Of a stretch of 64,000 bases of DNA, positions 1 to 64,000 are shown piece by piece. Both the position numbers and the translations under genes were made by a program. This DNA is from Eubacterium limosum (GTDB lineage Bacteria > Bacillota > Clostridia > Eubacteriales > Eubacteriaceae). The notes under the pieces are model-generated. The model was not told the origin of the DNA. It worked only from the letters and a program-made list of their open reading frames with translations, and did not search any database. Each line of letters begins with the position of its first letter. Position 1 is the stretch's first letter. The DNA is taken from assembly GCF_000807675.2 (NCBI RefSeq), contig NZ_CP019962.1:2914001-2978000 (forward strand), given 5' to 3'.

Positions 1-383
1 TGGCCGTTGACGGTGGTGTCGTTAAACACAATGCCCATAATAATAGGCGTAACGAGGATCACCTGGGCGATGATCATGGCGGTGGGCGTGTACATGAGCT
101 TTAAATGCCCTAAGGGGCCGGAGCGGGCGAGTACCAGTGAGGTGAACAGGCCGATGATGACCGGCGGAAAAGACATAAAAGTGTAGAGCAGCCGGGATAC
201 GATCCGCTTTCCCCTGAATTCCTTAATGCCGAGCAGGATGCCCAGGGGCACGCCGAGAACGGTGGAATAAATGGTGGAGGAGAAGGATACGTATAAGGAA
301 AGCCCGACAATCTGGTAGATTTCCGGGTCGCCGGAGATCAGCAGATGGAAGGCCTCGATGAAGCCATTGATAATATAATCCAT
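1..383 (-). CDS. tupB: Tungstate ABC transporter permease, N-terminal part (cut by window edge)
   Basis: The minus strand from the ATG at 383 reads open to the window edge and gives about 127 residues of an inner-membrane permease. After a short start (MDYIINGFIEAF) come hydrophobic segments: one near residues 25-50 (IYQIVGLSLYVSFSS), one near 70-90 (SFPPVIIGLFTSLVL), and a segment ending TPIIMGIVFND. It would form the membrane channel that passes tungstate delivered by TupA. It lies 78 bp downstream of tupA on the same strand, so the two are probably cotranscribed. The TupB call rests mainly on this neighbour; a molybdate-type permease looks similar. Confidence 0.8.
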   Translation of the reverse strand, partial: MDYIINGFIEAFHLLISGDPEIYQIVGLSLYVSFSSTIYSTVLGVPLGILLGIKEFRGKRIVSRLLYTFMSFPPVIIGLFTSLVLARSGPLGHLKLMYTPTAMIIAQVILVTPIIMGIVFNDTTVNG

Positions 384-461
384 AGGAAACCTCGTCAGTC
401 TGTCAATTCAAAATCAGCGCCCGAAAAACGGACGCTGACAAATTCTAAATTCAGTTAATGC

Positions 462-1331
462 TTATTTGCTGGCGTTTGGCACAAAGGTTGGTTCGCCATT
501 GATTTTATAATCGGCGATGGCCTTTTGCGCTTCGTCGCTTAAAATCCATTCCTGGAATTTTTTGGCGCCGTCGGTATTCAGCTCAGCACTGACCTTGTCA
601 GGATTGACGACAATGACTCCGTACTGGTTATACAGGTTATCGTCTTTTTCCACAACAACCTCAAGATCCAGATTATCCTTCATATTTAACCAGGTAGCGC
701 GGTCAGACAGGGTATAGGCTAATTTTTCATTGGCCATTTTCAGGGTATCGCCCATGCCAGAGCCGGATTCGATGTACCAGGGCTGTCCTGCCGGGGTAAC
801 GCCTGCTTTTTCCCACAGGCCCAGCTCTTTGGTATGGGTACCGGATTTGTCGCCTCTGGATACAAATTCAGACTGGGTTTCAGCAATGGTCTGGAAGGCT
901 TTTACCGCGTCGTTTGGAGCGACTTCTTTCAGTTTTGCCGGGTCATCCTTACTGCCCAGAACAATGAAGTCATTGTACATAACGTCAAAACGTTCGATGC
1001 CATAGCCTTCCTTGACAAAATCCTCTTCCTGAGATTTTGCATGAACCAGAAGCACATCGGCTTCTCCGTTTTTGCCCATTTCAATGGCTTTACCAGTTCC
1101 AACGGCCACAACCTTTACGGCAATGCCGGTTTCCTCTTCAAACTTGGGCAGGAGCACATCAAGCAAACCGCTGTCCTGTGTGCTGGTCGTGGTGGCCATA
1201 ATGATTTCACCGTTGGAGCCTGGCTCCAGCTTTTCGGTTTTAGCAGTATTGTTGCTGCTGCATCCTGCCAGGCCGATGACCATGGCCAGAGTCAGCAGCG
1301 CGGCCAGAACCAGTGTCAATTTTTTTTTCAT
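462..1331 (-). CDS. tupA: Tungstate-binding lipoprotein of an ABC transporter
   Basis: This 289-residue extracytoplasmic binding protein captures tungstate for the adjacent permease. It has a lipoprotein signal with lipobox LAGC and modified Cys24. Just after the linker is the TupA hallmark TTTSTQDSGLLD, followed by VGTGKAIEMGKNGEADVLLVH, which belongs to the oxyanion-binding fold. Tungsten uptake makes sense in an anaerobe with tungsto-enzymes such as formate dehydrogenases or aldehyde oxidoreductases, which lie outside the window. The gene leads the minus-strand operon and is preceded by a long, structured leader. Confidence 0.92.
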   Translation of the reverse strand: MKKKLTLVLAALLTLAMVIGLAGCSSNNTAKTEKLEPGSNGEIIMATTTSTQDSGLLDVLLPKFEEETGIAVKVVAVGTGKAIEMGKNGEADVLLVHAKSQEEDFVKEGYGIERFDVMYNDFIVLGSKDDPAKLKEVAPNDAVKAFQTIAETQSEFVSRGDKSGTHTKELGLWEKAGVTPAGQPWYIESGSGMGDTLKMANEKLAYTLSDRATWLNMKDNLDLEVVVEKDDNLYNQYGVIVVNPDKVSAELNTDGAKKFQEWILSDEAQKAIADYKINGEPTFVPNASK

Positions 1332-1389
1332 TTCTCTTCCTCCTTGATAATGAAAATTAAATATATAAAAGAATAATCTTCTATACCAT

Positions 1390-1500
1390 TGTAATTTGCG
1401 AGGAGGAAATAAACGCAGACCGCACGTTTAGTTTACCAACTATCCTTCTCACACTGGAAAGCACAGCCGTTTCCCGCTGCACTCTGACGATTTTGAATCC
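1390..1500 (-). promoter_or_regulatory. Structured leader upstream of tupA, candidate riboswitch
   Basis: The minus-strand transcript upstream of tupA can fold into several hairpins: AAACG/CGUUU around 1412-1430, AGUU/AACU around 1429-1441, and two mutually exclusive stems around 1455-1485 (CAGC/GCUG versus GGAAA/UUUCC). Molybdenum/tungsten cofactor (Moco/Tuco) RNAs precede such genes in other anaerobes. I could not match the consensus by eye, so the riboswitch idea is inference. The rest of 1332-1683 holds this leader and the divergent promoter at 1606; I see no gene there. Confidence 0.25.
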
Positions 1501-1605
1501 ATGGATTGACTTTAGGATAAAAAATTCGGATAGATAAATCTTTAAAACGATTTCGATATGACTATTTTAACAGAAAATGGCGAAGAATTCAAGCGGCAGT
1601 ACTAA

Positions 1606-1634
1606 TTGACAAGGGCTGTCAGGCGTGCTAGGAT
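1606..1634 (+). promoter_or_regulatory. Sigma-A type promoter of the hydrogenase-sensor operon
   Basis: A perfect -35 TTGACA (1606-1611) and a 17-bp spacer are followed by -10 TAGGAT (1629-1634). It lies 50 bp before the first gene of the operon at 1684 and has no competing plus-strand gene upstream. Confidence 0.6.
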
Positions 1635-1683
1635 TAATCTGTCAGAAAAACACAGGGATTAGAACAATATTGAGGAGTAAAAA

Positions 1684-1935
1684 ATGAAAGAAATACATAT
1701 TTGCATTGGCAGTGCCTGCCATGTCAAGGGTTCCTATCAGGTGGTACAGCGCTTCAAGGAGCTGGTGGCCGAACGGGGCCTCGAAAATGAAGTGGAGCTG
1801 ATGGGTACCTTCTGTCTGGACGCCTGCAGCGACGGGGTGGCTGTCAAGGTTGACGATCATATTTATACGGTTAAGCCAGAGGGCGTGGACCAGCTGTTTG
1901 ACCAGATAATGGAGGGAAATAATGGGTGTCATTAA
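1684..1935 (+). CDS. Small thioredoxin-like [2Fe-2S] ferredoxin (NuoE/HydC C-domain type)
   Basis: The 83-residue protein matches the thioredoxin-like [2Fe-2S] domain found in NuoE and in the small subunits of bifurcating hydrogenases. Four cysteines are spaced as in that family: C7-x4-C12 and C44-x3-C48. It is a stand-alone one-domain form, likely a soluble electron carrier for the neighbouring hydrogenase-like sensor. A GAGG-type ribosome binding site precedes the ATG. Its last codons overlap the start of the next gene (1922) by 14 bp, which implies translational coupling. Confidence 0.85.
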   Translation: MKEIHICIGSACHVKGSYQVVQRFKELVAERGLENEVELMGTFCLDACSDGVAVKVDDHIYTVKPEGVDQLFDQIMEGNNGCH

Positions 1936-3622
1936 TTTTACAAAGGCAAGCTGCCGGAATTGCTATAAATGTATCCGATACTGCCCGGTAAAGGCCATTA
2001 AGCTAATGGACAATCAGGCTCAGATCGTTGAGGACCTGTGTATTGGCTGCGGTAACTGTTTTCGGATTTGTCCGCAGAATGCCAAATATGTGGCCAGCGA
2101 TGTGGACAGCATCAGGCAGTGGCTGGAGGAAGGGCCGGTGGTTCTGAGTTTGGCGCCGTCCTTTCCCGCCGGGTTTAATGCAGAAGACCCCCTGCAGGTG
2201 CTGAGCGGACTCCGGGCTTTGGGATTTACAGTGATTGAGGAGACCGCCATTGGGGCAGAGCAGGTCTCAAAATACTATGCCAAGGATTACTGGGGGACAA
2301 AACGCCATGTGATCACAACCTCCTGTCCGACAGTTAACATGATGATTGAAAAATACTATCCCGATGTGGTGGAATACCTGAGCGAGGTGGTATCTCCCAT
2401 GACCGCTCACGGTATGATGCTGAAGGAAAAGTATCCCAACGCGAAAGTTGTGTTCGCAGGGCCCTGCATCTCAAAAAAGATGGAAGCCGTCGACGCTGCC
2501 AGGCCGATCATCGACGGAGTGCTGACCTTTGATGAGCTGGATGTGTGGTTTAAGGAAGAAGGCATTAATGTATCCGATATGCCTACAGGCGGCTTTGACG
2601 CGGCTGGCTGTAATGTGGCGCGGTTCTATCCGCTGGCCGGAGGTGTGGAAAAAACCAGTATACCAGGCGTGCAGGGCGTCCGGCGGGTCATAAAAATTGA
2701 TGGCCTCAAAAACTGCCGTGACTTTCTGGATGATATCGGTAAGCTGGAGGGCCAGTACTGGATCGAAATGAACGCCTGCGTCGAGGGCTGTGTCAACGGC
2801 CCGGGCAATACCCACAGCCCTCTGGTCAAGTATGAGCGGATCGAGCGTGTGACAGATTACATTAATAATAATGCCCGCAAAGACCCGGAAGCAGCTGAGC
2901 AGGCGCCGGATTTCAGCCGTGGCTTCGCTGTTGAGAAGAAGGACCCCTTTGCGGGTGTGCCGGAGGAAGCCATTGAAGAAATTCTGCGGCAGACAGGAAA
3001 GTTCACCCCGAAGGATGAGCTGAACTGTGGTACCTGCGGTTATGACAGCTGCCGTGAAAAAGCCGCGGCAGTTTACTGCGGCATGGCGGAGTTAGACATG
3101 TGCCTGCCCTTTATGCGCAACCGCAACGAGGCCATCTCTAATCTGATTATCGCGTCGACACCAAACGCCATCGCGGTGCTGGACAAGGATTTCAGGATTG
3201 TTGATTTTAACGGGGCGGCCGAAAAGCTGTTCAAGACCGCCAAAACCGATGTGCTGCACAAAAATTTCGTTGAAGTCTTTGACTACAACCCGTTCAAAAA
3301 GCTGGACAATGTCGAGGGAAATTACTACAGCGGCCGGGGACTCTACACCCGCGGCAATATCCATTTTATGGAAATTCTGACCTATATCCCAGGACAGAAG
3401 ATGTACATGGGAATATTTGTGGACATCTCCAGAGAGATCAAAAAGGAACGGGCATACCAGAAAATGCAGGAAGAAACCCTGGACATGGCCCAGAAGGTCA
3501 TCGACAAGCAGATGCGTGTCGCCCATGAAATCGCAGAGCTGCTGGGTGAAACCACTGCCGAAACCAAAGTTACACTGACCCGGCTGCAAAAGGTTGTAGG
3601 AACAAGAGAGGAAGAACAATAA
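1922..3622 (+). CDS. Sensory-type [FeFe]-hydrogenase with FeS and PAS domains
   Basis: A 566-residue cytoplasmic protein. An N-terminal 2x[4Fe-4S] ferredoxin domain has C11-C14-C17-C21 and C40-C43-C46-C50. The H-cluster domain (about 70-310) supplies the four expected ligand cysteines: C135 in TTSCP, C182 in GPCISKKME, and C286/C290 in ENACVEGC-like context beginning at E282. A small FeS domain (C-x2-C-x4-C, about 362-385) and a PAS domain (about 405-500) follow, then a short helical tail. This layout matches the group C 'HydS' putative sensors of clostridia and Thermotoga. The residue equivalent to the proton-relay cysteine of catalytic enzymes is Ser134, so fast H2 turnover is unlikely. The partner genes are an electron carrier and a phosphatase, so H2 or redox sensing is the likely role. 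Confidence 0.85.
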   Translation: MGVINFTKASCRNCYKCIRYCPVKAIKLMDNQAQIVEDLCIGCGNCFRICPQNAKYVASDVDSIRQWLEEGPVVLSLAPSFPAGFNAEDPLQVLSGLRALGFTVIEETAIGAEQVSKYYAKDYWGTKRHVITTSCPTVNMMIEKYYPDVVEYLSEVVSPMTAHGMMLKEKYPNAKVVFAGPCISKKMEAVDAARPIIDGVLTFDELDVWFKEEGINVSDMPTGGFDAAGCNVARFYPLAGGVEKTSIPGVQGVRRVIKIDGLKNCRDFLDDIGKLEGQYWIEMNACVEGCVNGPGNTHSPLVKYERIERVTDYINNNARKDPEAAEQAPDFSRGFAVEKKDPFAGVPEEAIEEILRQTGKFTPKDELNCGTCGYDSCREKAAAVYCGMAELDMCLPFMRNRNEAISNLIIASTPNAIAVLDKDFRIVDFNGAAEKLFKTAKTDVLHKNFVEVFDYNPFKKLDNVEGNYYSGRGLYTRGNIHFMEILTYIPGQKMYMGIFVDISREIKKERAYQKMQEETLDMAQKVIDKQMRVAHEIAELLGETTAETKVTLTRLQKVVGTREEEQ

Positions 3623-4848
3623 TGGCTTTTTTTGTCGATATTGCCCATGACAGCATCAATAAGCACCATCAGGAGCTGTGCGGTGATAATGTGGAAATCC
3701 GCATCAACGATGAGAGCGTGATCGTTGTTCTGGCCGACGGGCTTGGAAGCGGTGTGAAGGCCAATATCCTGGCGACCATGACCTCCACCATTGCGGCGAC
3801 TATGCTGGAGGATAAAATGTCGCTCAAGGATGTGGTAGAGACGTTGGAGGCCACCCTCCCGGTCTGCCAGGTTCGGAAACTGGCTTACTCGACCTTTACC
3901 ATCGTCCAGGTTTACTGGAAGACCCGGCGGCTTTATATTGTTGAGTTTGACAATCCGCCCATTGTCTACATCCGGGACGGGGAAATATTAGAGCTTGAGC
4001 GCCACCCCATCGAGTTCCAGGGCAAACAGATCTACGAAACCACCATGAAAATTGAGGAGAATGATGTTCTCGGCTTTTTCAGTGACGGCGTGATCCACGC
4101 CGGGGTGGGAACCCTGCTCAATTTCGGATGGCAGTGGGAGGACGCGGCCGACTATCTTCTGGCACGCACCTATGATGAGAAAATGGTCACCTCAAAGGAT
4201 ATCTCCATGCGGATGATAGAGACCTGCAACGACCTGTACGGCGGCGAGCCCGGTGACGACACAACGGTTGTGGTGATGAAGGCCGAGGAGCACCAGTATG
4301 TGACGTTGTTCTCAGGTCCTCCTCTGGACCGCACCAAAGACCAGATGATCAGGGAGATTTTGGACGAAGCCAAAGGCACAAAGGTAGTGTGCGGCGGCAC
4401 CGCCAGCAACATTGTGTCGCGGGAGTACGACGAGAAGATCGATATTGATCTTGACACCATGTCGGAACGGGTACCGCCGGTTGGCCGTATGAAATCCATT
4501 GACCTTGTGACCGAAGGGGTGCTGACCATCCAGGAAACAGTCAATATCATTGAGGATTATATCCACAAGCGCCGGGGTCATGAAGTCTTTGAGGGAAATA
4601 ACGGCGCGTCCATTCTGGCAGATCTGCTGGTAAACCACTGCACCCATCTCGATCTGATTCTGGGCAACTCCATCAACCCGGCCCACCAGAACCCGGATTT
4701 TCCCGATGCGCTCAGCTCAAAGTGGAAGATCACCCAGCGGCTCATCGATTTGCTTAAGGAGCTCAACAAATCTATCAATATTGTGTACGTGTACACAGCC
4801 GGCCTGCGGGCCGGCTTGTTTAAGTTGTACTTAAGCGGTAAAATATAA
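3622..4848 (+). CDS. SpoIIE/PP2C-family serine phosphatase, output of the hydrogenase sensor
   Basis: A 408-residue protein whose start overlaps the preceding stop by one base (TAATG). The N-terminal half (about 1-215) is a SpoIIE-type PP2C domain with metal-binding aspartates in LADGLGSGVKAN, FFSDGVIHAG and PGDDTTVVVM. The C-terminal half (about 220-408) is one I cannot assign. It begins YVTLFSGPPLDRTKDQ and contains KVVCGGTASNIVSRE; it resembles the extra domain seen on phosphatases next to HydS genes. The probable role is to dephosphorylate a serine/threonine-phosphorylated regulator when the hydrogenase sensor reports H2 or redox state. No kinase is in the window. Confidence 0.8.
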   Translation: MAFFVDIAHDSINKHHQELCGDNVEIRINDESVIVVLADGLGSGVKANILATMTSTIAATMLEDKMSLKDVVETLEATLPVCQVRKLAYSTFTIVQVYWKTRRLYIVEFDNPPIVYIRDGEILELERHPIEFQGKQIYETTMKIEENDVLGFFSDGVIHAGVGTLLNFGWQWEDAADYLLARTYDEKMVTSKDISMRMIETCNDLYGGEPGDDTTVVVMKAEEHQYVTLFSGPPLDRTKDQMIREILDEAKGTKVVCGGTASNIVSREYDEKIDIDLDTMSERVPPVGRMKSIDLVTEGVLTIQETVNIIEDYIHKRRGHEVFEGNNGASILADLLVNHCTHLDLILGNSINPAHQNPDFPDALSSKWKITQRLIDLLKELNKSINIVYVYTAGLRAGLFKLYLSGKI

Positions 4849-4870
4849 ACTTCTAACATAGCATTGATTC

Positions 4871-4899
4871 TTGACACTAAATTCAAAAAAGTATAAAAT
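4871..4899 (+). promoter_or_regulatory. Sigma-A type promoter of rny
   Basis: -35 TTGACA at 4871-4876 and -10 TAAAAT at 4894-4899 are separated by 17 bp, in the 108-bp gap between the phosphatase and RNase Y. Confidence 0.6.
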
Positions 4900-4956
4900 A
4901 GACTTTATAATGAGTGTCTAAAAAAACAATAATAACAAAATATTTACTTTAGGGAG

Positions 4957-6501
4957 GTGAATGTTATAGACATATTAACTATATGCTTAATCGTTGGTAT
5001 AGTCATTGCCTTTGGCGTTGGGTATTTTATCCGAAAAAACGTTGCTGAGGGCAAGATAAATAGTGCTGAAGAAACAGCCAAGAAAATCGTAAACGATGCA
5101 GTCAAAGAGGGCGAAGCCCAAAAGAAGGAAATGCTGTTTAACGCCAAGGAGGAATCCTTAGCTTTAAAGGAAGCCATTGAAAAAGATAACCGCGAGAGAC
5201 GCGCCGAGCTCCAGAAAACGGAAAACCGTTTGATCCAGAAGGAAGAAAACCTGGATAAGAAAGCGGCGAATCTCGAGCGCAATGAGGACAAGCTCGAAAG
5301 AAAAAACAAAGAGCTTGATAAGAAACAGGAAAAACTGGACAGCCTCTATGAAGAACAGGTCAAGGAACTGGAACGTATTTCAGGCATGACCTTTGAGGAA
5401 GCAAAACAGATTTTACTGGATGATGTTGCCAAGGAAACCCGCGCCGAAGCGGCGGTAATGATCCGCCAGATCGAGGCAGAATCCAAAGCGACAGCAGACA
5501 AAAAGGCCAAAGAGCTGATCGCGCAGTCCATTCAACGCTGTGCGGCAGACCATGTGGCAGAAAATACCATTACCGTGGTCAACCTGCCAAATGATGAAAT
5601 GAAAGGCCGTATTATTGGCCGTGAAGGCCGTAACATTCGTACACTGGAAACCTTGACGGGCATAGACCTGATCATTGATGATACGCCGGAAGCCGTTATT
5701 CTTTCCGGTTTTGATCCGATCCGGCGTGAAGTAGCCCGTTTGTCACTGGAAAAACTGATTATTGACGGACGAATCCATCCAGCAAGAATTGAAGAGATTG
5801 TAAAAAAATCTCAAAAAGAAATGGATGCTCAGATCAAGGAAGTTGGAGAACAAGCCTGTTTTGACACAGGTATCCACGGATTACATCCCGAAGTTGTCAA
5901 GCTGTTAGGACGTCTGAAATACCGTACCAGCTACGGCCAGAACGTGCTCAAGCATTCCATTGAGGTTGCCCACCTGGCAGGTCTGATGGCCGCTGAGCTG
6001 GACGCCAACGTTAAAATTGCAAAACGCGCAGGTTTGCTGCACGATATCGGTAAAGCCATCGACCATGAGGTTGAAGGAAACCATGTCGAAATCGGCGTAA
6101 ACCTGTTAAAGAAATACAAGGAAAACAAAAATGTGATCCACGCGGTAGAGGCCCATCACGGCGATGTGGAAGCCACAACCATTGAGGCTGTGCTTGTACA
6201 GGCTGCTGACGCCATCTCGGCCGCAAGACCCGGCGCCAGGAGAGAAACACTTGTCTCCTACGTGCAGCGGCTGGAAGAGCTGGAAAAAATCGCCACCTCC
6301 TTTGATGGTGTCGAAAAATCTTTTGCAATCCAGGCTGGGCGTGAAGTGCGCATAATGGTCAAGCCAGATTCTGTCAACGACGATGATATGATGATGCTGT
6401 CTCGTGATATTGCCAAGAAGATTGAATCTGAAATGGAATATCCAGGGAATATCAAGGTCAACGTCATCCGAGAAACCAGAGCCGTAGAGTATGCTAAATG
6501 A
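4957..6501 (+). CDS. rny: Ribonuclease Y, membrane-anchored endoribonuclease
   Basis: A 514-residue protein of full family length. It has an N-terminal membrane helix (about 4-25), a long charged coiled coil (about 30-195), a KH RNA-binding domain (about 205-265, with [15 protein letters not shown]) and an HD domain with the metal pair in [12 protein letters not shown]. RNase Y starts turnover of many mRNAs in Firmicutes and acts at the membrane. The start is odd. The only usable codon is GTG at 4957, but the strong GGGAGG motif (4952-4957) runs into it, and the nearby ATG at 4961 is in another frame and meets a stop. The N-terminus is therefore less certain than the gene. Confidence 0.93.
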
Positions 6502-6505
6502 CGCT

Positions 6506-6537
6506 GAGTCCAAATTTCAAAGAAATTTGGCAGCGAA
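6506..6537. repeat. Palindromic repeat, copy 1 of 2
   Basis: A 32-bp unit beginning GAGTCC and ending GCAGCGAA. Its core is a perfect 9-bp hairpin: CCAAATTTC (6510-6518), loop AAA, GAAATTTGG (6522-6530). The identical unit recurs at 6639-6670. It starts 5 bp after the rny stop. No U-tract follows, so it is not an ordinary terminator. Confidence 0.85.
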
Positions 6538-6638
6538 CAGGAGTGTAAGCGGGTGAGCGGCAACGAAGCTAACGCAGATGACGAAAAAATCATCCTGAAA
6601 GGATGGAAAGATTTTTGAGGAATCTGTGCTCCGATGTA

Positions 6639-6670
6639 GAGTCCAAATTTCAAAGAAATTTGGCAGCGAA
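6639..6670. repeat. Palindromic repeat, copy 2 of 2
   Basis: Same 32 bp as 6506-6537, in the same orientation, with the hairpin at 6643-6663. The 101 bp between copies carry a nested hairpin (CATCC/GGATG inside AAAATC/GATTTT, about 6585-6618). Together the two copies look like a small intergenic repeat element. Confidence 0.85.
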
Positions 6671-6683
6671 GCGATTAAAAACT

Positions 6684-6717
6684 AAAAAGGGGAGGGGCAA
6701 AGCCCCTTCCCTTTTAT
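6684..6717 (+). terminator. Intrinsic terminator between rny and the YmdB-like gene
   Basis: A G-rich/C-rich stem (AAGGGGAGGGGC, loop AAA, GCCCCTTCCCTTTT) ends in a T-rich run. It lies after the second repeat copy and 30 bp before the next start codon, so rny and the next gene may be partly uncoupled. Confidence 0.6.
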
Positions 6718-6746
6718 TTATTCATGAAAAGAAGACTGGAGTAACG

Positions 6747-7532
6747 ATGAAAATATTAATGATTGGCGATGTGGTCAGCCGGCCGGGGAGAACGGTGCTC
6801 AAGGAACAGCTGGGCGGCCTGATCGAGGAATATCAGATTGATTTTACCATTGTCAACGGCGAGAACGCTTCCGGCGGAAACGGCATCACCGAAAAAAATG
6901 CCAAAGAGCTGTTTAATCTGCCTATTGATGTCATGACCATGGGCAATCATGTCTGGCAGCAAAAAGAAATGGTCAATTATATAGAGAAATTTCCAAGGAT
7001 TATAAGACCGCTCAACTATCCGGACCCCTGCCCGGGCAAGGGCTATGATTTTTTTGAGCACAATGGCAAAACCATCTGTGTGATGAACCTGTCCGGACAG
7101 ATCTTTATGCCGGAGCTGGATTCCCCCTTTAACCTGTTCAGCCGCGTATGGCCGGAAATCGAAGGCAAATTTGATCTTTTGATCGTGGATTTCCACGCCG
7201 AGGCCACCTCGGAAAAAATTGCCTTTGGGTATTATCTGGACGGAAAAGCCTCCATTGTGGTGGGAACCCATACCCATGTGCAGACTGCGGATGAGCGGAT
7301 TTTGCCCGACGGAACCGCCTATATTACCGATTTGGGCATGACAGGCCCTTTAAATGGGGTCATTGGGGTGGAAAAAGACATTATTATAGGTAATATGGTG
7401 ACCAAACGGCCAGAGCGTTTTGTCATCGAAAAAGCGCGCCCCTGGCAGATTAACGGGATCGTGGTTGAGATTGACGACAAGACAAACCAGCCGGTTAAAA
7501 TCGAACGGGTATACCGGATTTATGAGGAGTAG
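6747..7532 (+). CDS. ymdB: YmdB-like calcineurin-type phosphodiesterase (TIGR00282 family)
   Basis: A 261-residue metallophosphoesterase. Metal-binding motifs are MIGDVVSRPGR at the N-terminus, NGENASGG, GNHVWQQ, VDFHAEATSEK and GTHTHVQTADE, exactly as in the YmdB family. YmdB proteins hydrolyse 2',3'-cyclic nucleotides and affect biofilm and motility choices in Bacillus. The gene follows rny, as it commonly does in Firmicutes. The ATG at 6747, with CTGGAG upstream, is preferred. The frame stays open back to 6603, but that stretch runs through the repeat and terminator and is not conserved-looking. Confidence 0.9.
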   Translation: MKILMIGDVVSRPGRTVLKEQLGGLIEEYQIDFTIVNGENASGGNGITEKNAKELFNLPIDVMTMGNHVWQQKEMVNYIEKFPRIIRPLNYPDPCPGKGYDFFEHNGKTICVMNLSGQIFMPELDSPFNLFSRVWPEIEGKFDLLIVDFHAEATSEKIAFGYYLDGKASIVVGTHTHVQTADERILPDGTAYITDLGMTGPLNGVIGVEKDIIIGNMVTKRPERFVIEKARPWQINGIVVEIDDKTNQPVKIERVYRIYEE

Positions 7533-7535
7533 ACA

Positions 7536-8735
7536 ATGAGAGCAAGAGTAGCAGAAAAAGTAGAAAACTGTATTGATTCCCTGACATTGAGCCTGTCGGA
7601 AAAGGCAAAGGCTTTTCGTGAAGCAGGTGAATCGGTCGTGAGCTTTGGAACCGGCGAGCCCGATTTCACCACGCCGGAGTACATCTGTGACGGCGCTAAG
7701 GCCGCCATCGACGCCGGACACACCAAATATGACGCAGTGACTGGGGTAGCGGCGCTGCGCAGTGTTATTGCCAAAAAGCTGAAGGAAGATAACGGCCTGA
7801 GCTATGGCATGGATGAGATCATTGTCAACAGCGGCGCCAAGAGCAGCCTTTCTGTGGCTTTACAGACGATTTTGAACCCCGGGGATGAGGTTATTATTCC
7901 CAAACCCTACTGGGTCAGCTATACAGAAATGGTCAAGCTGGCAGGCGGCGTACCCGTAGTGGTGGATACAGACCCTGAAAATGCCTTTAAAATGACCGCA
8001 GAGCAGATGAAAGCAGCCATTACAGATAAAACCAGGGCTATGATGCTAAACACGCCTGTAAACCCCACAGGGGTATTATACAGCCGTGAGGAGCTCCAGG
8101 CTCTTGCGGATGTGGCAGTGGAAGCAGATATTCTGGTAATAGCCGATGAAATCTATGAGGAATTTGTCTATGACGGCCATAAAACCGTCAGCATTGCTTC
8201 TTTGGGAAAAGCGATCAAAAATAACACCATTCTGGTCAACGGCTTCTCAAAAACCTATGCCATGACTGGCTGGCGGCTGGGCTACGCCGCAGCGCCCGCG
8301 GACATTATCGCGGGCATGAAGCGGATTCAGGGGCATACAATTTCCCATCCCTCGACCATTACCCAGTACGCGGGGATCACTGCGCTTGAGGAAAAGGGCG
8401 AGGTAGTGGATGCGATCATCCGTATTTTTGACGAGCGCCGCAAAGCCATGATGGCCCGGCTGGACAAAATCCCACAGCTCAGCTATATCTATCCCCAGAG
8501 TACTTTTTATATTTTTGTGGACATCCGCCGGGTTATCGAGGATAATAGATACGGAATTGCGTCTGGATATGAATTTTCACAAAGGCTGCTGAACGAGCAG
8601 AAGGTGGTTACCATACCGGGTGAGGCCTTTGGTGTTACAGAGCATATCCGTTTATCCTTTGCCACTTCGATGGAAGAGATTGAAGAAGGATTTGACCGGA
8701 TCGAAGCGTTTTTAGCATCGGCATGCCCTGCATGA
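7536..8735 (+). CDS. PLP-dependent class I aminotransferase, aspartate aminotransferase type
   Basis: A 399-residue fold-type I aminotransferase. Motifs include SFGTGEPDFTTPEYI near the N-terminus, YDAVTGVAALR, NTPVNPTGVLYS, the DEIYEEFVYDG loop, and the PLP lysine in NGFSKTYAMTGWRLGYAAA. It probably transfers amino groups between aspartate or aromatic amino acids and 2-oxoglutarate; the exact substrate cannot be read from sequence. It starts 3 bp after the YmdB-like gene and is likely cotranscribed with it and perhaps purB. Confidence 0.88.
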   Translation: MRARVAEKVENCIDSLTLSLSEKAKAFREAGESVVSFGTGEPDFTTPEYICDGAKAAIDAGHTKYDAVTGVAALRSVIAKKLKEDNGLSYGMDEIIVNSGAKSSLSVALQTILNPGDEVIIPKPYWVSYTEMVKLAGGVPVVVDTDPENAFKMTAEQMKAAITDKTRAMMLNTPVNPTGVLYSREELQALADVAVEADILVIADEIYEEFVYDGHKTVSIASLGKAIKNNTILVNGFSKTYAMTGWRLGYAAAPADIIAGMKRIQGHTISHPSTITQYAGITALEEKGEVVDAIIRIFDERRKAMMARLDKIPQLSYIYPQSTFYIFVDIRRVIEDNRYGIASGYEFSQRLLNEQKVVTIPGEAFGVTEHIRLSFATSMEEIEEGFDRIEAFLASACPA

Positions 8736-8773
8736 CCGCATTAATATATAAATAGGAGAAAGAGAGTAAGAAG

Positions 8774-10207
8774 ATGAAAGAATTTTACGAGAGTCCACTG
8801 ATTGAACGCTATGCGTCCAAGGAAGTCTGCCGGATTTTTTCTGCCGATAACAAGTTTTCAACCTGGCGTAAGCTTTGGGTTGCTCTGGCAGAAGCTGAAC
8901 AGGAGCTGGGACTGCCCATCACCGATGAACAGATTGAGGAGTTAAAATCCAAGATTTATGATATTGACTATGAAACAGCTGCCAGAGAAGAAAAAATCCT
9001 GCGCCATGACGTGATGGCCCATGTGCACACCTATGGGGAGCAATGCCCCAAGGCTAAGGGGATTATCCATTTAGGCGCTACCAGCGCGTATGTGGGGGAT
9101 AATACAGACATTATCACCTATACGGAGGGTCTGGTGCACATCCGCAAGTGCCTGCTGAACCTTATCAACGCCCTGACCCGGTTCGCGCTGGAATACAAAG
9201 ACCTGCCGACATTGGGCTTTACTCATTTTCAGCCGGCACAGCTGACCACTGTGGGCAAGCGCGCCAGTCTCTGGATACAGGACCTGATGATCGACCTGGA
9301 GGATCTGGACCATCTCATCAGCATCGTGCGCCTGCGCGGCGCCAAAGGCACCACCGGCACCCAGGCCAGCTTTATGGACTTATTTGAAAATGATCAGGAA
9401 AAGGTAAAACAGATCGACAGGCTGGTAGCTGAAAAAATGGGCTTTAAGGCAACCTATGCTGTCACTGGGCAGACTTATCCCCGCAAATTTGACAGCCAGG
9501 TTCTGGCAGTGCTCAGCGGTATTGCCCAGAGTCTGAGTAAGTTTGCCACAGACATTCGTTTACTCCAGCATCTGAAGGAAGTGGAAGAGCCTTTTGAGAA
9601 AACACAGATTGGCTCGTCAGCCATGGCTTACAAGAGAAACCCCATGCGTTCCGAGCGTATCTGCTCGCTGGCGCGCTACATCATTGTCGATTCTCTGAAT
9701 CCGGCCATTACGGCGGCTACCCAATGGTTTGAAAGAACCCTGGACGATTCTGCCAACAAGCGTATTTCCGTGCCGGAAGCATTCCTGGCGGCGGATTCCA
9801 TTATTTCCATCGCCATCAATATTTCTGAAAACCTGGTGGTTTATCCAAAGGTGATCCATCAGCATATCATGAATGAGCTGCCCTTCATGGCTACCGAAAA
9901 TATTATCATGGAAGGCGTGAAAAACGGCGGAGACCGTCAGGATCTTCATGAGAAAATCCGGGTGCTCTCCATGGAGGCCGGCGCGACCGTCAAGGTTGAG
10001 GGCAAGCCCAATGACCTTATCGAACGCATTGTGGCGGACGGCACCTTTGGGATTAAAGAAGAGGACATCGAAAGCATTCTCGATCCTTCTTTATATATTG
10101 GCCGCGCGCCGCAGCAGGTGGTGGACTTTATTGAGGAAGAGGTACAGCCTGTACTGGATGCCAATAAGGACCTGCTGGACATGACTGAAATTGACCTGAA
10201 GGTGTGA
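8774..10207 (+). CDS. purB: Adenylosuccinate lyase
   Basis: A 477-residue member of the fumarase/aspartase superfamily, with the signature [27 protein letters not shown], and [16 protein letters not shown], which carries a catalytic histidine. It cleaves SAICAR and adenylosuccinate to release fumarate in purine synthesis. Length is as expected for the eukaryote-like/clostridial PurB group. A strong terminator follows. Confidence 0.95.
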
Positions 10208-10212
10208 AATCC

Positions 10213-10248
10213 CGAAACAGAGCTGCCCGCTGCGGCAGCTCTGTTTCG
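10213..10248. terminator. Terminator hairpin after purB
   Basis: A perfect 15-bp stem (10213-10227 with 10234-10248, core ACAGAGCTGCC/GGCAGCTCTGT) has a 6-nt loop and lies 5 bp past the purB stop. There is no long T-run, but the stem is very strong. Confidence 0.75.
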
Positions 10249-10296
10249 TCAAATTGCACACCGCGTAAAAAAAATAAAAAAAATTTAAAAAAGTAC

Positions 10297-10325
10297 TTGC
10301 ATTCCCGTATCGATATGGCTATAAT
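10297..10325 (+). promoter_or_regulatory. Promoter of the tRNA genes
   Basis: -35 TTGCAT (10297-10302), a 17-bp spacer and a perfect -10 TATAAT (10320-10325) lie 33 bp before tRNA-Lys. Confidence 0.75.
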
Positions 10326-10358
10326 ATACGAGTACCTTAAATCTGAGGTCACACAAAT

Positions 10359-10435
10359 GGGCCATTAGCTCAGTTGGCTAGAGCACCTGACTCTTAATCA
10401 GGGTGTCCAGGGTTCGAGTCCCTGATGGCCCACCA
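10359..10435 (+). tRNA. tRNA-Lys (anticodon CTT)
   Basis: A 77-nt cloverleaf with encoded CCA. The acceptor stem GGGCCAT/ATGGCCC, D-arm AGCTCAGTTGGCTAGAGC, anticodon stem CCTGA/TCAGG around loop CTCTTAA, and T-arm with GGTTCGAGTCC all pair correctly. The anticodon CTT reads AAG. Confidence 0.95.
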
Positions 10436-10674
10436 TTTTATAATAAAGTAATCAAATTTAAGCATTACTAGAAATTAAACGAGTCTTATATGGGACTCGA
10501 ACCCCGTGGGGGTTTGAGTGTGAAAAAAACCAATTGGTTTTTAGCGAAAATCTCCGAGGTTTTAAAAACCGAGGAGGACAAATGCGCAGCGTTTGTGTCC
10601 CTGATGGCCCACCATTTGAATTTAATACACGAATAACACCAGTCGCTTTTGCTATGCAAAAGCCATTTTACTGT
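10436..10674. other. Inter-tRNA relic region with hairpins and duplicated tRNA end
   Basis: These 239 bp separate the two tRNAs and hold no convincing gene. They contain a hairpin at 10495-10519 (ACTCGAACCCC/GGGGTTTGAGT, one wobble pair), whose left arm is like an inverted tRNA T-arm. A second hairpin lies at 10525-10542 (AAAAACC/GGTTTTT), and a 21-nt copy of the tRNA-Lys 3' end at 10597-10617. The layout resembles the scar of an element that once integrated at the tRNA. Confidence 0.6.
10597..10617 (+). repeat. 21-nt duplicate of the tRNA-Lys 3' end (att-like)
   Basis: It is identical to 10418-10438, which spans the T-arm 3' side, acceptor strand, CCA and three bases beyond. Identity stops abruptly on both sides, and the two copies are direct and 179 bp apart. 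That is the form expected of attL/attR sites of a tRNA-targeting integrase. Confidence 0.8.
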
Positions 10675-10750
10675 AGGGGTATAGCTCAGTTGGTAGAGCA
10701 GTGGTCTCCAAAACCACGTGCCGAGGGTTCAAATCCTTCTGCCCCTGCCA
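10675..10750 (+). tRNA. tRNA-Trp (anticodon CCA)
   Basis: A 76-nt cloverleaf with encoded CCA. The acceptor AGGGGTA/TGCCCCT has one wobble pair; the anticodon stem GTGGT/ACCAC encloses CTCCAAA, and the T-arm contains GGTTCAAATCC. Discriminator base is G. Confidence 0.95.
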
Positions 10751-10762
10751 AATTTAATCATA

Positions 10763-10806
10763 AACTCTAAAATTGGCTAAGACAGCCGACTTTTAGAGTT
10801 TTTTTA
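10763..10806 (+). terminator. Intrinsic terminator after tRNA-Trp
   Basis: AACTCTAAAA (10763-10772) pairs with TTTTAGAGTT (10791-10800), with an inner GGCT/AGCC stem, and a run of T follows to 10805. Confidence 0.8.
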
Positions 10807-10828
10807 TATTCAGCTTTAGCCAAGAAAA

Positions 10829-10857
10829 TTGACGTATCTGTTTTTTTATATTATAAT
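10829..10857 (+). promoter_or_regulatory. Promoter of the oligopeptide transport operon
   Basis: -35 TTGACG (10829-10834), 17-bp spacer and -10 TATAAT (10852-10857) lie just after the tRNA terminator. The transcript would carry a leader of about 80 nt before oppA. Confidence 0.75.
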
Positions 10858-10945
10858 AACCAACGGTTTGTAGCATTTTTTAAACAAGTTTTAAGGATGC
10901 TGCTTATCCATATACTCAAAATAAAAAAAGAGAGAGGACGAAGAA

Positions 10946-12526
10946 ATGAAGAGTGTAAAAAAACTTTTTGCTCTGCTGCTTGTAGCCGTACTTGCCATCG
11001 GTATTGCAGGCTGTGGAACCGGTGGAAGTTCTTCTGGGGGAACATCTTCAGACGGTAAGATCCGTGTAGCAATGCAGGATCCTAATGTGCCGATCGACCC
11101 ACAGAAACAGACTAGTAGTTATTTAATGATGGTTGCTGACCAGATCACACAGCCATTAATCAGCCTGAAAAATGATGGTACATTAGCACCAGAATTGATC
11201 AAGGAAATGCCAAAAATCTCTGATGATGGTTTAACCTATTCTTTTGAATTGAAGGATAACGTTAAATTCCATAATGGAGAAACTGTGAAAACGTCTGACG
11301 TTAAATATTCCTTTGAACGTTTATTAACCGAAGGTGTTATGGGCTCTATGATCGACCAGATCGTGGGCGCACAGGCATTGATTGACAAAACAGCTACCTC
11401 CCTGGAAGGTTTTAAAATTATCGATGACCAGAAGTTTGATATTGTACTGGAACAGCCTTTCAGTCCATTTACTTCTACGATTGCAACAGCTTACGTAGCC
11501 ATCTATCCAGAAAAGGCCTGTAAAGATGCGGGCGCAGACTGGGGTAGAACAGTGCTTTACGGTACTGGCCCATACAAAATGGACAGCTATGTTGCAGGAC
11601 AGGGAATCGAATGCTCTAAATTCGATGACTATCATGGCGAACCAGCCAAAAATGCCGGTGTTTCTTTCAAATTTATGGAAGATGCCAACACACAGGTTAT
11701 GGAATTCCAGAAGGGCAACATTGATATTGTTCAGTTAGACGCTACCTTATACCCACAGTATAAGGACAATGCAGACATCAAGGACAGCATTCACTCCTTC
11801 ATGCCAATCGGGGAAATCTACTTAACACCGAGTGTTGAAATGATCCCTGAAGTTAAAGTAAGAGAAGCTTTAAGCTATGCGATCGACAGAGAAGCGATCT
11901 GCAAAGATTTATTAAACGGCACTGCTGTTCCGGCTAAGACTTTCCTTCCAGAAGGCCTGATCGGATACAATGAATCAGCACCTGCATATGAATATAATCC
12001 TGAAAAAGCAAAACAGTTATTGGCAGAAGCCGGATATCCGAATGGTTACACCATTGATGTGCCATTATCTTCAAAATATCCATTCAAAACCAAAATTGCA
12101 ACCGCTATTCAGGACCAGGCACGCGCAGCTGGCTTTACACTTAATTTAAGCGAAGTTGACGGCGCTGCTTACAATGATATGGATTTAGGCGGACAGATTC
12201 CATTGGGCGTCAGCAACTGGTATGTTGATTACATTGACCCGGATGGAATGATTTATCAGCGTTTTGCACCGATCGTTACAATGACACATTCAAGTAAATA
12301 TCAGAATCCTGAATTTGATGCGCTGTTGAACGAAGGCCGTCAGATTACCGACGAATCAAAACGTCAGGAAATCTATTCAAAGGCAGATCAAATGATTACA
12401 CGTCAGGATTACGCTGCTATTCCGATTTGTCATGAAACCAAATATTATTTGATGAACTCTGCAGTTAAGAATTTTGAAGTTACGGATATGTTCCGTTTCC
12501 ATTTTGAAACAGCAGAATTATCCTAA
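10946..12526 (+). CDS. oppA: Oligopeptide-binding lipoprotein (SBP family 5)
   Basis: A 526-residue solute-binding protein of the OppA/DppA family, anchored outside the cell by its lipid. The signal peptide ends at lipobox IAGC (Cys23), followed by a Gly/Ser linker. Family hallmarks include LKDNVKFHNGETVKTSDVKYSFER and REALSYAIDREAICKDLLNGT. It delivers peptides to the permease genes that follow. The ligand may be a murein-type peptide because a dipeptide epimerase lies downstream; this is inference. Confidence 0.9.
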   Translation: MKSVKKLFALLLVAVLAIGIAGCGTGGSSSGGTSSDGKIRVAMQDPNVPIDPQKQTSSYLMMVADQITQPLISLKNDGTLAPELIKEMPKISDDGLTYSFELKDNVKFHNGETVKTSDVKYSFERLLTEGVMGSMIDQIVGAQALIDKTATSLEGFKIIDDQKFDIVLEQPFSPFTSTIATAYVAIYPEKACKDAGADWGRTVLYGTGPYKMDSYVAGQGIECSKFDDYHGEPAKNAGVSFKFMEDANTQVMEFQKGNIDIVQLDATLYPQYKDNADIKDSIHSFMPIGEIYLTPSVEMIPEVKVREALSYAIDREAICKDLLNGTAVPAKTFLPEGLIGYNESAPAYEYNPEKAKQLLAEAGYPNGYTIDVPLSSKYPFKTKIATAIQDQARAAGFTLNLSEVDGAAYNDMDLGGQIPLGVSNWYVDYIDPDGMIYQRFAPIVTMTHSSKYQNPEFDALLNEGRQITDESKRQEIYSKADQMITRQDYAAIPICHETKYYLMNSAVKNFEVTDMFRFHFETAELS

Positions 12527-12557
12527 GTGATATAAAGGGTTATTTATAAGTTTAAAG

Positions 12558-12600
12558 ACACGGTAGGACAACTCGTAAGGTTTTGTTCTGCCGTGTATTT
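12558..12600 (+). terminator. Leaky hairpin between oppA and oppB
   Basis: ACACGG-T-AG-ACAA pairs imperfectly with TTGT-CT-CCGTGT (12585-12596) and runs into ATTTTA. Such a hairpin after a binding-protein gene usually gives excess oppA over the permease genes, by partial termination or mRNA protection. Confidence 0.5.
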
Positions 12601-12633
12601 TAAATGGTATAAATTAAAAAGGAGGAAAACAGT

Positions 12634-13566
12634 TTGGGTAAATATATCCTAAAAAGACTTGGGCAGACATTGCTGGTTCTTTTCGCTATCAGTATTATTG
12701 TCTTCTTATTGATGAATGTGCTGCCCGGTGACCCTGTAGCGTTGATGCTTGAAAAACGTGCAGATCCTGCAACTGTTGAGCAAGTGCGTCATTCGTTAGG
12801 ATTGGACAAACCTTTATTCCAACAATATTGGGATTTTCTCGTTGGAATTTTTCATGGTGATTTGGGGACTTCTTATTTCACAAAAGAGCCGGTTATGGAA
12901 ACATTAACCCGCAGCTTTTTCATTACGCTTCAGTTAGCAGCATGTTCTTTTGTCTTTGCCGTAATTATTGGGGTGACTTGTGGAATGCTGGCTGCTATTT
13001 ACAGAGGTAAAGCACTGGATTCAACATTAATGACACTCTCTATCGTAGGTATTTCCGCACCATCTTTCTGGGTTGCCATTATTCTACAGATTATCTTCGG
13101 CCTACAGCTTGATTTACTGCCGATTTCCGGGTTTTCATCGCCCATTTATTTTATCCTGCCGAGTATTGCGCTCGGGACGCGGTACGCCGCATCCATTGCC
13201 CGTATTACACGTACGAGTATGCTGGACGTTATCGGACAGGATTATATCCGTACCGCCAGGGCAAAAGGGGTAAAGGAAAGTGTTGTCATGTGGAAGCATG
13301 CCTTCAAAAACGCCTTGATCCCGATTGTTACCTTATTGGGGACACAGCTTGGCTACATGCTTGGCGGCTCCATGCTCATTGAAAAAGTATTTACAATTCC
13401 AGGAATTGGTAATGTTCTGGTTACAAGTCTCAATAACCGTGACCTTCCGCTTCTGCGTGGCGCCATGCTCTACGTGGCCGTTGCCTTTGTACTGGTAAAC
13501 CTTCTGGTCGATATTTCTTATGCATTCATTGACCCAAGAATTCGAGTTACGGAGGGTAAAAAATAA
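12634..13566 (+). CDS. oppB: Oligopeptide ABC transporter permease, OppB/DppB type
   Basis: A 310-residue inner-membrane permease with about six helices. The N-terminal motif is ILKRLGQTLLVLFAISIIVF, and the ATPase-contact (EAA) region is RTARAKGVKESVVMWKHAFKNALIP. It starts with TTG at 12634, 8 bp after GGAGG (12621-12625), and there is no better start. It pairs with OppC to form the channel. Confidence 0.9.
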   Translation: MGKYILKRLGQTLLVLFAISIIVFLLMNVLPGDPVALMLEKRADPATVEQVRHSLGLDKPLFQQYWDFLVGIFHGDLGTSYFTKEPVMETLTRSFFITLQLAACSFVFAVIIGVTCGMLAAIYRGKALDSTLMTLSIVGISAPSFWVAIILQIIFGLQLDLLPISGFSSPIYFILPSIALGTRYAASIARITRTSMLDVIGQDYIRTARAKGVKESVVMWKHAFKNALIPIVTLLGTQLGYMLGGSMLIEKVFTIPGIGNVLVTSLNNRDLPLLRGAMLYVAVAFVLVNLLVDISYAFIDPRIRVTEGKK

Positions 13567-14483
13567 TGAAGACACCAAATCTTGGATATAAACGAAACAA
13601 CTATGCTGAGGAGAAAACAGGGCAGGAAATTGTTGTCCAGTCAAAAAGCTACTGGAAAGACAGCTTCAACCGCCTGAAGAAAAATAAGGTAGCCATGGTC
13701 TGCATGGGGATCATTATTATTCTGGCGCTTGTTGCCATTCTGGCTCCGCTTATCTCTCCCTATGATCCAAACCAGCAGAATTTGGCGATCGCCCTTCAGT
13801 CACCTTCAGGTGAGCACCTGTTTGGAACCGATGAATACGGCCGTGATATTTTATCCCGTGTTATTTACGGTACCCGTGTATCCCTTTCAGCAGGGATTAT
13901 TGCGCAGATCATTGCGACAATTTTGGGTGTTACTCTTGGTTCACTGGCGGGCTATTACGGCGGTAAGGTGGATACTGTTATTTCCAGAATCATGGAAATC
14001 TTCGCAGCTTTCCCAGACCTGCTGTTAGCCATGGCAATTATGTTTGCGCTTGGTACTGGTCTCACCAGTCTCTTTATCGCTCTTGCGGTAGTTAACTGGG
14101 TACAGACAGCCAGAATGGTCCGTGGGCAGGTTATGCAGCTCAAAGAAAAGGAATTCGTTGAAGCCTGTATTGCCAGCGGCGGCAGCGGTTTCCGCATTAT
14201 CATAAAGCACATGATTCCAAACTGTATTTCAACCATTATTGTATTGATAACCCTTGGTATTCCAAGTGCGATTCTGACCGAGGCATCATTAAGCTTCCTC
14301 GGTATTGGTATCCAGCCGCCAGATCCGAGCTGGGGTTCCATGATCAGCTACGCGCAGCCATATATCAACAGCGACCCGCTGTATAGTATATTCCCAGGGA
14401 TCGCCATTATTATCACAGTAATTTCCTTTAATATGTTCGGTGACGGCCTCAGAGACGCCCTCGATCCGAAGTTGAAGAATTAA
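13566..14483 (+). CDS. oppC: Oligopeptide ABC transporter permease, OppC/DppC type
   Basis: A 305-residue permease with the extra N-terminal cytoplasmic region typical of OppC (first helix about 42-65) and the motif GTDEYGRDILSRVIYGTRVSL. The EAA region is FVEACIASGGSGFRIIIKHMIPN. The ATG overlaps the oppB stop by one base, so the two subunits are translationally coupled. Confidence 0.9.
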   Translation: MKTPNLGYKRNNYAEEKTGQEIVVQSKSYWKDSFNRLKKNKVAMVCMGIIIILALVAILAPLISPYDPNQQNLAIALQSPSGEHLFGTDEYGRDILSRVIYGTRVSLSAGIIAQIIATILGVTLGSLAGYYGGKVDTVISRIMEIFAAFPDLLLAMAIMFALGTGLTSLFIALAVVNWVQTARMVRGQVMQLKEKEFVEACIASGGSGFRIIIKHMIPNCISTIIVLITLGIPSAILTEASLSFLGIGIQPPDPSWGSMISYAQPYINSDPLYSIFPGIAIIITVISFNMFGDGLRDALDPKLKN

Positions 14484-14506
14484 GATCAGAAAGCGGTGAT
14501 TACGAC

Positions 14507-15484
14507 ATGAAATTATTAGAAGTAAAAGACCTTAAAACCTATTTCTACACCGATGAAGGTGTCGTTAAATCTGTTGATGGTGTTAGTTTTTCTGTAGATA
14601 AAGGCGAAACACTTGGGGTTGTAGGTGAGTCTGGCTGTGGTAAAAGTATCACATCGATGTCGATTATGCAGCTGATTGGAAAGCCGGGGAAGATTGTCAA
14701 CGGCGAAATTGATTTTAAAGGTGAAAACCTGCTGAATAAAGATAAGGAAGAGATGCGGAAAATCCGTGGCAAGGAAATTGCCATGATCTTCCAGGAACCC
14801 ATGACCTCCCTGAACCCGGTTTATACCGTTGGACAGCAGATTATGGAAGCGGTCCTGATTCATGAGGATATGACCAAGGAACAGGCCCGGGAACGTGCGA
14901 TTCAGATGCTGGATCTCGTCAAGATCCCAGATGCCGAAAAGCGTCTTAATTCCTATCCCCATGAGTTTTCAGGCGGGATGCGCCAGCGTGTTATGATCGC
15001 CATGGCCCTCTCCTGTAATCCTGAGTTTTTGATCTGTGACGAACCGACAACAGCACTGGACGTAACCATCCAGGCCCAGATTCTTAACCTGATCAATGAA
15101 CTCAAGGAAAAAACCGGTACTGCGGTCATGATGATTACCCATGACCTTGGGGTTATCTCTGAGGTTGCCGATAACGTTATGGTTATGTACGCAGGCCAGG
15201 TCGTTGAATATACTGATGTGGACACCGTGTTTGAAAAACCACTGCATCCCTATACCCAGGGCCTGATTAATTGTATTCCAAAGCTTGGCGGTCAGGAAGA
15301 AAAGCTTTCGACCATCAAGGGAATGGTTCCAAGCTTTAACGATATGCCGGAAGGCTGCCTGTTCTGCCCGCGCTGCGAATACGCAAAGGATATTTGCCGC
15401 AAGGAACGGCCAGAGATTGTTGACCTTGACGGCCATCAGGTACGCTGCTTTAAATATACCGATCGATGGGAGGAAGAAAACTAA
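14507..15484 (+). CDS. oppD: Oligopeptide ABC transporter ATPase, OppD/DppD type
   Basis: A 325-residue ATPase with Walker A GESGCGKS (residues 40-47), signature FSGGMRQR, Walker [12 protein letters not shown] and the switch histidine in ITHDLGVI. The C-terminal oligopeptide-ATPase extension carries cysteines ([17 protein letters not shown]), which in relatives can hold an Fe-S cluster. Confidence 0.92.
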
Positions 15485-16464
15485 TGGCAGAAGAAAAAAA
15501 CAATGTGTTGCTGGAAGTTAAAGACCTGAAAAAATGGTTTCCCATCAAAGGCAGCGGATTTGGCAAGGAAAAAGCATTTGTCAAAGCGGTAGATGGCGTC
15601 AGCTTTACCCTTAACCGCAGTGAAACCCTCGGTATCGTAGGGGAGTCCGGCTGTGGTAAATCTACCATGGGACGCTCAGTTCTCCGTCTCATCGAGCCGA
15701 CTGAGGGCCAGATCATCTACGAGGGTGAAGATATTATGACCCTGGACCGCAAGGCTCTGCGCGCAAAACGTAAGGAATTCCAGATGATGTTCCAGGACCC
15801 TTATGCTTCACTGAACCCGAGAATGACGGTCGGTGAAATTATTGGCGAGCCTTTGGAAATCCAGACCGATATGAACAGCAAGGAGCGTGAAGCAAAGGTT
15901 CTTGAGATCATGGACCTTGTTGGGCTCAATACTCAGTATATCCGCCGCTATCCTCACGAGTTTTCAGGTGGACAGCGCCAGAGAATCGGTATTGCCCGGG
16001 CAATTATTTTACAGCCAAAGCTTTTGGTGTGTGATGAGCCTGTATCAGCCCTTGACGTTTCCATCCAGGCACAGATCATTAACCTCATGGAGGACTTACA
16101 GCACCATATGGGAATTGCCTTTATGTTTATTTCCCATGACCTGAGTGTTGTACGCCATATTTCCGACAAGGTTGCGGTTATGTATCTTGGCCATGTTGTC
16201 GAATACGCAGAAAAGGATGAGCTTTACAATAATCCGTCCCATCCTTATACCATTGCATTGCTGTCTGTTATCCCGACGGTTGAAAAAACCAAGAGAGAAA
16301 AAATTATTCTTCAGGGTGACCTGCCAAGCCCGGCCAATCCGCCGAGCGGCTGTTGTTTCCATACCCGCTGCTACAAAGCGCAGCAGATCTGTAAGGAATG
16401 CACCCCTGAGCTCAAGGATTTAGGCAATGGCCATATGTGCGCCTGCCACTTTCCTGGAAAATAG
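15484..16464 (+). CDS. oppF: Oligopeptide ABC transporter ATPase, OppF/DppF type
   Basis: A 326-residue ATPase with Walker [10 protein letters not shown], signature FSGGQRQR and Walker [12 protein letters not shown]. The C-terminal extension has [16 protein letters not shown]. The ATG at 15484 overlaps the oppD stop by one base and has GGGAGG about 10 bp upstream; an in-frame ATG at 15466 lies before that site and is less likely. It completes a five-gene opp operon. Confidence 0.92.
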
Positions 16465-16484
16465 ACCAAAGCAGCATGAATAAA

Positions 16485-16517
16485 ACGCTAAAAGCCTGGA
16501 AACCCAGGCTTTTGCGT
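16485..16517. terminator. Strong hairpin after oppF
   Basis: AAAAGCCTGG (16490-16499) pairs with CCAGGCTTTT (16504-16513), extended by CGC/GCG. No T-run follows, so it may either stop transcription or act as an mRNA end-protecting structure with some read-through into the epimerase gene. Confidence 0.5.
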
Positions 16518-16561
16518 TGTATACAGGAACTTTAACAGAATAAAGGGAGAAAGTATCTAAA

Positions 16562-17626
16562 ATGAAAATTACGAAAATCAATACTAAACGTGTCAAGATT
16601 CCTTTGGTTGAACCATTTCACATTTCTCTGGGCGTTATCACCCACGCAGAACAGATTCTGGTTGAAATTGAAACCGATGAAGGCCTTGTGGGGATCGGGG
16701 AAGGCTCAGCCGCTGTCTTGATCAGTGGTGAAACCCTGGAAAGCATTGAAGCTGGCATCCGCATCATGGAAAAGGAAATTATCGGATGCGACCCAATGGA
16801 TATTGAAAAAATCTACTGGATCATGGACCGTGCCATTGCACACTGTCCTTCGGCTAAAACAGCCATTGACATCGCCTGCTATGATTTGATCGGTAAAATC
16901 ACAAACATGCCTTTATACAAGGTTTTAGGCGGAAATTCCAATACCTTTGAAACCGATATGACCGTTGGTATCAACGACCCGGCTTATATGGCTGAAAAAG
17001 CAAGAACCCATGTGGCCGAAGGCTTCGACACCATCAAAACAAAGGTCGGCACCACTGTGGAAGCAGACGTAGCCCGCGTTAAAGCTATCCGTGACGCAGT
17101 AGGCCCGGATGTTAAAATCCGTCTGGACGCAAACCAGGGCTGGACGCCAAAGGAAGCCATCGCTGTTATCAACAAGCTGGCAGACTATGACATCGAGCTG
17201 ATCGAACAGCCTGTGCCTTACCATGATTTTGACGGTCTGGCATTCGTTACCGCTCACTCTCCAATTCCGATTATGAGTGACGAAAGCGTCTTTAACTCAA
17301 AGGATGCCATGAGAGCCATCAAAATGCGTGCGGTTGACCTGATCAACATCAAGCTCATGAAATGCGGCGGTATCCGTGAAGCGCTGAAGATCAACGCTAT
17401 CGCTGAAGCGGCTGGCGTTGAATGTATGCTGGGCTGCATGGCTGAAGAAAGCAACATCGGTGTCACCGCTGCTGCCAGCCTGGGCGCTGCCATGAAAAAT
17501 ATCACGAGAGCAGACCTTGACGCTCATCTGACCCTGACCGACGTAGCTGTAAAAGGCGGCGTTATCATGGAAAATGGCAAGACCATGATCCTGCCTGAAA
17601 AACCAGGTCTGGGACTGGAACGGTAA
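16562..17626 (+). CDS. Dipeptide epimerase (enolase superfamily, L-Ala-D/L-Glu epimerase type)
   Basis: A 354-residue muconate-lactonizing/enolase-fold enzyme. Catalytic pieces are visible in order: KTKVG (Lys pair on strand 2), DANQGW (Asp), EQPVP (Glu), SDES (Asp) and NIKLMKCGG (Lys on the opposite side). This set defines dipeptide epimerases, which invert the second residue of peptides such as L-Ala-D-Glu from murein. Its position right after a peptide transporter fits import and use of peptidoglycan peptides. Substrate preference beyond that cannot be read. Confidence 0.87.
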   Translation: MKITKINTKRVKIPLVEPFHISLGVITHAEQILVEIETDEGLVGIGEGSAAVLISGETLESIEAGIRIMEKEIIGCDPMDIEKIYWIMDRAIAHCPSAKTAIDIACYDLIGKITNMPLYKVLGGNSNTFETDMTVGINDPAYMAEKARTHVAEGFDTIKTKVGTTVEADVARVKAIRDAVGPDVKIRLDANQGWTPKEAIAVINKLADYDIELIEQPVPYHDFDGLAFVTAHSPIPIMSDESVFNSKDAMRAIKMRAVDLINIKLMKCGGIREALKINAIAEAAGVECMLGCMAEESNIGVTAAASLGAAMKNITRADLDAHLTLTDVAVKGGVIMENGKTMILPEKPGLGLER

Positions 17627-17729
17627 AAAAATACTGAAAATTCACTTATTTTTCATATAGAGATCAAAAAACCAACGCAGGGGTTGCTTATAATATGAAG
17701 CATCTCTAATGATTGCGAGGTATAGCTCT

Positions 17730-17993
17730 ATGAAAAATAATATGTCTAAAGGAAAGATGGCCGCTGCTGTTATCGGCGATATGATGATCATTTTGCTGGT
17801 GCTGGGAATTATTGCGTTTTCGACACCCAGTGAGGCCGAAGCGAAAGCCCTTCATACAGAGGAAGTGGTTATTACCGAACAGCTGAAAACACAGACTGAG
17901 GCATACGATATTTACCGTTATGTCAAACAGCGGCTCAGCCAGTTTGGAGAGTGGTATCTCTCCGAATTGAACGAAATATTGACCATAAACTAA
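17730..17993 (+). CDS. Small single-pass membrane protein, unknown function
   Basis: An 87-residue protein from the ATG at 17730, with GCGAGG about 10 bp upstream; the frame is open back to 17709. One hydrophobic helix (about 10-35, MMIILLVLGIIAF) follows a basic start, then comes a mostly helical, polar tail with KTQTEAYDIYRYVKQRLSQFGEWY. I do not recognise a family. A strong terminator follows at once. A TATAAT lies at about 17690 without a clear -35. Confidence 0.55.
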   Translation: MKNNMSKGKMAAAVIGDMMIILLVLGIIAFSTPSEAEAKALHTEEVVITEQLKTQTEAYDIYRYVKQRLSQFGEWYLSELNEILTIN

Positions 17994-18030
17994 AGCAGCC
18001 GACGTTTTTAAACGTCGGCTGCTGCTTTTC
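17994..18030. terminator. Bidirectional terminator between convergent genes
   Basis: A perfect 14-bp stem: AGCAGCCGACGTTT (17994-18007) with AAACGTCGGCTGCT (18010-18023). T-rich sequence follows on the plus strand (GCTTTTC). It serves the small membrane gene and the minus-strand permease gene. Confidence 0.85.
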
Positions 18031-20378
18031 TATTCCGCGTTGACGACATCCACAATGTCCATACGGCGGATTTTTTTTGTTGGACCGATGATGGATAAGA
18101 AGGTGGTAGCCAGAGACAAACCGATGATGATGACCAGGGGCAGCCAGGGCAGGCTCCAGGCGTCGCCCCAGCGGGTGGTGATCATCTGGTCATACAGGAA
18201 AGCGTGAAGGGGAAGCCCCAGAACCGCGCCGGCTGCACAGCCCACAAGGGCATAGGCGGCCGACTCTGAGGCCACCATCCGCACCAGCTGCCTGCCGGAC
18301 ATCCCCACAGCGCGCATGACGCCGTACTGGTTAATGCGGCTGGAGACGCTGATGTTCATGCTGTTGATGATATTGAAAATGGTGATCAGCGCAATGATGA
18401 ACAGGAAGCCGTACACAAAGGTAGACATGGTGTAAAAGGCTGAGCGGGCCTCCTGATTGCCCTGTCTGGAATCCGCTACAGTAATGTCATAGCCTGGGGT
18501 GCCGCTGTGCGCGCTCTCCGCTGCTGCGACAAGGGCGTTGACCGTGCCCAGGGTGTCATCGCTGGCGGCTTCATTTACCTGCAGGTCGATGACCGTGTAG
18601 CCCTGGCCGCCTGTAATGCGGTCAAAGGTATCTTCTGAGCTGATGAGGATCTCGCCGTTTTCCTCTGCGTTAAAGGGCAGGGAGGAAAGCACACCACCCA
18701 CGGTAACGGTTTTGTCACCGCCTGCGGCTGGCAGGGTAATGGTGTCGCCGGTCTTCCAGTTCTGACGGTTGTCATAGCTGACCAGCACCGTATCAGGATT
18801 TTCCCGGACACTGTCAATGCTGCCGTCCACCAGCACCGCTTCGGACCAGTCGAACTGCTGATCTTCGTAGGAGATAAGGCTGATGGCGAGTCCGTTTTTT
18901 TCGGGCAGCGGGGCGTATTTTCTGCCAAAAGCCCGCTCGATTCCCGGAACCTCATTAAGCTTTGCGGCCAGGTCATCGGGCAGATAAAGGCCGTCCTCCT
19001 CCAGGGCGACTGTAATGTCCGGTGTGCTGGGTTTCAGCGGACGCATGGCATGGGACATAAAATCAATGAACACCGTAAAAGATAAAAAGAGAATAATGCT
19101 GATGGCAAAGGAGGCGGCCATCAGAGCCATATTCTTCCGGTTCCCAAAGGCGTGGCTGGTCCCCATGGCGATGTCCACAGGCAGGCGGCTGGTTTTTGCC
19201 GCCCGGTGCACCTTGGGCAGATTGCTTTCCATATTGCCGGTAACTGCGTTTAACGGGGATACCTTTGAGGCTTTTTTGCAGGGGGACATGGCCGCCAGAA
19301 ATACGGTCAGAAAACCGACGATGACACCAGCGGCCAGGCCGATGGGGCTGAGCTGAAACAGGGGCAGGTTGCCGTAAAAGGTTGGGTTGAAATGCCCCAC
19401 CACGGCGCAGGAAATCCAGATGATGACCGTGCCTGCAAGCAGTCCCATTGGGATGCCCCGCAGACTGAAGCCAAGGCTCTCGCGCCGCACGTATCGGCGG
19501 ACCTGTTTTTTGGAGGCGCCCAGACAGCGCAGCAGACCAAAAAACTGGATCCGCTCCAGAATACTGATGTTAAAGCTGCTGGAAATCATGATGGTGCCTG
19601 CGATCAGTACCAGCAGAAACAGCACCAGCGCAATGCCGTAAAGGGCATAGGCGTAAGGGTCGCCGCTGACGCCGTAGAGCCCAAGAAGCCGCTGGTTTTC
19701 CTGAATCTGGCCAGGGGACAGGCCATAGGTAGTCTGGATATCCTCGATACCCGGGCGGATGTCAAGCGCGTTTTTAAACTGAAGGTAATAGACGGTCCGG
19801 GAATCCCGGTTTTCCAGACACTGTTTTATACCCGATTCATTGAAAAAAGCAGCGTGCCGGTCTCTTGACTTAAGGGCGGAAAAATCATTGAAGGTACCGC
19901 AGATGGTAAAGGTGACCGGCGGGCCGCCCACCGCCTCGGTAGTGACGGTGTCGCCGATGCTCAGGCCAAGCGCATCAAGAAGCTGCCGGTCCACAAGGGC
20001 TTCATCCGCTGTCTGAGGAAAGCGCCCCTCACTTACCGTAAGCCCCATCTCAGATGACAGGGCCTCACTGCTTCCCTGGAGCATGAGTTCCCTGCCGCCC
20101 AGCGCTGCGCTTGAAGCAGCAGTAAGCCAGCCGGAGACAGCCACGTCGGGCCGAAGGCCGATCATCTGGCCGGCAGCCTCGTCCAGGTTCTTGATGGCGA
20201 TGTGAAAATTGCCATCCTCCCGGATGGCCCGGTCGACTTCTGCCCGGATAGCCATATCGGCCATGCCGAAGATCGCGGTGACCAGGCAGACCGCAATGGT
20301 GATACAGAGCACGGTGATCCGGTTTTTCCTGCGGTGCACCCTTGCGTACTGTGAAACAAGGTCGAGGTAGCTTTTCAT
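18030..20378 (-). CDS. ABC transporter permease with two FtsX-type domains
   Basis: A 782-residue membrane protein. An N-terminal helix (about 20-45) is followed by an extracytoplasmic MacB-like domain, then an FtsX block of three helices around 260-400. A second extracytoplasmic part follows, then a second FtsX block (about 645-780) with NSMNISVSSRINQYGVMRAVGMSGRQL. The paired ATPase overlaps its start by 4 bp. Such permeases in operons with a two-component system usually sense or expel peptide antibiotics, or transmit force rather than transport. The substrate is unknown here. Confidence 0.87.
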   Translation of the reverse strand: MKSYLDLVSQYARVHRRKNRITVLCITIAVCLVTAIFGMADMAIRAEVDRAIREDGNFHIAIKNLDEAAGQMIGLRPDVAVSGWLTAASSAALGGRELMLQGSSEALSSEMGLTVSEGRFPQTADEALVDRQLLDALGLSIGDTVTTEAVGGPPVTFTICGTFNDFSALKSRDRHAAFFNESGIKQCLENRDSRTVYYLQFKNALDIRPGIEDIQTTYGLSPGQIQENQRLLGLYGVSGDPYAYALYGIALVLFLLVLIAGTIMISSSFNISILERIQFFGLLRCLGASKKQVRRYVRRESLGFSLRGIPMGLLAGTVIIWISCAVVGHFNPTFYGNLPLFQLSPIGLAAGVIVGFLTVFLAAMSPCKKASKVSPLNAVTGNMESNLPKVHRAAKTSRLPVDIAMGTSHAFGNRKNMALMAASFAISIILFLSFTVFIDFMSHAMRPLKPSTPDITVALEEDGLYLPDDLAAKLNEVPGIERAFGRKYAPLPEKNGLAISLISYEDQQFDWSEAVLVDGSIDSVRENPDTVLVSYDNRQNWKTGDTITLPAAGGDKTVTVGGVLSSLPFNAEENGEILISSEDTFDRITGGQGYTVIDLQVNEAASDDTLGTVNALVAAAESAHSGTPGYDITVADSRQGNQEARSAFYTMSTFVYGFLFIIALITIFNIINSMNISVSSRINQYGVMRAVGMSGRQLVRMVASESAAYALVGCAAGAVLGLPLHAFLYDQMITTRWGDAWSLPWLPLVIIIGLSLATTFLSIIGPTKKIRRMDIVDVVNAE

Positions 20379-21058
20379 TGCAGGGCACCTCCCAGATCGG
20401 TGAGGAAACCGTCAGAAACCTGAAGCACCCGGTCGGCCTGCTGCGCGATGGCAGGGTTGTGGGTGATCATGAGAATGGTCTGACGGTAGTGCCTGGAGGT
20501 GGATTTGAGCAGAGAGATAACCTCACGGCTGTTTTTGCTGTCCAGGTTGCCAGTGGGCTCGTCGGCCAGAATGAGCATGGGCCGGGTGACTAAGGCCCTG
20601 CCGATGGCCACACGCTGCTGCTGCCCGCCGGAGAGCTGCCGCGGCAGGTGGCTTCTGCGCTCCCTTAGCCCGAGAACCTCCAGAAGCTCCTCCACATAGG
20701 CCTGATCAGGCTTTTGATAATCGAGCAGGAGGGGGAAGATGATGTTCTGCTCCACGTTTAGCTCGGGAATCAGGTTGTAGGACTGGAAGATAAAACCAAC
20801 GCTGCGTCTCCGGAAGATGGTGAGCTGCTCCTCCTTCATGGAGAAGATATCCTTGCCGTCGATAAAAACCTGCCCCTTCGTTGGGGTATCCAAAGCGCCA
20901 AGGGTATTGAACAATGTGGTTTTGCCAGAGCCGGATTCGCCCACAACCGCCACGAATTCGCCCTTTGTGATATTAAAGGAAACGTTTTTCAGGGCTTCTA
21001 CACGGGCGTCGCCGTCCCCGTAAATTTTTGTCAGTTTTTTTACTGTGAGTAAATTCAT
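20375..21058 (-). CDS. ABC transporter ATPase (MacB/LolD-like)
   Basis: A 227-residue ATPase with Walker [12 protein letters not shown]-loop [10 protein letters not shown], signature LSGGQQQR, Walker [13 protein letters not shown] and the histidine of ITHNPA. The start MNLLTVKK at 21058 has AAAGGTGG 7 bp upstream and begins like its family; the open frame to 21124 adds a non-conserved extension. It powers the FtsX-type permease. Confidence 0.92.
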
Positions 21059-21127
21059 GTTGTTTACCACCTTTCTTGATCTGCTAACAGGATAACACGG
21101 GCAGCTTACGGGCAGATGTCCCAAAGC

Positions 21128-22375
21128 TTACAATTTTGTCATCTTCAAAAAGGTCATGGTAAACAGGGCACCCTGGCCCGGGCTGCTCTCCACCGAGAGC
21201 GTGCCCTTATGAGCTTCGGTGATGGCCAGGGCAAGGGGGAGTCCCAGCCCGGCGCCCTGGGTATCCTGGGAGAAGCGGCTGCGGTAAAAGCGTTTGAAAA
21301 TATGGTGGATATCCTCCGGGTGGATACCGCTGCCGTTGTCCTGGACCGTGATGCGGGTGACTGCTGCGCTCTCATCCCATCCGACTGCGATCCAGCCGCC
21401 GGTGCTGGTATGGTCAAGGGCATTTTTTATCAGGTTGCTGACAGCCTCGGTGAGCCAGTCGGGATCATAGAGGAGCCGGGCAGCCGGGCTTCCGGAAAAG
21501 CGCAGGGCTTTCTGTTCCCGTCTGGCCCTTGTCTCAAAGCTGTGTGACAAATCCTCCATCATCGCCTGAACAGGCATGAGGACAGGCCTCAGGGTGATGG
21601 CGCCTGCGTCCAGACGGGTGATTTTAAGCAGGTTTTGAATCAGGGTTTCCATACGGTTCAGCGAGTCGTTTACCTTATCTGTGAAGCGGGCCAGCACCTC
21701 GGGGTCGGCGCCGTCCTCCTGAAGAATTTCATTGTACATTTTCAGGGCAGCCAGCGGTGTTTTCAGCTGATGGGAAATATCGGAGAGGGTATCCTTGAGG
21801 AAGGCCTTTGCCCTTTTTTCTGTATCCAGATGGGCGGTGAGGGAGGTGGCCAGGCTGTTGATGTCCGCAAAGAGCTTATACAGGCTGCCATCCGCGTCGC
21901 TTTCCAGACGGGCGCTGGTGTTGCCGCCCATGAAGCGTTTGAGCTGAGTTTCGGCCCGGGTGATTGTGCGCTGCTGCGCACGGAAATACAGCACACAGAG
22001 CACTGTGACACAGAGGGTGAAGAGAAGCCCGTAGGAAAACAGCGAGAGCATGCTGCTGTACCGAAAGGCCGACAGAAAGGAAAGGTAGGCGGCAGGGGTG
22101 TCCGGCGTGTAACCCGCCCGGGTGAGCAGCGCCGAACCGGCCTCGCCCTCACGGGCGGTGAGGTCCCGGGTAAAGACATCAGCGACTTCCTCGGCAGGAA
22201 GCCCCTTATCCAGCAGCGCGCCGGCCAGCTCAGTGTCTCTGGTGTAAAGAACACTTCGGGCGCTGGAGGAGAGAGAAAAGGCGATGAGCTGTCCGGCGAG
22301 CAGCAGAAAAATCGTCGCTATGCCTAAAGCTGTAAACAAGCGCCGGATATCCCGGTTGTTAAAAATTGTGCTCAT
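21128..22375 (-). CDS. Sensor histidine kinase
   Basis: A 415-residue kinase. Two membrane helices (about 15-35 and 112-135) enclose an outer loop of about 75 residues. A HAMP-like linker, the H-box ISHQLKTPLAAL, N-box NLIKNALDH and G-boxes DNGSGI and GAGLGLPLA follow. It lies 2 bp downstream of its response regulator gene, with the ABC genes after it, so it probably reports on the same stimulus that the transporter handles. Confidence 0.9.
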   Translation of the reverse strand: MSTIFNNRDIRRLFTALGIATIFLLLAGQLIAFSLSSSARSVLYTRDTELAGALLDKGLPAEEVADVFTRDLTAREGEAGSALLTRAGYTPDTPAAYLSFLSAFRYSSMLSLFSYGLLFTLCVTVLCVLYFRAQQRTITRAETQLKRFMGGNTSARLESDADGSLYKLFADINSLATSLTAHLDTEKRAKAFLKDTLSDISHQLKTPLAALKMYNEILQEDGADPEVLARFTDKVNDSLNRMETLIQNLLKITRLDAGAITLRPVLMPVQAMMEDLSHSFETRARREQKALRFSGSPAARLLYDPDWLTEAVSNLIKNALDHTSTGGWIAVGWDESAAVTRITVQDNGSGIHPEDIHHIFKRFYRSRFSQDTQGAGLGLPLALAITEAHKGTLSVESSPGQGALFTMTFLKMTKL

Positions 22376-22377
22376 GA

Positions 22378-23073
22378 TCAGTCACCAGCGCTTTCGGACT
22401 GCCATTTGTAGCCCATGCCGCGCACAGTGAGCAGCCGGGCAGGATGGTTGGGATCATCTTCGATTTTGCTGCGAAGGCGTCTTATATAGACCGAAAGGGT
22501 GTTGTCGTCCACAAAATCGCTCGGACTGTCCCAGAGACGTTCCAGAATGGAATTCCGGCTCAGTATCATGCCGGGATTCTGTAAAAACAGGATCAGCAGG
22601 CGCTGCTCCGCGGCGGTGAGCTCCAGAGACTGGCCGTTTTTAGTGGCGCTGCCTTTCATCAGATCCACCGCGATGCCGTGGCTTTCGAGGATGGGAGACC
22701 GGAGCTTTCGGGCGCGGCGCAGCAAGGCCTTTATTCTGGAAACCAGCTCACCCAGATTAAAGGGTTTGGTGATGTAGTCATCGCCGCCGATGTCCAGACC
22801 CATGACAACATTGACCTCCTCATCCGAAGCTGTCAGAAAAATGATAGGCACCTCAGAGTGCCTGCGGACACTGCGGCAGATATCAAAGCCGGTGCCGTCG
22901 GGCAGTGTCAGATCAAGCAGAAGCAGGTCAAAGGAGTCCTTTTCGAAAAGGAGAAGGGCCTCCTGCACGGTCTGGGCAACGCGGACATTAAAGCCGTTTT
23001 TGACCAGTGTATATTCGAGTCCGTCAATGAGGCTTGTGTCGTCTTCAACTAAAAGGATACGGTTTTGGATCAT
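22378..23073 (-). CDS. OmpR/PhoB-family response regulator
   Basis: A 231-residue regulator. The receiver domain (1-115) has the acidic pair VEDDTS, phospho-acceptor aspartate in LLLLDLTLPDG and lysine in DYITKPFN. The C-terminal winged helix contains LELTAAEQRLLILFLQNPG and DDNTLSVYIRRLRSKIE. It is the first gene of the minus-strand operon and likely controls it. The promoter region holds an inverted repeat (23081-23118). Confidence 0.92.
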   Translation of the reverse strand: MIQNRILLVEDDTSLIDGLEYTLVKNGFNVRVAQTVQEALLLFEKDSFDLLLLDLTLPDGTGFDICRSVRRHSEVPIIFLTASDEEVNVVMGLDIGGDDYITKPFNLGELVSRIKALLRRARKLRSPILESHGIAVDLMKGSATKNGQSLELTAAEQRLLILFLQNPGMILSRNSILERLWDSPSDFVDDNTLSVYIRRLRSKIEDDPNHPARLLTVRGMGYKWQSESAGD

Positions 23074-23080
23074 AAAAAAA

Positions 23081-23118
23081 CCTCCTGTACATAAGTGCTT
23101 TTATTATAGCACAGGAGG
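23081..23118 (-). promoter_or_regulatory. Promoter/operator of the response-regulator operon
   Basis: On the minus strand a -10 TATAAT (23108-23103) sits inside nested inverted repeats: CCTCCTGT (23081-23088) with ACAGGAGG (23111-23118), and GTGC/GCAC closer in. The right-hand repeat unit on the transcript contains the ribosome binding site. The symmetry suggests an operator. Confidence 0.45.
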
Positions 23119-23150
23119 TCAAATGGTATTCTGAAAAGACAACATTTATT

Positions 23151-23218
23151 TAAACGGTCGTTTTTCGGTTTAAACGGTATAGAAAGGGATGTCAAAATTA
23201 GTTATAATAATACAAAAA
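23151..23218 (+). promoter_or_regulatory. LytTR-type direct repeats and -10 box before the C1 protease gene
   Basis: Two direct repeats TAAACGGTCG (23151-23160) and TAAACGGTAT (23171-23180) have a 20-bp period. They are followed by -10 TATAAT at 23213-23218, with 32 bp between repeat and -10. There is no good -35. The same box occurs before 28754 and 33310. Confidence 0.7.
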
Positions 23219-23239
23219 GTATCAGAATGGAGGAAAAAA

Positions 23240-25858
23240 GTGAAAAAGAAATCATTACCCAAATCATGGAAAGGACGAATTACCGCAGCCATCCTGGGCG
23301 TAACCCTAAGCTTTACGGCTTTTACCGGCTCTGTTGTGCTGGCAGCGCCGGAGATTCCAGTGGATACTAGCGGTGTCGATAATTATGACGGCGGCCGCCT
23401 GCCCGCAGGGCTGGATTCATCCTATTACACCCTGCCCCAGGACACCAACGCCATCACGCCAAGAGGCGTGCCGCTGCCGGAGCAATACGACCTGCGGGAT
23501 GAGGGACTTGTGACCGGCACCCGGAATCAGAACCCCTGGGGTGCCTGCTGGTCCTTTGGCAACACCTCCAGCATCGAATCCAACGCGGTGCTGAAAGGCG
23601 CTGGCAGCGCCGGCAGCCTGGACTATTCCGAGCACTATATGGCCTGGTTTACCTTCCAGCCCTACCAGGGCGAGGGGTATGAGATTGTGGAGGGCGCGGC
23701 AAATGTCCTGGACTTTGGCGGACGTCGGCAGATGGCCACAGCGGACACCACAGCCTGGTTTGGACCGATTGATGAGACGCTGGCGCCCTATGTCAACGCC
23801 GCGGGAGAACGGGATGACAACGGTATTCCGTTGAAAACCGGTGACTGGAGCCTTCCGGAAAGCCTGCGGGATGAGGCAGAGGAGGTGCACGTGCAGAACG
23901 TGGATTACCTGCCTGAGACGGGTGTCTTTAAAGACACAGCGGTGGATAAAGATGGTATAACCTATAAAACCGGTTACTCTTTTGACGAGGCTGCCCTAAA
24001 GGCCGTTAAAAGCGCTCTCATGGAAAATGGTGTGCTGGACGTGTCCTACTATGCGGCAAAATCACTTCCAGATCAGGATGAGAATACCACTGAAATTTTT
24101 AATACCGAAACCCATGCCCAGTACAGCCCAAGAAATGCCTCGGCCAACCATGAAGTCTCCATTGTGGGCTGGGATGATACCTATGGTGTTGATAATTTTA
24201 GCACCACGCCGCCGGGACCAGGTGCGTGGATTGTTAAAAACAGCTGGGGCAAGGGGAACGGTGGCGCAGGCTCTGTGGATGCAGAAGGCTACTTTTATAT
24301 CTCTTATTATGACCAGACCGTCAGTGAGTTCACTTCCTACCAGGTGGACGTGCCGGAAAACGGTCTGTTCAGTTATGATAATAATTATCAATATGACTTT
24401 TTAGGCTATAAGTCCTTTGTGTCCGTTCCGCCGAGCGAGGATAACAGAGGTAACAAGGTAGCCAACATCTTTACTGCGGAAAAGGATGAGGTATTAACGG
24501 CAGTGTCCGCCATCACCGTGGATACGAACAGTACCGTCGAGATTGAAATTTACAAGCTTGCCGACGGCGCAGACCTTTCAAACGCGGGCGAGGCGGTTTC
24601 CACAATCACTGCCCAACCCACCTACGGCGGCTATCACACCATTGCGCTGAACAAGGATGTTGAGCTAAAGGCCGGCGAACGCTTTGCCGTGGTCGAGACC
24701 ATTACTGGAGACAGAGGTGGCTATCTGCCGATAGAGATGGGCTATAGCGGTGTTATTACCCAGGGCGGCGGTGGCCAAGTTAAATCCGTTGCCAAGATTG
24801 AACCGGGCCAGAGCTATGTTTTTTCCAAGGAAAATGGTCAGTGGATTTGGTCTGACATAGCAGATACGCCTCCAACAGTAGTCGGCGATGAAACCAGTAA
24901 CTATGGCAATGCTATGATCAAAGCCTTTACCGTCGATCAGGATGGCGCAGTGGCAGCGACTCTGACCGTTGAAAGCCTTGACAGCCAGAAGCAGTCTCTG
25001 GGAAGCCAGGAGGTAACGGATTTTGCAGCCCCGGTGCTGCTGCCAGCCGGGACAGAAACGATCCGCCTGAGCGCCACAGCCCAGAACGGAACCGCCAGCC
25101 TGAGCGTGGCTGAAAATACCGAAGTTGCCAAGGAAGATTTCCAGAATACGCCCATAGTCCTCAGCCTGACCTCTGAGCCGAGGGGGAACAACGGGGCAGA
25201 GTATACCCTGAGCTTTAACATTGAGAAAGTGCTGGTATCTGAAGATGGTAGTACAACTCTAATCGACAATCAGGAGCTGCTGCCAGAGGGAACGATCTTT
25301 GATGCCAAAGCGCTGACAAAGGGCGACGCCTACGAACAGGCAAAGAAGACATTGAAGGATGGGCATGACGCTTTTACACTTTATGAAGTTACAACGCTGG
25401 ATAAGGATAAAAAGCCTGTCACCCTGGCGTCAGGAAAAAACCTGACCATGGAATTCAGACTGCCGGATGGTTACGAAGCGGCTAAAACCAAGATTTATAC
25501 CATCGGTGATGATGGCAGTCTTAAGGATATGAACGCCGCTGCAAAAACTCCAGAGCCCCAGGCCGCTGTACTGCGTACTGCTGAGGCGGCAGAGTCCAAA
25601 ACCGTGCTGAGTGTGGATACTAACGTACTCAATGGCACCTATGCTATCGCCGTGGTTAAAAATGACACTTCTGGCGGCACAGATGAACCCCAGCAGGGCA
25701 GCGGCGGCACAGAAACCAAGTATGCAGAAGCGCCGGCTCAGCCGGGGGTTCTGACAGGCCTCACATCCGCCGCAAATATCGTACTGCCCATTGGCATTAT
25801 CGTTTTGGTGATTGTCATTGCGGGTGTTTGGATCTATCTGCGAAGAAAAAATAAATAA
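23240..25858 (+). CDS. Secreted papain-type (C1) peptidase with lectin-like domain, membrane or wall anchored
   Basis: An 872-residue protein from GTG 23240, with GGAGG 6 bp upstream; the upstream frame to 23189 overlaps the promoter. A signal peptide ends near AALA-type residues at about 35. The C1 domain has the catalytic Cys103 in WGACWSFG, His304 in NHEVSIVGWDD and Asn334 in VKNSWGKG. A lectin-like beta domain follows (about 370-580), then less clear beta regions. The C-terminus has GVLTGL, a hydrophobic helix and YLRRKNK, which anchor it. It would digest proteins outside the cell. Confidence 0.88.
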   Translation: MKKKSLPKSWKGRITAAILGVTLSFTAFTGSVVLAAPEIPVDTSGVDNYDGGRLPAGLDSSYYTLPQDTNAITPRGVPLPEQYDLRDEGLVTGTRNQNPWGACWSFGNTSSIESNAVLKGAGSAGSLDYSEHYMAWFTFQPYQGEGYEIVEGAANVLDFGGRRQMATADTTAWFGPIDETLAPYVNAAGERDDNGIPLKTGDWSLPESLRDEAEEVHVQNVDYLPETGVFKDTAVDKDGITYKTGYSFDEAALKAVKSALMENGVLDVSYYAAKSLPDQDENTTEIFNTETHAQYSPRNASANHEVSIVGWDDTYGVDNFSTTPPGPGAWIVKNSWGKGNGGAGSVDAEGYFYISYYDQTVSEFTSYQVDVPENGLFSYDNNYQYDFLGYKSFVSVPPSEDNRGNKVANIFTAEKDEVLTAVSAITVDTNSTVEIEIYKLADGADLSNAGEAVSTITAQPTYGGYHTIALNKDVELKAGERFAVVETITGDRGGYLPIEMGYSGVITQGGGGQVKSVAKIEPGQSYVFSKENGQWIWSDIADTPPTVVGDETSNYGNAMIKAFTVDQDGAVAATLTVESLDSQKQSLGSQEVTDFAAPVLLPAGTETIRLSATAQNGTASLSVAENTEVAKEDFQNTPIVLSLTSEPRGNNGAEYTLSFNIEKVLVSEDGSTTLIDNQELLPEGTIFDAKALTKGDAYEQAKKTLKDGHDAFTLYEVTTLDKDKKPVTLASGKNLTMEFRLPDGYEAAKTKIYTIGDDGSLKDMNAAAKTPEPQAAVLRTAEAAESKTVLSVDTNVLNGTYAIAVVKNDTSGGTDEPQQGSGGTETKYAEAPAQPGVLTGLTSAANIVLPIGIIVLVIVIAGVWIYLRRKNK

Positions 25859-25868
25859 CGTATACTGA

Positions 25869-25894
25869 GACCTGGCGGCCTGCCGGGTCTTTTT
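25869..25894 (+). terminator. Intrinsic terminator after the C1 protease gene
   Basis: GACCTGGC (25869-25876) pairs with GCCGGGTC (25882-25889), one wobble pair, and TTTTT follows. Confidence 0.75.
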
Positions 25895-26033
25895 AGTACG
25901 GAATAGAGGCAAAAAGATGATAGGATACAGATGTTGAAGTAAAGGAACAGGTGCCTTTATATGAATGAATCAAGAGAAGATGATATATTTTTAGAGCGTT
26001 TATCACTTCATTAATGCTTTTCAAACTACAATT

Positions 26034-26042
26034 TGCTATAAT
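26034..26042 (+). promoter_or_regulatory. Extended -10 promoter of the LytTR/kinase operon
   Basis: TTGCTATAAT ends at 26042, giving TG-n-TATAAT, an extended -10. No TAAACGGT box is present, so this operon seems not to be controlled by the same repeats as the protease genes. Confidence 0.5.
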
Positions 26043-26073
26043 AGAATCATGAGCAGAAATGGAGTGATTGTAA

Positions 26074-26790
26074 ATGAAAATTTTACTATGCGAAGATAAT
26101 CCGGCAGATCTGGAAAAAGCCCGGGAACAGATCGAGGCAGCTGCAGAAACCTACCCAGAGGAGAGCATGCTTGAAATCTGCCAAACTGCAGAAGCCTGCA
26201 GAGCTTATCTGAAAAGTGAGGTGCCGGATCTGGTTTTTATGGATATCTTTATGGCAGAGACCTCCGGTGTTGATTTGGCCCGTGAAATCCGAAGCCTGAG
26301 TACAGATGCAAAGATCGTATTTCTGACCAGCTCTAACGAGTTTGCGGCCGAATCCTACGAGGTTGGAGCCATGGATTATATCCTTAAGCCCCCGACGCAG
26401 AGTCAGGTAAAAAAAGTATTTGAAAATTATATGAAAACCCAGAAGTCCCAGAGGCGTTATATTTTAGTCAAGCGGGGCAGAGACGAGGTTAGAATTGAGG
26501 AAGCTGGCATTCTTTATGTCAGAACCATCGGCAATGAAACCAGTATCCATACAAAAACCGGCGTCATCAGAGCTTACTATCCTTTGAGAGAAATTGAAAA
26601 GCAATTGGACGTCAGCCGTTTTCTGAAAGTCCGAAAAGGGCTGATCACCAGCATGGATTATATCGAATCCATGGAAGGTGATTATTGCGTGCTGAAAAAT
26701 GGCGAGGAGTATGCCATCAGCCGGAAAAACAAGTCGGAAAACCGAAAGAAATTTTATGACTATCAGTTTTCACAGATTGAAAGGAGGTAA
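26074..26790 (+). CDS. LytTR-family response regulator (AgrA/LytR type)
   Basis: A 238-residue regulator. The receiver domain (1-120) has CEDNPAD, phospho-acceptor Asp in DLVFMDIFMAETSG and lysine in DYILKPP. The LytTR DNA-binding domain (about 130-235) contains YILVKRGRDEVRIEEAGILYV and FLKVRKGLITSMDYIESM. LytTR proteins bind pairs of about 9-bp direct repeats; such repeats are found at three protease promoters nearby. The kinase gene begins 4 bp downstream. Confidence 0.92.
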   Translation: MKILLCEDNPADLEKAREQIEAAAETYPEESMLEICQTAEACRAYLKSEVPDLVFMDIFMAETSGVDLAREIRSLSTDAKIVFLTSSNEFAAESYEVGAMDYILKPPTQSQVKKVFENYMKTQKSQRRYILVKRGRDEVRIEEAGILYVRTIGNETSIHTKTGVIRAYYPLREIEKQLDVSRFLKVRKGLITSMDYIESMEGDYCVLKNGEEYAISRKNKSENRKKFYDYQFSQIERR

Positions 26791-26794
26791 ACGG

Positions 26795-28213
26795 TTGCTC
26801 GAATCCAATATTTTTATGAGGTATATTCTTGGCTTCTGGGTGCAGGTGGTGCCTGTGGCAGCCCTTTGCTATCTGGCCTTTGACCCGGAGGATTACCGCC
26901 TGAGCGTCAAAAAGACCGCTTTTCTTAACCTGGGGGTCATGCTTCTGCTGTCCATTTTGGAGACTTTTTTGTGGGTCTGGAATGAGCAGTTTCAGGGCAC
27001 TGATTATGAGGCCGCCTTCAGCGGCAACAGTACCATTTTTTACGGCTTTCTGCTGCTTTGCTTCTTTTTGTTTCTGGCCTGCGTGCGCAGTACTCTGGTC
27101 AAGAAGCTGCTGGTCTTCTCGATGGGGTTTGCCTACGCGGTCTTTGTGGCCTCCGGCGCCAACACTTATCTGACTGTTTTTCCTGAAAGCAGTTTTTGGG
27201 ATGCTTCCCGTGAGGCAGGGGTGATGCTGCAGGGGGGCTCCATCTATGTGATTATCGTGCTGGAGTGTGTGACACTGCCGCTCATGATACTGTTCATGCG
27301 AAAAATCGTCCGGCCGGCACTGCGGGTTCTGGATACCAAGACAAGCCGTTATTTCTGCCTGGCCATCATTATTATGCTCATGCTGTACTGCGCGAGCTAT
27401 ACCCGCATCACCTTTAATTTTGACACCGTACTGTTTGTGTTTTACTGCCTGACCCTGTGTGTGTTTGGGTCCTTTGGCATCTTTTTTTACACAGCCGGGC
27501 AGATGAACAAAAACAGGGAAACAGAAGAAAAGGCACGCCAGCTGGAACACCAAATCCAGCTTGAGGAGCTCAATTACCGGAATATTGTCGGCAATCTGGA
27601 GAATGCCCGCATGCTCCGGCACGATGTGCGACACCATCTGCGGCTCATTGGCGAGCTGGCCGAAAGCGGCAATACCAAAGCTATTCAGGATTATATCCAA
27701 TCTTACGACGACCGTATCCAGTCTGAGACCACCGTACAGGCTTCCGACAATTATATCTTTAACAGCATCTATCAATACTACCTTGCAAAGTGTGAGGAAA
27801 GCGGTATCGAGTTGAACGTGAAGGTAAAGCTGGGGCAGACACCAGGTATTGACCAGGTGGATCTTACGGTTCTGTTTTCCAACATTCTGGAAAACGCCTT
27901 TAACGCCTGCCAGAAGGTCGTCGGCCAAAAGCCCTTTATCGACCTGCGGGTAGGGTCGGTGGGCAGTTCCATGGTCATTATCATGAAAAACAGCACCACG
28001 ATGGTCAGCGAAAAACAGACCCTGACCACCGCAGAACTTCAGCGCCTGAAGGAAAACGGGCGTAAAAGCCTTGGCCTGCAGAGCGTTCAAAGCATTGTGG
28101 ACGCCCATCACGGGTATGTGGAGTACCACTGCAGCGAGGGCGTGTTCAGCACGAAAATAAGTATCATCTGTGCCGCAAAAGACACCGATGATAGCAGGGA
28201 GGAAAGAATATGA
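26795..28213 (+). CDS. AgrC-like sensor kinase with polytopic membrane sensor and GHKL ATPase
   Basis: A 472-residue kinase from TTG 26795, 7 bp after AGGAGG (26782-26787); the longer frame overlaps the regulator gene. About six membrane helices (10-230) form the sensor. The dimerisation region has MLRHDVRHHLRLIGEL with the likely phospho-histidine. The GHKL ATPase has NILENAFNACQ and GLQSVQSIVDAHHG. The design is that of peptide-sensing kinases (AgrC, ComD), but no pheromone precursor or AgrB-like gene is near, so the ligand is open. Confidence 0.87.
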   Translation: MLESNIFMRYILGFWVQVVPVAALCYLAFDPEDYRLSVKKTAFLNLGVMLLLSILETFLWVWNEQFQGTDYEAAFSGNSTIFYGFLLLCFFLFLACVRSTLVKKLLVFSMGFAYAVFVASGANTYLTVFPESSFWDASREAGVMLQGGSIYVIIVLECVTLPLMILFMRKIVRPALRVLDTKTSRYFCLAIIIMLMLYCASYTRITFNFDTVLFVFYCLTLCVFGSFGIFFYTAGQMNKNRETEEKARQLEHQIQLEELNYRNIVGNLENARMLRHDVRHHLRLIGELAESGNTKAIQDYIQSYDDRIQSETTVQASDNYIFNSIYQYYLAKCEESGIELNVKVKLGQTPGIDQVDLTVLFSNILENAFNACQKVVGQKPFIDLRVGSVGSSMVIIMKNSTTMVSEKQTLTTAELQRLKENGRKSLGLQSVQSIVDAHHGYVEYHCSEGVFSTKISIICAAKDTDDSREERI

Positions 28214-28641
28214 AAAAAATAATATCAGGAATGATGGCGTTGGTCCTCTGCTTTACACTGGCGGCCTGCACTGCCGGGTCTGGTACGGGTATCGCAGGAA
28301 CCTGGAAGGAGGAGACCGCAGCCGAAACAGACCAGAGCGGTTACCAGCTGACTTTTAAGGATGACGGCAGCTTTGAGGAAAGGATTGAGCCAAAAAGCGA
28401 TCAGGCATCGCCCACCACTGTCAGCGGAAAATACACTGTGGACAGCGGCAGAATAAAGCTGGAGGTCACCAGCTTTTCCGGAGGCGGTATAGAGGCAGAA
28501 AACCTCATGAACCTGGGCGCTGGCAGCAATGTGGTGGAGCGGCAGTACGAAATTGAGGGCCAAACCTTGTATCTGTACGAGAGCGAAAAACAGGAGGGCC
28601 GTACCGAGAAGGCCTTTGAAGGAAAATTCATCAGAGAATAA
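28210..28641 (+). CDS. Small lipoprotein with a lipocalin-like beta domain
   Basis: A 143-residue protein whose ATG overlaps the kinase stop by 4 bp. The signal peptide ends at lipobox LAAC (Cys20). The remainder reads as a one-domain beta protein (GTWKEETAAE, YQLTFKDDGSFEER, VSGKYTVDSGRIKLEV, YEIEGQTLYLYE), as in the GTW-type extracellular domains of Firmicutes lipoproteins. Coupling to the kinase suggests it helps sensing or reports surface state. Function is not known to me. Confidence 0.7.
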   Translation: MKKIISGMMALVLCFTLAACTAGSGTGIAGTWKEETAAETDQSGYQLTFKDDGSFEERIEPKSDQASPTTVSGKYTVDSGRIKLEVTSFSGGGIEAENLMNLGAGSNVVERQYEIEGQTLYLYESEKQEGRTEKAFEGKFIRE

Positions 28642-28659
28642 AAAACAAATAAAATGTGA

Positions 28660-28717
28660 CGAGTGGTCAAAACTCGATGTAAACGGTATGCTATCCGTGG
28701 GAAAAGTATGATATAAT
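28660..28717 (+). promoter_or_regulatory. LytTR-type direct repeats and -10 box before the first subtilisin gene
   Basis: The proximal repeat TAAACGGTAT (28680-28689) is perfect. The distal one, 20 bp upstream (28660-28669, CGAGTGGTCA), is degenerate. -10 TATAAT is at 28712-28717, 22 bp after the box, the same spacing as at 33215. Confidence 0.65.
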
Positions 28718-28753
28718 AAAAAGGATTTTAATAAAACCTGAGAGGAGAATCAT

Positions 28754-31700
28754 GTGAAAAAGCGAATTTTAGGCATTATGCTGAGTCTGCTTATGGTCTT
28801 TTCCACCGTGCCGGCAGGAGTGCTGGCCCAGGAAGACAGTCCGGCAGATTATGGAACACCCGGTGTAGATTACGCCGAGGGCGAGGCCATCGTCTATGTT
28901 GACGGCGGCGCAGCAGCGCTGAACAATACAAACAGCCGTAGCCGCAGCGCCTCAGCCTACGAGACCGAGGAGCTCATGGCCGTAGAGGTAGCGGCAGAGC
29001 CCGCGGCCGAAAACAGCCCCATGCTGCGCAGCGCAGCCGCCCAAACGGGCAAAAGCCTGGTGCTGGTAAAAAGCGGCCAGGACACCGAAAGCCTGATCGC
29101 GGACCTGCAAAACAACCCCAATGTTGAATTTGCAGAGCCGAACTATTATGTGGAGGCTTATGGTGTAAATGAGCCAACAGACCCGGGGTATAAGGATCAG
29201 TGGGCTTTAAAGAATCAACTGAATCCCGGAAGCACCAGCATTCCGTCGGCGGATATCAACGCCGCAGATGCGTGGAAAGCAGTTGATACAACAGGCAATA
29301 CCCCCGTGGTCGCCGTGCTGGACAGCGGCGTGGATTATCACCACCCTGACCTTAAAAATAAAATGTGGACAGCCAGCGAAGACCTGCAAGCAAAAATCGG
29401 CGGCGGCACATATGGTTACAACGCCATTACAGGGGAGAATCCCAAAGATCCCATGGACACAGATATCGGCCATGGCACCCACTGCGCGGGCATCATTGCC
29501 GCCGAGTGGGATAATGCTATCGGCGTTGCCGGCGTCAGCCCCAATGCCCAGATCATGGCCGTGCGCTTTCTTGGCAAGTCTGGAAGCGATATGGCCGGAG
29601 CCATCCGCGGTTACGCCTATATCCAGGCAGCAGCAAAGGCTGGCGTGAACGTGGTCGCCATCAATAATTCCTGGGGCCCCGGCACCGTTGAGGGCCGGCA
29701 GCTGCGGTCTGTTTCCACGGCTGCCACTGCCATCGGCAGAGATTACGGTGTGGTTTCCTGCTTTGCGGCAGGCAACTCCAATACCAACAACGACCTGAAC
29801 AGCGGCGGTATTGTCAACAGCCCCTATGTGGTAACCGTTGGCGCCATGGACAGCGAGGGCTATAAAAGCTTTTTCTCCTGCTATGGTAAAGAAACCGTCG
29901 ATGTTTTCGCACCCGGCAGCCAGATTTTATCGACCACCAGTACCGATAAAAAGCTTGCGATGAATGAACATGAGATGCCCACGCAGTATCTGCCGCAGAT
30001 ACAGGCGAGTGGAGATTCTTATTTTTATGAAAACTTTGAAGGAGACTCCCCGTCCGTCAGCCTGCGGCTTTTGGATAAGGACGGCAATAAAAAGGCGGAT
30101 TCAGAGGACGGCCCTGGCTATGCCAGCACAAAAGGCCTTCAGATTTCTTTAGACAGCATCCAAAATGATGAGGCTTTCGCCATTGAGATGGTCTTTAACC
30201 GGAATGAATTAGCGAATATTGATACAAGCGCCCTTTTCAATATTGCTTTCCAGGCAGGCTGTGACAATGCCATGTACGGCCAGACCTTCCTGCTCCAGTA
30301 TCAGGATAAGGACGGGAAGTGGCAGGGCTTTGACTCTACCCAGGTGCTGGAAAAAGACAAGGACGACAATCCGACCCAATATCTCCCCGCCCGTCTGCGC
30401 CTGTCCGACCATAACTGGAACCAGTCGACCCAGGAAGTCAACTTGCCTGATTTTATGGAATATAAGAACCCAGAAGCACAAAATGAGGTCGTCTTACGTC
30501 TCATCCCCAAGCCGGCCGAAGAAGGGCAGCAGGGCGTAATGAGCGGAAAGACAGGCGATACCGCCACCTTCCGCCTGGACGATGTGGGCTTTGGTAAAAA
30601 AGCCTCCGACTATTTTTACTCCGACGGTACCTCCATGGCCACCCCAGTGGTCACCGGGATTGCGGCCCTGCTGTCCACGAAATTTGACAGCGCAGAAGAA
30701 GTCTGCGCACGCATCAAGGGCGGCGTCAACCGTGAAGAAGCTCAGGAGGATCTGAAAAACGCGTCCGTTTCCCAGGGCTTTGTGGATGCTGGAGCCGCCT
30801 TTGACGATGAACAGTGCGTTCCGGTTTTAAATGATCTGACCATTGATGGCGATACAGCCACCCTTAAAGGCTATTTCTTTGGAACACAGGGAACCGTCAG
30901 TATTGGCGGACAAAACGCGGTCATTACCGGATGGGCAGATAACACCATCACCTTTACCATGCCCCAGGGCATAAAGGGAAAACAGGAGGTTATTGTCACG
31001 CCGGAAAATAAAGATTACGGACGGAATATTTTCGAGGTCAGTACCTATGTTAAAGGCTACAGCACCCTGGCAGCCCCAGATCTTAAGCTCGATGAATTCG
31101 GTGATTACGACCTCAGATCAGCCGACCTGTATCCTCTGACCATGGCAGCCACCGAAAACAAGCTGGCCTATCTGGGAATTATACTGGAAACCAATGAACT
31201 TAAGATGTCAATTTATGACATCGCAACAGGAAAGTGGGATGAAAAGCCCATTTCGTTGCCAGAAAATATAATGAAAGCTGCAAACACATCTTTTTATTCA
31301 CTGACAGCGGGAAAAACCAAATTCTATTTATTGTACAGTACACAGGAAAAAGTGATTGAAGACGGAAAAGAAACGGTAAAATCTTATGTCCGGGTTGGCA
31401 CCTATGACCCGTCAGCAGCCACCTGGAAAACAGTGGACACAGAGCTGGGCGGCACCGAAAAGCTTGTAGTCTACGGCGATAAGCTGCTGGCCGTCGGCGG
31501 CGATGATATTACCGTAACAGATAACGGCGTGACATCGACCGCTAAAAACAGCGTGCTCATCATCAATCCAGAAACCGGCGCGACCACCGGCAGCCTGAAG
31601 GATATGCCAGAAGGCCGCAGCGGAGCAACGGTCAGCGCATCGGGCAGTACACTCATGGTTCACGGCGGCAACAACGGGCTGCTGAATCCAGATCAAAAGA

Positions 31701-32284
31701 CCTATGACAATACCTTAAGCTACGACGGCAGCAGCTGGAACACCTATGACGACAGCTTTCCGGCCGCCGGGCAGTTTGATGCCAACCAGACCCTTGACGC
31801 AGCCTATACCGCTCTCAACAACAACGGCATGCTGGCAGTGGGCCCGGTTAAAGACCTGGACAAAGCCGAGATGATGGACACCTGGAGCTTTAACGCCAAA
31901 GACAAAGCCTGGGCAGGCGATGCCGGCAAGCTCTACAGCCAGACCAAGACCACCCAGAACATTGGCGCGGCCTCAGGCAACCAGTTTTATGTTTTAGGCT
32001 ATACTGGAAGAGACACAGAACCGCTGGTATTCCGCTCCACCACCGTGGACTATACCGGCCCGACTGGCGACCCGTCCGGTGACCAGCCGACACCGCCGGA
32101 GCCAAGCCCCAGTGTGAACCCATCCCCGACAGCGGCGCCCGCAGATAGCGGCACTACTGGAAACGGATCAAACGCGGGAACTGGCCTCTTTGGCGGCGCC
32201 TCAGGCATTGCCCTGACCGCCGCGGCGCTTCTGCTGCTGGCAGCAGGCGGCGGCCTGGTACTCTACCGCAGAAGAAAAGGTTAA
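28754..32284 (+). CDS. Subtilisin-like (S8) surface serine protease, paralog 1
   Basis: A 1176-residue protein starting at GTG. A signal peptide (about 1-26) and an inhibitor-type propeptide (to about 150, VEFAEPNYYVEA) precede the S8 domain. The triad is Asp190 (VLDSGVD), His240 (GHGTHCAG) and Ser627 (GTSMATP), with oxyanion Asn in INNSWG. An insert of about 190 residues lies between the oxyanion Asn region and the Ser. It is followed by an IPT/TIG-like domain (about 690-770), a kelch-like beta region (about 780-1110), a Pro-rich stalk, NAGTG, a hydrophobic helix and YRRRKG. It is expected to be cell-surface bound. It is related to 37777 and 55177. Confidence 0.9.
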   Translation: MKKRILGIMLSLLMVFSTVPAGVLAQEDSPADYGTPGVDYAEGEAIVYVDGGAAALNNTNSRSRSASAYETEELMAVEVAAEPAAENSPMLRSAAAQTGKSLVLVKSGQDTESLIADLQNNPNVEFAEPNYYVEAYGVNEPTDPGYKDQWALKNQLNPGSTSIPSADINAADAWKAVDTTGNTPVVAVLDSGVDYHHPDLKNKMWTASEDLQAKIGGGTYGYNAITGENPKDPMDTDIGHGTHCAGIIAAEWDNAIGVAGVSPNAQIMAVRFLGKSGSDMAGAIRGYAYIQAAAKAGVNVVAINNSWGPGTVEGRQLRSVSTAATAIGRDYGVVSCFAAGNSNTNNDLNSGGIVNSPYVVTVGAMDSEGYKSFFSCYGKETVDVFAPGSQILSTTSTDKKLAMNEHEMPTQYLPQIQASGDSYFYENFEGDSPSVSLRLLDKDGNKKADSEDGPGYASTKGLQISLDSIQNDEAFAIEMVFNRNELANIDTSALFNIAFQAGCDNAMYGQTFLLQYQDKDGKWQGFDSTQVLEKDKDDNPTQYLPARLRLSDHNWNQSTQEVNLPDFMEYKNPEAQNEVVLRLIPKPAEEGQQGVMSGKTGDTATFRLDDVGFGKKASDYFYSDGTSMATPVVTGIAALLSTKFDSAEEVCARIKGGVNREEAQEDLKNASVSQGFVDAGAAFDDEQCVPVLNDLTIDGDTATLKGYFFGTQGTVSIGGQNAVITGWADNTITFTMPQGIKGKQEVIVTPENKDYGRNIFEVSTYVKGYSTLAAPDLKLDEFGDYDLRSADLYPLTMAATENKLAYLGIILETNELKMSIYDIATGKWDEKPISLPENIMKAANTSFYSLTAGKTKFYLLYSTQEKVIEDGKETVKSYVRVGTYDPSAATWKTVDTELGGTEKLVVYGDKLLAVGGDDITVTDNGVTSTAKNSVLIINPETGATTGSLKDMPEGRSGATVSASGSTLMVHGGNNGLLNPDQKTYDNTLSYDGSSWNTYDDSFPAAGQFDANQTLDAAYTALNNNGMLAVGPVKDLDKAEMMDTWSFNAKDKAWAGDAGKLYSQTKTTQNIGAASGNQFYVLGYTGRDTEPLVFRSTTVDYTGPTGDPSGDQPTPPEPSPSVNPSPTAAPADSGTTGNGSNAGTGLFGGASGIALTAAALLLLAAGGGLVLYRRRKG

Positions 32285-32289
32285 ACCTG

Positions 32290-32328
32290 AAAACCCCCGC
32301 AGTACAGCTGTACTGCGGGGGTTTTTTA
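32290..32328. terminator. Bidirectional terminator
   Basis: A long perfect palindrome centred on 32307 (ACCCCCGCAGTACA with its complement) is followed by TTTTTT on the plus strand and preceded by A residues. It serves both the subtilisin gene and the minus-strand CPBP gene. Confidence 0.85.
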
Positions 32329-32343
32329 GTGGCTTATTGTGGC

Positions 32344-33141
32344 TTATGATTGTTTTTTACCCACACGCCGCAGATAAAAGGCACTGAGGCCCACGTAAAG
32401 CACAAAGGTGACCAGAACAGTGGGGCTGACACCGCCTGCAGCGCCTGCCGAAGCAGACGGTGAGCCAGCAAGATACTCGACAGCCACCGCTGGGACAATG
32501 TCATTGACCGCGTGAAAAATCATCGGCCCCACAAGATTGCCTGTGCGCAGATAAATCGTGGAGAGAAACAGGCCCATGCCAAAGTTGCTGATCACCTGAG
32601 TCAGGGTGTAGGAGAGATCTGCCTGGCCGATGAGGTTAAGGCAGTGGGCCAGAGAAAAAATAAGTCCGGCGATCACCGCTGTTTTGATGGATGAACTGCG
32701 GGAGGCGCCCAGGCCGTTCTTAACAAGGTTGACCACGCCAGCCCGAAAGACCAGCTCTTCAAAGAAAGCAACCGAGGTCATAAAAACAATTTGAGCCAGC
32801 AGCCAGCTCCAGCTAATCCCTTTGTCCGAAACATTGGCAGAGATAAACGAAAGTGCCAGAATGCCAGCAAAAAGTAGAAAAAAGGGCCAGGCGAGTAAAA
32901 GGGATTTTCCAAGTCCCTTTCCGGTAAAGCCCAGCTTTTCTGCAACCTCAAGCTTCAGGAGCAGTAAAATCATAAGGGCTCCCAGAATAAAGCGTATGGC
33001 CGTGGCCGATAAAATACCAGGCAGCCCAAGGCCTCGGATTAAAAGTACCTCAAATCCAAAAAGAACCGCAATGGCAGCAACACCGAGGACAAGGGCAGCG
33101 AGAATACCGTGCCGGCGGCACCCGTTTTTCAGTAAGTCCAT
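32344..33141 (-). CDS. CPBP-family intramembrane metalloprotease
   Basis: A 265-residue polytopic protein (about eight helices) from ATG 33141, with AAAGGAG 8 bp upstream. The CPBP/Abi motifs are EELVFRAGVVN (EExxxR), the FSLAHCLN histidine, and IFHAVND near the end. Family members cleave membrane substrates, including prenylated or bacteriocin-like peptides, or give immunity. It stands divergent to the 33310 gene, sharing a 168-bp region that holds the LytTR box, so it may belong to the same regulon. Confidence 0.85.
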   Translation of the reverse strand: MDLLKNGCRRHGILAALVLGVAAIAVLFGFEVLLIRGLGLPGILSATAIRFILGALMILLLLKLEVAEKLGFTGKGLGKSLLLAWPFFLLFAGILALSFISANVSDKGISWSWLLAQIVFMTSVAFFEELVFRAGVVNLVKNGLGASRSSSIKTAVIAGLIFSLAHCLNLIGQADLSYTLTQVISNFGMGLFLSTIYLRTGNLVGPMIFHAVNDIVPAVAVEYLAGSPSASAGAAGGVSPTVLVTFVLYVGLSAFYLRRVGKKQS

Positions 33142-33214
33142 ATGAAACACTCCTTTACTCAATAATCTGTTTCTATTTTATGCTAAATAAACAGGCCTGT
33201 AAACAAAGACTATG

Positions 33215-33272
33215 CAAACGGTCGTTACTCGGTTTAAACGGTATAAAGAAATGGTCTGAATTATGATATAAT
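33215..33272 (+). promoter_or_regulatory. LytTR-type direct repeats and -10 box before the M30/C1 protease operon
   Basis: Repeats CAAACGGTCG (33215-33224) and TAAACGGTAT (33235-33244) have a 20-bp period. -10 TATAAT (33267-33272) lies 22 bp downstream. There is no recognisable -35 (TAAAGA-like), as expected for an activator-dependent promoter. Confidence 0.7.
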
Positions 33273-33309
33273 AAAAATAATTTAGAACAATGAATATAAG
33301 GAGAAAACG

Positions 33310-36300
33310 ATGAAAAAGCAAAAAACATCAACGGTTCTGTTGCTTACCCTGCTGCTCACCATTTTGTTAGCCACACCTGCGCTGGCACAGCAGGCCGCAG
33401 TGGTGGATAAAACAGGCCCAAATTACGAGGGGAATGTCATCATGGCTGAAAACCTGAATCTGGGTATTGGCTCAGACGAGGAGCTGGCCAAAACACAGAA
33501 CACCGGTATTCCGTCCAGTGCATTCGGGAGAAGTCCGGGAGGCACAGCAGACAGCACACCCATCGAAGAGCCGGAAAACAGGGACGCGCGCTGCCTGACC
33601 ATGGCATTGCCCCAGCATGATTACCCGGAACTTTCCCGGGCGCCAGAGCCCAGAAACGCTCAGCCAAAGGAATATAAAACAGGGGACACCAAAACCATCT
33701 ATTCCGATTATTACGCAGACGGCAGCGGCAGCTTTACCGCCGAGGTGGCCGCCGTCGGAAAAACCTGTACCATCTGGCGGGATACCGCCCACCGCGACCA
33801 GCTGAGCGATGAAGCTGCCCAGGATTACGCCGATGCCATCGATACCCTCATCCACGATCCGCTGGAGAATGTTTTTGGTGGATGGAGCAATGCAGACGTA
33901 GACCAGGACGGCAAAACCGCCTTTATATTCTACCCCATGGATGGCAATGCGGGCTATTTCTATGCGGCTGATCTCTACACAAAAGGGCAGGCCGAGTGGG
34001 CTACCGGCAATGTGATGGATATGCTGAACATGAACATTAAGAACACATCCAATGTTATGACCACACTGTCCACCCTGGCCCATGAGCTCCAGCACCTCAT
34101 CAACTATGCCCAGACCGGAGGCGACAGCGACGGCTGGCTTAATGAGACCTTTTCCCAGAGCGCCATTGCCATCGCCGGGCTGGCCAGCACCGAAACCGTC
34201 TATGAGGTGCCAGCCTTCATCAACTGGACACAGGACAAAGGGTACACACATCCTTTTATCTTTAAAGAATGGTATGTCCCAGGTGGGAGCGAGGCTGGAA
34301 TCCCCTACGGCAGCTGGTACCTTTTTGGCCGGTATCTGGCTCACCAGACCCAGGATCTGGAAGGCGGAGGCGACAGTATCTATCAGACCATCACAGATGT
34401 CAATCATGGCAGTACCAGGATTAAAGATATCGAAGACGCCCTTGTTTACATTGGTTACATGGGCGAAGGAAAAACAGTGGCCGATATGGATGAACTCATC
34501 ACCAACTATAACCTGGCCCTGTACCTCAGAGAGCCCTCCGGGCCCTACAGCCTTTCCGGCAACGCCCAGGAGCCCTCAAACCTGGACGGCGTGCAGGTCG
34601 GTCGGCTGTTCCAGACACCAAATGCCCCAGAAGCCCTGCCCGGTGGCGGCGCGGCCAGCTGGAGCCTGATTAAGGGCGACGACAGCGTCACCCCTGTGGC
34701 CTTCGGCCCCAATGTTCACTTCGCGGGCATCACTACTGAAATCATGGAAGGAGCTGCTGCCGAACCCCGTTCAGGCATACTGCTTTATGGTGACACCGTT
34801 CGTCTGAGTACTGCCGATAAAAACGCCGAGATCCGTTACACCCTGGACGGCAGCGATCCGGTCAAAAACGGCATGGAATATACCGAGCCCATCACCATGA
34901 CCCAAAAGACCACACTCAAGGCCTGTACAGTACAGACCGATGGAAATTATTCCCCGGTGAGCACCTGGGAATATCAGGTTAAGACTGGCGCTGTCAGTGC
35001 CAGTGTGCCTTCGGGGAGGGTAGAAACCGGCACCCCGGTTACCCTGAGCTGCGCGACGCCGGGCGCAGAAATCCGCTATACCGTAGACGGCAGCGAGCCT
35101 TCGGCCACCAACGGAGCCGTCTATACCGGGCCCGTCACCATCAGCCAGACCACCACCCTCAAAGTCGGCAGCCTGATGCCCGGCCGCAGCGATGTGCTGC
35201 CCGGCGACGTGCGCATTTTTGCCTATGAAGCCGGCCAGGGGATAGGTGACCGCTACGAGCCCAACAACAGCATCACCGCCGCCACAGCCTTCAGCTTTCC
35301 AGGCAGGCTTGAGGGCACCATCCACAATCCCGAGGATGTAGATGTTTACGCCTTTACACTGGAAAACAGCGCAAAGCTCAGCCTGACCCTGACACCGCCC
35401 GACGGCGCATCCTTCAGCCTGACCCTCTGCGACGAAAAAGGCAATAGCCTCAAAGAATCCGCCTATCCGGATAAAAGCCAGAACATCCGCTATCCAGCGG
35501 AATCAGGCAAATATATGGTAAGGGTGGCAGGCATGGACGGCAGCGTCTCCGAGGTTCAGCCCTATACCTTAAGCCTGACCAGAGAGATGGAGGAAAGCGC
35601 AGTTAAAAGCCTTGACCTGTCCGAGATGAACATGCTCACAGCCCTGACCGATAAAAGTGACACCGGCAGCGGCTATGCCTGGGATTGGGGCGTAGAGGGC
35701 GGCGGACATTTCCTCATGTCCATGGCCTATTATTCCCATTGGAACGGGCCTGTCAGTGAAAGACTGGATCCCTTTAGTGAAACCGGCCCTTTTAATTATC
35801 AGAACCATTCCGGACAGGCCGAGTACCATGTCCAGAACGCACTGTACCTGCCCAATGACCAACGTCAGAGCAGCATCGAGCACATTAAAAACGCCGTGTA
35901 CAGCTACGGCGCGGCCGATATCTACATCATGTCCGCCAATGCCTACTGGACCCTGGACAAGGCAAACCTGTACGTAGATAAGAATAACTACGATTATGAA
36001 ATAAAGGGTCACGACGGCGGCCACATCGTCACCATTGTGGGCTGGGACGATGCCTACAGTAAAGAGAATTTCAAGGGATGCCCAGAGCTGGCAAAAATCT
36101 GGGGCTACGAAGATGTAAGCATCCCGCAGCCCGAAAGTGACGGGGCCTTTATTGTCAAAAATTCCTGGGGAGAAAATTCGGGAGAGAAGGGCTATTTCTA
36201 CCTCTCCTACGAGGATGCCTTCCTGCTTGCAAATAAGCCGGCTGTCTTTATGGCCGACGATCTGCCTGATAATTATAACCATCAGTACATCAACGACCCC

Positions 36301-37749
36301 TATGGCACCTTAGATTTCTGGTTTGAGGATGGTACCTTCACAGCCACCGAGCGGTTTGTCAACGAAAAGGAAGCGCCAGAGCTGCTAAAAGCCGTGTCCT
36401 TTGTGACCGGCACAGCCAATACAAGGTACGAGATCAGCGTGACCCAGAACGGCGAGACGAAAAAAGTAGCCGAGGGCGTCAAGAAATACGCAGGCTTCTA
36501 CACCGAACGGCTGAACCAATCCATTACCATCCCACAGGGCGGCACCTTTGACATTAACGTGAGGGTTGAGAGTACCGTCCCGGGACAGAGCCCCAGCATT
36601 GGCGTCAGCCTGAGAGAGGAGGGAACCACCAGCGGGGTACAGCCCAGGAGCGATGTGGCCTTCATAACCTTAAACGGTATGACCGAGGACGTTGGAAAAA
36701 AAGCCATCTTCCCCAATATCCGAGCCTATACCTGTGACGTCAATACTCACGCCTATACCGAAAGCGGCATAAACACCGAAGCGGCAGACCAGAAAACAGA
36801 GGCGGCTTCGCAGACACTTCCTGAGGGAGCATTGCAGAATGTCGAGATCACCGGGGAGGATACCGCCTCCGTCAACGGCGCGGTGGCCCTTTCCATCAAA
36901 GACTCCGGCATCACCCAGGCCCCAGCGAGAGATCTGCCCGCCAGGTTTGACCTGAGGGATACCAGCACCCTTACCCCGGTGCGTAATCAGGGAGCCACAT
37001 CCGCCTGCTGGACCTTCGCGGCCACCGCCTGTGTCGAGAACAACATCGCCCGGACCGGCGGCTTTGCCACCGACTACCCCACTGGCATCAGCCTGAGCGA
37101 CAGTGAAAAAAACGTCCTGCTCACAAAAGACGCACCAGAGCAGCCCGTCACCCTGACCGCCCGCCTCACCGGGGCCGACAGCCCGTCAAGCACCCGGATC
37201 AACTGGAGCGTAACCGGGGATGTGGACAGCGTGCGCCTGGACAGCACCTTCAGCCAGAACGGCGAGAGCGTCCCGGTGCTCACCGCTTTAAAGCCCGGTG
37301 TGGTCACCCTGACCGCAGCCAGCGATGCCGACATGACCGTCACAGCCAGCTGCACCATCACCATCACCGCCCAGGGCGTGGAAACCCTGAGCATCAGCCC
37401 GGCCGCCCTTACCCTGAACAAGGGCGAAACCGGAAAGCTCACCGCCCAGACCGGCCCCGAGAGCGCTGTGGATAAAACCGTGCTCTGGGAAAGCGACCAC
37501 CCCGAAATCGCCAACGTGGACGCCGACGGCAATGTCACTGCTCTGTCCGGCGGTAAGGCCACCATCACCGCTAAAGCAGGCACCGCCGTTGCCACCGCCG
37601 AGGTCACCGTCAAGGGCGCCCCGGCCATTAACCCGGGAGCAGACAGCCCAAAAACCGGTATCATCCAGGACAGCATGCTGTCCGCAGCCCTGTGCGCAGG
37701 GCTGCTTGCACTGTTTGCGATCTGCGGTCTGGCCTATAAAAAACAATAG
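33310..37749 (+). CDS. Giant two-protease surface protein: M30-like metalloprotease plus permuted papain domain
   Basis: 1479 residues with signal peptide (to about 26). A metalloprotease domain (about 100-420) has His258-Glu-Leu-Gln-His262 and a downstream Glu in WLNETFSQ, as in M30/hyicolysin-like enzymes. Two chitobiase-like beta repeats follow (about 490-560 and 565-630, each RYT-DGS), then a prepeptidase-type beta domain (about 645-755). The C1 domain lacks its usual N-terminal Cys block: it begins LDLSEMNMLTAL (about 770), with His905 (GGHIVTIVGWDD) and Asn951 (VKNSWGE). After a lectin-like domain the missing block appears (PARFDLRD, VRNQGATSACWTFAA, Cys1233). A Big_2-like domain, SPKTG, a hydrophobic helix and YKKQ end the protein. 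Confidence 0.85.
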   Translation: MKKQKTSTVLLLTLLLTILLATPALAQQAAVVDKTGPNYEGNVIMAENLNLGIGSDEELAKTQNTGIPSSAFGRSPGGTADSTPIEEPENRDARCLTMALPQHDYPELSRAPEPRNAQPKEYKTGDTKTIYSDYYADGSGSFTAEVAAVGKTCTIWRDTAHRDQLSDEAAQDYADAIDTLIHDPLENVFGGWSNADVDQDGKTAFIFYPMDGNAGYFYAADLYTKGQAEWATGNVMDMLNMNIKNTSNVMTTLSTLAHELQHLINYAQTGGDSDGWLNETFSQSAIAIAGLASTETVYEVPAFINWTQDKGYTHPFIFKEWYVPGGSEAGIPYGSWYLFGRYLAHQTQDLEGGGDSIYQTITDVNHGSTRIKDIEDALVYIGYMGEGKTVADMDELITNYNLALYLREPSGPYSLSGNAQEPSNLDGVQVGRLFQTPNAPEALPGGGAASWSLIKGDDSVTPVAFGPNVHFAGITTEIMEGAAAEPRSGILLYGDTVRLSTADKNAEIRYTLDGSDPVKNGMEYTEPITMTQKTTLKACTVQTDGNYSPVSTWEYQVKTGAVSASVPSGRVETGTPVTLSCATPGAEIRYTVDGSEPSATNGAVYTGPVTISQTTTLKVGSLMPGRSDVLPGDVRIFAYEAGQGIGDRYEPNNSITAATAFSFPGRLEGTIHNPEDVDVYAFTLENSAKLSLTLTPPDGASFSLTLCDEKGNSLKESAYPDKSQNIRYPAESGKYMVRVAGMDGSVSEVQPYTLSLTREMEESAVKSLDLSEMNMLTALTDKSDTGSGYAWDWGVEGGGHFLMSMAYYSHWNGPVSERLDPFSETGPFNYQNHSGQAEYHVQNALYLPNDQRQSSIEHIKNAVYSYGAADIYIMSANAYWTLDKANLYVDKNNYDYEIKGHDGGHIVTIVGWDDAYSKENFKGCPELAKIWGYEDVSIPQPESDGAFIVKNSWGENSGEKGYFYLSYEDAFLLANKPAVFMADDLPDNYNHQYINDPYGTLDFWFEDGTFTATERFVNEKEAPELLKAVSFVTGTANTRYEISVTQNGETKKVAEGVKKYAGFYTERLNQSITIPQGGTFDINVRVESTVPGQSPSIGVSLREEGTTSGVQPRSDVAFITLNGMTEDVGKKAIFPNIRAYTCDVNTHAYTESGINTEAADQKTEAASQTLPEGALQNVEITGEDTASVNGAVALSIKDSGITQAPARDLPARFDLRDTSTLTPVRNQGATSACWTFAATACVENNIARTGGFATDYPTGISLSDSEKNVLLTKDAPEQPVTLTARLTGADSPSSTRINWSVTGDVDSVRLDSTFSQNGESVPVLTALKPGVVTLTAASDADMTVTASCTITITAQGVETLSISPAALTLNKGETGKLTAQTGPESAVDKTVLWESDHPEIANVDADGNVTALSGGKATITAKAGTAVATAEVTVKGAPAINPGADSPKTGIIQDSMLSAALCAGLLALFAICGLAYKKQ

Positions 37750-37776
37750 AATGAATACCGTCATTAAGGAGAAGAA

Positions 37777-40700
37777 ATGAAGAAACGATTTTTAGGCATA
37801 CTGCTCAGCCTGCTCATGGCATTTTCAGCCCTGCCACTGCCAGCCCTGGCGCAGGAGAGCAGTCCGGCAGACTACGGAACCCCGGGAACCGACTATGTGG
37901 AGGGCGAGGCCATTGTCTGCGTGAGCGGCGGAGCCGGAGCCTTGTCTGGCGGAGCCCAGCGCCGAAGCGCCGGGCCCTCCTACAGCGCTGAGACACTCAT
38001 GGCCCTGGACAGCGGCCAGAGCGCAGGAAAAGCCGCCCCGGCGATGCTGCGCGCCGCAGAGCCCCAGATAGGGGACGCGCTCGTTCTCGTCAAAACACAG
38101 GACGGCAGCAGCACTGAAACCCTCATCGAGCGCCTGAGTGAAAACCCGGCCGTGCGCTTTGCCGAGCCCAATTACATCCTGAAGGCAAACGCCGTGGATG
38201 AAAACACCTATGAGGATATGAGCGCCCAGCAGTGGGGGCTTGCCAACAGGCGCAAGAATCAGGCCGACCTGAATGTCGCGCCGCTGTACCAGTCTGGTGA
38301 GAAGGGCAGCGAGGAGGTTGTGGTGGCCGTTATCGACTCAGGCATCGACGCCACCCACCCCGATCTGGCCCCGCAGATGTGGAACAGGGGTCTTGATTAT
38401 CCTGAGCTCGCCGCCATGGGCGGGGGAGCGTACGGCATGGTCACCAACGCCAACTATGACGATACCCGGAACACCAGTGACGACAACGGACATGGTACCC
38501 ACTGTGCAGGCGTTATCGGCGCGTCCTGGAACAGCCAGGGAACCCAGGGTGTCTGTGCTGATCTGCGCCTCATGGCCCTCAAATATCTGGATCAGAACGG
38601 AAGCGGCAATGTCGGCTGGGCCGTCAGGGCCTACGCTTATCTGTCCAAGGCCTGTGATCTGGGAGTAAACCTCAGGGCTGTCAACAATTCCTGGGGCGGC
38701 GTATACATCAGTAGCGCCGTTAGGGCCGCTGTGGATGAGCTGGGGAAAAAGGGCGTCGTCTCGGTCTTTGCATCGGGGAATGATACTCTGAACGTGGACG
38801 AAAATCCAAAGACCAGCCTCTCTTCAGCACAGAGCCCCTACGCCCTCAATGTGAACGCCATGGATGAATACGGCCGTCCCGCCTTCTTTTCCAATTACGG
38901 CGCCTACAGCACCGACATTTATGCGCCCGGCGTCCGCGTCCTGTCCACCCTTCCTCAGGACAGGGCAGAGTATAACAGCCTGCTGAGCCAGGACAGTCTT
39001 GTTTATACAGGCTTCGAGAAAGAAAACAGCGCCACCGACAAGGCCGATATCCCAGACGCCAATGGCAAGGCCCTTACCTTCTATGCCTATGATGAAACGA
39101 AGGAATACAAGCTGGGAGAGCCCCTTACCGCAGCCGGGCCAGATCAGGTCGCCTATGGCGCCAGCGCCCTGGACATAAACCCAGAGAAACAGGAAGTTAC
39201 CCAGATCATCTCCGCCCCCATTACATTGGAGGCGCCGCAGGAAGGGCTGAGTCTGTCCTTTACAGCCACCGCTTCGGATTTCAGCGCCGCTGTGGTTTAT
39301 ATTCACAACCTTGCAGACCAAAAGACCTACACGCCGAAGCTTTATAACTGCACCGGCTATTACAATGAGGATGGCAGCGTTCTCTACATCACCGATGGCG
39401 ACTGGATTAACAATTCGGCAGCGCTCGAAGCCGGGTGGGTGGACACTCCCTTCCAGATCGAGATCGATTTGTATGAAGCTTCCGACGCCAATGTCCCCAC
39501 GTATATTGACACCGTAGGAATCGGCAGCCGTAAGGCACCTTACGGCACCATGAGCGGCACCTCCATGGCAGCGCCCGCGGTTACGGGTGCGGTTGCCCTG
39601 CTGTCCGCCGCCTATCCCGATGAGGACGCCGAAAAAATCAGCGCCCGGATCAGCGGCGGAGCCAATCGGAGCCTGGACGCAGCCATGAACAGCCAGTGTA
39701 TCAGCGGCGGCAGCCTGGACACAGCCAAGGCCTGGCAGAACCCCGATCCAGCGCCCAGACATTTTGTGCAGGATGCCGGCAGCCTTACCATCGACGGCTA
39801 TTTCTTTGGCGAGGATCAGGGCAGGGTAGAAATCGGCGGTGCAGAAGCCACCGTTACCAGCTGGTCCGATACCCATATCACCGCAGCCCTGCCCGAGGGT
39901 TTTGAAGCCGAGGGCATGACCGAGGTGCGCGTCACCCGGTCAGACGGCAGCTGGGGAAGAAACGATCATTCATTTACAGCCAGTCCGGCCCAGTCCGCCT
40001 TCCAGGCGCTGGCCCTGCCTGCCGAGTCTCCGGATTACACGGGCTCCATACTCGAAAAAGCAGGCACTGCTGGCGGCTTTATGGCTGCTACTGGCCAGAA
40101 ACTCTACTACCTGGGAAGTGACATATTCAACGAATCTAACTATGCCGGGATCACCGATTACGCCACAGAGCTCTGGTGCTACGATATTCCGGGCAATGTC
40201 TGGCAAAAGCTTGCCAGTCTGCCAGACGTCCCTTATAACTTAAATGGCCTCTGCGCCTGGGAGGGAAAATTATACGCCTTGGGTGAGTACCGGCCAGACG
40301 AGGACAGCAGCGAGCAATGGGTTTATACCTATGACCCCGGAACCGGCGCATGGAACGAAGGCCATCAGGTGGATACCCATTATCCCTGGTACGGCGCCCT
40401 CATCAATTATCAGGACAAGCTGGTCATTGCCGGCGGTCTGAACCCATGGGAGGCTGCCGATACCGCGGGCCTGTATGCCCTCGATCCAGAAACCGGCAGC
40501 CTCAGCCAAATGGAAGGCGCCTGCCTGCCCGAGAAAATGTCCAATGTCAATATTACCGTCGGCGGTGAAGACCGGGAGCAGCTCATCATTGACGGCTATT
40601 ACCAGGTGAAGGATAACCGCATTGTCAATGTCAGAAAAACCTGGCGGTACGATGGCCAGAACTGGAAGGAAAGCAACATGCCCGAACATACTGTGCCCAC

Positions 40701-41142
40701 CGGAACCACTGCTCTGGGCGGCACCAAAAGCGGTGCCCTGATCACAGGGTACAGAAGTACCAGCGAGAGCAGCCAGGACACAATCGGCATGAGCCCGGAT
40801 GGGGCAGTATTCATACAAGACAGCTTTTATCCCACCGTGCCCTGCGCTTTTTACAGGGGCATCGCCTACAACGGACACTACTACGTGATGGCGTCCTCCC
40901 CAGACACCACCAGCCTTGCCTTTAAACGCATGGCCGCGGATACGGCCGACCCGGAAGAGCCCGTCGATCCGGAGCCATCCCCCAGTGTGAAACCGGCGCC
41001 GTCCGACCCCCCGGCCAACAGCAGCCAGAACCCCGGGGACAATGCAGGCACTGGCCTCACCGGACAGCAGACAGCTCTGGCCGCCGCCCTGCTCACACTC
41101 GTCGCCCTGGCAGGATTGGCCCTTTGGAGAAAGTTTATGTAG
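37777..41142 (+). CDS. Subtilisin-like (S8) surface serine protease, paralog 2
   Basis: 1121 residues, 27 bp after the M30/C1 gene and without its own promoter, so probably cotranscribed. The signal peptide and start (KKRFLGILLSLLMAFSALP) closely match paralog 1, as does SPADYGTPGTDYVEGEAIV in the propeptide. The triad is Asp187, His239 and Ser596, with VNNSWGG for the oxyanion Asn. An IPT/TIG-like domain, a kelch-like beta region, a Pro-rich stalk, NAGTG, a membrane helix and LWRKFM follow. GC content is higher than in paralog 1, so the two are not recent copies. Confidence 0.9.
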   Translation: MKKRFLGILLSLLMAFSALPLPALAQESSPADYGTPGTDYVEGEAIVCVSGGAGALSGGAQRRSAGPSYSAETLMALDSGQSAGKAAPAMLRAAEPQIGDALVLVKTQDGSSTETLIERLSENPAVRFAEPNYILKANAVDENTYEDMSAQQWGLANRRKNQADLNVAPLYQSGEKGSEEVVVAVIDSGIDATHPDLAPQMWNRGLDYPELAAMGGGAYGMVTNANYDDTRNTSDDNGHGTHCAGVIGASWNSQGTQGVCADLRLMALKYLDQNGSGNVGWAVRAYAYLSKACDLGVNLRAVNNSWGGVYISSAVRAAVDELGKKGVVSVFASGNDTLNVDENPKTSLSSAQSPYALNVNAMDEYGRPAFFSNYGAYSTDIYAPGVRVLSTLPQDRAEYNSLLSQDSLVYTGFEKENSATDKADIPDANGKALTFYAYDETKEYKLGEPLTAAGPDQVAYGASALDINPEKQEVTQIISAPITLEAPQEGLSLSFTATASDFSAAVVYIHNLADQKTYTPKLYNCTGYYNEDGSVLYITDGDWINNSAALEAGWVDTPFQIEIDLYEASDANVPTYIDTVGIGSRKAPYGTMSGTSMAAPAVTGAVALLSAAYPDEDAEKISARISGGANRSLDAAMNSQCISGGSLDTAKAWQNPDPAPRHFVQDAGSLTIDGYFFGEDQGRVEIGGAEATVTSWSDTHITAALPEGFEAEGMTEVRVTRSDGSWGRNDHSFTASPAQSAFQALALPAESPDYTGSILEKAGTAGGFMAATGQKLYYLGSDIFNESNYAGITDYATELWCYDIPGNVWQKLASLPDVPYNLNGLCAWEGKLYALGEYRPDEDSSEQWVYTYDPGTGAWNEGHQVDTHYPWYGALINYQDKLVIAGGLNPWEAADTAGLYALDPETGSLSQMEGACLPEKMSNVNITVGGEDREQLIIDGYYQVKDNRIVNVRKTWRYDGQNWKESNMPEHTVPTGTTALGGTKSGALITGYRSTSESSQDTIGMSPDGAVFIQDSFYPTVPCAFYRGIAYNGHYYVMASSPDTTSLAFKRMAADTADPEEPVDPEPSPSVKPAPSDPPANSSQNPGDNAGTGLTGQQTALAAALLTLVALAGLALWRKFM

Positions 41143-41265
41143 GGAATCACGCCCCCGGGGTCTGCCCCCGAGGCTTGACGCCTTATGGTCAAGCCGAAGC
41201 GGGTATGGTTCTGCGTTCCAGCAGAGCGTCGCATCCCGTTTAAAATTTCCTTAATAATAAAAACA

Positions 41266-41308
41266 GACAGCCCGGTTTTTCACAGTGTGGAAAACCGGGC
41301 TGTCTTTA
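41266..41308. terminator. Terminator after the protease operon
   Basis: GACAGCCCGGTTTT (41266-41279) pairs with AAAACCGGGCTGTC (41291-41304) and TTTA follows. An additional GGCTTGAC/GTCAAGCC hairpin lies at about 41171-41194. I see no gene in 41143-41406. Confidence 0.75.
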
Positions 41309-41406
41309 TGTCTTAATCCAGATTTATGTCCGGAAAAATTATGAAGTTAAAAGCCATTTGGGTATAACGGTCCAAAGGCAGATAAAAAGTAAAGGAGCCT
41401 GATCAA

Positions 41407-42318
41407 ATGATCGAAAAAATAACCATGAAAGAATGGCTGTCCCGGCGTGTGCCAAAGGTGAAGAGCAGCAGCCTCAAGACCTACCGAAGCTATGAGCGCG
41501 CTCACATCCTGCCATCTCTGGGGAATATCCCCATAAGTGAGGTGGGGGCCATGCTGCCAGCCTTCAGTGTGCAGCTGGCCGAGCGCCTGGCCCATAAAAC
41601 CGTGCGGGATATCCTCACCTATGTGCACACCATCCTGAGGGAGGCCGAGGCAAAGGGGCTGGCCGAAGCGTCCAACATGCCCAAAATAACCATGGAACCA
41701 AAGGAAAAGGAAGTGCTCACCTACAGCGAGCAGAAAGCCCTGACCGCCCGGCTCAGACAGAGCGCCGCCCCGCTGGACATGGCCGTGCTGCTGGCACTGG
41801 CCACCGGGCTGCGCCTGGGCGAGGTGGCTGGCCTGCGGCACAAAGACATCGATCTGGAGGCCGCCGTCCTGCGGGTGCGGCGCAACAGCCAGCGCGTCTA
41901 TGACGGCCATGACGGCCACACCCCCCTTAAGAATACCACGCCCAAAACCCGGCGCAGCCGGCGGGACATCCCCCTGCCCAGAGCCTTTGTCGCCGTACTG
42001 GCCCGATATATGGAAGACCGCGAGGGGCAGCCAGCAGCCGCGCCCCTCATCGCCGCGCCGGGCGGCAGCGCCTACGACCCGCGCACCATCGAGCGCCGCT
42101 TCGATAAGCTGAAAGCCGAGCACGGCCTGAGCTCAGGCGTCACCTTCCACAGCCTGCGCCACAGCTTCGCCACCCGGGCCCTGGAGGCAGGGGCCGACAT
42201 GCGCACCGTGTCCGACCTGCTGGGCCACAGCAGCGTGGCCTTTACCATGAACTGCTATAGCCACAGCGCGACAAAGCTCAAGCGGGAGCAGATGGAAAAG
42301 ATCAACGAATATTTTTAA
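41407..42318 (+). CDS. Tyrosine recombinase (phage-integrase family), candidate invertase of the adjacent switch
   Basis: A 303-residue recombinase. The N-terminal core-binding domain (about 1-95) is SAM-like. The catalytic domain has Arg in TGLRLGEVAGL, His-x-x-Arg in HSLRHSFATRA, His in LLGHSSV and nucleophile Tyr in MNCYSHSA, the complete set. It ends 15 bp before the left inverted repeat of the element at 42334-42521, which makes it the obvious candidate for flipping that segment. It lacks the phage-type N-terminal arm-binding domain, as in many invertases of the Xer-like group. Confidence 0.9.
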   Translation: MIEKITMKEWLSRRVPKVKSSSLKTYRSYERAHILPSLGNIPISEVGAMLPAFSVQLAERLAHKTVRDILTYVHTILREAEAKGLAEASNMPKITMEPKEKEVLTYSEQKALTARLRQSAAPLDMAVLLALATGLRLGEVAGLRHKDIDLEAAVLRVRRNSQRVYDGHDGHTPLKNTTPKTRRSRRDIPLPRAFVAVLARYMEDREGQPAAAPLIAAPGGSAYDPRTIERRFDKLKAEHGLSSGVTFHSLRHSFATRALEAGADMRTVSDLLGHSSVAFTMNCYSHSATKLKREQMEKINEYF

Positions 42319-42333
42319 ATGCAATAAAAAATA

Positions 42334-42355
42334 CCGTTAAGTTGGGAACTTAACG
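42334..42355 (+). repeat. Left inverted repeat of the putative invertible element
   Basis: A 22-bp site whose reverse complement is identical to 42500-42521. It is itself a near palindrome: arms CCGTTAAGTT and AACTTAACG around GGG. The asymmetric centre (TTGGGAA) gives it direction, as in tyrosine-recombinase crossover sites. Confidence 0.85.
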
Positions 42356-42381
42356 GCAAAAATATAAGTAATATTATTAAT

Positions 42382-42410
42382 AGAATAGCATAAGGGTGAG
42401 AAATCTGCAA
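42382..42410 (-). promoter_or_regulatory. Candidate promoter inside the invertible segment, pointing left
   Basis: On the minus strand: -35 TTGCAG (42410-42405), 17-bp spacer, extended -10 TGCTATTCT with TATTCT at 42387-42382. In the present orientation it points towards the recombinase 3' end; after inversion it would sit about 105 bp upstream of the surface gene start, pointing at it. Confidence 0.45.
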
Positions 42411-42442
42411 GTGTTAAATAAAAAACAAAATAGGAAATTAAG

Positions 42443-42468
42443 CCACCCCCAAATAGGGGAGGTTTTTT
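42443..42468 (+). terminator. Intrinsic terminator inside the invertible segment
   Basis: CCACCCC pairs with GGGGAGG (one A-A mismatch, loop CAAATA), followed by TTTTTT at 42463-42468. In this orientation it would block read-through from the recombinase side into the surface operon. Confidence 0.6.
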
Positions 42469-42499
42469 GAAATAAACATCAGTATTCTCTTTAAGCTGT

Positions 42500-42521
42500 C
42501 GTTAAGTTCCCAACTTAACGG
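42500..42521 (-). repeat. Right inverted repeat of the putative invertible element
   Basis: Inverted partner of 42334-42355, identical over 22 bp, with CCC at the centre where the left copy has GGG. No T-run follows, so it is not a terminator. Confidence 0.85.
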
Positions 42522-42577
42522 CGTAAATTCCTGAAAAAGCTTAAAATAACCTGAGAGATCAAGAGAGGATATAGAAG

Positions 42578-45370
42578 ATGAAGGCAAAGCTCAAAGACAA
42601 GCGGCTCCTGCTCACCGCCGTATTTTTCTGCGCCCTGGCGGCGGTGTTTTTGTGGCCGGCAGGGGTAAAGGCAGCGACAGCAGGCGAGTTTACCGTGACG
42701 GGTGGAACATTAGGGACAGATTATACCTATAGCGGCAGTGTGCTCACCGTTAAGACGAGTACACCCTTGACCATCAGCAATACCGACCCCGCCACGGCTA
42801 CCGGCAATCGCATTGTGGCCGCTGGTAATGCCACCATAACTCTGGACAGCGTAAATATCGAGGCAGATACCCCCCTTGCCATTCAAAACGATGTCGCCGT
42901 CAGCCTGATGCTGGCAGGGGATAACATCCTGGCAAGCAGGAGTGGCGCTGGACTGAACGTGCCTGGGAGCGCGGCCGTTACCATTGACAGTACAGACAAT
43001 GCCGGCAGCCTTACAGCAACCGGTGGTGGTTATGCAGCGGGCATTGGAGGCAACTATCAACAAGGCAGCGGCACGATTACGATTAATGGTGGTACGGTCA
43101 CGGCCACCGGCGCTAGTTATGGGGCGGGCATCGGAGGCGGCAGCAATAAGGATGACGGCCCCCTCGTAGGCAGCGGCCCTGTCAACATCAATGGCGGCAA
43201 CGTTACCGCCAATAGCGGCGGCGCTGGTGGAGCGGGTATCGGCGGCGGGTTTCGGGGTTACGGCGGCAGGATCACCATCACCGGCGGCACGGTCATAGCT
43301 AACGGCAAAGGCGGCGGTGCAGGCATTGGCGGCGGCAAATATAAAAATTCTGGGCGCCCTGAAGAAGGCGCTGGCGGTACGGTAATCATCACTGGCGGCA
43401 GCGTTCACGCCACTGCTGACTCGCAATGGGCCCAAAATATCGGCCATGGCAGCGGCAGCTCCAACTCCGGCAGTCTGACAAATGGCAGCGACAACGTCTA
43501 TCTCAAAACTTTCACTTTAAAGGATAGTAGCGGAAGTCCCGTTACGGATGCGGCCATCGATGCCTTTACAATCTCCCACGGCATCAAGGACGTGCGCACC
43601 GACATTGAGGGCAAGCTGTATTTCTACCTGCCAGACAGCATCACGGATAACACTCCGGTCACCGTCACCGCGGGTGGAACAGACTATGTGGGGAAGGTAA
43701 GCGGTTCAGCTACACTCAACCCCTTTGCCGGCGACATCGACCTATCCCAGGGCGGCAACCTGTACATCTGGAACGACGGCTACATGCGGGGAAACAGCGC
43801 GGATACAAGCGCCAAAAAGAGCTACGCCGGCAATTACACCCTGAGCGGCGGTACAGCCGAATCACCTACTGCCAATATCGTCAACGTCATGGGCGACTAC
43901 AATGGCAACCCGGTGAGCGGTACGAAAAAGACCATCACCCTAAATGGGGTCAATATCGACGTAAGCAGCCAATCGTATGCCTGCGCCTTTAGTATCCAGG
44001 CAGGCACGGGTGCGGGAACAGGTGCGAACGTCAATTTGATGCTTTCAGGCAGCAATACACTGAAAAGTGGTGACTGGAGCGCCGGACTGAATGCAACACA
44101 AAACACAGATGTCAGCATTGACAGCGCCGATGATGCGGGCAGCCTTACGGTTTACGGAGGAAGACCGGGAACAGGCATTTATGCCGACACACTCACCGTA
44201 AAGAACGGTAATGTAAGCGCTAATGCTGTCTTGACTTCGGCCGGCATTCAAATCGGCAGCACTTTTAAACTTGAAGGCGGCACGGTCAAGGCTACGGGAG
44301 AGCGGGATTCCGGCATTAAAGGCGGTACGGTTAATGTGAGCGGGGGGACACTAACCGCTGAGGGTGGAACTGAAAAAGCCGGTATCAACAGCAGCAATGT
44401 CAACATCAGCGGCGGCAGTGTTACGGCCAACGGTGGCAGTTATGGAGCAGGTATCGGCGGCAACATTAGAGAAGCCGGTAAAAACGTCACCATCAGCGGC
44501 GGTACGGTCGTCGCCAAGGGCGGCGACTACGCGGCAGACATCGGTGGCGGCCGGGAAGGAAATGGCGGAAATGTCATCATCACTGGGGGCAGCATCAAGG
44601 CATCTAGCATCGGCGCAGGATGGAGGGGTAGCGGCGGCACCCAGACAGACGGCAGTGGGAACATCGTCTATCTCAACACCCTCACCGTGGGCGAGAGCGC
44701 CGTGAGTGATGGAACCGCCATCACCAGTACCGACAGCGCCGATCCCAACACCCTGACCAACGGCTACGGCGTAAAAGACGTGGTAACCATGGATGTTGGT
44801 AAGCTTTATTTTTACCTGCCCGCCACCACAGAGGCGAGCAACCCGCCCATCGAGCTAAAAGCAGGGACGGATTCCACGGTCTACAGCCGGAACTACATTA
44901 GAACATGGGGCAGCACCGCCACCCTCCTGCCCCCGCCCACCTACACCATCACCATCCCGGAAAAAGTGGATTTTGACAGCCCAACCTACCAGCCAGCGGG
45001 GAGCGGGCAGTACAATGACAAAACCTTTGAAGTCATACCGACAACCCTCACCAACCTGACCGACGGCCGCGGCCTGAGCGTCATGGTGAAAGACGGCGGC
45101 ACCAGTCCCAGCACCGGCACTGATTATCAGCTGACCGGTTCAGATTCAAGCGACACCCTGAATTATCAGGTCTATCAAGGCGCCAGTGCCACAGGTAGTG
45201 CTTTAGATGCCGCAGGGGCGACCCTTGTAAATAAATGGGAAAAAGCCGCGGGCGGCAGTTTACCAAGCGCCCAATCCGGCACCCTGCGCCTCGACCAAAC
45301 CCAGATCAAGTACAGCGGCAGCTACACCGGCACCCTGACCTTCACCGTCAACGTGGTGGACAGCAAGTAG
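42578..45370 (+). CDS. Large secreted glycine-rich beta-helix surface protein (putative adhesin)
   Basis: 930 residues with a signal peptide (helix about 9-30). Most of the chain is short beta repeats of the type GGSYGAGIGGN...VTISGGTVVAKGG, typical of right-handed beta-helix or carbohydrate-binding surface proteins. It is built of two tandem modules: about 35-370 and 400-780 each start with a similar beta region, run through Gly-rich turns and end in KLYFYLP. The C-terminal domain (about 790-930, YTITIPEKVDFDSP to YTGTLTFTVNVV) is the same type as the three small secreted proteins downstream. It has no sorting signal or membrane tail, so it is probably held by partners. The leader lies next to the inversion switch. 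Confidence 0.8.
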   Translation: MKAKLKDKRLLLTAVFFCALAAVFLWPAGVKAATAGEFTVTGGTLGTDYTYSGSVLTVKTSTPLTISNTDPATATGNRIVAAGNATITLDSVNIEADTPLAIQNDVAVSLMLAGDNILASRSGAGLNVPGSAAVTIDSTDNAGSLTATGGGYAAGIGGNYQQGSGTITINGGTVTATGASYGAGIGGGSNKDDGPLVGSGPVNINGGNVTANSGGAGGAGIGGGFRGYGGRITITGGTVIANGKGGGAGIGGGKYKNSGRPEEGAGGTVIITGGSVHATADSQWAQNIGHGSGSSNSGSLTNGSDNVYLKTFTLKDSSGSPVTDAAIDAFTISHGIKDVRTDIEGKLYFYLPDSITDNTPVTVTAGGTDYVGKVSGSATLNPFAGDIDLSQGGNLYIWNDGYMRGNSADTSAKKSYAGNYTLSGGTAESPTANIVNVMGDYNGNPVSGTKKTITLNGVNIDVSSQSYACAFSIQAGTGAGTGANVNLMLSGSNTLKSGDWSAGLNATQNTDVSIDSADDAGSLTVYGGRPGTGIYADTLTVKNGNVSANAVLTSAGIQIGSTFKLEGGTVKATGERDSGIKGGTVNVSGGTLTAEGGTEKAGINSSNVNISGGSVTANGGSYGAGIGGNIREAGKNVTISGGTVVAKGGDYAADIGGGREGNGGNVIITGGSIKASSIGAGWRGSGGTQTDGSGNIVYLNTLTVGESAVSDGTAITSTDSADPNTLTNGYGVKDVVTMDVGKLYFYLPATTEASNPPIELKAGTDSTVYSRNYIRTWGSTATLLPPPTYTITIPEKVDFDSPTYQPAGSGQYNDKTFEVIPTTLTNLTDGRGLSVMVKDGGTSPSTGTDYQLTGSDSSDTLNYQVYQGASATGSALDAAGATLVNKWEKAAGGSLPSAQSGTLRLDQTQIKYSGSYTGTLTFTVNVVDSK

Positions 45371-45379
45371 GAGGAGCTC

Positions 45380-45847
45380 ATGAAAAAACAGACAAACATC
45401 CTGATTATTGTGCTGCTGGTACTGCTGACCGCTGCGGGCGGCGTGATCGCCTGGCTGGTGACCCATCGTCCCGACCCGTTGGAGTTGGAGCCCAACGTGG
45501 TCGCCCTGACGCCCACCCCAGCCGGACAGACCGCGCCAGACGGCATCCAGATCCCCGGCTATCCCACCTTAACTGTGGACAGCGCCACCGGTACGGTGAA
45601 CACCGTGTTCCAAAACCCCGAGGGCAACCGCTGCACCTTTGAGCTCACCCTCACACGGACCGACACCGGCGAAGAGCTCTGGCATTCCGGCAAATTTAAA
45701 CCCGGCACCGGCATCCAGAATCCAGCCTTAACCGTCACACCGCCGCCCGGTACCTACCCCGCGGCGCTCACCTATACCACCACCAGCCTGAAAGACCAAA
45801 GCCCCATGAACGGCGCCGTCATCAACACCGAGCTGGTCGTCAAATAA
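45380..45847 (+). CDS. Membrane-anchored accessory protein of the surface operon
   Basis: 155 residues. An N-terminal membrane helix (about 6-26, ILIIVLLVLLTAAGGVIAWLV) is followed by a Pro/Thr linker and a beta domain (about 60-155) with TVNTVFQNPEGNRCTFELTLTRTDTGEELWHSG. It starts 9 bp after the adhesin gene. It is exported but retained at the membrane and could anchor the surface structure. I do not recognise a named family. Confidence 0.65.
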   Translation: MKKQTNILIIVLLVLLTAAGGVIAWLVTHRPDPLELEPNVVALTPTPAGQTAPDGIQIPGYPTLTVDSATGTVNTVFQNPEGNRCTFELTLTRTDTGEELWHSGKFKPGTGIQNPALTVTPPPGTYPAALTYTTTSLKDQSPMNGAVINTELVVK

Positions 45848-45868
45848 AATCTAAGAGAGGATAAAAGA

Positions 45869-46411
45869 ATGAAAATCAGAAAAACACTCACCACTCTAGC
45901 CCTTGCCTGCCTGCTCACCGCGACATTGGCCGCTCCCGCGCTGGCAGCAGACCCCACCATTGTCTCGCCAGCCACAACCGCTGGTTCAGCCGTGAACGCA
46001 GCAGTCGATAATGCCTACACGGTCACCATTCCAGAAAAAGTTGATTTCGGAAAATTGACTAAGGATTCAACCGGTGACGCTTTGATTAAAGATTTGACCG
46101 TCAGCGCAGCCGGTGTTGTCATTCCAGCCGATAAAAATCTGAATGTTACAGTAAAAGGCGATGGAACGAGCGAAGCCTTTACCATTGACACAGCCGCTGG
46201 CGGGATCATAGGATACAATGTCTATAATACGGTGGATACCACCGGAACAGGCGTCACTACCGGAGGAACTTTTAAAGATTTTGAAGCAGGAAAGCCTTCC
46301 ACAACACAAACTGTCAATGGCAAGGTCAAATTGAAAAACGCACCCGTCCATTCCGGCGATTATACCGGCACTCTCACCTTCACCTGCACTGTCGCAGCAC
46401 CAACCCCATAA
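45869..46411 (+). CDS. Small secreted one-domain surface protein 1
   Basis: 180 residues with a clear signal peptide ending ALAAD (about 27). The mature part is a single beta domain from YTVTIPEKVDFGKL to YTGTLTFTCTV, matching the C-terminal domain of the 930-residue protein. No anchor follows. The repeated use of this domain suggests protein-protein assembly. It shares the operon with two relatives. Confidence 0.7.
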   Translation: MKIRKTLTTLALACLLTATLAAPALAADPTIVSPATTAGSAVNAAVDNAYTVTIPEKVDFGKLTKDSTGDALIKDLTVSAAGVVIPADKNLNVTVKGDGTSEAFTIDTAAGGIIGYNVYNTVDTTGTGVTTGGTFKDFEAGKPSTTQTVNGKVKLKNAPVHSGDYTGTLTFTCTVAAPTP

Positions 46412-46424
46412 AAAGGAGACCATC

Positions 46425-46964
46425 ATGAAAATCAAAAAAGCCCTCATCCCGCTGGTCCTCACCGCCCTGCTGGCCCTCGCAGCCACCCCGGCTCTGGCGA
46501 CCGAGATCGAACAGGGAACAGCAGCACCGACCTACACAAATACCGGCGACACCAGCGTCACCGCCAGCGTGGACACTACCTACACCATCACCATCCCGGA
46601 CAGTGATACCCTGAAGTTTGAAAAACTGACCGGCACCGCCGAGGAAGCCGCGCGTACTAAAACCTTTAACGTGAGCGCAAAGGGCGTCACCCTGGAACCC
46701 GGAAAACAGCTCAACGTCACCGTTTCCGGTGAAAACAATGATTTTAAAATGACCAACGCTGCGCTTTCGTCCGTCAAGCTGCCCTACACCATCACCCCAG
46801 CTGCCGGCTCAGCCCTGAGACCCGGTGGCACCATCGCCAGCTTTGCAAACAACAGTACCGAGACGGTCAGCAGCACCCTCATCGTCAACGCCCCCACCAT
46901 GGGCGCAGGCAATTATTCCGACACACTGACCTTTACCTGCACCGTCGCAGATAAAACCCCATAA
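46425..46964 (+). CDS. Small secreted one-domain surface protein 2
   Basis: 179 residues, signal peptide ending ALAT (about 24), mature domain from YTITIPDSDTLKFEKL to YSDTLTFTCTV. It is clearly related to protein 1 (KTFNVSAKGVTLEPGKQLNVTV parallels KDLTVSAAGVVIPADKNLNVTV). GGAG precedes the ATG. Confidence 0.7.
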   Translation: MKIKKALIPLVLTALLALAATPALATEIEQGTAAPTYTNTGDTSVTASVDTTYTITIPDSDTLKFEKLTGTAEEAARTKTFNVSAKGVTLEPGKQLNVTVSGENNDFKMTNAALSSVKLPYTITPAAGSALRPGGTIASFANNSTETVSSTLIVNAPTMGAGNYSDTLTFTCTVADKTP

Positions 46965-46967
46965 AAA

Positions 46968-47101
46968 AATGGAGAATGGAGAATTAAAAGAGCAAAATGC
47001 CGCGCATTTTGAAGGGAAGAATGGCCGCAGGCCGTTCTGATCAAATCTGCAAAAGCAGATTTGCACCAGAATTTTCCATTTTCCATTCTCAATTTTCCAT
47101 T
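46968..47101. repeat. MITE-like repeat with terminal inverted repeats and three nested hairpins
   Basis: Non-coding element inserted within the surface operon. Ends 46968-46985 and 47070-47087 are inverted repeats (16 of 18 match; unit like AATGGAGAATGGAGAATT), and the right end is extended by a further partial copy to 47101. Inside are perfect hairpins at 46994-47010 (AAAATGC/GCATTTT), 47018-47038 (GGCC/GGCC core) and 47042-47063 (CAAATCTGC/GCAGATTTG). It looks like a mobile miniature element or an mRNA-structure repeat. Confidence 0.75.
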
Positions 47102-47133
47102 ATTAAATCCTGACAAGAAAAAAGGAGATCACC

Positions 47134-47601
47134 ATGAAAATCAAAAAAGCCCTCATCCCGCTGGCCCTCACCGCCCTGTTGGCCTTTGGCGCAGCGCCCG
47201 TCCTGGCTGGTGATATTATAAGCCCCGCCACCACCGGCACCGCCGACCTCCGGGCTCAGGTCGATGCCACCTACACCGTGGTTATCCCAGCCTCCATGAC
47301 CGAGGACAAAAGCCTGAAGGGCGGCACCAACACCATCGGCGCCCTGAGTGCCACCAGTCTGAACCTGGAGCCCGGCACCAGTCTCACCTGTACCCTCAGC
47401 GGCGATACCCTGACACGTGAGAAAGGTGTGGAAACCCTGGCTTACAACGCCCATTTCGGCGCCGACCAAACCGCCAAAACCACTACCCTGACCGAAAGCA
47501 CCGCCATCGACGTGAACGTGGAAGTGGACAGCACCCGTCTGGCCCAGGCCAAAGCCGGCACCTACCGAGGCACCCTGAACTTCACCCTGAGCGTGCAGTA
47601 G
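47134..47601 (+). CDS. Small secreted one-domain surface protein 3
   Basis: 155 residues, with signal peptide nearly identical to that of protein 2 (KIKKALIPLALTALLA) and a mature domain from YTVVIPASMTEDKSL to YRGTLNFTLSVQ. It is shorter and more diverged than proteins 1 and 2. It lies after the repeat element, with AAGGAG 8 bp before the ATG. Confidence 0.7.
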   Translation: MKIKKALIPLALTALLAFGAAPVLAGDIISPATTGTADLRAQVDATYTVVIPASMTEDKSLKGGTNTIGALSATSLNLEPGTSLTCTLSGDTLTREKGVETLAYNAHFGADQTAKTTTLTESTAIDVNVEVDSTRLAQAKAGTYRGTLNFTLSVQ

Positions 47602-47610
47602 GAGAGCGCC

Positions 47611-47961
47611 ATGAAAAAGCTTCTTTCCATTCTGGCTCTCCTGCTGGTTCTGACCGCCAGCCTGAGCGCGCCCGTGCTGGCCGACGAGGTGAGAGGCACC
47701 GAGCTGCAGCTGATCGTTACCGAAACACCTACGCCAACGCCCGAGCCCACAGTGACACCTGCGCCAACGCCACCAGAAAATTCAGCGCCCCAGGAAAGCC
47801 CACTCACTGAGAATCCTGTCCAGACAGAGGTCAGGAACCCTGTCACAGGCAACCCCATGACCCTGAAAGAAATCGGGGTGGTGGGCATGGCAGTGGCTGC
47901 GCTTATTCTGACAGTCTGCATGGCCGCGGCACAGCATAAAAAGAAAATTCACGTAAAATAA
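47611..47961 (+). CDS. Proline-rich surface protein with NPVTG sorting-like signal
   Basis: 116 residues. The signal peptide (to about 24) is followed by a Pro/Thr/Glu stalk (PTPTPEPTVTPAPTPP), the pentapeptide NPVTG (about 76-80), a hydrophobic helix (GVVGMAVAALILTVCMAA) and the basic tail HKKKIHVK. This is the order of a sortase-processed wall anchor. It is the last gene before a strong terminator, and may be the wall base for the other operon products. Confidence 0.7.
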   Translation: MKKLLSILALLLVLTASLSAPVLADEVRGTELQLIVTETPTPTPEPTVTPAPTPPENSAPQESPLTENPVQTEVRNPVTGNPMTLKEIGVVGMAVAALILTVCMAAAQHKKKIHVK

Positions 47962-47999
47962 AATAGCAGAAAATGGGACAACGGCTGTCACCCATCAAA

Positions 48000-48048
48000 A
48001 CACCGAAGGCCACATACCGATATACGTATGTGGTCTTCGGTGTTTTTT
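48000..48048 (+). terminator. Terminator of the surface operon
   Basis: ACACCGAAG-CCACATAC pairs with its complement ending at 48042, and TTTTTT follows. Confidence 0.85.
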
Positions 48049-48077
48049 GCACAAAAAAGCGAGAAAAAGGAGAAAAA

Positions 48078-48626
48078 ATGGCATTTGCAAAACGTTTGAG
48101 AGACCTGCTGAAAGCACTGAATTTAGATATTAAGACCTACCTCAAAAAGCACTACGAGCTCTTTGAGGCCGTGGATACCGGCTATGTGGCCAAAGACGGC
48201 AGAGAGCACTTGACCGAGCTCATCTACCACGGCCACAGCGGCCATGTCTGCCGCTATTGCAGGCGCGCGCTCAAAAAGAAAACCCTGCGCCTGGTGGAAA
48301 AAAACGGCAGAAACCATGTGGTCAACGGCCTGTCCAAGGAGGTGGAAGACGCCGACGGGCACCTGTACGTGCTCTGGGTGTGCAGCTGCGAGTGCGGGCA
48401 CTGCGCCAGACGCCAGCGCGTGCTGCCTGTTTTTGCAACGCGCTGGATGCGCCACACCCTGTTCACTGTGGCCCAGACCCTTTTACATTTGTTTGAAAAC
48501 GATGAACTGGACGCAAAACCTCTGAAACCGCGCCGCGGCCGGCCCGTACTTACCATGCCTTTTTACGGTGAGCTGAGCACCGTGTACCGCTGGCGGCAGA
48601 GAATAAAAATAATTTTTAATTCATGA
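48078..48626 (+). CDS. Cysteine-rich hypothetical protein, probably zinc-binding
   Basis: 182 residues from ATG 48078, 7 bp after AAGGAG; the longer frame from 47973 crosses the terminator. Two cysteine clusters (CRYCRRALKKKTLR and CSCECGHCARRQR) suggest a zinc-ribbon-like fold. The C-terminus (GELSTVYRWRQRIKIIFN) looks like the start of a helix-turn-helix. It resembles small DNA-associated proteins of mobile elements, but I cannot assign it. Confidence 0.5.
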   Translation: MAFAKRLRDLLKALNLDIKTYLKKHYELFEAVDTGYVAKDGREHLTELIYHGHSGHVCRYCRRALKKKTLRLVEKNGRNHVVNGLSKEVEDADGHLYVLWVCSCECGHCARRQRVLPVFATRWMRHTLFTVAQTLLHLFENDELDAKPLKPRRGRPVLTMPFYGELSTVYRWRQRIKIIFNS

Positions 48627-48748
48627 TAATAAAAACACGTTCGCGCGTCCGTTAAAACCACAAATTCCTGTAAGATAGAACCATCAGCAGGAGCAAGAAA
48701 AAATTGCACCGCTGAAATCAAACCATTATATTTTACAGGAGGTTTACA

Positions 48749-49315
48749 ATGAATCGTAAACAGACAACCCCAAAGTGTGAAACGGACAAAAAAGTGTTGA
48801 GGCCATGGTGTGCTTCGTGCGCCCTGAAACAGGAGGACCGCCTTTTAGGCAGCTTTGAGACCCTGCCTGATGTGGATAAGGGCATTGAGCTTGTCTTTCT
48901 GGATAAACAGATAAAAGTCCTGGAGCAGGAATTTGCCGAAAAAGCCAATATCTATCTGAAGAAAACAGAACCAGAGCCAGAGGGCTGTGCAGTGGCAGAC
49001 ACGGCGTGCAGTGTGGAGGAGCTGGCCGAAAAGCTGCAGGAGTACGGCGTCGATATTGGCAGAAACCAGCTGTTTAAATGGCTGCGGGACAATGGTTATG
49101 CCCGCTACAGCAACGGCAGCGCTTACCAGAACCTACCCACCGAGGAAGCCTTAGAAAAAAACTATCTGATCACGGTACAAGTACCATACCGAAAAAAAAG
49201 AACCGGGAAACTCTTGCACAGCCTGCGCATCCGGGTGACCCCTTTGGGTCAGGATTTCTTTGGCAGAGCCCTCATGGCAGAGTACGGCACAACATCCAAG
49301 GCGGTGCGCCAATGA
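48749..49315 (+). CDS. Phage-type antirepressor with KilAC domain
   Basis: 188 residues. The N-terminal 75 residues are charged and unassigned, with WCASCALKQEDR. The C-terminal KilAC/ANT domain (about 85-175) has VEELAEKLQEYGVDIGRNQLFKWLRDNGY and the usual conserved end. KilAC domains occur on phage antirepressors and on element-borne regulators. It overlaps the next gene by 4 bp (ATGA). Confidence 0.8.
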   Translation: MNRKQTTPKCETDKKVLRPWCASCALKQEDRLLGSFETLPDVDKGIELVFLDKQIKVLEQEFAEKANIYLKKTEPEPEGCAVADTACSVEELAEKLQEYGVDIGRNQLFKWLRDNGYARYSNGSAYQNLPTEEALEKNYLITVQVPYRKKRTGKLLHSLRIRVTPLGQDFFGRALMAEYGTTSKAVRQ

Positions 49316-49737
49316 GTCACGATTGCCTGAACCTTGAAACCTGCTACTGCCATACCGCCTATATTTTTGGCAAAAGCCATGAACCCCTGCGCGCCATGAT
49401 CGTGGGCGGCCGCTCCCTGGCCTGGCATATGGAGGACCTGGCCGCCCTGCTGGGCCTGGACGATGAGGACGGTTTCCTCGATAAGCTGCGGAACAACCGG
49501 CGTGTGGGTGTGTGGCGCCGCCATTTTCCCTCCAGAGACGACCCGATGCGGTTGGAGGTCATGGAGTTTGTGGACATCGGCGGCATGTGCGACCTGCTGC
49601 AGTACGCCCGCGACAGCGGAAAGCTCACCCCGGACGAGGCAAAGGACTGGCACTTTTTCCTGGACGGCTTCATGATCATGCAGCTGCGAAAAAGCCAGGG
49701 CTGCGGCACTGCGCACCTGCTCTTTTCCACCCGATGA
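49312..49737 (+). CDS. Hypothetical protein, possibly Bro-N/antirepressor related
   Basis: 141 residues from the ATG at 49312, coupled to the antirepressor by an ATGA overlap. The middle part (AWHMEDLAALLGLDDEDGFLDKL) has the look of a Bro-N DNA-binding segment, in which a residue stretch predicts a short helix pair. That likeness is weak. Position inside a chain of four overlapping genes supports its reality. Confidence 0.5.
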   Translation: MSHDCLNLETCYCHTAYIFGKSHEPLRAMIVGGRSLAWHMEDLAALLGLDDEDGFLDKLRNNRRVGVWRRHFPSRDDPMRLEVMEFVDIGGMCDLLQYARDSGKLTPDEAKDWHFFLDGFMIMQLRKSQGCGTAHLLFSTR

Positions 49738-50345
49738 ATTACCTGACCGAAATATTGGCCTTTTACAAATGGCTGGAGACGCACCCCCTGAGCCCGCTGC
49801 TTCAGGCCTACTGGCACCTGCTCATGTATTACAACAACAAAGCTGCCGTCCGGGCAGAGGACGGCAGCTGGCACTGGCCCGTAGACTTCAAGGTACCCAA
49901 CACAGTGCTCATGCCCCTTTTAGGTGTCAAAGACCGGCGCGTACTGCTGCGACAGAGAGGGTACCTCATAGACCACAAACGGGTGACGTACCAAAAGGAC
50001 AAAGGCCAGCGGGCAGGTACCTACCGCCTGGTGCCCTTTGACAGGGGGCTGGGCATGGCAGCCCTCAGGGCAGAGACAGGGGACAGTGTGACACAAATCT
50101 GGACACAAGCTGTCCCGCCCCCTGTGACCGGAGTGTCCCCGTTCATAAATATAAATCATAAACACACTTCTCTATCCTATGGTAATCAGGAGGACGCGCC
50201 GTTTATGCCCCAGTTCAATCTGCTGCCCCAGATCACCGAGGAAGAAAAAGCCGCCATCCGGGCAAAGTACCCCGGCGACGACGTGGCTGCCTTTAACGCC
50301 ATCTGGGCCGCGAGAGAAGAAAAACAGAAAGGAGAAAAAACATGA
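49734..50345 (+). CDS. Replication-initiator-like winged-helix protein
   Basis: 203 residues from ATG 49734, again with an ATGA overlap. The N-terminal 100 residues (MNYLTEILAFYKWLETHP, AYWHLLMYYNNKA, VLMPLLGVKDRRVLLRQRGYL) match the wHTH start of phage and plasmid DnaD-like replication initiators. The DnaD C-terminal domain is not present, and the tail is short and polar, ending EEKAAIRAKYPGDDVAAFNAIWAAREE. It may be a shortened or divergent initiator. Confidence 0.6.
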   Translation: MNYLTEILAFYKWLETHPLSPLLQAYWHLLMYYNNKAAVRAEDGSWHWPVDFKVPNTVLMPLLGVKDRRVLLRQRGYLIDHKRVTYQKDKGQRAGTYRLVPFDRGLGMAALRAETGDSVTQIWTQAVPPPVTGVSPFININHKHTSLSYGNQEDAPFMPQFNLLPQITEEEKAAIRAKYPGDDVAAFNAIWAAREEKQKGEKT

Positions 50346-50542
50346 ACCGATACGGGATTGGCCCCGGTGTGGTAAGACGGAGAAGAAGCTACCTGGTCGA
50401 GGCCGAGTGCCAGATGAAAGCAGGCTTTTACGCCCGCAGCGCCGAGGAGGCCGAGGATGCCTTTAACGAGCTCAGCGCCGCCGTCGAAGACCGGTTTCCC
50501 GGCCTTGTGCTTGAGATTACAGACGTCTATGAGGACGAATAG
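50342..50542 (+). CDS. Small hypothetical protein
   Basis: 66 residues, ATGA overlap with the previous gene. The sequence (SYLVEAECQMKAGFYARSAEEAEDAFNEL) suggests a small alpha/beta fold, but I see no family. It is kept because of its tight place in the gene chain. Confidence 0.55.
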   Translation: MNRYGIGPGVVRRRRSYLVEAECQMKAGFYARSAEEAEDAFNELSAAVEDRFPGLVLEITDVYEDE

Positions 50543-50550
50543 GAGGCTTA

Positions 50551-51138
50551 TTGAAAGAAAAATACGCGTTGATCGACACCTGGGTCCAGGAGGCAAAAAA
50601 CAATGACAAAGCAGCTAAAGAGCAGCTGATCAACACCTTTAAGCCCCTGATCCTGTCCGTCATACAAAAATACATCTACGACACAGACGCCTATGAGGAC
50701 GCCCTGCAGGACGGCGCCCTGGTCGTGCTGGAGGCCGTACAGGCCTACGACCCGGATTTAGGCGTCGTATTCCCCTTTTATCTGAAAAACCGCCTGTTCC
50801 ATCATTTCGTCAATGCGGCCAAAGCCATCAAAAAACAACAGGAAAACGAGCGCGCCGTCACAGGCGGTGGGGAGGATGGGGAAAACAGCCTGGAACAATA
50901 TCCAGATGCTGGGCCATCGCCAGAAAAAGAAATGGTCAGACAGGAAAAAAACGCAGTGCTTGAGCAGATGCTCGCAGAAATAAGAGCAGAAAGAGCAGAC
51001 GTTATCCGGCTGCGCTACTTTGAGGAAAAAAGCCTGAATGAAATCGCCCAGATACTGGACATTAGTCCTTGCCTGGCCGGCGTACACGTGCATCGGGGAA
51101 TAGAAGCCCTGAGGAAAAATAAGCACCGCCTGCAATAA
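50551..51138 (+). CDS. RNA polymerase sigma factor of the sigma-70 family (small, element-borne)
   Basis: 195 residues from TTG 50551, with AGGAGG 4 bp upstream. Region 2 (about 25-90) has LILSVIQKYIYDTDAYEDALQDG. A linker of about 45 residues precedes region 4 (about 140-195, VIRLRYFEEKSLNEIAQILDIS and the recognition helix). The size resembles the UviA/TcdR-type sigma factors and prophage sigma genes of clostridia. Its targets may include neighbouring genes; no specific promoter was found. Confidence 0.8.
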   Translation: MKEKYALIDTWVQEAKNNDKAAKEQLINTFKPLILSVIQKYIYDTDAYEDALQDGALVVLEAVQAYDPDLGVVFPFYLKNRLFHHFVNAAKAIKKQQENERAVTGGGEDGENSLEQYPDAGPSPEKEMVRQEKNAVLEQMLAEIRAERADVIRLRYFEEKSLNEIAQILDISPCLAGVHVHRGIEALRKNKHRLQ

Positions 51139-51150
51139 GAATAATCTTTC

Positions 51151-51198
51151 AATAAAAACAACCAAAGCAGCAAATTTGGTTGTTTTTATTTTTTTTGA
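51151..51198 (+). terminator. Terminator after the sigma gene
   Basis: A perfect 16-bp stem, AATAAAAACAACCAAA (51151-51166) with its complement (51175-51190), has an 8-nt loop and a T-rich run. Confidence 0.85.
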
Positions 51199-51280
51199 AA
51201 TAACTGTAAAATTTCCACCCTTTTTTCCATTGTAAGAGTGTAAGGCAAAAACGCCGAAACCAAAAACAGGAGGTAAGCAC

Positions 51281-51505
51281 ATGGCAATTGAAAAAACAGT
51301 GGAATCGGTAGGGATGAAGATCACCGTCAATCATGGCGAAGTGGGAGGCAAGATCGTCAAGTCCTCCAAGACCTACGGCGACGTCAAAGATGGCGTGACC
51401 GACGACGCCTTTGTGGCCACCGCCAAAGCCATCACCGGCATGCAGGAGCCCATCCGGGAAAAGCAGGTGAAAGTGACGGCCGAAGAGATGATCGAAGTGG
51501 CGTAA
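51281..51505 (+). CDS. DUF1659-family small protein
   Basis: 74 residues, with AGGAGG upstream. It matches the DUF1659 type (SSKTYGDVKDGVTDDAFVATAKAITGMQ), which is nearly always paired with a DUF2922 gene, as here. Role unknown. The pair often lies at the edge of mobile or competence-like regions. Confidence 0.75.
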   Translation: MAIEKTVESVGMKITVNHGEVGGKIVKSSKTYGDVKDGVTDDAFVATAKAITGMQEPIREKQVKVTAEEMIEVA

Positions 51506-51510
51506 TGGGA

Positions 51511-51534
51511 AAAAGGGGCGGAAGCCCCCCTTTT
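51511..51534 (+). terminator. Terminator after the DUF1659 gene
   Basis: AAAAGGGGC pairs with GCCCCCCTTTT around GGAA, ending in TTTTC. Confidence 0.7.
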
Positions 51535-51539
51535 CATGA

Positions 51540-51570
51540 GTGGATAGTGGATAGTTTATGAACTATCCAC
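51540..51570. repeat. Small hairpin repeat
   Basis: GTGGATAGTT (51547-51556), loop TATG, AACTATCCAC (51561-51570), with a further partial GTGGATA copy on the left. It is in the same style as the ends of the element at 46968 (short tandem purine-rich unit and its inverse), so it may be a fragment of a related repeat. Confidence 0.5.
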
Positions 51571-51629
51571 AAAAAAGAATACAGGTAAACCAGAACCACA
51601 AAATTAAAAATAAGAAGGAGACTACAAAA

Positions 51630-51857
51630 ATGCCAACAACCAGCAAAGATTTAACCATCACCTTTCAGCGCGCAGACGGGAAGGATCATAAAATCACCAT
51701 CCCAGATTACAAGGACGGCATTACCGACGCCGAGATCAAAACCGGGGCCCAGGCCATCGTGGACCAGGGCGCCTTTGAGCCCGACGGTTTTGCCCTCGCC
51801 AAGGTCGTGGGCGCAGTGCGGGTAGACACCACCAAGACCGACGTGGCAGTGGAGTAA
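51630..51857 (+). CDS. DUF2922-family small protein
   Basis: 75 residues from ATG 51630, with AAGGAG upstream; the frame is open back to 51558, but that part crosses the hairpin. It has the DUF2922 pattern (DLTITFQRADGKDHKITIPDYKDGITDAEI, with LAKVVGAVRVDT). It is the partner of the DUF1659 gene upstream. Function not known. Confidence 0.75.
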   Translation: MPTTSKDLTITFQRADGKDHKITIPDYKDGITDAEIKTGAQAIVDQGAFEPDGFALAKVVGAVRVDTTKTDVAVE

Positions 51858-51869
51858 GAGAAGCGGTAG

Positions 51870-51893
51870 AAAAGGGCGAAAGCCCTTTTTTAA
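51870..51893 (+). terminator. Terminator after the DUF2922 gene
   Basis: AAAAGGGC, loop GAAA, GCCCTTTTTT. Confidence 0.8.
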
Positions 51894-51929
51894 GTGGAAG
51901 CTTAACCGTTGATACAGAAAGGAGATTCC

Positions 51930-52532
51930 ATGAAAAGCGTGCACAAACGTATTTTTATCCTATTAATAGCCATGGTAGTCATTGTGACCAGTGGTGTGTT
52001 TTTAAAAAGTTTTCAGACAGGGTCAGAGGCGTCAGTTCCCCAGCCATCGCCCCCGGCGCCCCAGCAGGAGCGCGCGCCAGAGACCAGCGTACCAGAACCA
52101 GAGCCACCGTTACCGCCGGGGCCCGAACCCCCACCCGACGGGGCCGTCATCGACCACCCCCTGCCCGAGGACCCCATCCTCACCAATGGCCCCTGGGCGT
52201 CGGAACACTTCCTTATGTCGGAATACGCCTGCGACTGCGCGGGCTACTGTGACGGCTGGCCCGCAGCCATGGACCCCGAGCTGCTTGAGAAAATCGAAGC
52301 GCTGCGGTGTTATTTTGACCAGCCCATCATCATCACCTCGGGCGTGCGATGTGAAAGACGCAACGCCGAGGTGGGCGGTATCCCAAACTCCTGGCATCTG
52401 TCCGGCCACGCGGCCGATTTGTACTGCCCGGGGGTGCCTTATGACGAGGTGGCTCGGGCGGCCAGAGAACTGGGGCTTGGGGTCATCGAGTACCCGGACC
52501 AGCAGTTCGACCATTGTGAAATATGGCATTAA
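51930..52532 (+). CDS. Secreted M15-family D,D-carboxypeptidase/endolysin-like peptidase
   Basis: 200 residues from ATG 51930, with AAAGGAG 7 bp upstream. An N-terminal membrane helix or signal (about 8-25), a Pro/Glu-rich linker and an M15A catalytic domain (about 85-200) are present. Zinc ligands are in SWHLSGHAADLYC and the final DHCEIWH. It would cut D-Ala-containing murein peptides outside the cell. It ends the element-like region at 48-52.5 kb and could be its lysis or cell-wall-remodelling gene. Confidence 0.82.
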   Translation: MKSVHKRIFILLIAMVVIVTSGVFLKSFQTGSEASVPQPSPPAPQQERAPETSVPEPEPPLPPGPEPPPDGAVIDHPLPEDPILTNGPWASEHFLMSEYACDCAGYCDGWPAAMDPELLEKIEALRCYFDQPIIITSGVRCERRNAEVGGIPNSWHLSGHAADLYCPGVPYDEVARAARELGLGVIEYPDQQFDHCEIWH

Positions 52533-52534
52533 AA

Positions 52535-52563
52535 GGATGTCCCGTAACAGGGACGTCTTTTTT
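52535..52563 (+). terminator. Terminator after the M15 gene
   Basis: GATGTCCC pairs with GGGACGTC around GTAACA, with one wobble pair, followed by TTTTTTT. Confidence 0.75.
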
Positions 52564-52656
52564 TGTGCAGCAAAAGCACCATGTTATAAAAAAGCTGTTC
52601 AACAACCAAAAAAGAGGTTATAATGAAGAAAAAGAAGAAAAAATGAAGGAGTATCA

Positions 52657-54132
52657 ATGGAGAAAGAAAACTTTATCGAACGGTTCTGGAAGGTCAAGGC
52701 CTCGGGATCAACCGTCAGGACCGAGATCATTGCCGGCTTTACGACCTTTTTGACCATGGCCTATATTGTTTTTGTCAATCCGGCCATTATTTCGGCGCCG
52801 GCAGGGGTGGATGCCGCTTATTTTTTTGGGGCGGATGCCCAGACGGTACAGTCTGCACTGTTTGTGGCCACCTGCCTCTGTGCCTGTATGGGGACGCTGC
52901 TCATGGCTTTTCTGGCAAGGGTCCCCTTTGCCCAGGCGCCGGGTATGGGGCTCAATGCTTTTTTTGCCTACACCATTATGCTGGGTATGGGCAAAACCTA
53001 CGCCGAGGCGCTGGCCATTGTGCTGATCTCGGGCCTGCTGTTCATTATTTTAACGGTTACGGGGCTGCGGGAGGCCATTGTGCGGGGGATACCGGCCAAT
53101 ATCCGGGTAGCCATATCGGGTGGTATCGGCCTGTTTATTGCGTACAGCGGCCTGAAGAACGCAGGGCTGCTCAAGTTCACCCTGGACCCGGGCAGCTATC
53201 TGGTAACTGACCCGTCCGCGGCTGTGGGCCAGAGCACTGTAGTGGCCAATGCCTCGGCGATCCCGAGTCTGGTGGATTTTTCGTCCTGGACACCTGAGAC
53301 GGCCGGCGCGGCCCTGGCGCTTCTCGGGCTTATTATCATCGGGGTGCTTTACGCCCGCAAATGTAAGGGGTACATTTTCATTGGGATTGTTGTTACAGCC
53401 ATCATCGGAATTCCCCTTGGTGTCACCACCTTGCCGGCATCCATTGATTTCAGCCGTATCGGCCTGCAGTTCCAGGACTGGGCCCAGGTTTCACTGTTGC
53501 ATCTGGATTTTTCATCGCTGGTTCATGAGGGCAGCCTGGTGGGCACGCTCTTTAATATTCTGATGGTGGTCGTGGCTTTCTCGCTGGTCGATATGTTCGA
53601 CACCCTGGGGACCATCATCGGAACCGCCCAGCAGGCGGGCATGCTGGACGAAAAGGGTGAGTTCCCGGCGCTCAAGCGTACACTGATGGCCGATGCCTTT
53701 GCCACCACAGCCGGCGCGCTCATGGGCTCCTCTACGGTCACCACCTTTGTGGAGTCCAGCACTGGGATCTCGGAGGGAGGCCGGACAGGGCTGACTGCTC
53801 TGGTCACCGCGGTACTCTTTCTGGCGGCGCTGGTGCTGTCACCGGTGCTGGGGATTATCCCGGCTGCGGCCACTGCGCCGGCGCTCATCTTTGTGGGTGT
53901 GCTGATGGTCGGCCCCGTCAGAGACATTGATTTTACGGACATCACAGAGGCGATCCCGGCCTTTGTCACTCTATTGTTTATGCCGCTGACCTTCTCCATT
54001 GCCGACGGTATTGCCTTTGGGCTCATTACCTATGTGCTGTTAAAGGCTCTGACCGGGCACTACAGAGAAATTCAGCCGGTGACGGCGGTTCTGGCGCTTT
54101 TGTTTATCGTCCGGTTTTTATTCATGCAGTAA
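52657..54132 (+). CDS. Purine (adenine/guanine/hypoxanthine) permease, AzgA-type NCS2
   Basis: 491 residues with about 13 membrane helices. The start FWKVKASGSTVRTEIIAGFTTFLTMAYI and GMGLNAFFAYTI, with SSTVTTFVESSTGI, are the hallmarks of the AzgA-like branch of nucleobase/cation symporters. It imports adenine, guanine or hypoxanthine. No PurR box or purine riboswitch was seen in the 124-bp leader. Confidence 0.88.
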   Translation: MEKENFIERFWKVKASGSTVRTEIIAGFTTFLTMAYIVFVNPAIISAPAGVDAAYFFGADAQTVQSALFVATCLCACMGTLLMAFLARVPFAQAPGMGLNAFFAYTIMLGMGKTYAEALAIVLISGLLFIILTVTGLREAIVRGIPANIRVAISGGIGLFIAYSGLKNAGLLKFTLDPGSYLVTDPSAAVGQSTVVANASAIPSLVDFSSWTPETAGAALALLGLIIIGVLYARKCKGYIFIGIVVTAIIGIPLGVTTLPASIDFSRIGLQFQDWAQVSLLHLDFSSLVHEGSLVGTLFNILMVVVAFSLVDMFDTLGTIIGTAQQAGMLDEKGEFPALKRTLMADAFATTAGALMGSSTVTTFVESSTGISEGGRTGLTALVTAVLFLAALVLSPVLGIIPAAATAPALIFVGVLMVGPVRDIDFTDITEAIPAFVTLLFMPLTFSIADGIAFGLITYVLLKALTGHYREIQPVTAVLALLFIVRFLFMQ

Positions 54133-54226
54133 AAAGAATTGGGTGCTCTCCAAACCATAAAGGGCAGAGGACGTCAAACGCGCTGGCTGCAGATGGGTTA
54201 TCCTTTAGGTGAAGGAGGTGCTTACA

Positions 54227-55132
54227 ATGCACGCATGGGATGCGATCCAGACCACTCTGGATTATATTGAGACACATATGGATGAGGATCTGAAAATCGA
54301 GGCACTGGCAGAACTGGCGGCCTTATCGCCCTTTTATTACCAGCGGCTGTTCTCCCGGCTGGTAAAAAAACCGGTGCGGGAGTACATAAGACTGCGGCGT
54401 CTGGCGCGGGCCAGCACCATGCTGAGGGAAAGGGGTGCCCGGATTCTGGACATTGCCCTGGACTGCGGCTTTGGCAGCCATGAGGTTTTCAGCCGGACCT
54501 TTAAGGACGCCTATGGCATGACGCCGGCGGGCTTTCGGGAGTCCCCGGTGGCACTGAACCAGTTTGACAAGCCAGATCTGCTGTTAAACTATGTGCTGAT
54601 TGACGAGGGGGTCCCCCTTATCAGCGAGGGTCTGGTGCTGGAAATGAACTGCCGGCAGCTCGGTGAGCCTGTCCGGTTTATGGGCATCAGCGGCGCTGTG
54701 CCCATTGACGGCCAGATGCCCCTGGGCGAGGCCACCGGCGTGGATATCCCCGGAGAAATCTGGGAGCGGTTCCACCGGGAAAAACACCGGATACCACGGG
54801 CAGCCGACAGCCGGGAGGTGGGGGTGGCCTACATGGGCAGCGCGCCTGAGGGCTGCTTCACGTATTTTACCGGTGCCGAGGTGGCCGCCGGTGCCGAGGT
54901 TGATGGGTTTATGACCTGGGAACTGCCAGCCCGGGAATACGTGGTCTGCGGCTTTGAAGCCGAAAGCTTTGAGGAGCTGATCACTGCTGCCCTCAATAAG
55001 GCAGTCAAATACAGTGCCCAATGGCTTGAGCATAAGGGCCTGACTATGGAAGCCTACTCGCCGGAAATCTACTATCACCGGGATCAGGCAGTACCTTATA
55101 TGGAGCTGTGGATGCCAGCAGAGAAAAAGTAA
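54227..55132 (+). CDS. AraC-family regulator with GyrI-like effector domain
   Basis: 301 residues from ATG 54227, with GGAGG 8 bp upstream. The N-terminal AraC-type double HTH (about 5-105) has IEALAELAALSPFYYQRLFSRL and ILDIALDCGFGSHEVFSRTFKDAYGMTPAGFR. A GyrI-like small-molecule binding domain follows (about 140-300). In relatives this layout controls drug or stress genes. Neighbours do not reveal the target. Confidence 0.87.
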   Translation: MHAWDAIQTTLDYIETHMDEDLKIEALAELAALSPFYYQRLFSRLVKKPVREYIRLRRLARASTMLRERGARILDIALDCGFGSHEVFSRTFKDAYGMTPAGFRESPVALNQFDKPDLLLNYVLIDEGVPLISEGLVLEMNCRQLGEPVRFMGISGAVPIDGQMPLGEATGVDIPGEIWERFHREKHRIPRAADSREVGVAYMGSAPEGCFTYFTGAEVAAGAEVDGFMTWELPAREYVVCGFEAESFEELITAALNKAVKYSAQWLEHKGLTMEAYSPEIYYHRDQAVPYMELWMPAEKK

Positions 55133-55133
55133 A

Positions 55134-55170
55134 AAAAAAGGATGCCCCTGTAAAGGGAGCATCCTTTTTT
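55134..55170. terminator. Bidirectional terminator
   Basis: GGATGC-CCT pairs with AGG-GCATCC; A-tract and T-tract flank it on both sides, serving the AraC-type gene and the minus-strand subtilisin gene. Confidence 0.85.
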
Positions 55171-55176
55171 AATGGT

Positions 55177-58100
55177 TTAGCCAAGGTTTCGTTTCCGGTA
55201 GAGCAGCAGTCCTGCCGCGCAGGCGGCCAAAAGCACCGCGGCCAGCAGGATACCGGCATTACCGCCCACAAAGCCTGTGGATGCGTTGCCGCTGGTGCTG
55301 TCCGGCGTCGCTGGATTGACCGGATTTACGGGATCGATGGGTTTTTCCCGCTCCTCACCGGGCTGGGGCAGGGTTTTTACACTGCGGTCCACGCTAAACA
55401 CGCGGTTGTTTTCGGCGTAGTTGGTTTCACCCAGAACGTAGAAAGCATTCCGGTAGGCGGTACCGGCGCCACTGAAAACCCGGGCGGTGTTCACAATTTT
55501 ACCGGTTGGCTCAAAGCCGCCTGTGTCAAAGTTCAAGGTATAGGTATCGGCAGTGACCTGTCCGCTGTCTGTGTCTGTGACCACAGGGCCGGAAAGGATC
55601 ATGCCGCCGTCGATGGTGCCAAAGGCGCCGGTGTAGTCCTGGCTTTGAGCCAGACCCTGAGGCAGGATGTTTTCGCGGACTGTTGCGCTCTGGCCGTTCT
55701 CAATTTTTTCGAGGCCGTCGGCCATGCTGCCGTCCGCCGCGGTTCCGGCGGCCACATAGACGCTGTTGTCTGCTGTGTAGGCTACTGCCGGTGAGACGCG
55801 GGCAGTGGTGAGATCGCCGGTTTTTTCAGTGGTCTGGCTTTCCATATCCACGCGGATGATGGCAGTCTGGGCAATGTCTTTGCCTTCCACTGTTTTTTTA
55901 CCGCCCACGAGCAGAACCTCGTTGCCGTTGTTGATGAGCGCCGGCATGGAGAGGTCTGCGGTCAGATCGGTGGTAAAATGGCTCCATGTGTCTGTGTCCG
56001 GGTCATAAATGCCAATACCGGCGCCTTGAGGCCCTTCGGTGTAGATGACGAGACGGCCGTTCCAGGTGCAGGCGTTATTTGCTGAGGGGAAGATGCTCTC
56101 ATCGCAGTTGAGCCGTGTCCAGCCGTTGTTTTCGGCCTGTCCGGGGGTATAGCGCCAGAGCTCGACTGTATCGTTTGAGTTGAGGCCCGTGTAGTACAGG
56201 CTGCCATTCAGGCCGGTGAGGCTGCCGTAGTAGCTGTTGTAGAAGCGCGCGTCATCGGGCAGGGGCAGGCGCTCGTAAAGGTTTTTGACTGCGCCCAGGT
56301 TAAAGGACTGGTGGCCTGAACCTTTGTCTGAGGTCACCTCAATGCGCTTGACGCCGGCCTCCATGCCCTGGGGAAGAGCGACCACAATGCTTTCATCCGA
56401 TGAGGATACCACCGGGACGGACGTGCCGTCAATGGTAACCGTTGGCGCGCTGCCGAAAAAATAGCCGCCGATGGTCAGCTGGCTGTCGCCGGTGGCGGCA
56501 GCACTGTTGACAACCGGAACCGTGTTCTCTGCCAGCGCCCGATCGACCTGTGCCAGGCCTTCGGAAACGCTTTTGCCGGTCTGGCTATCAATTTTTTTAA
56601 CGCTGCCGATGACCCGGGCGGCGGTTTTGGCAGCGTCTTTATCGTCAAAATGTTTTGCTACAATGGCGACTTCGCCGGTGACGGCCGGCGTGGCCATGGA
56701 GGTGCCGCTCATGTAATCATAGGCGGCAGTGTCATCGCCGAGGCCCAGATTGTCAATGTAGACATCGCCGGGAACGGAGGTTGCACCGTCAGGAAGTACC
56801 CGAACCGTGGCGATGCGGATCTGGAAGCTGCTGTAATCGGTGTTGTCAGGCAGTGTATAGGCCGCCGGGGCCCAACTGCCGGACAATGAGACAGATTGTG
56901 TGAGGGGCTGCCATTTTGGCGTGCCATCCTCATTCAGATCGGTGGTTTTAACGCTGACACCGGTTAAGGCTGCCAGGATGTTCTGTTCTGCGGTGGGATC
57001 GGCACGGTACATGTAGGACAGGTATCGGTACGGGGTGGCAGAAAGGTTCAGGGCTTCGCTTTCAATGGTGCCCTGGTTAGCGGCGGCTGTTACCTTGAGG
57101 CTTTGACTGCCCTCAAAGGCCATGTCGCCGGAGTAGGCGGTGGTGGTGCCTTCGTTGGGTTTAAGGGTTATTTTGGCAGCCGTTTCATCCTCAAAGTCCT
57201 CAAGAAAAGGCGCGGTGATCAGGCGCGGGTCGGCCTTACCCATGCTGGTGGGAATGGTCGAAAAAATGTCGACACCCGGGGCGGCCACGTCAGTGGTGGT
57301 GGCTCCGTAGTTACTGAAGTCTGCCATGCTGCCGCCGACATCGGTCGCGTTGACGGCAATCACATAGGGATTGTCCCGCAGGGTGGAGACCGTTTTAGAG
57401 GCATTATCACAGTCGGTGCTCTCATTGCCTGCGGCAAAAACGCTGACCACGCCTTTTTCACCCACAGCGGTGACTGCGCGGTCCAGAGCTTTGCCGCTGC
57501 TGCTGCCGCCCCAGGAATTGTTGATGGCTGTGACGGGCACGTTGTTTTCCACGGCTCTCTGGATATAGGCATAGCCCCTGAGCGTATCTGCGGACGCAAT
57601 GCTGCCTTTGTCGTTTGCGGCCTTGACGGCCATGATCTGCGCGCCGCTGGTGGCGCCGCTGACACCCATGTTATTCCAGGAGGCGGCAATGATGCCGGCG
57701 CAGTGGGTGCCGTGGCTATGGTCGTCCATGGGGTTGGTGGAATCGTAGGGGACGCCCTCGGAGTTGGCCGCGATGGCGTTATAGCCGTGGTCGCCGCCGC
57801 CGATGATGGCTTTAAGACTGCTGTCGGCTGTCCACATGACGGATTTCAGATCCTCATGGTCGTAGTCGACACCGGTGTCCAGTACGGCGACCACTGTTCC
57901 GCTGGTGTCCACAGCAGGGGCTGGCGTACCGTCTGTTTTGTATTGGTTCCAGCCATCAATGGCCATGCCGAAATCACCGTTTTTATCATAGGCCCACTGC
58001 ATACCTGTGAGATCCTTGGTGCCTTCGGAGACAGTGTAAATGTAATTGGGCTCTGCGAATTCGACCGTGTCCAGCTTTTGTAGCTCGTCGATGAGCTCTG

Positions 58101-58398
58101 TGGTGCTCAGGGTGTCGGAGCGCACCAGTTTCAGGCTTTCGGCGGGTGCGGCGCTGCGGCTGTAGGCGTTTGCGCTGCTGTCCAGAGCCATGAGGGTTTC
58201 GGCTCCGGCCAGCAGCGCAGACTCAGCCGACCGGCCGTAAAAGCCCGCAGATGAGCCCTTTACGCAGACAATGGCCTCACCGGGCACATAGTCACCGGTA
58301 AGGGCGTCTGATCCGCCGTTATCCTGGGCCAGAGCCGAGATCGGCAGGCTGCCGAGCAGGAGTAGAGCGGTGAGCAATAAAGTTAGTAATTTTTTCAT
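55177..58398 (-). CDS. Subtilisin-like (S8) surface serine protease, paralog 3
   Basis: 1073 residues from ATG 58398, with GGAGG 6 bp upstream; the ATG at 58410 is inside that site. Signal peptide, propeptide ending VEFAEPNYIYTV, triad Asp174 (VLDTGVD), His229 (SHGTHCAG) and Ser567 (GTSMATP), oxyanion Asn in INNSWGG. The order of following domains is as in the paralogs: insert, IPT/TIG-like (about 620-700), kelch-like (about 700-1010), stalk, NASTG, hydrophobic helix and YRKRNLG. Unlike the others it has no LytTR box upstream. Confidence 0.9.
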   Translation of the reverse strand: MKKLLTLLLTALLLLGSLPISALAQDNGGSDALTGDYVPGEAIVCVKGSSAGFYGRSAESALLAGAETLMALDSSANAYSRSAAPAESLKLVRSDTLSTTELIDELQKLDTVEFAEPNYIYTVSEGTKDLTGMQWAYDKNGDFGMAIDGWNQYKTDGTPAPAVDTSGTVVAVLDTGVDYDHEDLKSVMWTADSSLKAIIGGGDHGYNAIAANSEGVPYDSTNPMDDHSHGTHCAGIIAASWNNMGVSGATSGAQIMAVKAANDKGSIASADTLRGYAYIQRAVENNVPVTAINNSWGGSSSGKALDRAVTAVGEKGVVSVFAAGNESTDCDNASKTVSTLRDNPYVIAVNATDVGGSMADFSNYGATTTDVAAPGVDIFSTIPTSMGKADPRLITAPFLEDFEDETAAKITLKPNEGTTTAYSGDMAFEGSQSLKVTAAANQGTIESEALNLSATPYRYLSYMYRADPTAEQNILAALTGVSVKTTDLNEDGTPKWQPLTQSVSLSGSWAPAAYTLPDNTDYSSFQIRIATVRVLPDGATSVPGDVYIDNLGLGDDTAAYDYMSGTSMATPAVTGEVAIVAKHFDDKDAAKTAARVIGSVKKIDSQTGKSVSEGLAQVDRALAENTVPVVNSAAATGDSQLTIGGYFFGSAPTVTIDGTSVPVVSSSDESIVVALPQGMEAGVKRIEVTSDKGSGHQSFNLGAVKNLYERLPLPDDARFYNSYYGSLTGLNGSLYYTGLNSNDTVELWRYTPGQAENNGWTRLNCDESIFPSANNACTWNGRLVIYTEGPQGAGIGIYDPDTDTWSHFTTDLTADLSMPALINNGNEVLLVGGKKTVEGKDIAQTAIIRVDMESQTTEKTGDLTTARVSPAVAYTADNSVYVAAGTAADGSMADGLEKIENGQSATVRENILPQGLAQSQDYTGAFGTIDGGMILSGPVVTDTDSGQVTADTYTLNFDTGGFEPTGKIVNTARVFSGAGTAYRNAFYVLGETNYAENNRVFSVDRSVKTLPQPGEEREKPIDPVNPVNPATPDSTSGNASTGFVGGNAGILLAAVLLAACAAGLLLYRKRNLG

Positions 58399-58433
58399 CG
58401 TATCCTCCATATTTTAATTTGTTTGATGGGCAA

Positions 58434-58463
58434 AGTATAACATGCCTGCGGCCAACAGGGCAA
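58434..58463 (-). promoter_or_regulatory. Candidate promoter of subtilisin paralog 3
   Basis: On the minus strand, TTGCCC (58463-58458) and TATACT (58439-58434) are separated by 18 bp, about 35 bp before the start codon. Confidence 0.45.
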
Positions 58464-58493
58464 GATGCGCGTAAAGAAAGCTTAAGATAAAAA

Positions 58494-58520
58494 AGAAAAA
58501 GGACTGCTGCAGCAGTCCTC
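58494..58520 (-). terminator. Terminator of the transglutaminase-like gene
   Basis: Perfect palindrome AGGACTGCTGCAGCAGTCCT (58500-58519); on the minus strand it is followed by TTTTTC. Confidence 0.8.
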
Positions 58521-58530
58521 AGAATTTGGT

Positions 58531-59895
58531 TTAATCAATGGGGAACATTTCCACGATCACACGTTCCTCGTCAAAATCATGGAAAGTAAGGCGGCGGTTT
58601 TCGTATTCACATTCGCCGCGCTGGTTGTCGTAGGGGTCGGCCCGCAGGTAGGTTTTCGGCGGATCAAAGTCCAGCTGGAATTCGGAATTGGCCGACATAC
58701 GGAAAGGCTCCAGATTGCCGAAATAGAAATTCCAGCGGTTTTCGGCGCCATTTCTGTAGGCGCTGCCCCCAAAGGAGCAGTCACAGTGCAGCCAGCCATA
58801 GGGCGCGATGTAGAACATGGCCCAGTCGTGATTGCCGATGCTGGCCGGATTGACATAGGAGCCAGACTGCCATTTGGCCGGGATGCCCGCGCAGCGGCAC
58901 AGGGTAATGAACAGCAGGGCCTGAATGCCGCAGTCGCCCTTGAGCCCGGTGGCCATGTAGTCCGGTATGTTGGTGATGGTCAGGTACTCACGCACGTAGG
59001 AGTAGTGCACCCGGGTGGTGATAAAGTCATAAATCTTACGGGCCTTGATGAGCGGATTGGTTTCGCCGCCGGTCAGCTCCTCGCACAGGGCGCGGATATA
59101 AGGTGAAAAGACAATGTGGGGCAGAAGCTCCTGGGTTTCAAAATCCGGCTGCTTTGCGTCCACCTTGTCCGGGTCCAGCTTAACGTATTTCGCGTGGTTT
59201 TCATAGGAGTATTCTACGGTAAAAGTGTCGCCCGCCTCCAGTGGCTTTTCAAAGTAGACGGTGCGCTGGCCATAGGTTTCGTCCGCAATCTTGACCGGCT
59301 CTGGTGAGATGTCGATGAGCTTGATATTGCTGATCTGGTCGGCGTTCTGCGGAATGGGCAGGTAAACACGGATTTGGTTGCCCAGCTCCTCGGCTTCTTT
59401 TTTGATTTTAACCGTGTGGCGGATGTGGATAAAATAGTTCTTTTCACCCTTTTCAATCATTTCGTTGACGGTTTCGTCCAGGATTTCCACTGGGCTTACC
59501 TCGATGGTCTTCTGGTCTTCATCCACCTCGATATCCTTGTATTTCGGAACGGTCTTGGCAATGCTGGCCACAAACATGTCCTGGAAATGCACGACGCCGT
59601 TCACATAAATCCAGTCGGCATAGCCGTCATCTTTGAGGGTTTCCAGGTCTTCACGGGTAAAACCTGGAACCTTTTCCTGCATCATCTTCAGGGCCTCGTC
59701 ATAGGGGTAGGGGTACTGCATAGGCAGCTCGGCCAATATGTCCAGCTCCAGCGTAAGACGTTCGGCCAGGGCCTTTGGAATGGGGCGTGTCAGATATTTT
59801 TTAATGAGCTCTGCCGCTTTGTCAAAGTCGCCCCAGGCTTTGAGCAGGGCAATGTCCTCGGGCAGGTTTGTTTTAAGGGCTTGCATGTTGTTCAT
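58531..59895 (-). CDS. Transglutaminase-like (papain-fold) domain protein
   Basis: 454 residues, without a signal peptide. N-terminal helical part, a middle beta domain (about 130-240) and a transglutaminase core (about 280-400). The triad is visible: Cys322 in KGDCGIQALLF, His in GNHDWAMFY and Asp in HCDCSFGG. Related proteins act as peptidases or amidases rather than cross-linkers. It is probably cotranscribed with pepD, 28 bp upstream, which suggests a role in peptide use. Confidence 0.83.
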   Translation of the reverse strand: MNNMQALKTNLPEDIALLKAWGDFDKAAELIKKYLTRPIPKALAERLTLELDILAELPMQYPYPYDEALKMMQEKVPGFTREDLETLKDDGYADWIYVNGVVHFQDMFVASIAKTVPKYKDIEVDEDQKTIEVSPVEILDETVNEMIEKGEKNYFIHIRHTVKIKKEAEELGNQIRVYLPIPQNADQISNIKLIDISPEPVKIADETYGQRTVYFEKPLEAGDTFTVEYSYENHAKYVKLDPDKVDAKQPDFETQELLPHIVFSPYIRALCEELTGGETNPLIKARKIYDFITTRVHYSYVREYLTITNIPDYMATGLKGDCGIQALLFITLCRCAGIPAKWQSGSYVNPASIGNHDWAMFYIAPYGWLHCDCSFGGSAYRNGAENRWNFYFGNLEPFRMSANSEFQLDFDPPKTYLRADPYDNQRGECEYENRRLTFHDFDEERVIVEMFPID

Positions 59896-59923
59896 TTATT
59901 TCTCTCCTCCTTATATCAGCGTT

Positions 59924-61378
59924 TTATTTTAAATTCTCCAAAACCTTCAGCAGGTAATCCCAGGTGCGGGCTGTCGATGAGATGGACAGGCGTTCCTCCG
60001 GGGTGTGGATATCGTGCATGTCCGGTCCGATGGATACGATGTCGAGCTCTGGCAGCTTGGCGGAGATCAGGCCGCATTCCAGGCCAGCGTGGATGGCTTC
60101 CACGGTCGGGGTCTTTCCGTACATTTCCTCAAAGGTTTTGCACATCATGTCCCGCAGGGCGGATTCCCTGCGGTATTCCCAGGCCGGATAGGAGGACGCT
60201 TCGGTGTAAGTGCCGCCCAGATACTCGGTAAAGGCGCGGACTTTGGCGCTCAGGGCTTCCTTGGCAGTGCCGATGGAGCTGCGCATGGCAAAGCTGACGA
60301 GGAAGTAATCCTCTTTGGTATACATAATTCCCAGGTTCAGCGAGGTTTCCACCAGTCCCTCGATGTCGAGGCTCATGGCCTGGACGCCGTTTGGTATCTG
60401 CATGAGCACAAAGATGGCGCGCTTCGCGGAGGCTTCGTTAAAAACCATGAAATCGCCCTTTTCGAGGGTTTTCAGGCTCAGGGTAAGCTCGGGGTCCTTA
60501 GAGGCGTAATTCTTCTTATAGAGGACTTCCAGAGCTTTCAGGCGGTCGGTTACGGCCGGTTCGTCGTTGGGGTCAATGACGATGGTGGCGGTTGCTTTTT
60601 TGGTGATGACGTTGTCCTTGGTGCCGCCGGTCAGGTCGATGATATCAAAGCTCAGGTCCTGGGCCAGGTCGTTCAGCAGAGTGCCAAGAAGCACGCTGGC
60701 GTTGGCGCCGTAGCGGTTGATCTCCTGTCCGGAGTGGCCGCCGTGCAGGCCGGATACGGCCAGCTCGCAGGAGAGGCCGCTTCTGGCGGTGCGCTTGACA
60801 TCAAAGGTGCAGTTGGCGCGGACACCGCCGGCGCAGCCGGCCAGAATAATGCCCTCGTCCTCGGAATCGAGGTTGATCATATAAGCCGCGTCGCTGACAG
60901 GGGTCAGATCGATGGCGTGTGCGCCCTCCATGCCCACTTCCTCCTCGGTGGTAAAGATCACGTAGAGCTTGGGATGGGGCAGGGTGTTGTTGTCCAGCAG
61001 TGCCAGACCGTAGGCCACGGCAATGCCGTCGTCGCCGCCCAGGGTGGTGCCGTCAGCAGTGATCCAGTCGCCTTCAATCATGAGCCCCAGCGGATCGGTT
61101 TTAAAGTCGTGGTCTGAGCCGTCAACCTTTTCACAGACCATATCCAGATGACCCTGCAGGATCACGGGTTTGGCATTTTCATAGCCTTCGCTGGCTTCTT
61201 TTATGATGATGACGTTATTGGCGTCGTCCTGATGGCAGGTGAGTCCCCGCTCCTCGGCGAAACGGACGCAATAATCCGAAATTCGTTTTGTGTCAAAGGA
61301 ACCGTGCGGAATTTCACAGATTTCTTCAAAATAGTGAAAAACCGGTTGGGGTTCCAGGGTATTTAGTACTTTATCCAT
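59924..61378 (-). CDS. pepD: Aminoacyl-histidine dipeptidase (Xaa-His, M20 family)
   Basis: 484 residues from ATG 61378, with GGGAGG 8 bp upstream; the open frame to 61498 adds an unlikely extension. Metal and catalytic motifs: GHLDMVCEKV, GGDDGIAVAYGLA, TTEEEVGMEGA and LDSEDEG. Full PepD length with the lid domain in the middle. It cleaves dipeptides such as Xaa-His in the cytosol and feeds on imported peptides. Confidence 0.92.
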   Translation of the reverse strand: MDKVLNTLEPQPVFHYFEEICEIPHGSFDTKRISDYCVRFAEERGLTCHQDDANNVIIIKEASEGYENAKPVILQGHLDMVCEKVDGSDHDFKTDPLGLMIEGDWITADGTTLGGDDGIAVAYGLALLDNNTLPHPKLYVIFTTEEEVGMEGAHAIDLTPVSDAAYMINLDSEDEGIILAGCAGGVRANCTFDVKRTARSGLSCELAVSGLHGGHSGQEINRYGANASVLLGTLLNDLAQDLSFDIIDLTGGTKDNVITKKATATIVIDPNDEPAVTDRLKALEVLYKKNYASKDPELTLSLKTLEKGDFMVFNEASAKRAIFVLMQIPNGVQAMSLDIEGLVETSLNLGIMYTKEDYFLVSFAMRSSIGTAKEALSAKVRAFTEYLGGTYTEASSYPAWEYRRESALRDMMCKTFEEMYGKTPTVEAIHAGLECGLISAKLPELDIVSIGPDMHDIHTPEERLSISSTARTWDYLLKVLENLK

Positions 61379-61709
61379 AGTGGACCTCCCGATAATAATT
61401 TGTCTTGAACCAGAGAAAAACAGCCGCTGCTGATGCTTCGGTAGAGTCAGATGATCGTTTGTGTTTTCATCTCCGTACAAGAATATATCATACACCATTT
61501 AACGGGTTTAGTAAAGTGAGGAAGGCGGCAGAAGGTTTAAAAATACTCGAATAAGGTAATTAAGTAGTAGCCTTTTTGGGTAGAACAATATATAATTAAA
61601 GATACGAAGTTTTGGCTGTTGATAAGGGCTTTTGGCGGATGCTCTCCGCTCCCGGCCTTTTCTGTGGCCAAGGGAAAACAAGTTGATTCAATTAAAAGGA
61701 GAGAGTAAA
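61379..61709. other. Divergent intergenic region
   Basis: 331 bp between pepD and the C_GCAxxG_C_C gene. On the plus strand there is a -10 TATAAT (61591-61596) without a good -35, then two small hairpins (GCGGA/TCCGC near 61635, GGCC/GGCC near 61655) in the leader. No gene or repeat is visible. Confidence 0.5.
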
Positions 61710-62150
61710 ATGTCAATTAACTATGTGGATGTTTACAACGCTTACGGCAGCGACCAGCCGGCAGACAAAAGAGAACAGTATCATATGAACTGTGCGGAGG
61801 TTCTGCTGCGCACCGGGAACTCAGAATATGGGCTAAACCTGCCTGAGGAAGCCTTTAAAATGATGCAGGGCTTTGGCGGCGGCTTTAACTCCGGCCGGAC
61901 CTGCGGCGCATTCTGCGGCGCCCTGGCAGCCTTAAGCGCAATGTACGGCGAAGAGCGCCCCAGCACTCAGGACAAAGCAAAGAAGGCCTCCAAGCTTTTA
62001 GTCGAAGAATTTGAAAAAGAATTTGGCAGTCTGGATTGCAGCTACATCAAGGAACACCACCGTGATGAGGTAAAGGCCTGCGATCCTGTAAAACAACGTG
62101 CAGCCGATGTTCTTGCGCGTGTCGTTGAGAAAATGAACGCGGAGGAATAG
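61710..62150 (+). CDS. C_GCAxxG_C_C family redox-type protein
   Basis: 146 residues from ATG 61710, with AAGGAG 9 bp upstream. It has the family cysteine pattern: MNCAEVLL, GGGFNSGRTCGAFCGALAAL, LDCSYIKEHH and KACD. These small proteins are thought to bind metal or Fe-S and often lie near redox genes. Here an HdeD-like gene and a flavodiiron gene follow. Exact role unknown. Confidence 0.82.
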   Translation: MSINYVDVYNAYGSDQPADKREQYHMNCAEVLLRTGNSEYGLNLPEEAFKMMQGFGGGFNSGRTCGAFCGALAALSAMYGEERPSTQDKAKKASKLLVEEFEKEFGSLDCSYIKEHHRDEVKACDPVKQRAADVLARVVEKMNAEE

Positions 62151-62168
62151 AGGCGGAAAGGAAACAGC

Positions 62169-62783
62169 GTGAATAAAGAAAACATGAGAGTTAAGGGCAT
62201 CGAGCTTCTTGACCGCGCCTATGGCAAGTGGTGGATGATGCTCCTCGAGGGCATCAGCCTGGTTGTCATCTGCGGGATGACCCTCTTTTTGCCCGATGTA
62301 ACCTTGTCTTTCCTCGTGATGGTCATCGGTATCTACCGTGTGGCCATGGGAGTTTTTTACCTGATTGTCGGTATCGCCAACCGGGTAGAGTACGGCGTCA
62401 GCAACGGCTTTAGCTTTGGGCGGGGCATTGTCGATATTTTAGTGGGGGCGGCATTTTTGCTCTGGCCCGCCACCATCATATCTTTCTTTGTCGTGCTTGT
62501 GGGCATCTGGGCCATCATCACCGGCATTGTGCTGCTGGTCATGGGCGGAAGCTCTCTGGGCATGGGCCGGATTGTAAAAATTGTGCTCGGCGTGCTTCTG
62601 ATTATTTTTGGTATTTTTACATTTATTAACCCTGTTGGGCAGGCAGTGTTTTTCATTGTCTTCCTTGGAATTGTGCTGGGGATTCTTGGGTTTTTCTTTA
62701 TCATTCAGTCTTTCAGTATGAAAAAGAGCTATAAAGAGCTGAAAAAACTGAATGAAGGCTTCAAAGATTACGACGTGCATTAA
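62169..62783 (+). CDS. HdeD-like (DUF308) membrane protein
   Basis: 204 residues from GTG 62169. Six membrane helices with the repeated DUF308 pattern (WMMLLEGISLVVICGMTLFL, FGRGIVDILVGAAFLLWP, IVKIVLGVLLIIFGIFTF). In enterobacteria HdeD helps acid resistance; in Firmicutes the role is not known. It is 18 bp after the previous gene and likely cotranscribed. Confidence 0.8.
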   Translation: MNKENMRVKGIELLDRAYGKWWMMLLEGISLVVICGMTLFLPDVTLSFLVMVIGIYRVAMGVFYLIVGIANRVEYGVSNGFSFGRGIVDILVGAAFLLWPATIISFFVVLVGIWAIITGIVLLVMGGSSLGMGRIVKIVLGVLLIIFGIFTFINPVGQAVFFIVFLGIVLGILGFFFIIQSFSMKKSYKELKKLNEGFKDYDVH

Positions 62784-62811
62784 TTGAAAAGGTTGTATCT
62801 CTTTTTTACCC

Positions 62812-62840
62812 TTGAAACCATATAGAAATAAGGTTAAACT
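62812..62840 (+). promoter_or_regulatory. Candidate promoter of the flavodiiron gene
   Basis: -35 TTGAAA (62812-62817), 17-bp spacer, -10 TAAACT (62835-62840), about 78 bp before the GTG. Confidence 0.5.
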
Positions 62841-62917
62841 TATCCTAACAACTGTGTATCTTTAAGACATCAGGGTAAGATGAAACTAAGAATTAAAGTG
62901 CAAAGGAGAAAAATTAA

Positions 62918-64000
62918 GTGAAAACAGTACAAATTAAAAACGACATTTACTGGGTCGGCGTCAACGACCATGAAACCTACCTGTTTGAGGGCATGTGGCC
63001 CATCGATCAGGACGGCGTGGCCTATAACGCCTATATCATCAACGACGACAAGGTCGCTGTTGTGGATACGGTAAAATCCTTTAAACAGGGCGAATATATC
63101 GAAAAGATCAAGTCCATTATCGGTGACAAGAAGGTTGATTACCTTATCGTTAACCATATGGAACCAGACCACTCCAGCTCCATTGCCGATCTGCTGGCCG
63201 TTTATCCGGATATGCAGATCATCGGCAACAAAAAAACCTTCCCGATCATGAAGAACTTCTACAATATTGATAAAAACATCCTGGAAGTCGCTGACGGCGA
63301 TACCCTGGATCTGGGACATCACGAGCTGCAGTTCTACATGACGCCAATGGTTCACTGGCCGGAATCCATGGTCACCTACGACGCAACCGACAAGGTTCTG
63401 TTCTCAATGGACGTTTTTGGCAGCTTTGGCAGCACCGACGGCAGTATTTTTGACGATGAAAATGATGTGGCTTCCTATGAGGACAACACCAGACGCTACT
63501 ATGCCTGCATTGTGGGCAAGGTCAGCGGGCAGGCTCAGAAAGCGCTGCAGAAACTGGGACCACTGGACATTCAGACCATCTGCCCGTCCCATGGCCTCAT
63601 CTGGAGAAGCAATCCAGGCTACATTGTAGATTTCTACGACCGCATGAGCCGCTATGAAACGGAAGAGGGCGTTGTCATCGCCTATGGTACCATGTACGGC
63701 AATACGCTGCACTCCGCAGAGCTGCTGGCAGGCTACCTGAAGGATGCTGGCGTGAAGACTGTTAAATTATTCGATGTTTCCAAAACCGATATTTCCTACA
63801 TTGTCAGCGACATGTGGAAATACACAGGCCTGATTTTGGGCGCGCCGGCTTATTACGGCCGCATTTTCCCGAAAATGGCCAACCTGTTATACAAGGTGGA
63901 AGAAATTGGCGTAAAGAACCACAAGGTGGGCTTCTTTACAGACTTTAGCTGGAGCAACGGAGCAGACCGTTACTTTAATGCATTTACAGAAAAGGCAAAG
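62918..64000 (+). CDS. fprA: Flavodiiron protein (FprA-type O2/NO reductase), cut by window edge
   Basis: 361 residues to the window end, from GTG 62918 with AAGGAG 9 bp upstream. The beta-lactamase-like diiron domain has ligands His80-Glu82-Asp84 and His85 (NHMEPDHSS), His145 (VHWPES), Asp164 (SMDVFG) and His224 (CPSHGLIW). The flavodoxin domain begins near 252 (IAYGTMYGNTLHSAE) with FMN-binding TxYGNT. It reduces O2 to water (or NO) and protects the anaerobe. The full family length is about 400, so only the last part is missing. Confidence 0.93.
   Translation, partial: MKTVQIKNDIYWVGVNDHETYLFEGMWPIDQDGVAYNAYIINDDKVAVVDTVKSFKQGEYIEKIKSIIGDKKVDYLIVNHMEPDHSSSIADLLAVYPDMQIIGNKKTFPIMKNFYNIDKNILEVADGDTLDLGHHELQFYMTPMVHWPESMVTYDATDKVLFSMDVFGSFGSTDGSIFDDENDVASYEDNTRRYYACIVGKVSGQAQKALQKLGPLDIQTICPSHGLIWRSNPGYIVDFYDRMSRYETEEGVVIAYGTMYGNTLHSAELLAGYLKDAGVKTVKLFDVSKTDISYIVSDMWKYTGLILGAPAYYGRIFPKMANLLYKVEEIGVKNHKVGFFTDFSWSNGADRYFNAFTEKAK

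Follow-up and report, generated by a model that had tools for sequence, protein, structure and literature searches.

Is the short interval between a tyrosine recombinase gene and a putative surface-protein operon of Eubacterium limosum, a gut acetogen studied for gas fermentation, a DNA switch, and in which position does it stand? A preliminary description of the locus had proposed that the recombinase inverts a promoter-bearing segment and so phase-varies the genes at 42578-47961. We analysed the 64,000-nucleotide stretch around this interval (hereafter the window), positions 2914001-2978000 of a single-contig genome of 4,422,837 bases, together with related genomes, and collected the features of the locus in Table 1. 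The proposal is supported, at the level of sequence, by an inverted site pair present at nine of nine related loci, by a conserved promoter-like block and by a reversed segment in one relative (locus G001_b). We are highly confident that the element is an invertible promoter, and consider it likely that the recombinase encoded at 41407-42318 flips the segment between the sites at 42334-42356 and 42499-42521. It is likely, as we infer from these data, that E. limosum does flip the segment and controls 42578-47961 with it; a group of genes for surface proteins would thus probably alternate between expressed and silent states through DNA inversion.

Table 1. Features of the putative switch and its surroundings (positions in the window)
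Feature	Position	Strand	Evidence or remark
Tyrosine recombinase gene, 303 aa, proposed inverting enzyme	41407..42318	+	Pfam Phage_integrase (7.6e-30) and SAM-like N-terminal domain
Leftward terminator-like structure: left site (stem 42358-42332) with T-tract behind	42322..42358	-	Scanner listing; T-rich tail in 10/10 loci
Left (recombinase-side) crossover site, putative	42334..42356	+	Core GGG
Proposed invertible segment	42357..42498	.	Between inverted sites; G001_b has its homologue in reverse
Leftward promoter-like block: -35 TTGCAG, 17 bp, -10 TATTCT, TATGC before -10	42382..42410	-	Conservation
Rightward hairpin with T6, possible terminator in OFF state	42442..42468	+	-11.9 kcal/mol, z -1.48
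Right (operon-side) crossover site, putative	42499..42521	-	Core CCC on + strand
First gene downstream, encoding 930 aa with beta-helix repeats and a signal-like N terminus	42578..45370	+
Five further small genes (155, 180, 179, 155 and 116 aa)	45380..47961	+	Gaps of 9-21 bp, but 169 bp before 47134

The site pair and the adjacent recombinase

The two sites are exact inverted 22-mers (42334-42355 and 42500-42521) spaced by 144 bp; when written as 23-mers they differ at a single end base and enclose 142 bp. Each is a palindrome of the form CGTTAAGTT-NNN-AACTTAACG, whose core reads GGG in the left site and CCC in the right one. The corresponding 21-bp pattern, with a free three-base core and up to three mismatches, matches twice in the window and not once in 100 shuffles. 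A scan of the whole window returned five inverted pairs, among which the pair at 42334/42521 is the only one longer than 20 nucleotides with more than 90% complementarity and arms that do not abut. The left site begins 15 bp past the recombinase stop codon, 56 bp separate the end of the right site from the ATG at 42578, and the G+C content of 42356-42499 is 29%, versus 52% for the window. The exact repeats 144 bp apart, their near-palindromic form around GGG and CCC centres and the 15-bp distance from the recombinase gene had all been described beforehand, and all three observations hold. Rfam, searched at gathering thresholds over 40000-49000, gave no match.

In the recombinase, residues R136, K180, H248, R251, H274 and Y284, which we take to be the catalytic ones, are invariant in eight aligned relatives. 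Its best-scoring sequence relatives of solved structure are 6en0, 6emy and 6emz, chains named Int protein (E 8.1e-24 to 1.5e-24) and presumably the Tn1549 integrase, an enzyme that acts in transposition. This kinship raises the question of whether the recombinase is a mobile-element integrase and the repeats its attachment sites, a reading that would also suit an IMG/VR provirus record beginning at the recombinase gene. However, the sites are inverted, not direct, and lie only 133-183 bp apart in nine of nine loci, in searches that covered inverted pairs near the genes, and phage and plasmid collections contained no match at megablast sensitivity. We find the attachment-site explanation hardly credible. 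Unlike the Tn1549 integrase, the E. limosum recombinase adjoins a short inverted site pair.

Promoter-like and terminator-like elements of the segment

Three signals had been read within the segment beforehand, and they fared differently on closer comparison. The leftward promoter-like pair (TTGCAG, 17 bp, extended -10) faces the recombinase in the sequenced orientation (OFF). It is a weak match to the consensus and absent from the list of our consensus scanner, which named three others between 41200 and 42800, where shuffled sequences gave 1.2 on average. We nevertheless take this block as a promoter because TTGNNN, a 17-bp spacer and TANNCT are conserved across segments: together with an ATG before the -10, they align without gaps in ten of ten segments compared, and the pair stands as described. 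For comparison, passages of PMC5651825 give TTGACA / TATAAT with 16-18 bp as the housekeeping promoter consensus of strain ATCC 8486, and report transcription start sites determined by sequencing in that strain.

The two rightward signals held in part. A hairpin with a T6 tract does exist where an intrinsic terminator had been proposed, but its fold is modest and weaker than stated (13 of 200 shuffles fold as well), and the scanner lists only a leftward version at 42442-42468. A counterpart tried in a second E. limosum locus, described below, folds no better than chance, with 72 of 200 shuffles folding at least as well. The internal hairpin could also block read-through in the OFF state. As for the weaker rightward promoter pair, TTAACG-16-TATTAT, it is on the scanner's list but begins inside the left site, and no constant-spaced equivalent was seen by eye in the other loci.

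Does one of the sites act as a terminator? Read leftward, the left site forms a 12-pair stem followed by TTTTTTATTG. The nine bases behind the recombinase-side stem contain at least five Ts in ten of ten loci, with a run of at least five in eight of them; the stretch behind the operon-side site, taken rightward, contains no more than four Ts and no run longer than three in any of the ten. This asymmetry is weakest in the second E. limosum locus (5 versus 4 Ts). The recombinase-side site resembles a terminator that would serve the OFF-facing promoter. One might then ask whether the palindromes are only transcription terminators, or operators bound by the recombinase, with no inversion at all; the terminator-like appearance of the recombinase-side palindrome with its T-tract is in keeping with such a role. 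The operon-side palindrome, on the other hand, has no T-tract behind it in ten of ten loci, each pair has mutually inverted cores, which vary from locus to locus, and the segment is reversed in G001_b, so that we regard this possibility as very improbable.

With an invertible promoter as the preferred reading, the tyrosine recombinase would act on the two inverted sites and flip the segment between them. In the OFF state the promoter at 42410-42382 would face the recombinase gene's 3' end and, since a T-tract lies behind the recombinase-side site only, would yield a short RNA stopping at this site, where palindrome and T-tract would form the terminator, and sparing the recombinase gene. After inversion, the -10 would lie at 42468-42473, directed toward 42578 and about 105 bp upstream of its ATG. 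In this ON state the operon-side site, lacking a T-tract, would let transcription enter the surface operon.

Related loci and segment orientation

A recombinase search of 41 genomes, E. limosum included, gave 17 matches at E <=1e-40, in four Eubacterium genomes (G000 is the E. limosum genome, G003 is E. callanderi FD, and G001 and G002 are further species of the genus). All nine matches of at least 46% identity have an inverted site pair directly behind the gene, with 133-183 bp between the exact arms; the remaining eight, at 33-38% identity, show a sister layout with the recombinase inside the repeats. E. callanderi FD possesses a recombinase identical in protein to that of E. limosum. In the second E. 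limosum locus the recombinase is 46% identical, the match extends up to 2451047, and sites follow at 2451070 and 2451286, with core AGG/CCT and one arm base altered in the far site. Among 67 genomes from the order, these four alone have the exact 19-bp motif, at 17 places (none for the pattern read backwards), and these places together with one arm bearing a mismatch make up nine pairs. The 21-bp form was found in one of 291 genomes of a class sample, E. limosum itself. With two mismatches allowed, the E. limosum genome holds one extra, unpaired place, which is likely due to chance since the backwards control gave six. Of at least 142 recombinase loci (at least 80 from genomes and 62 viral) scanned for the site with up to three mismatches, four had an inverted pair: L046, L047, L048 and L126. 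Elsewhere the site matches had three mismatches and formed no inverted pair.

Is each recombinase dedicated to its own pair? Another recombinase, or several in trans, might act on the sites: the site arms are nearly identical between loci though the recombinases are only 46-58% identical, and RecV of C. difficile is described in parts of PMC5903667 as serving several switches. The cores vary among loci (GGG and AGG in E. limosum; GGG, GGA and AGG in G003), and both loci share AGG in G001 as well as in G002, so that the sites do not prove that each recombinase acts on its own pair alone; for the same reason we dropped the notion of the core as an address code insulating the loci against cross-recombination. 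Against either kind of action, each of the nine pairs lies directly behind its own recombinase gene, and there is no unpaired exact site in the four genomes, the one single arm having its partner at one mismatch. We judge such action unlikely; the adjacent gene, 41407-42318, is the likely recombinase of the switch.

In a quick tree, the recombinases with an adjoining site pair fall into a single group (SH-aLRT 100, no bootstrap). The 44 rows of this tree comprise eight of the nine recombinases of this type (L033 was omitted, its protein being identical to that of L005, the present locus), 12 encoded inside repeats and 24 others, namely 22 of L049-L076 (without L060, L066, L071, L072, L074 and L076) plus L078 and L085. 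Repeats were also sought around 32 of the at least 142 loci, that is, 28 of the at least 80 genome loci (L049-L076) and four of the 62 viral ones. In thirteen of these 28 more distant loci the recombinase is spanned by an inverted repeat no shorter than 13 nucleotides, the shortest of which may be due to chance; at one, L055, a pair directly follows the gene. This last locus (L055:4983-8740) belongs to the genome of an uncultured member of the Clostridia; there, a related recombinase of 33% identity precedes a 19-bp inverted pair 133 bp apart, beyond which come a small cysteine-containing peptide gene and, as judged by eye, a radical-SAM-like gene. This is possibly a phase-variable peptide-modification operon.

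Has the segment been caught in both orientations? Ten segments were compared both ways, from the nine recombinase-linked loci and from the IMG/VR contig IMGVR_UViG_649633044, whose number we take to designate strain KIST612. Eight of the ten are distinct, and three are near-identical copies of the E. limosum cassette. Leaving aside near-copies and four closer pairs, which reach 79-94% in the better orientation, segment identity between loci is 46-66%. In nine of ten loci, including this one, the promoter-like block faces the recombinase and not the operon (OFF), and in G001_b it faces the operon; this agrees with the earlier suggestion that the present orientation is the less active one, as judged from where the conserved block points. 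For the second E. limosum locus, where the whole segment is 46-51% identical either way, the OFF call comes from the promoter block alone.

The segment of G001_b is 94% identical to that of G002_b when reversed (49% unreversed) and 81% identical to that of G002_a (50% unreversed). The flanks align unreversed: over 300 bp at the recombinase gene end, identity is 92% with G002_a and 62% with G002_b, and over 300 bp downstream it is 64% and 73%, respectively. A reversed segment between collinear flanks indicates that inversion has happened in this switch family, between species; in the E. limosum strain itself we infer it. Both orientations exist between species of the family, not within a strain. 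The comparison of related genomes for a flipped segment, suggested in the preliminary description, thus gave a reversed segment in G001_b and the same way round at this very locus in E. callanderi FD and the IMG/VR contig, as in E. limosum. An exact-pattern search of viral contigs retrieved only the same IMG/VR contig, in the same orientation.

The recombinase of G001_b is closest to that of G002_a (86%) and its segment to that of G002_b; because their nearest relatives differ, parts of the cassettes have probably been exchanged. An ungapped comparison of L005 with L033 had pointed to sharp cassette borders; this idea was dropped, as a gapped comparison gave collinear flanks, with about 2.6 kb more upstream DNA in L046.

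In the sister design, 12 related recombinases in four genomes sit inside an inverted pair about 1.1-1.2 kb apart. The sites are about 21 bp long, with 8-bp arms of other sequence and a 5-bp centre, and the right site departs from the left by two mismatches in four of the 12 loci and by one mismatch in one. In each of the 12, an outward-directed TATAAT box lies between the recombinase gene and the left site, and the left-site hairpin is followed by a T-rich tail; right sites are mixed, some with T-tracts. No reversal of these blocks against aligned flanks appeared in eight between-species comparisons (one with a single flank aligned), and we dropped them as further proof of inversion. E. limosum has four sister-design recombinases, L026, L027, L028 and L029, near 3618636, 2889210, 1679093 and 1090535; an HD-domain protein is encoded behind three of them and a signal-bearing protein behind two (816 aa, cut, and 662 aa, cut, with leucine-rich repeats). 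A slot behind a U32-peptidase-like gene (by eye; L195, L197, L217 and L218) is occupied by the recombinase-outside design in G002 and G003, and by the recombinase-inside design in E. limosum and G001.

We offer a wider picture tentatively, with somewhat less than even credence. The E. limosum group may use a standard plug-in switch composed of a recombinase, a short invertible promoter and a crossover site doubling as a terminator that shields the recombinase gene from the OFF-phase promoter of its own switch. Cassette parts would be swapped among loci and among surface operons, each cell thereby displaying one of many surface combinations, and the sister design, with the recombinase inside the block, would have a similar site-plus-T-tract at its left end.

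Downstream genes and comparison with known switches

What would these switches control? Behind the present one, the five small genes at 45380-47961 have no Pfam match, the 116-aa protein showing a sub-threshold similarity to a sortase-dependent surface protein family (25.6 bits versus a cut-off of 47). Large proteins with beta-helix repeats (Pfam) are found downstream of this locus, G001_b and G002_b, and the protein behind G002_a has an N terminus resembling those of the latter two. In the second E. limosum locus the downstream protein combines BspA-type leucine-rich repeats with a dockerin (Pfam); those of G001_a and G003_c, both cut by the fetched stretch, have weak Ig-like domain matches, and the 1555-aa protein behind G003_b has no Pfam match. 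The first downstream gene encodes a LytTR-domain protein in two loci and an HD-domain protein in one. Taken together, the genes downstream of the switches examined mostly look secreted or surface-type, as far as their sequences tell.

In L193 and L198, short overlapping reading frames with a ribosome-binding-like sequence were seen by eye between the operon-side site and the LytTR gene, and these might encode a leader peptide. Behind the putative operon, the window has at 47973-52532 small genes including one with a KilAC-type antirepressor domain and one for an ECF-like sigma factor, others being unmatched; small-gene sets similar by eye lie behind two other recombinase loci (L027:4883-7657 and L197, reverse complement, 13124-14646). 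A 492-bp block in the downstream beta-helix gene is inverted between L126:2979-3470 (IMG/VR contig) and L046:7979-8470 (E. callanderi FD), with 99.8% identity, flanks 100% identical over the compared stretch and the reading frame kept open. No inverted repeats were seen at the ends of this block; it may be a real inversion or an assembly error, between which the sequences do not discriminate.

If the surface operons are phase-variable, isogenic cultures would be mixed populations, with possible consequences for adhesion, sensitivity to phages and reproducibility. The family, with nearly constant sites and varied recombinases, is also a natural set in which to study site recognition by tyrosine recombinases and the use of a site as terminator.

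The locus has the hallmarks of an inverton: an inverted pair, an internal promoter (by conservation) and a tyrosine recombinase with what we take to be its catalytic residues. Promoter inversion by a neighbouring recombinase is already well known; the site-as-terminator layout and the cassette exchange may be the new parts. According to parts of PMC5903667, most characterized inversion systems have the recombinase beside, and occasionally inside, the segment. Promoter-inversion switches such as E. coli fim, as outlined in passages of PMC2784873 and PMC5903667, similarly have an intergenic promoter segment, inverted repeats, a recombinase nearby and surface genes downstream. In contrast to fim-type switches as presented there, the E. 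limosum switch has other repeats, one recombinase gene per switch and a terminator-like recombinase-side site. The cwpV switch of Clostridioides difficile, served by RecV, lies upstream of the gene for a surface protein; its inverted repeats are imperfect, 21 bp long and 195 bp apart, and passages of PMC2784873 propose that a hairpin with a T-tract at a repeat acts in the OFF state. There, however, the promoter is outside the segment and recV is not nearby, an arrangement that the E. limosum switch does not share, its promoter-like block being inside and its recombinase adjacent; a further promoter might lie outside the segment. Parts of PMC11892184 describe groups of Clostridia invertons with tyrosine-type recombinase genes enriched nearby; the word Eubacterium does not occur in its main text.

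Within the open-licence literature, as represented by titles and the beginnings of abstracts, we found no report of an invertible promoter, inverton or phase variation in E. limosum, or of DNA inversion in E. callanderi, and the terms 'inversion' and 'recombinase' do not occur in the parts of PMC7079680 and PMC10795377 considered. Passages of PMC9503626 report five inverted blocks, of no stated size there, between E. limosum B2 and ATCC 8486, which neither support nor refute inversion at this locus, as well as rearranged type I specificity subunits in adapted clones of strain B2; Table 1 of that article places specificity-subunit differences of ATCC 8486 at 3183052-3183516. With differences so placed, the genome analysed here is probably that of ATCC 8486: by eye, its locus L213 (G000:3180500-3187500) contains, at about 3.181-3.184 Mb, type I restriction genes clustered with several pieces of specificity subunits and with a tyrosine recombinase of their own.
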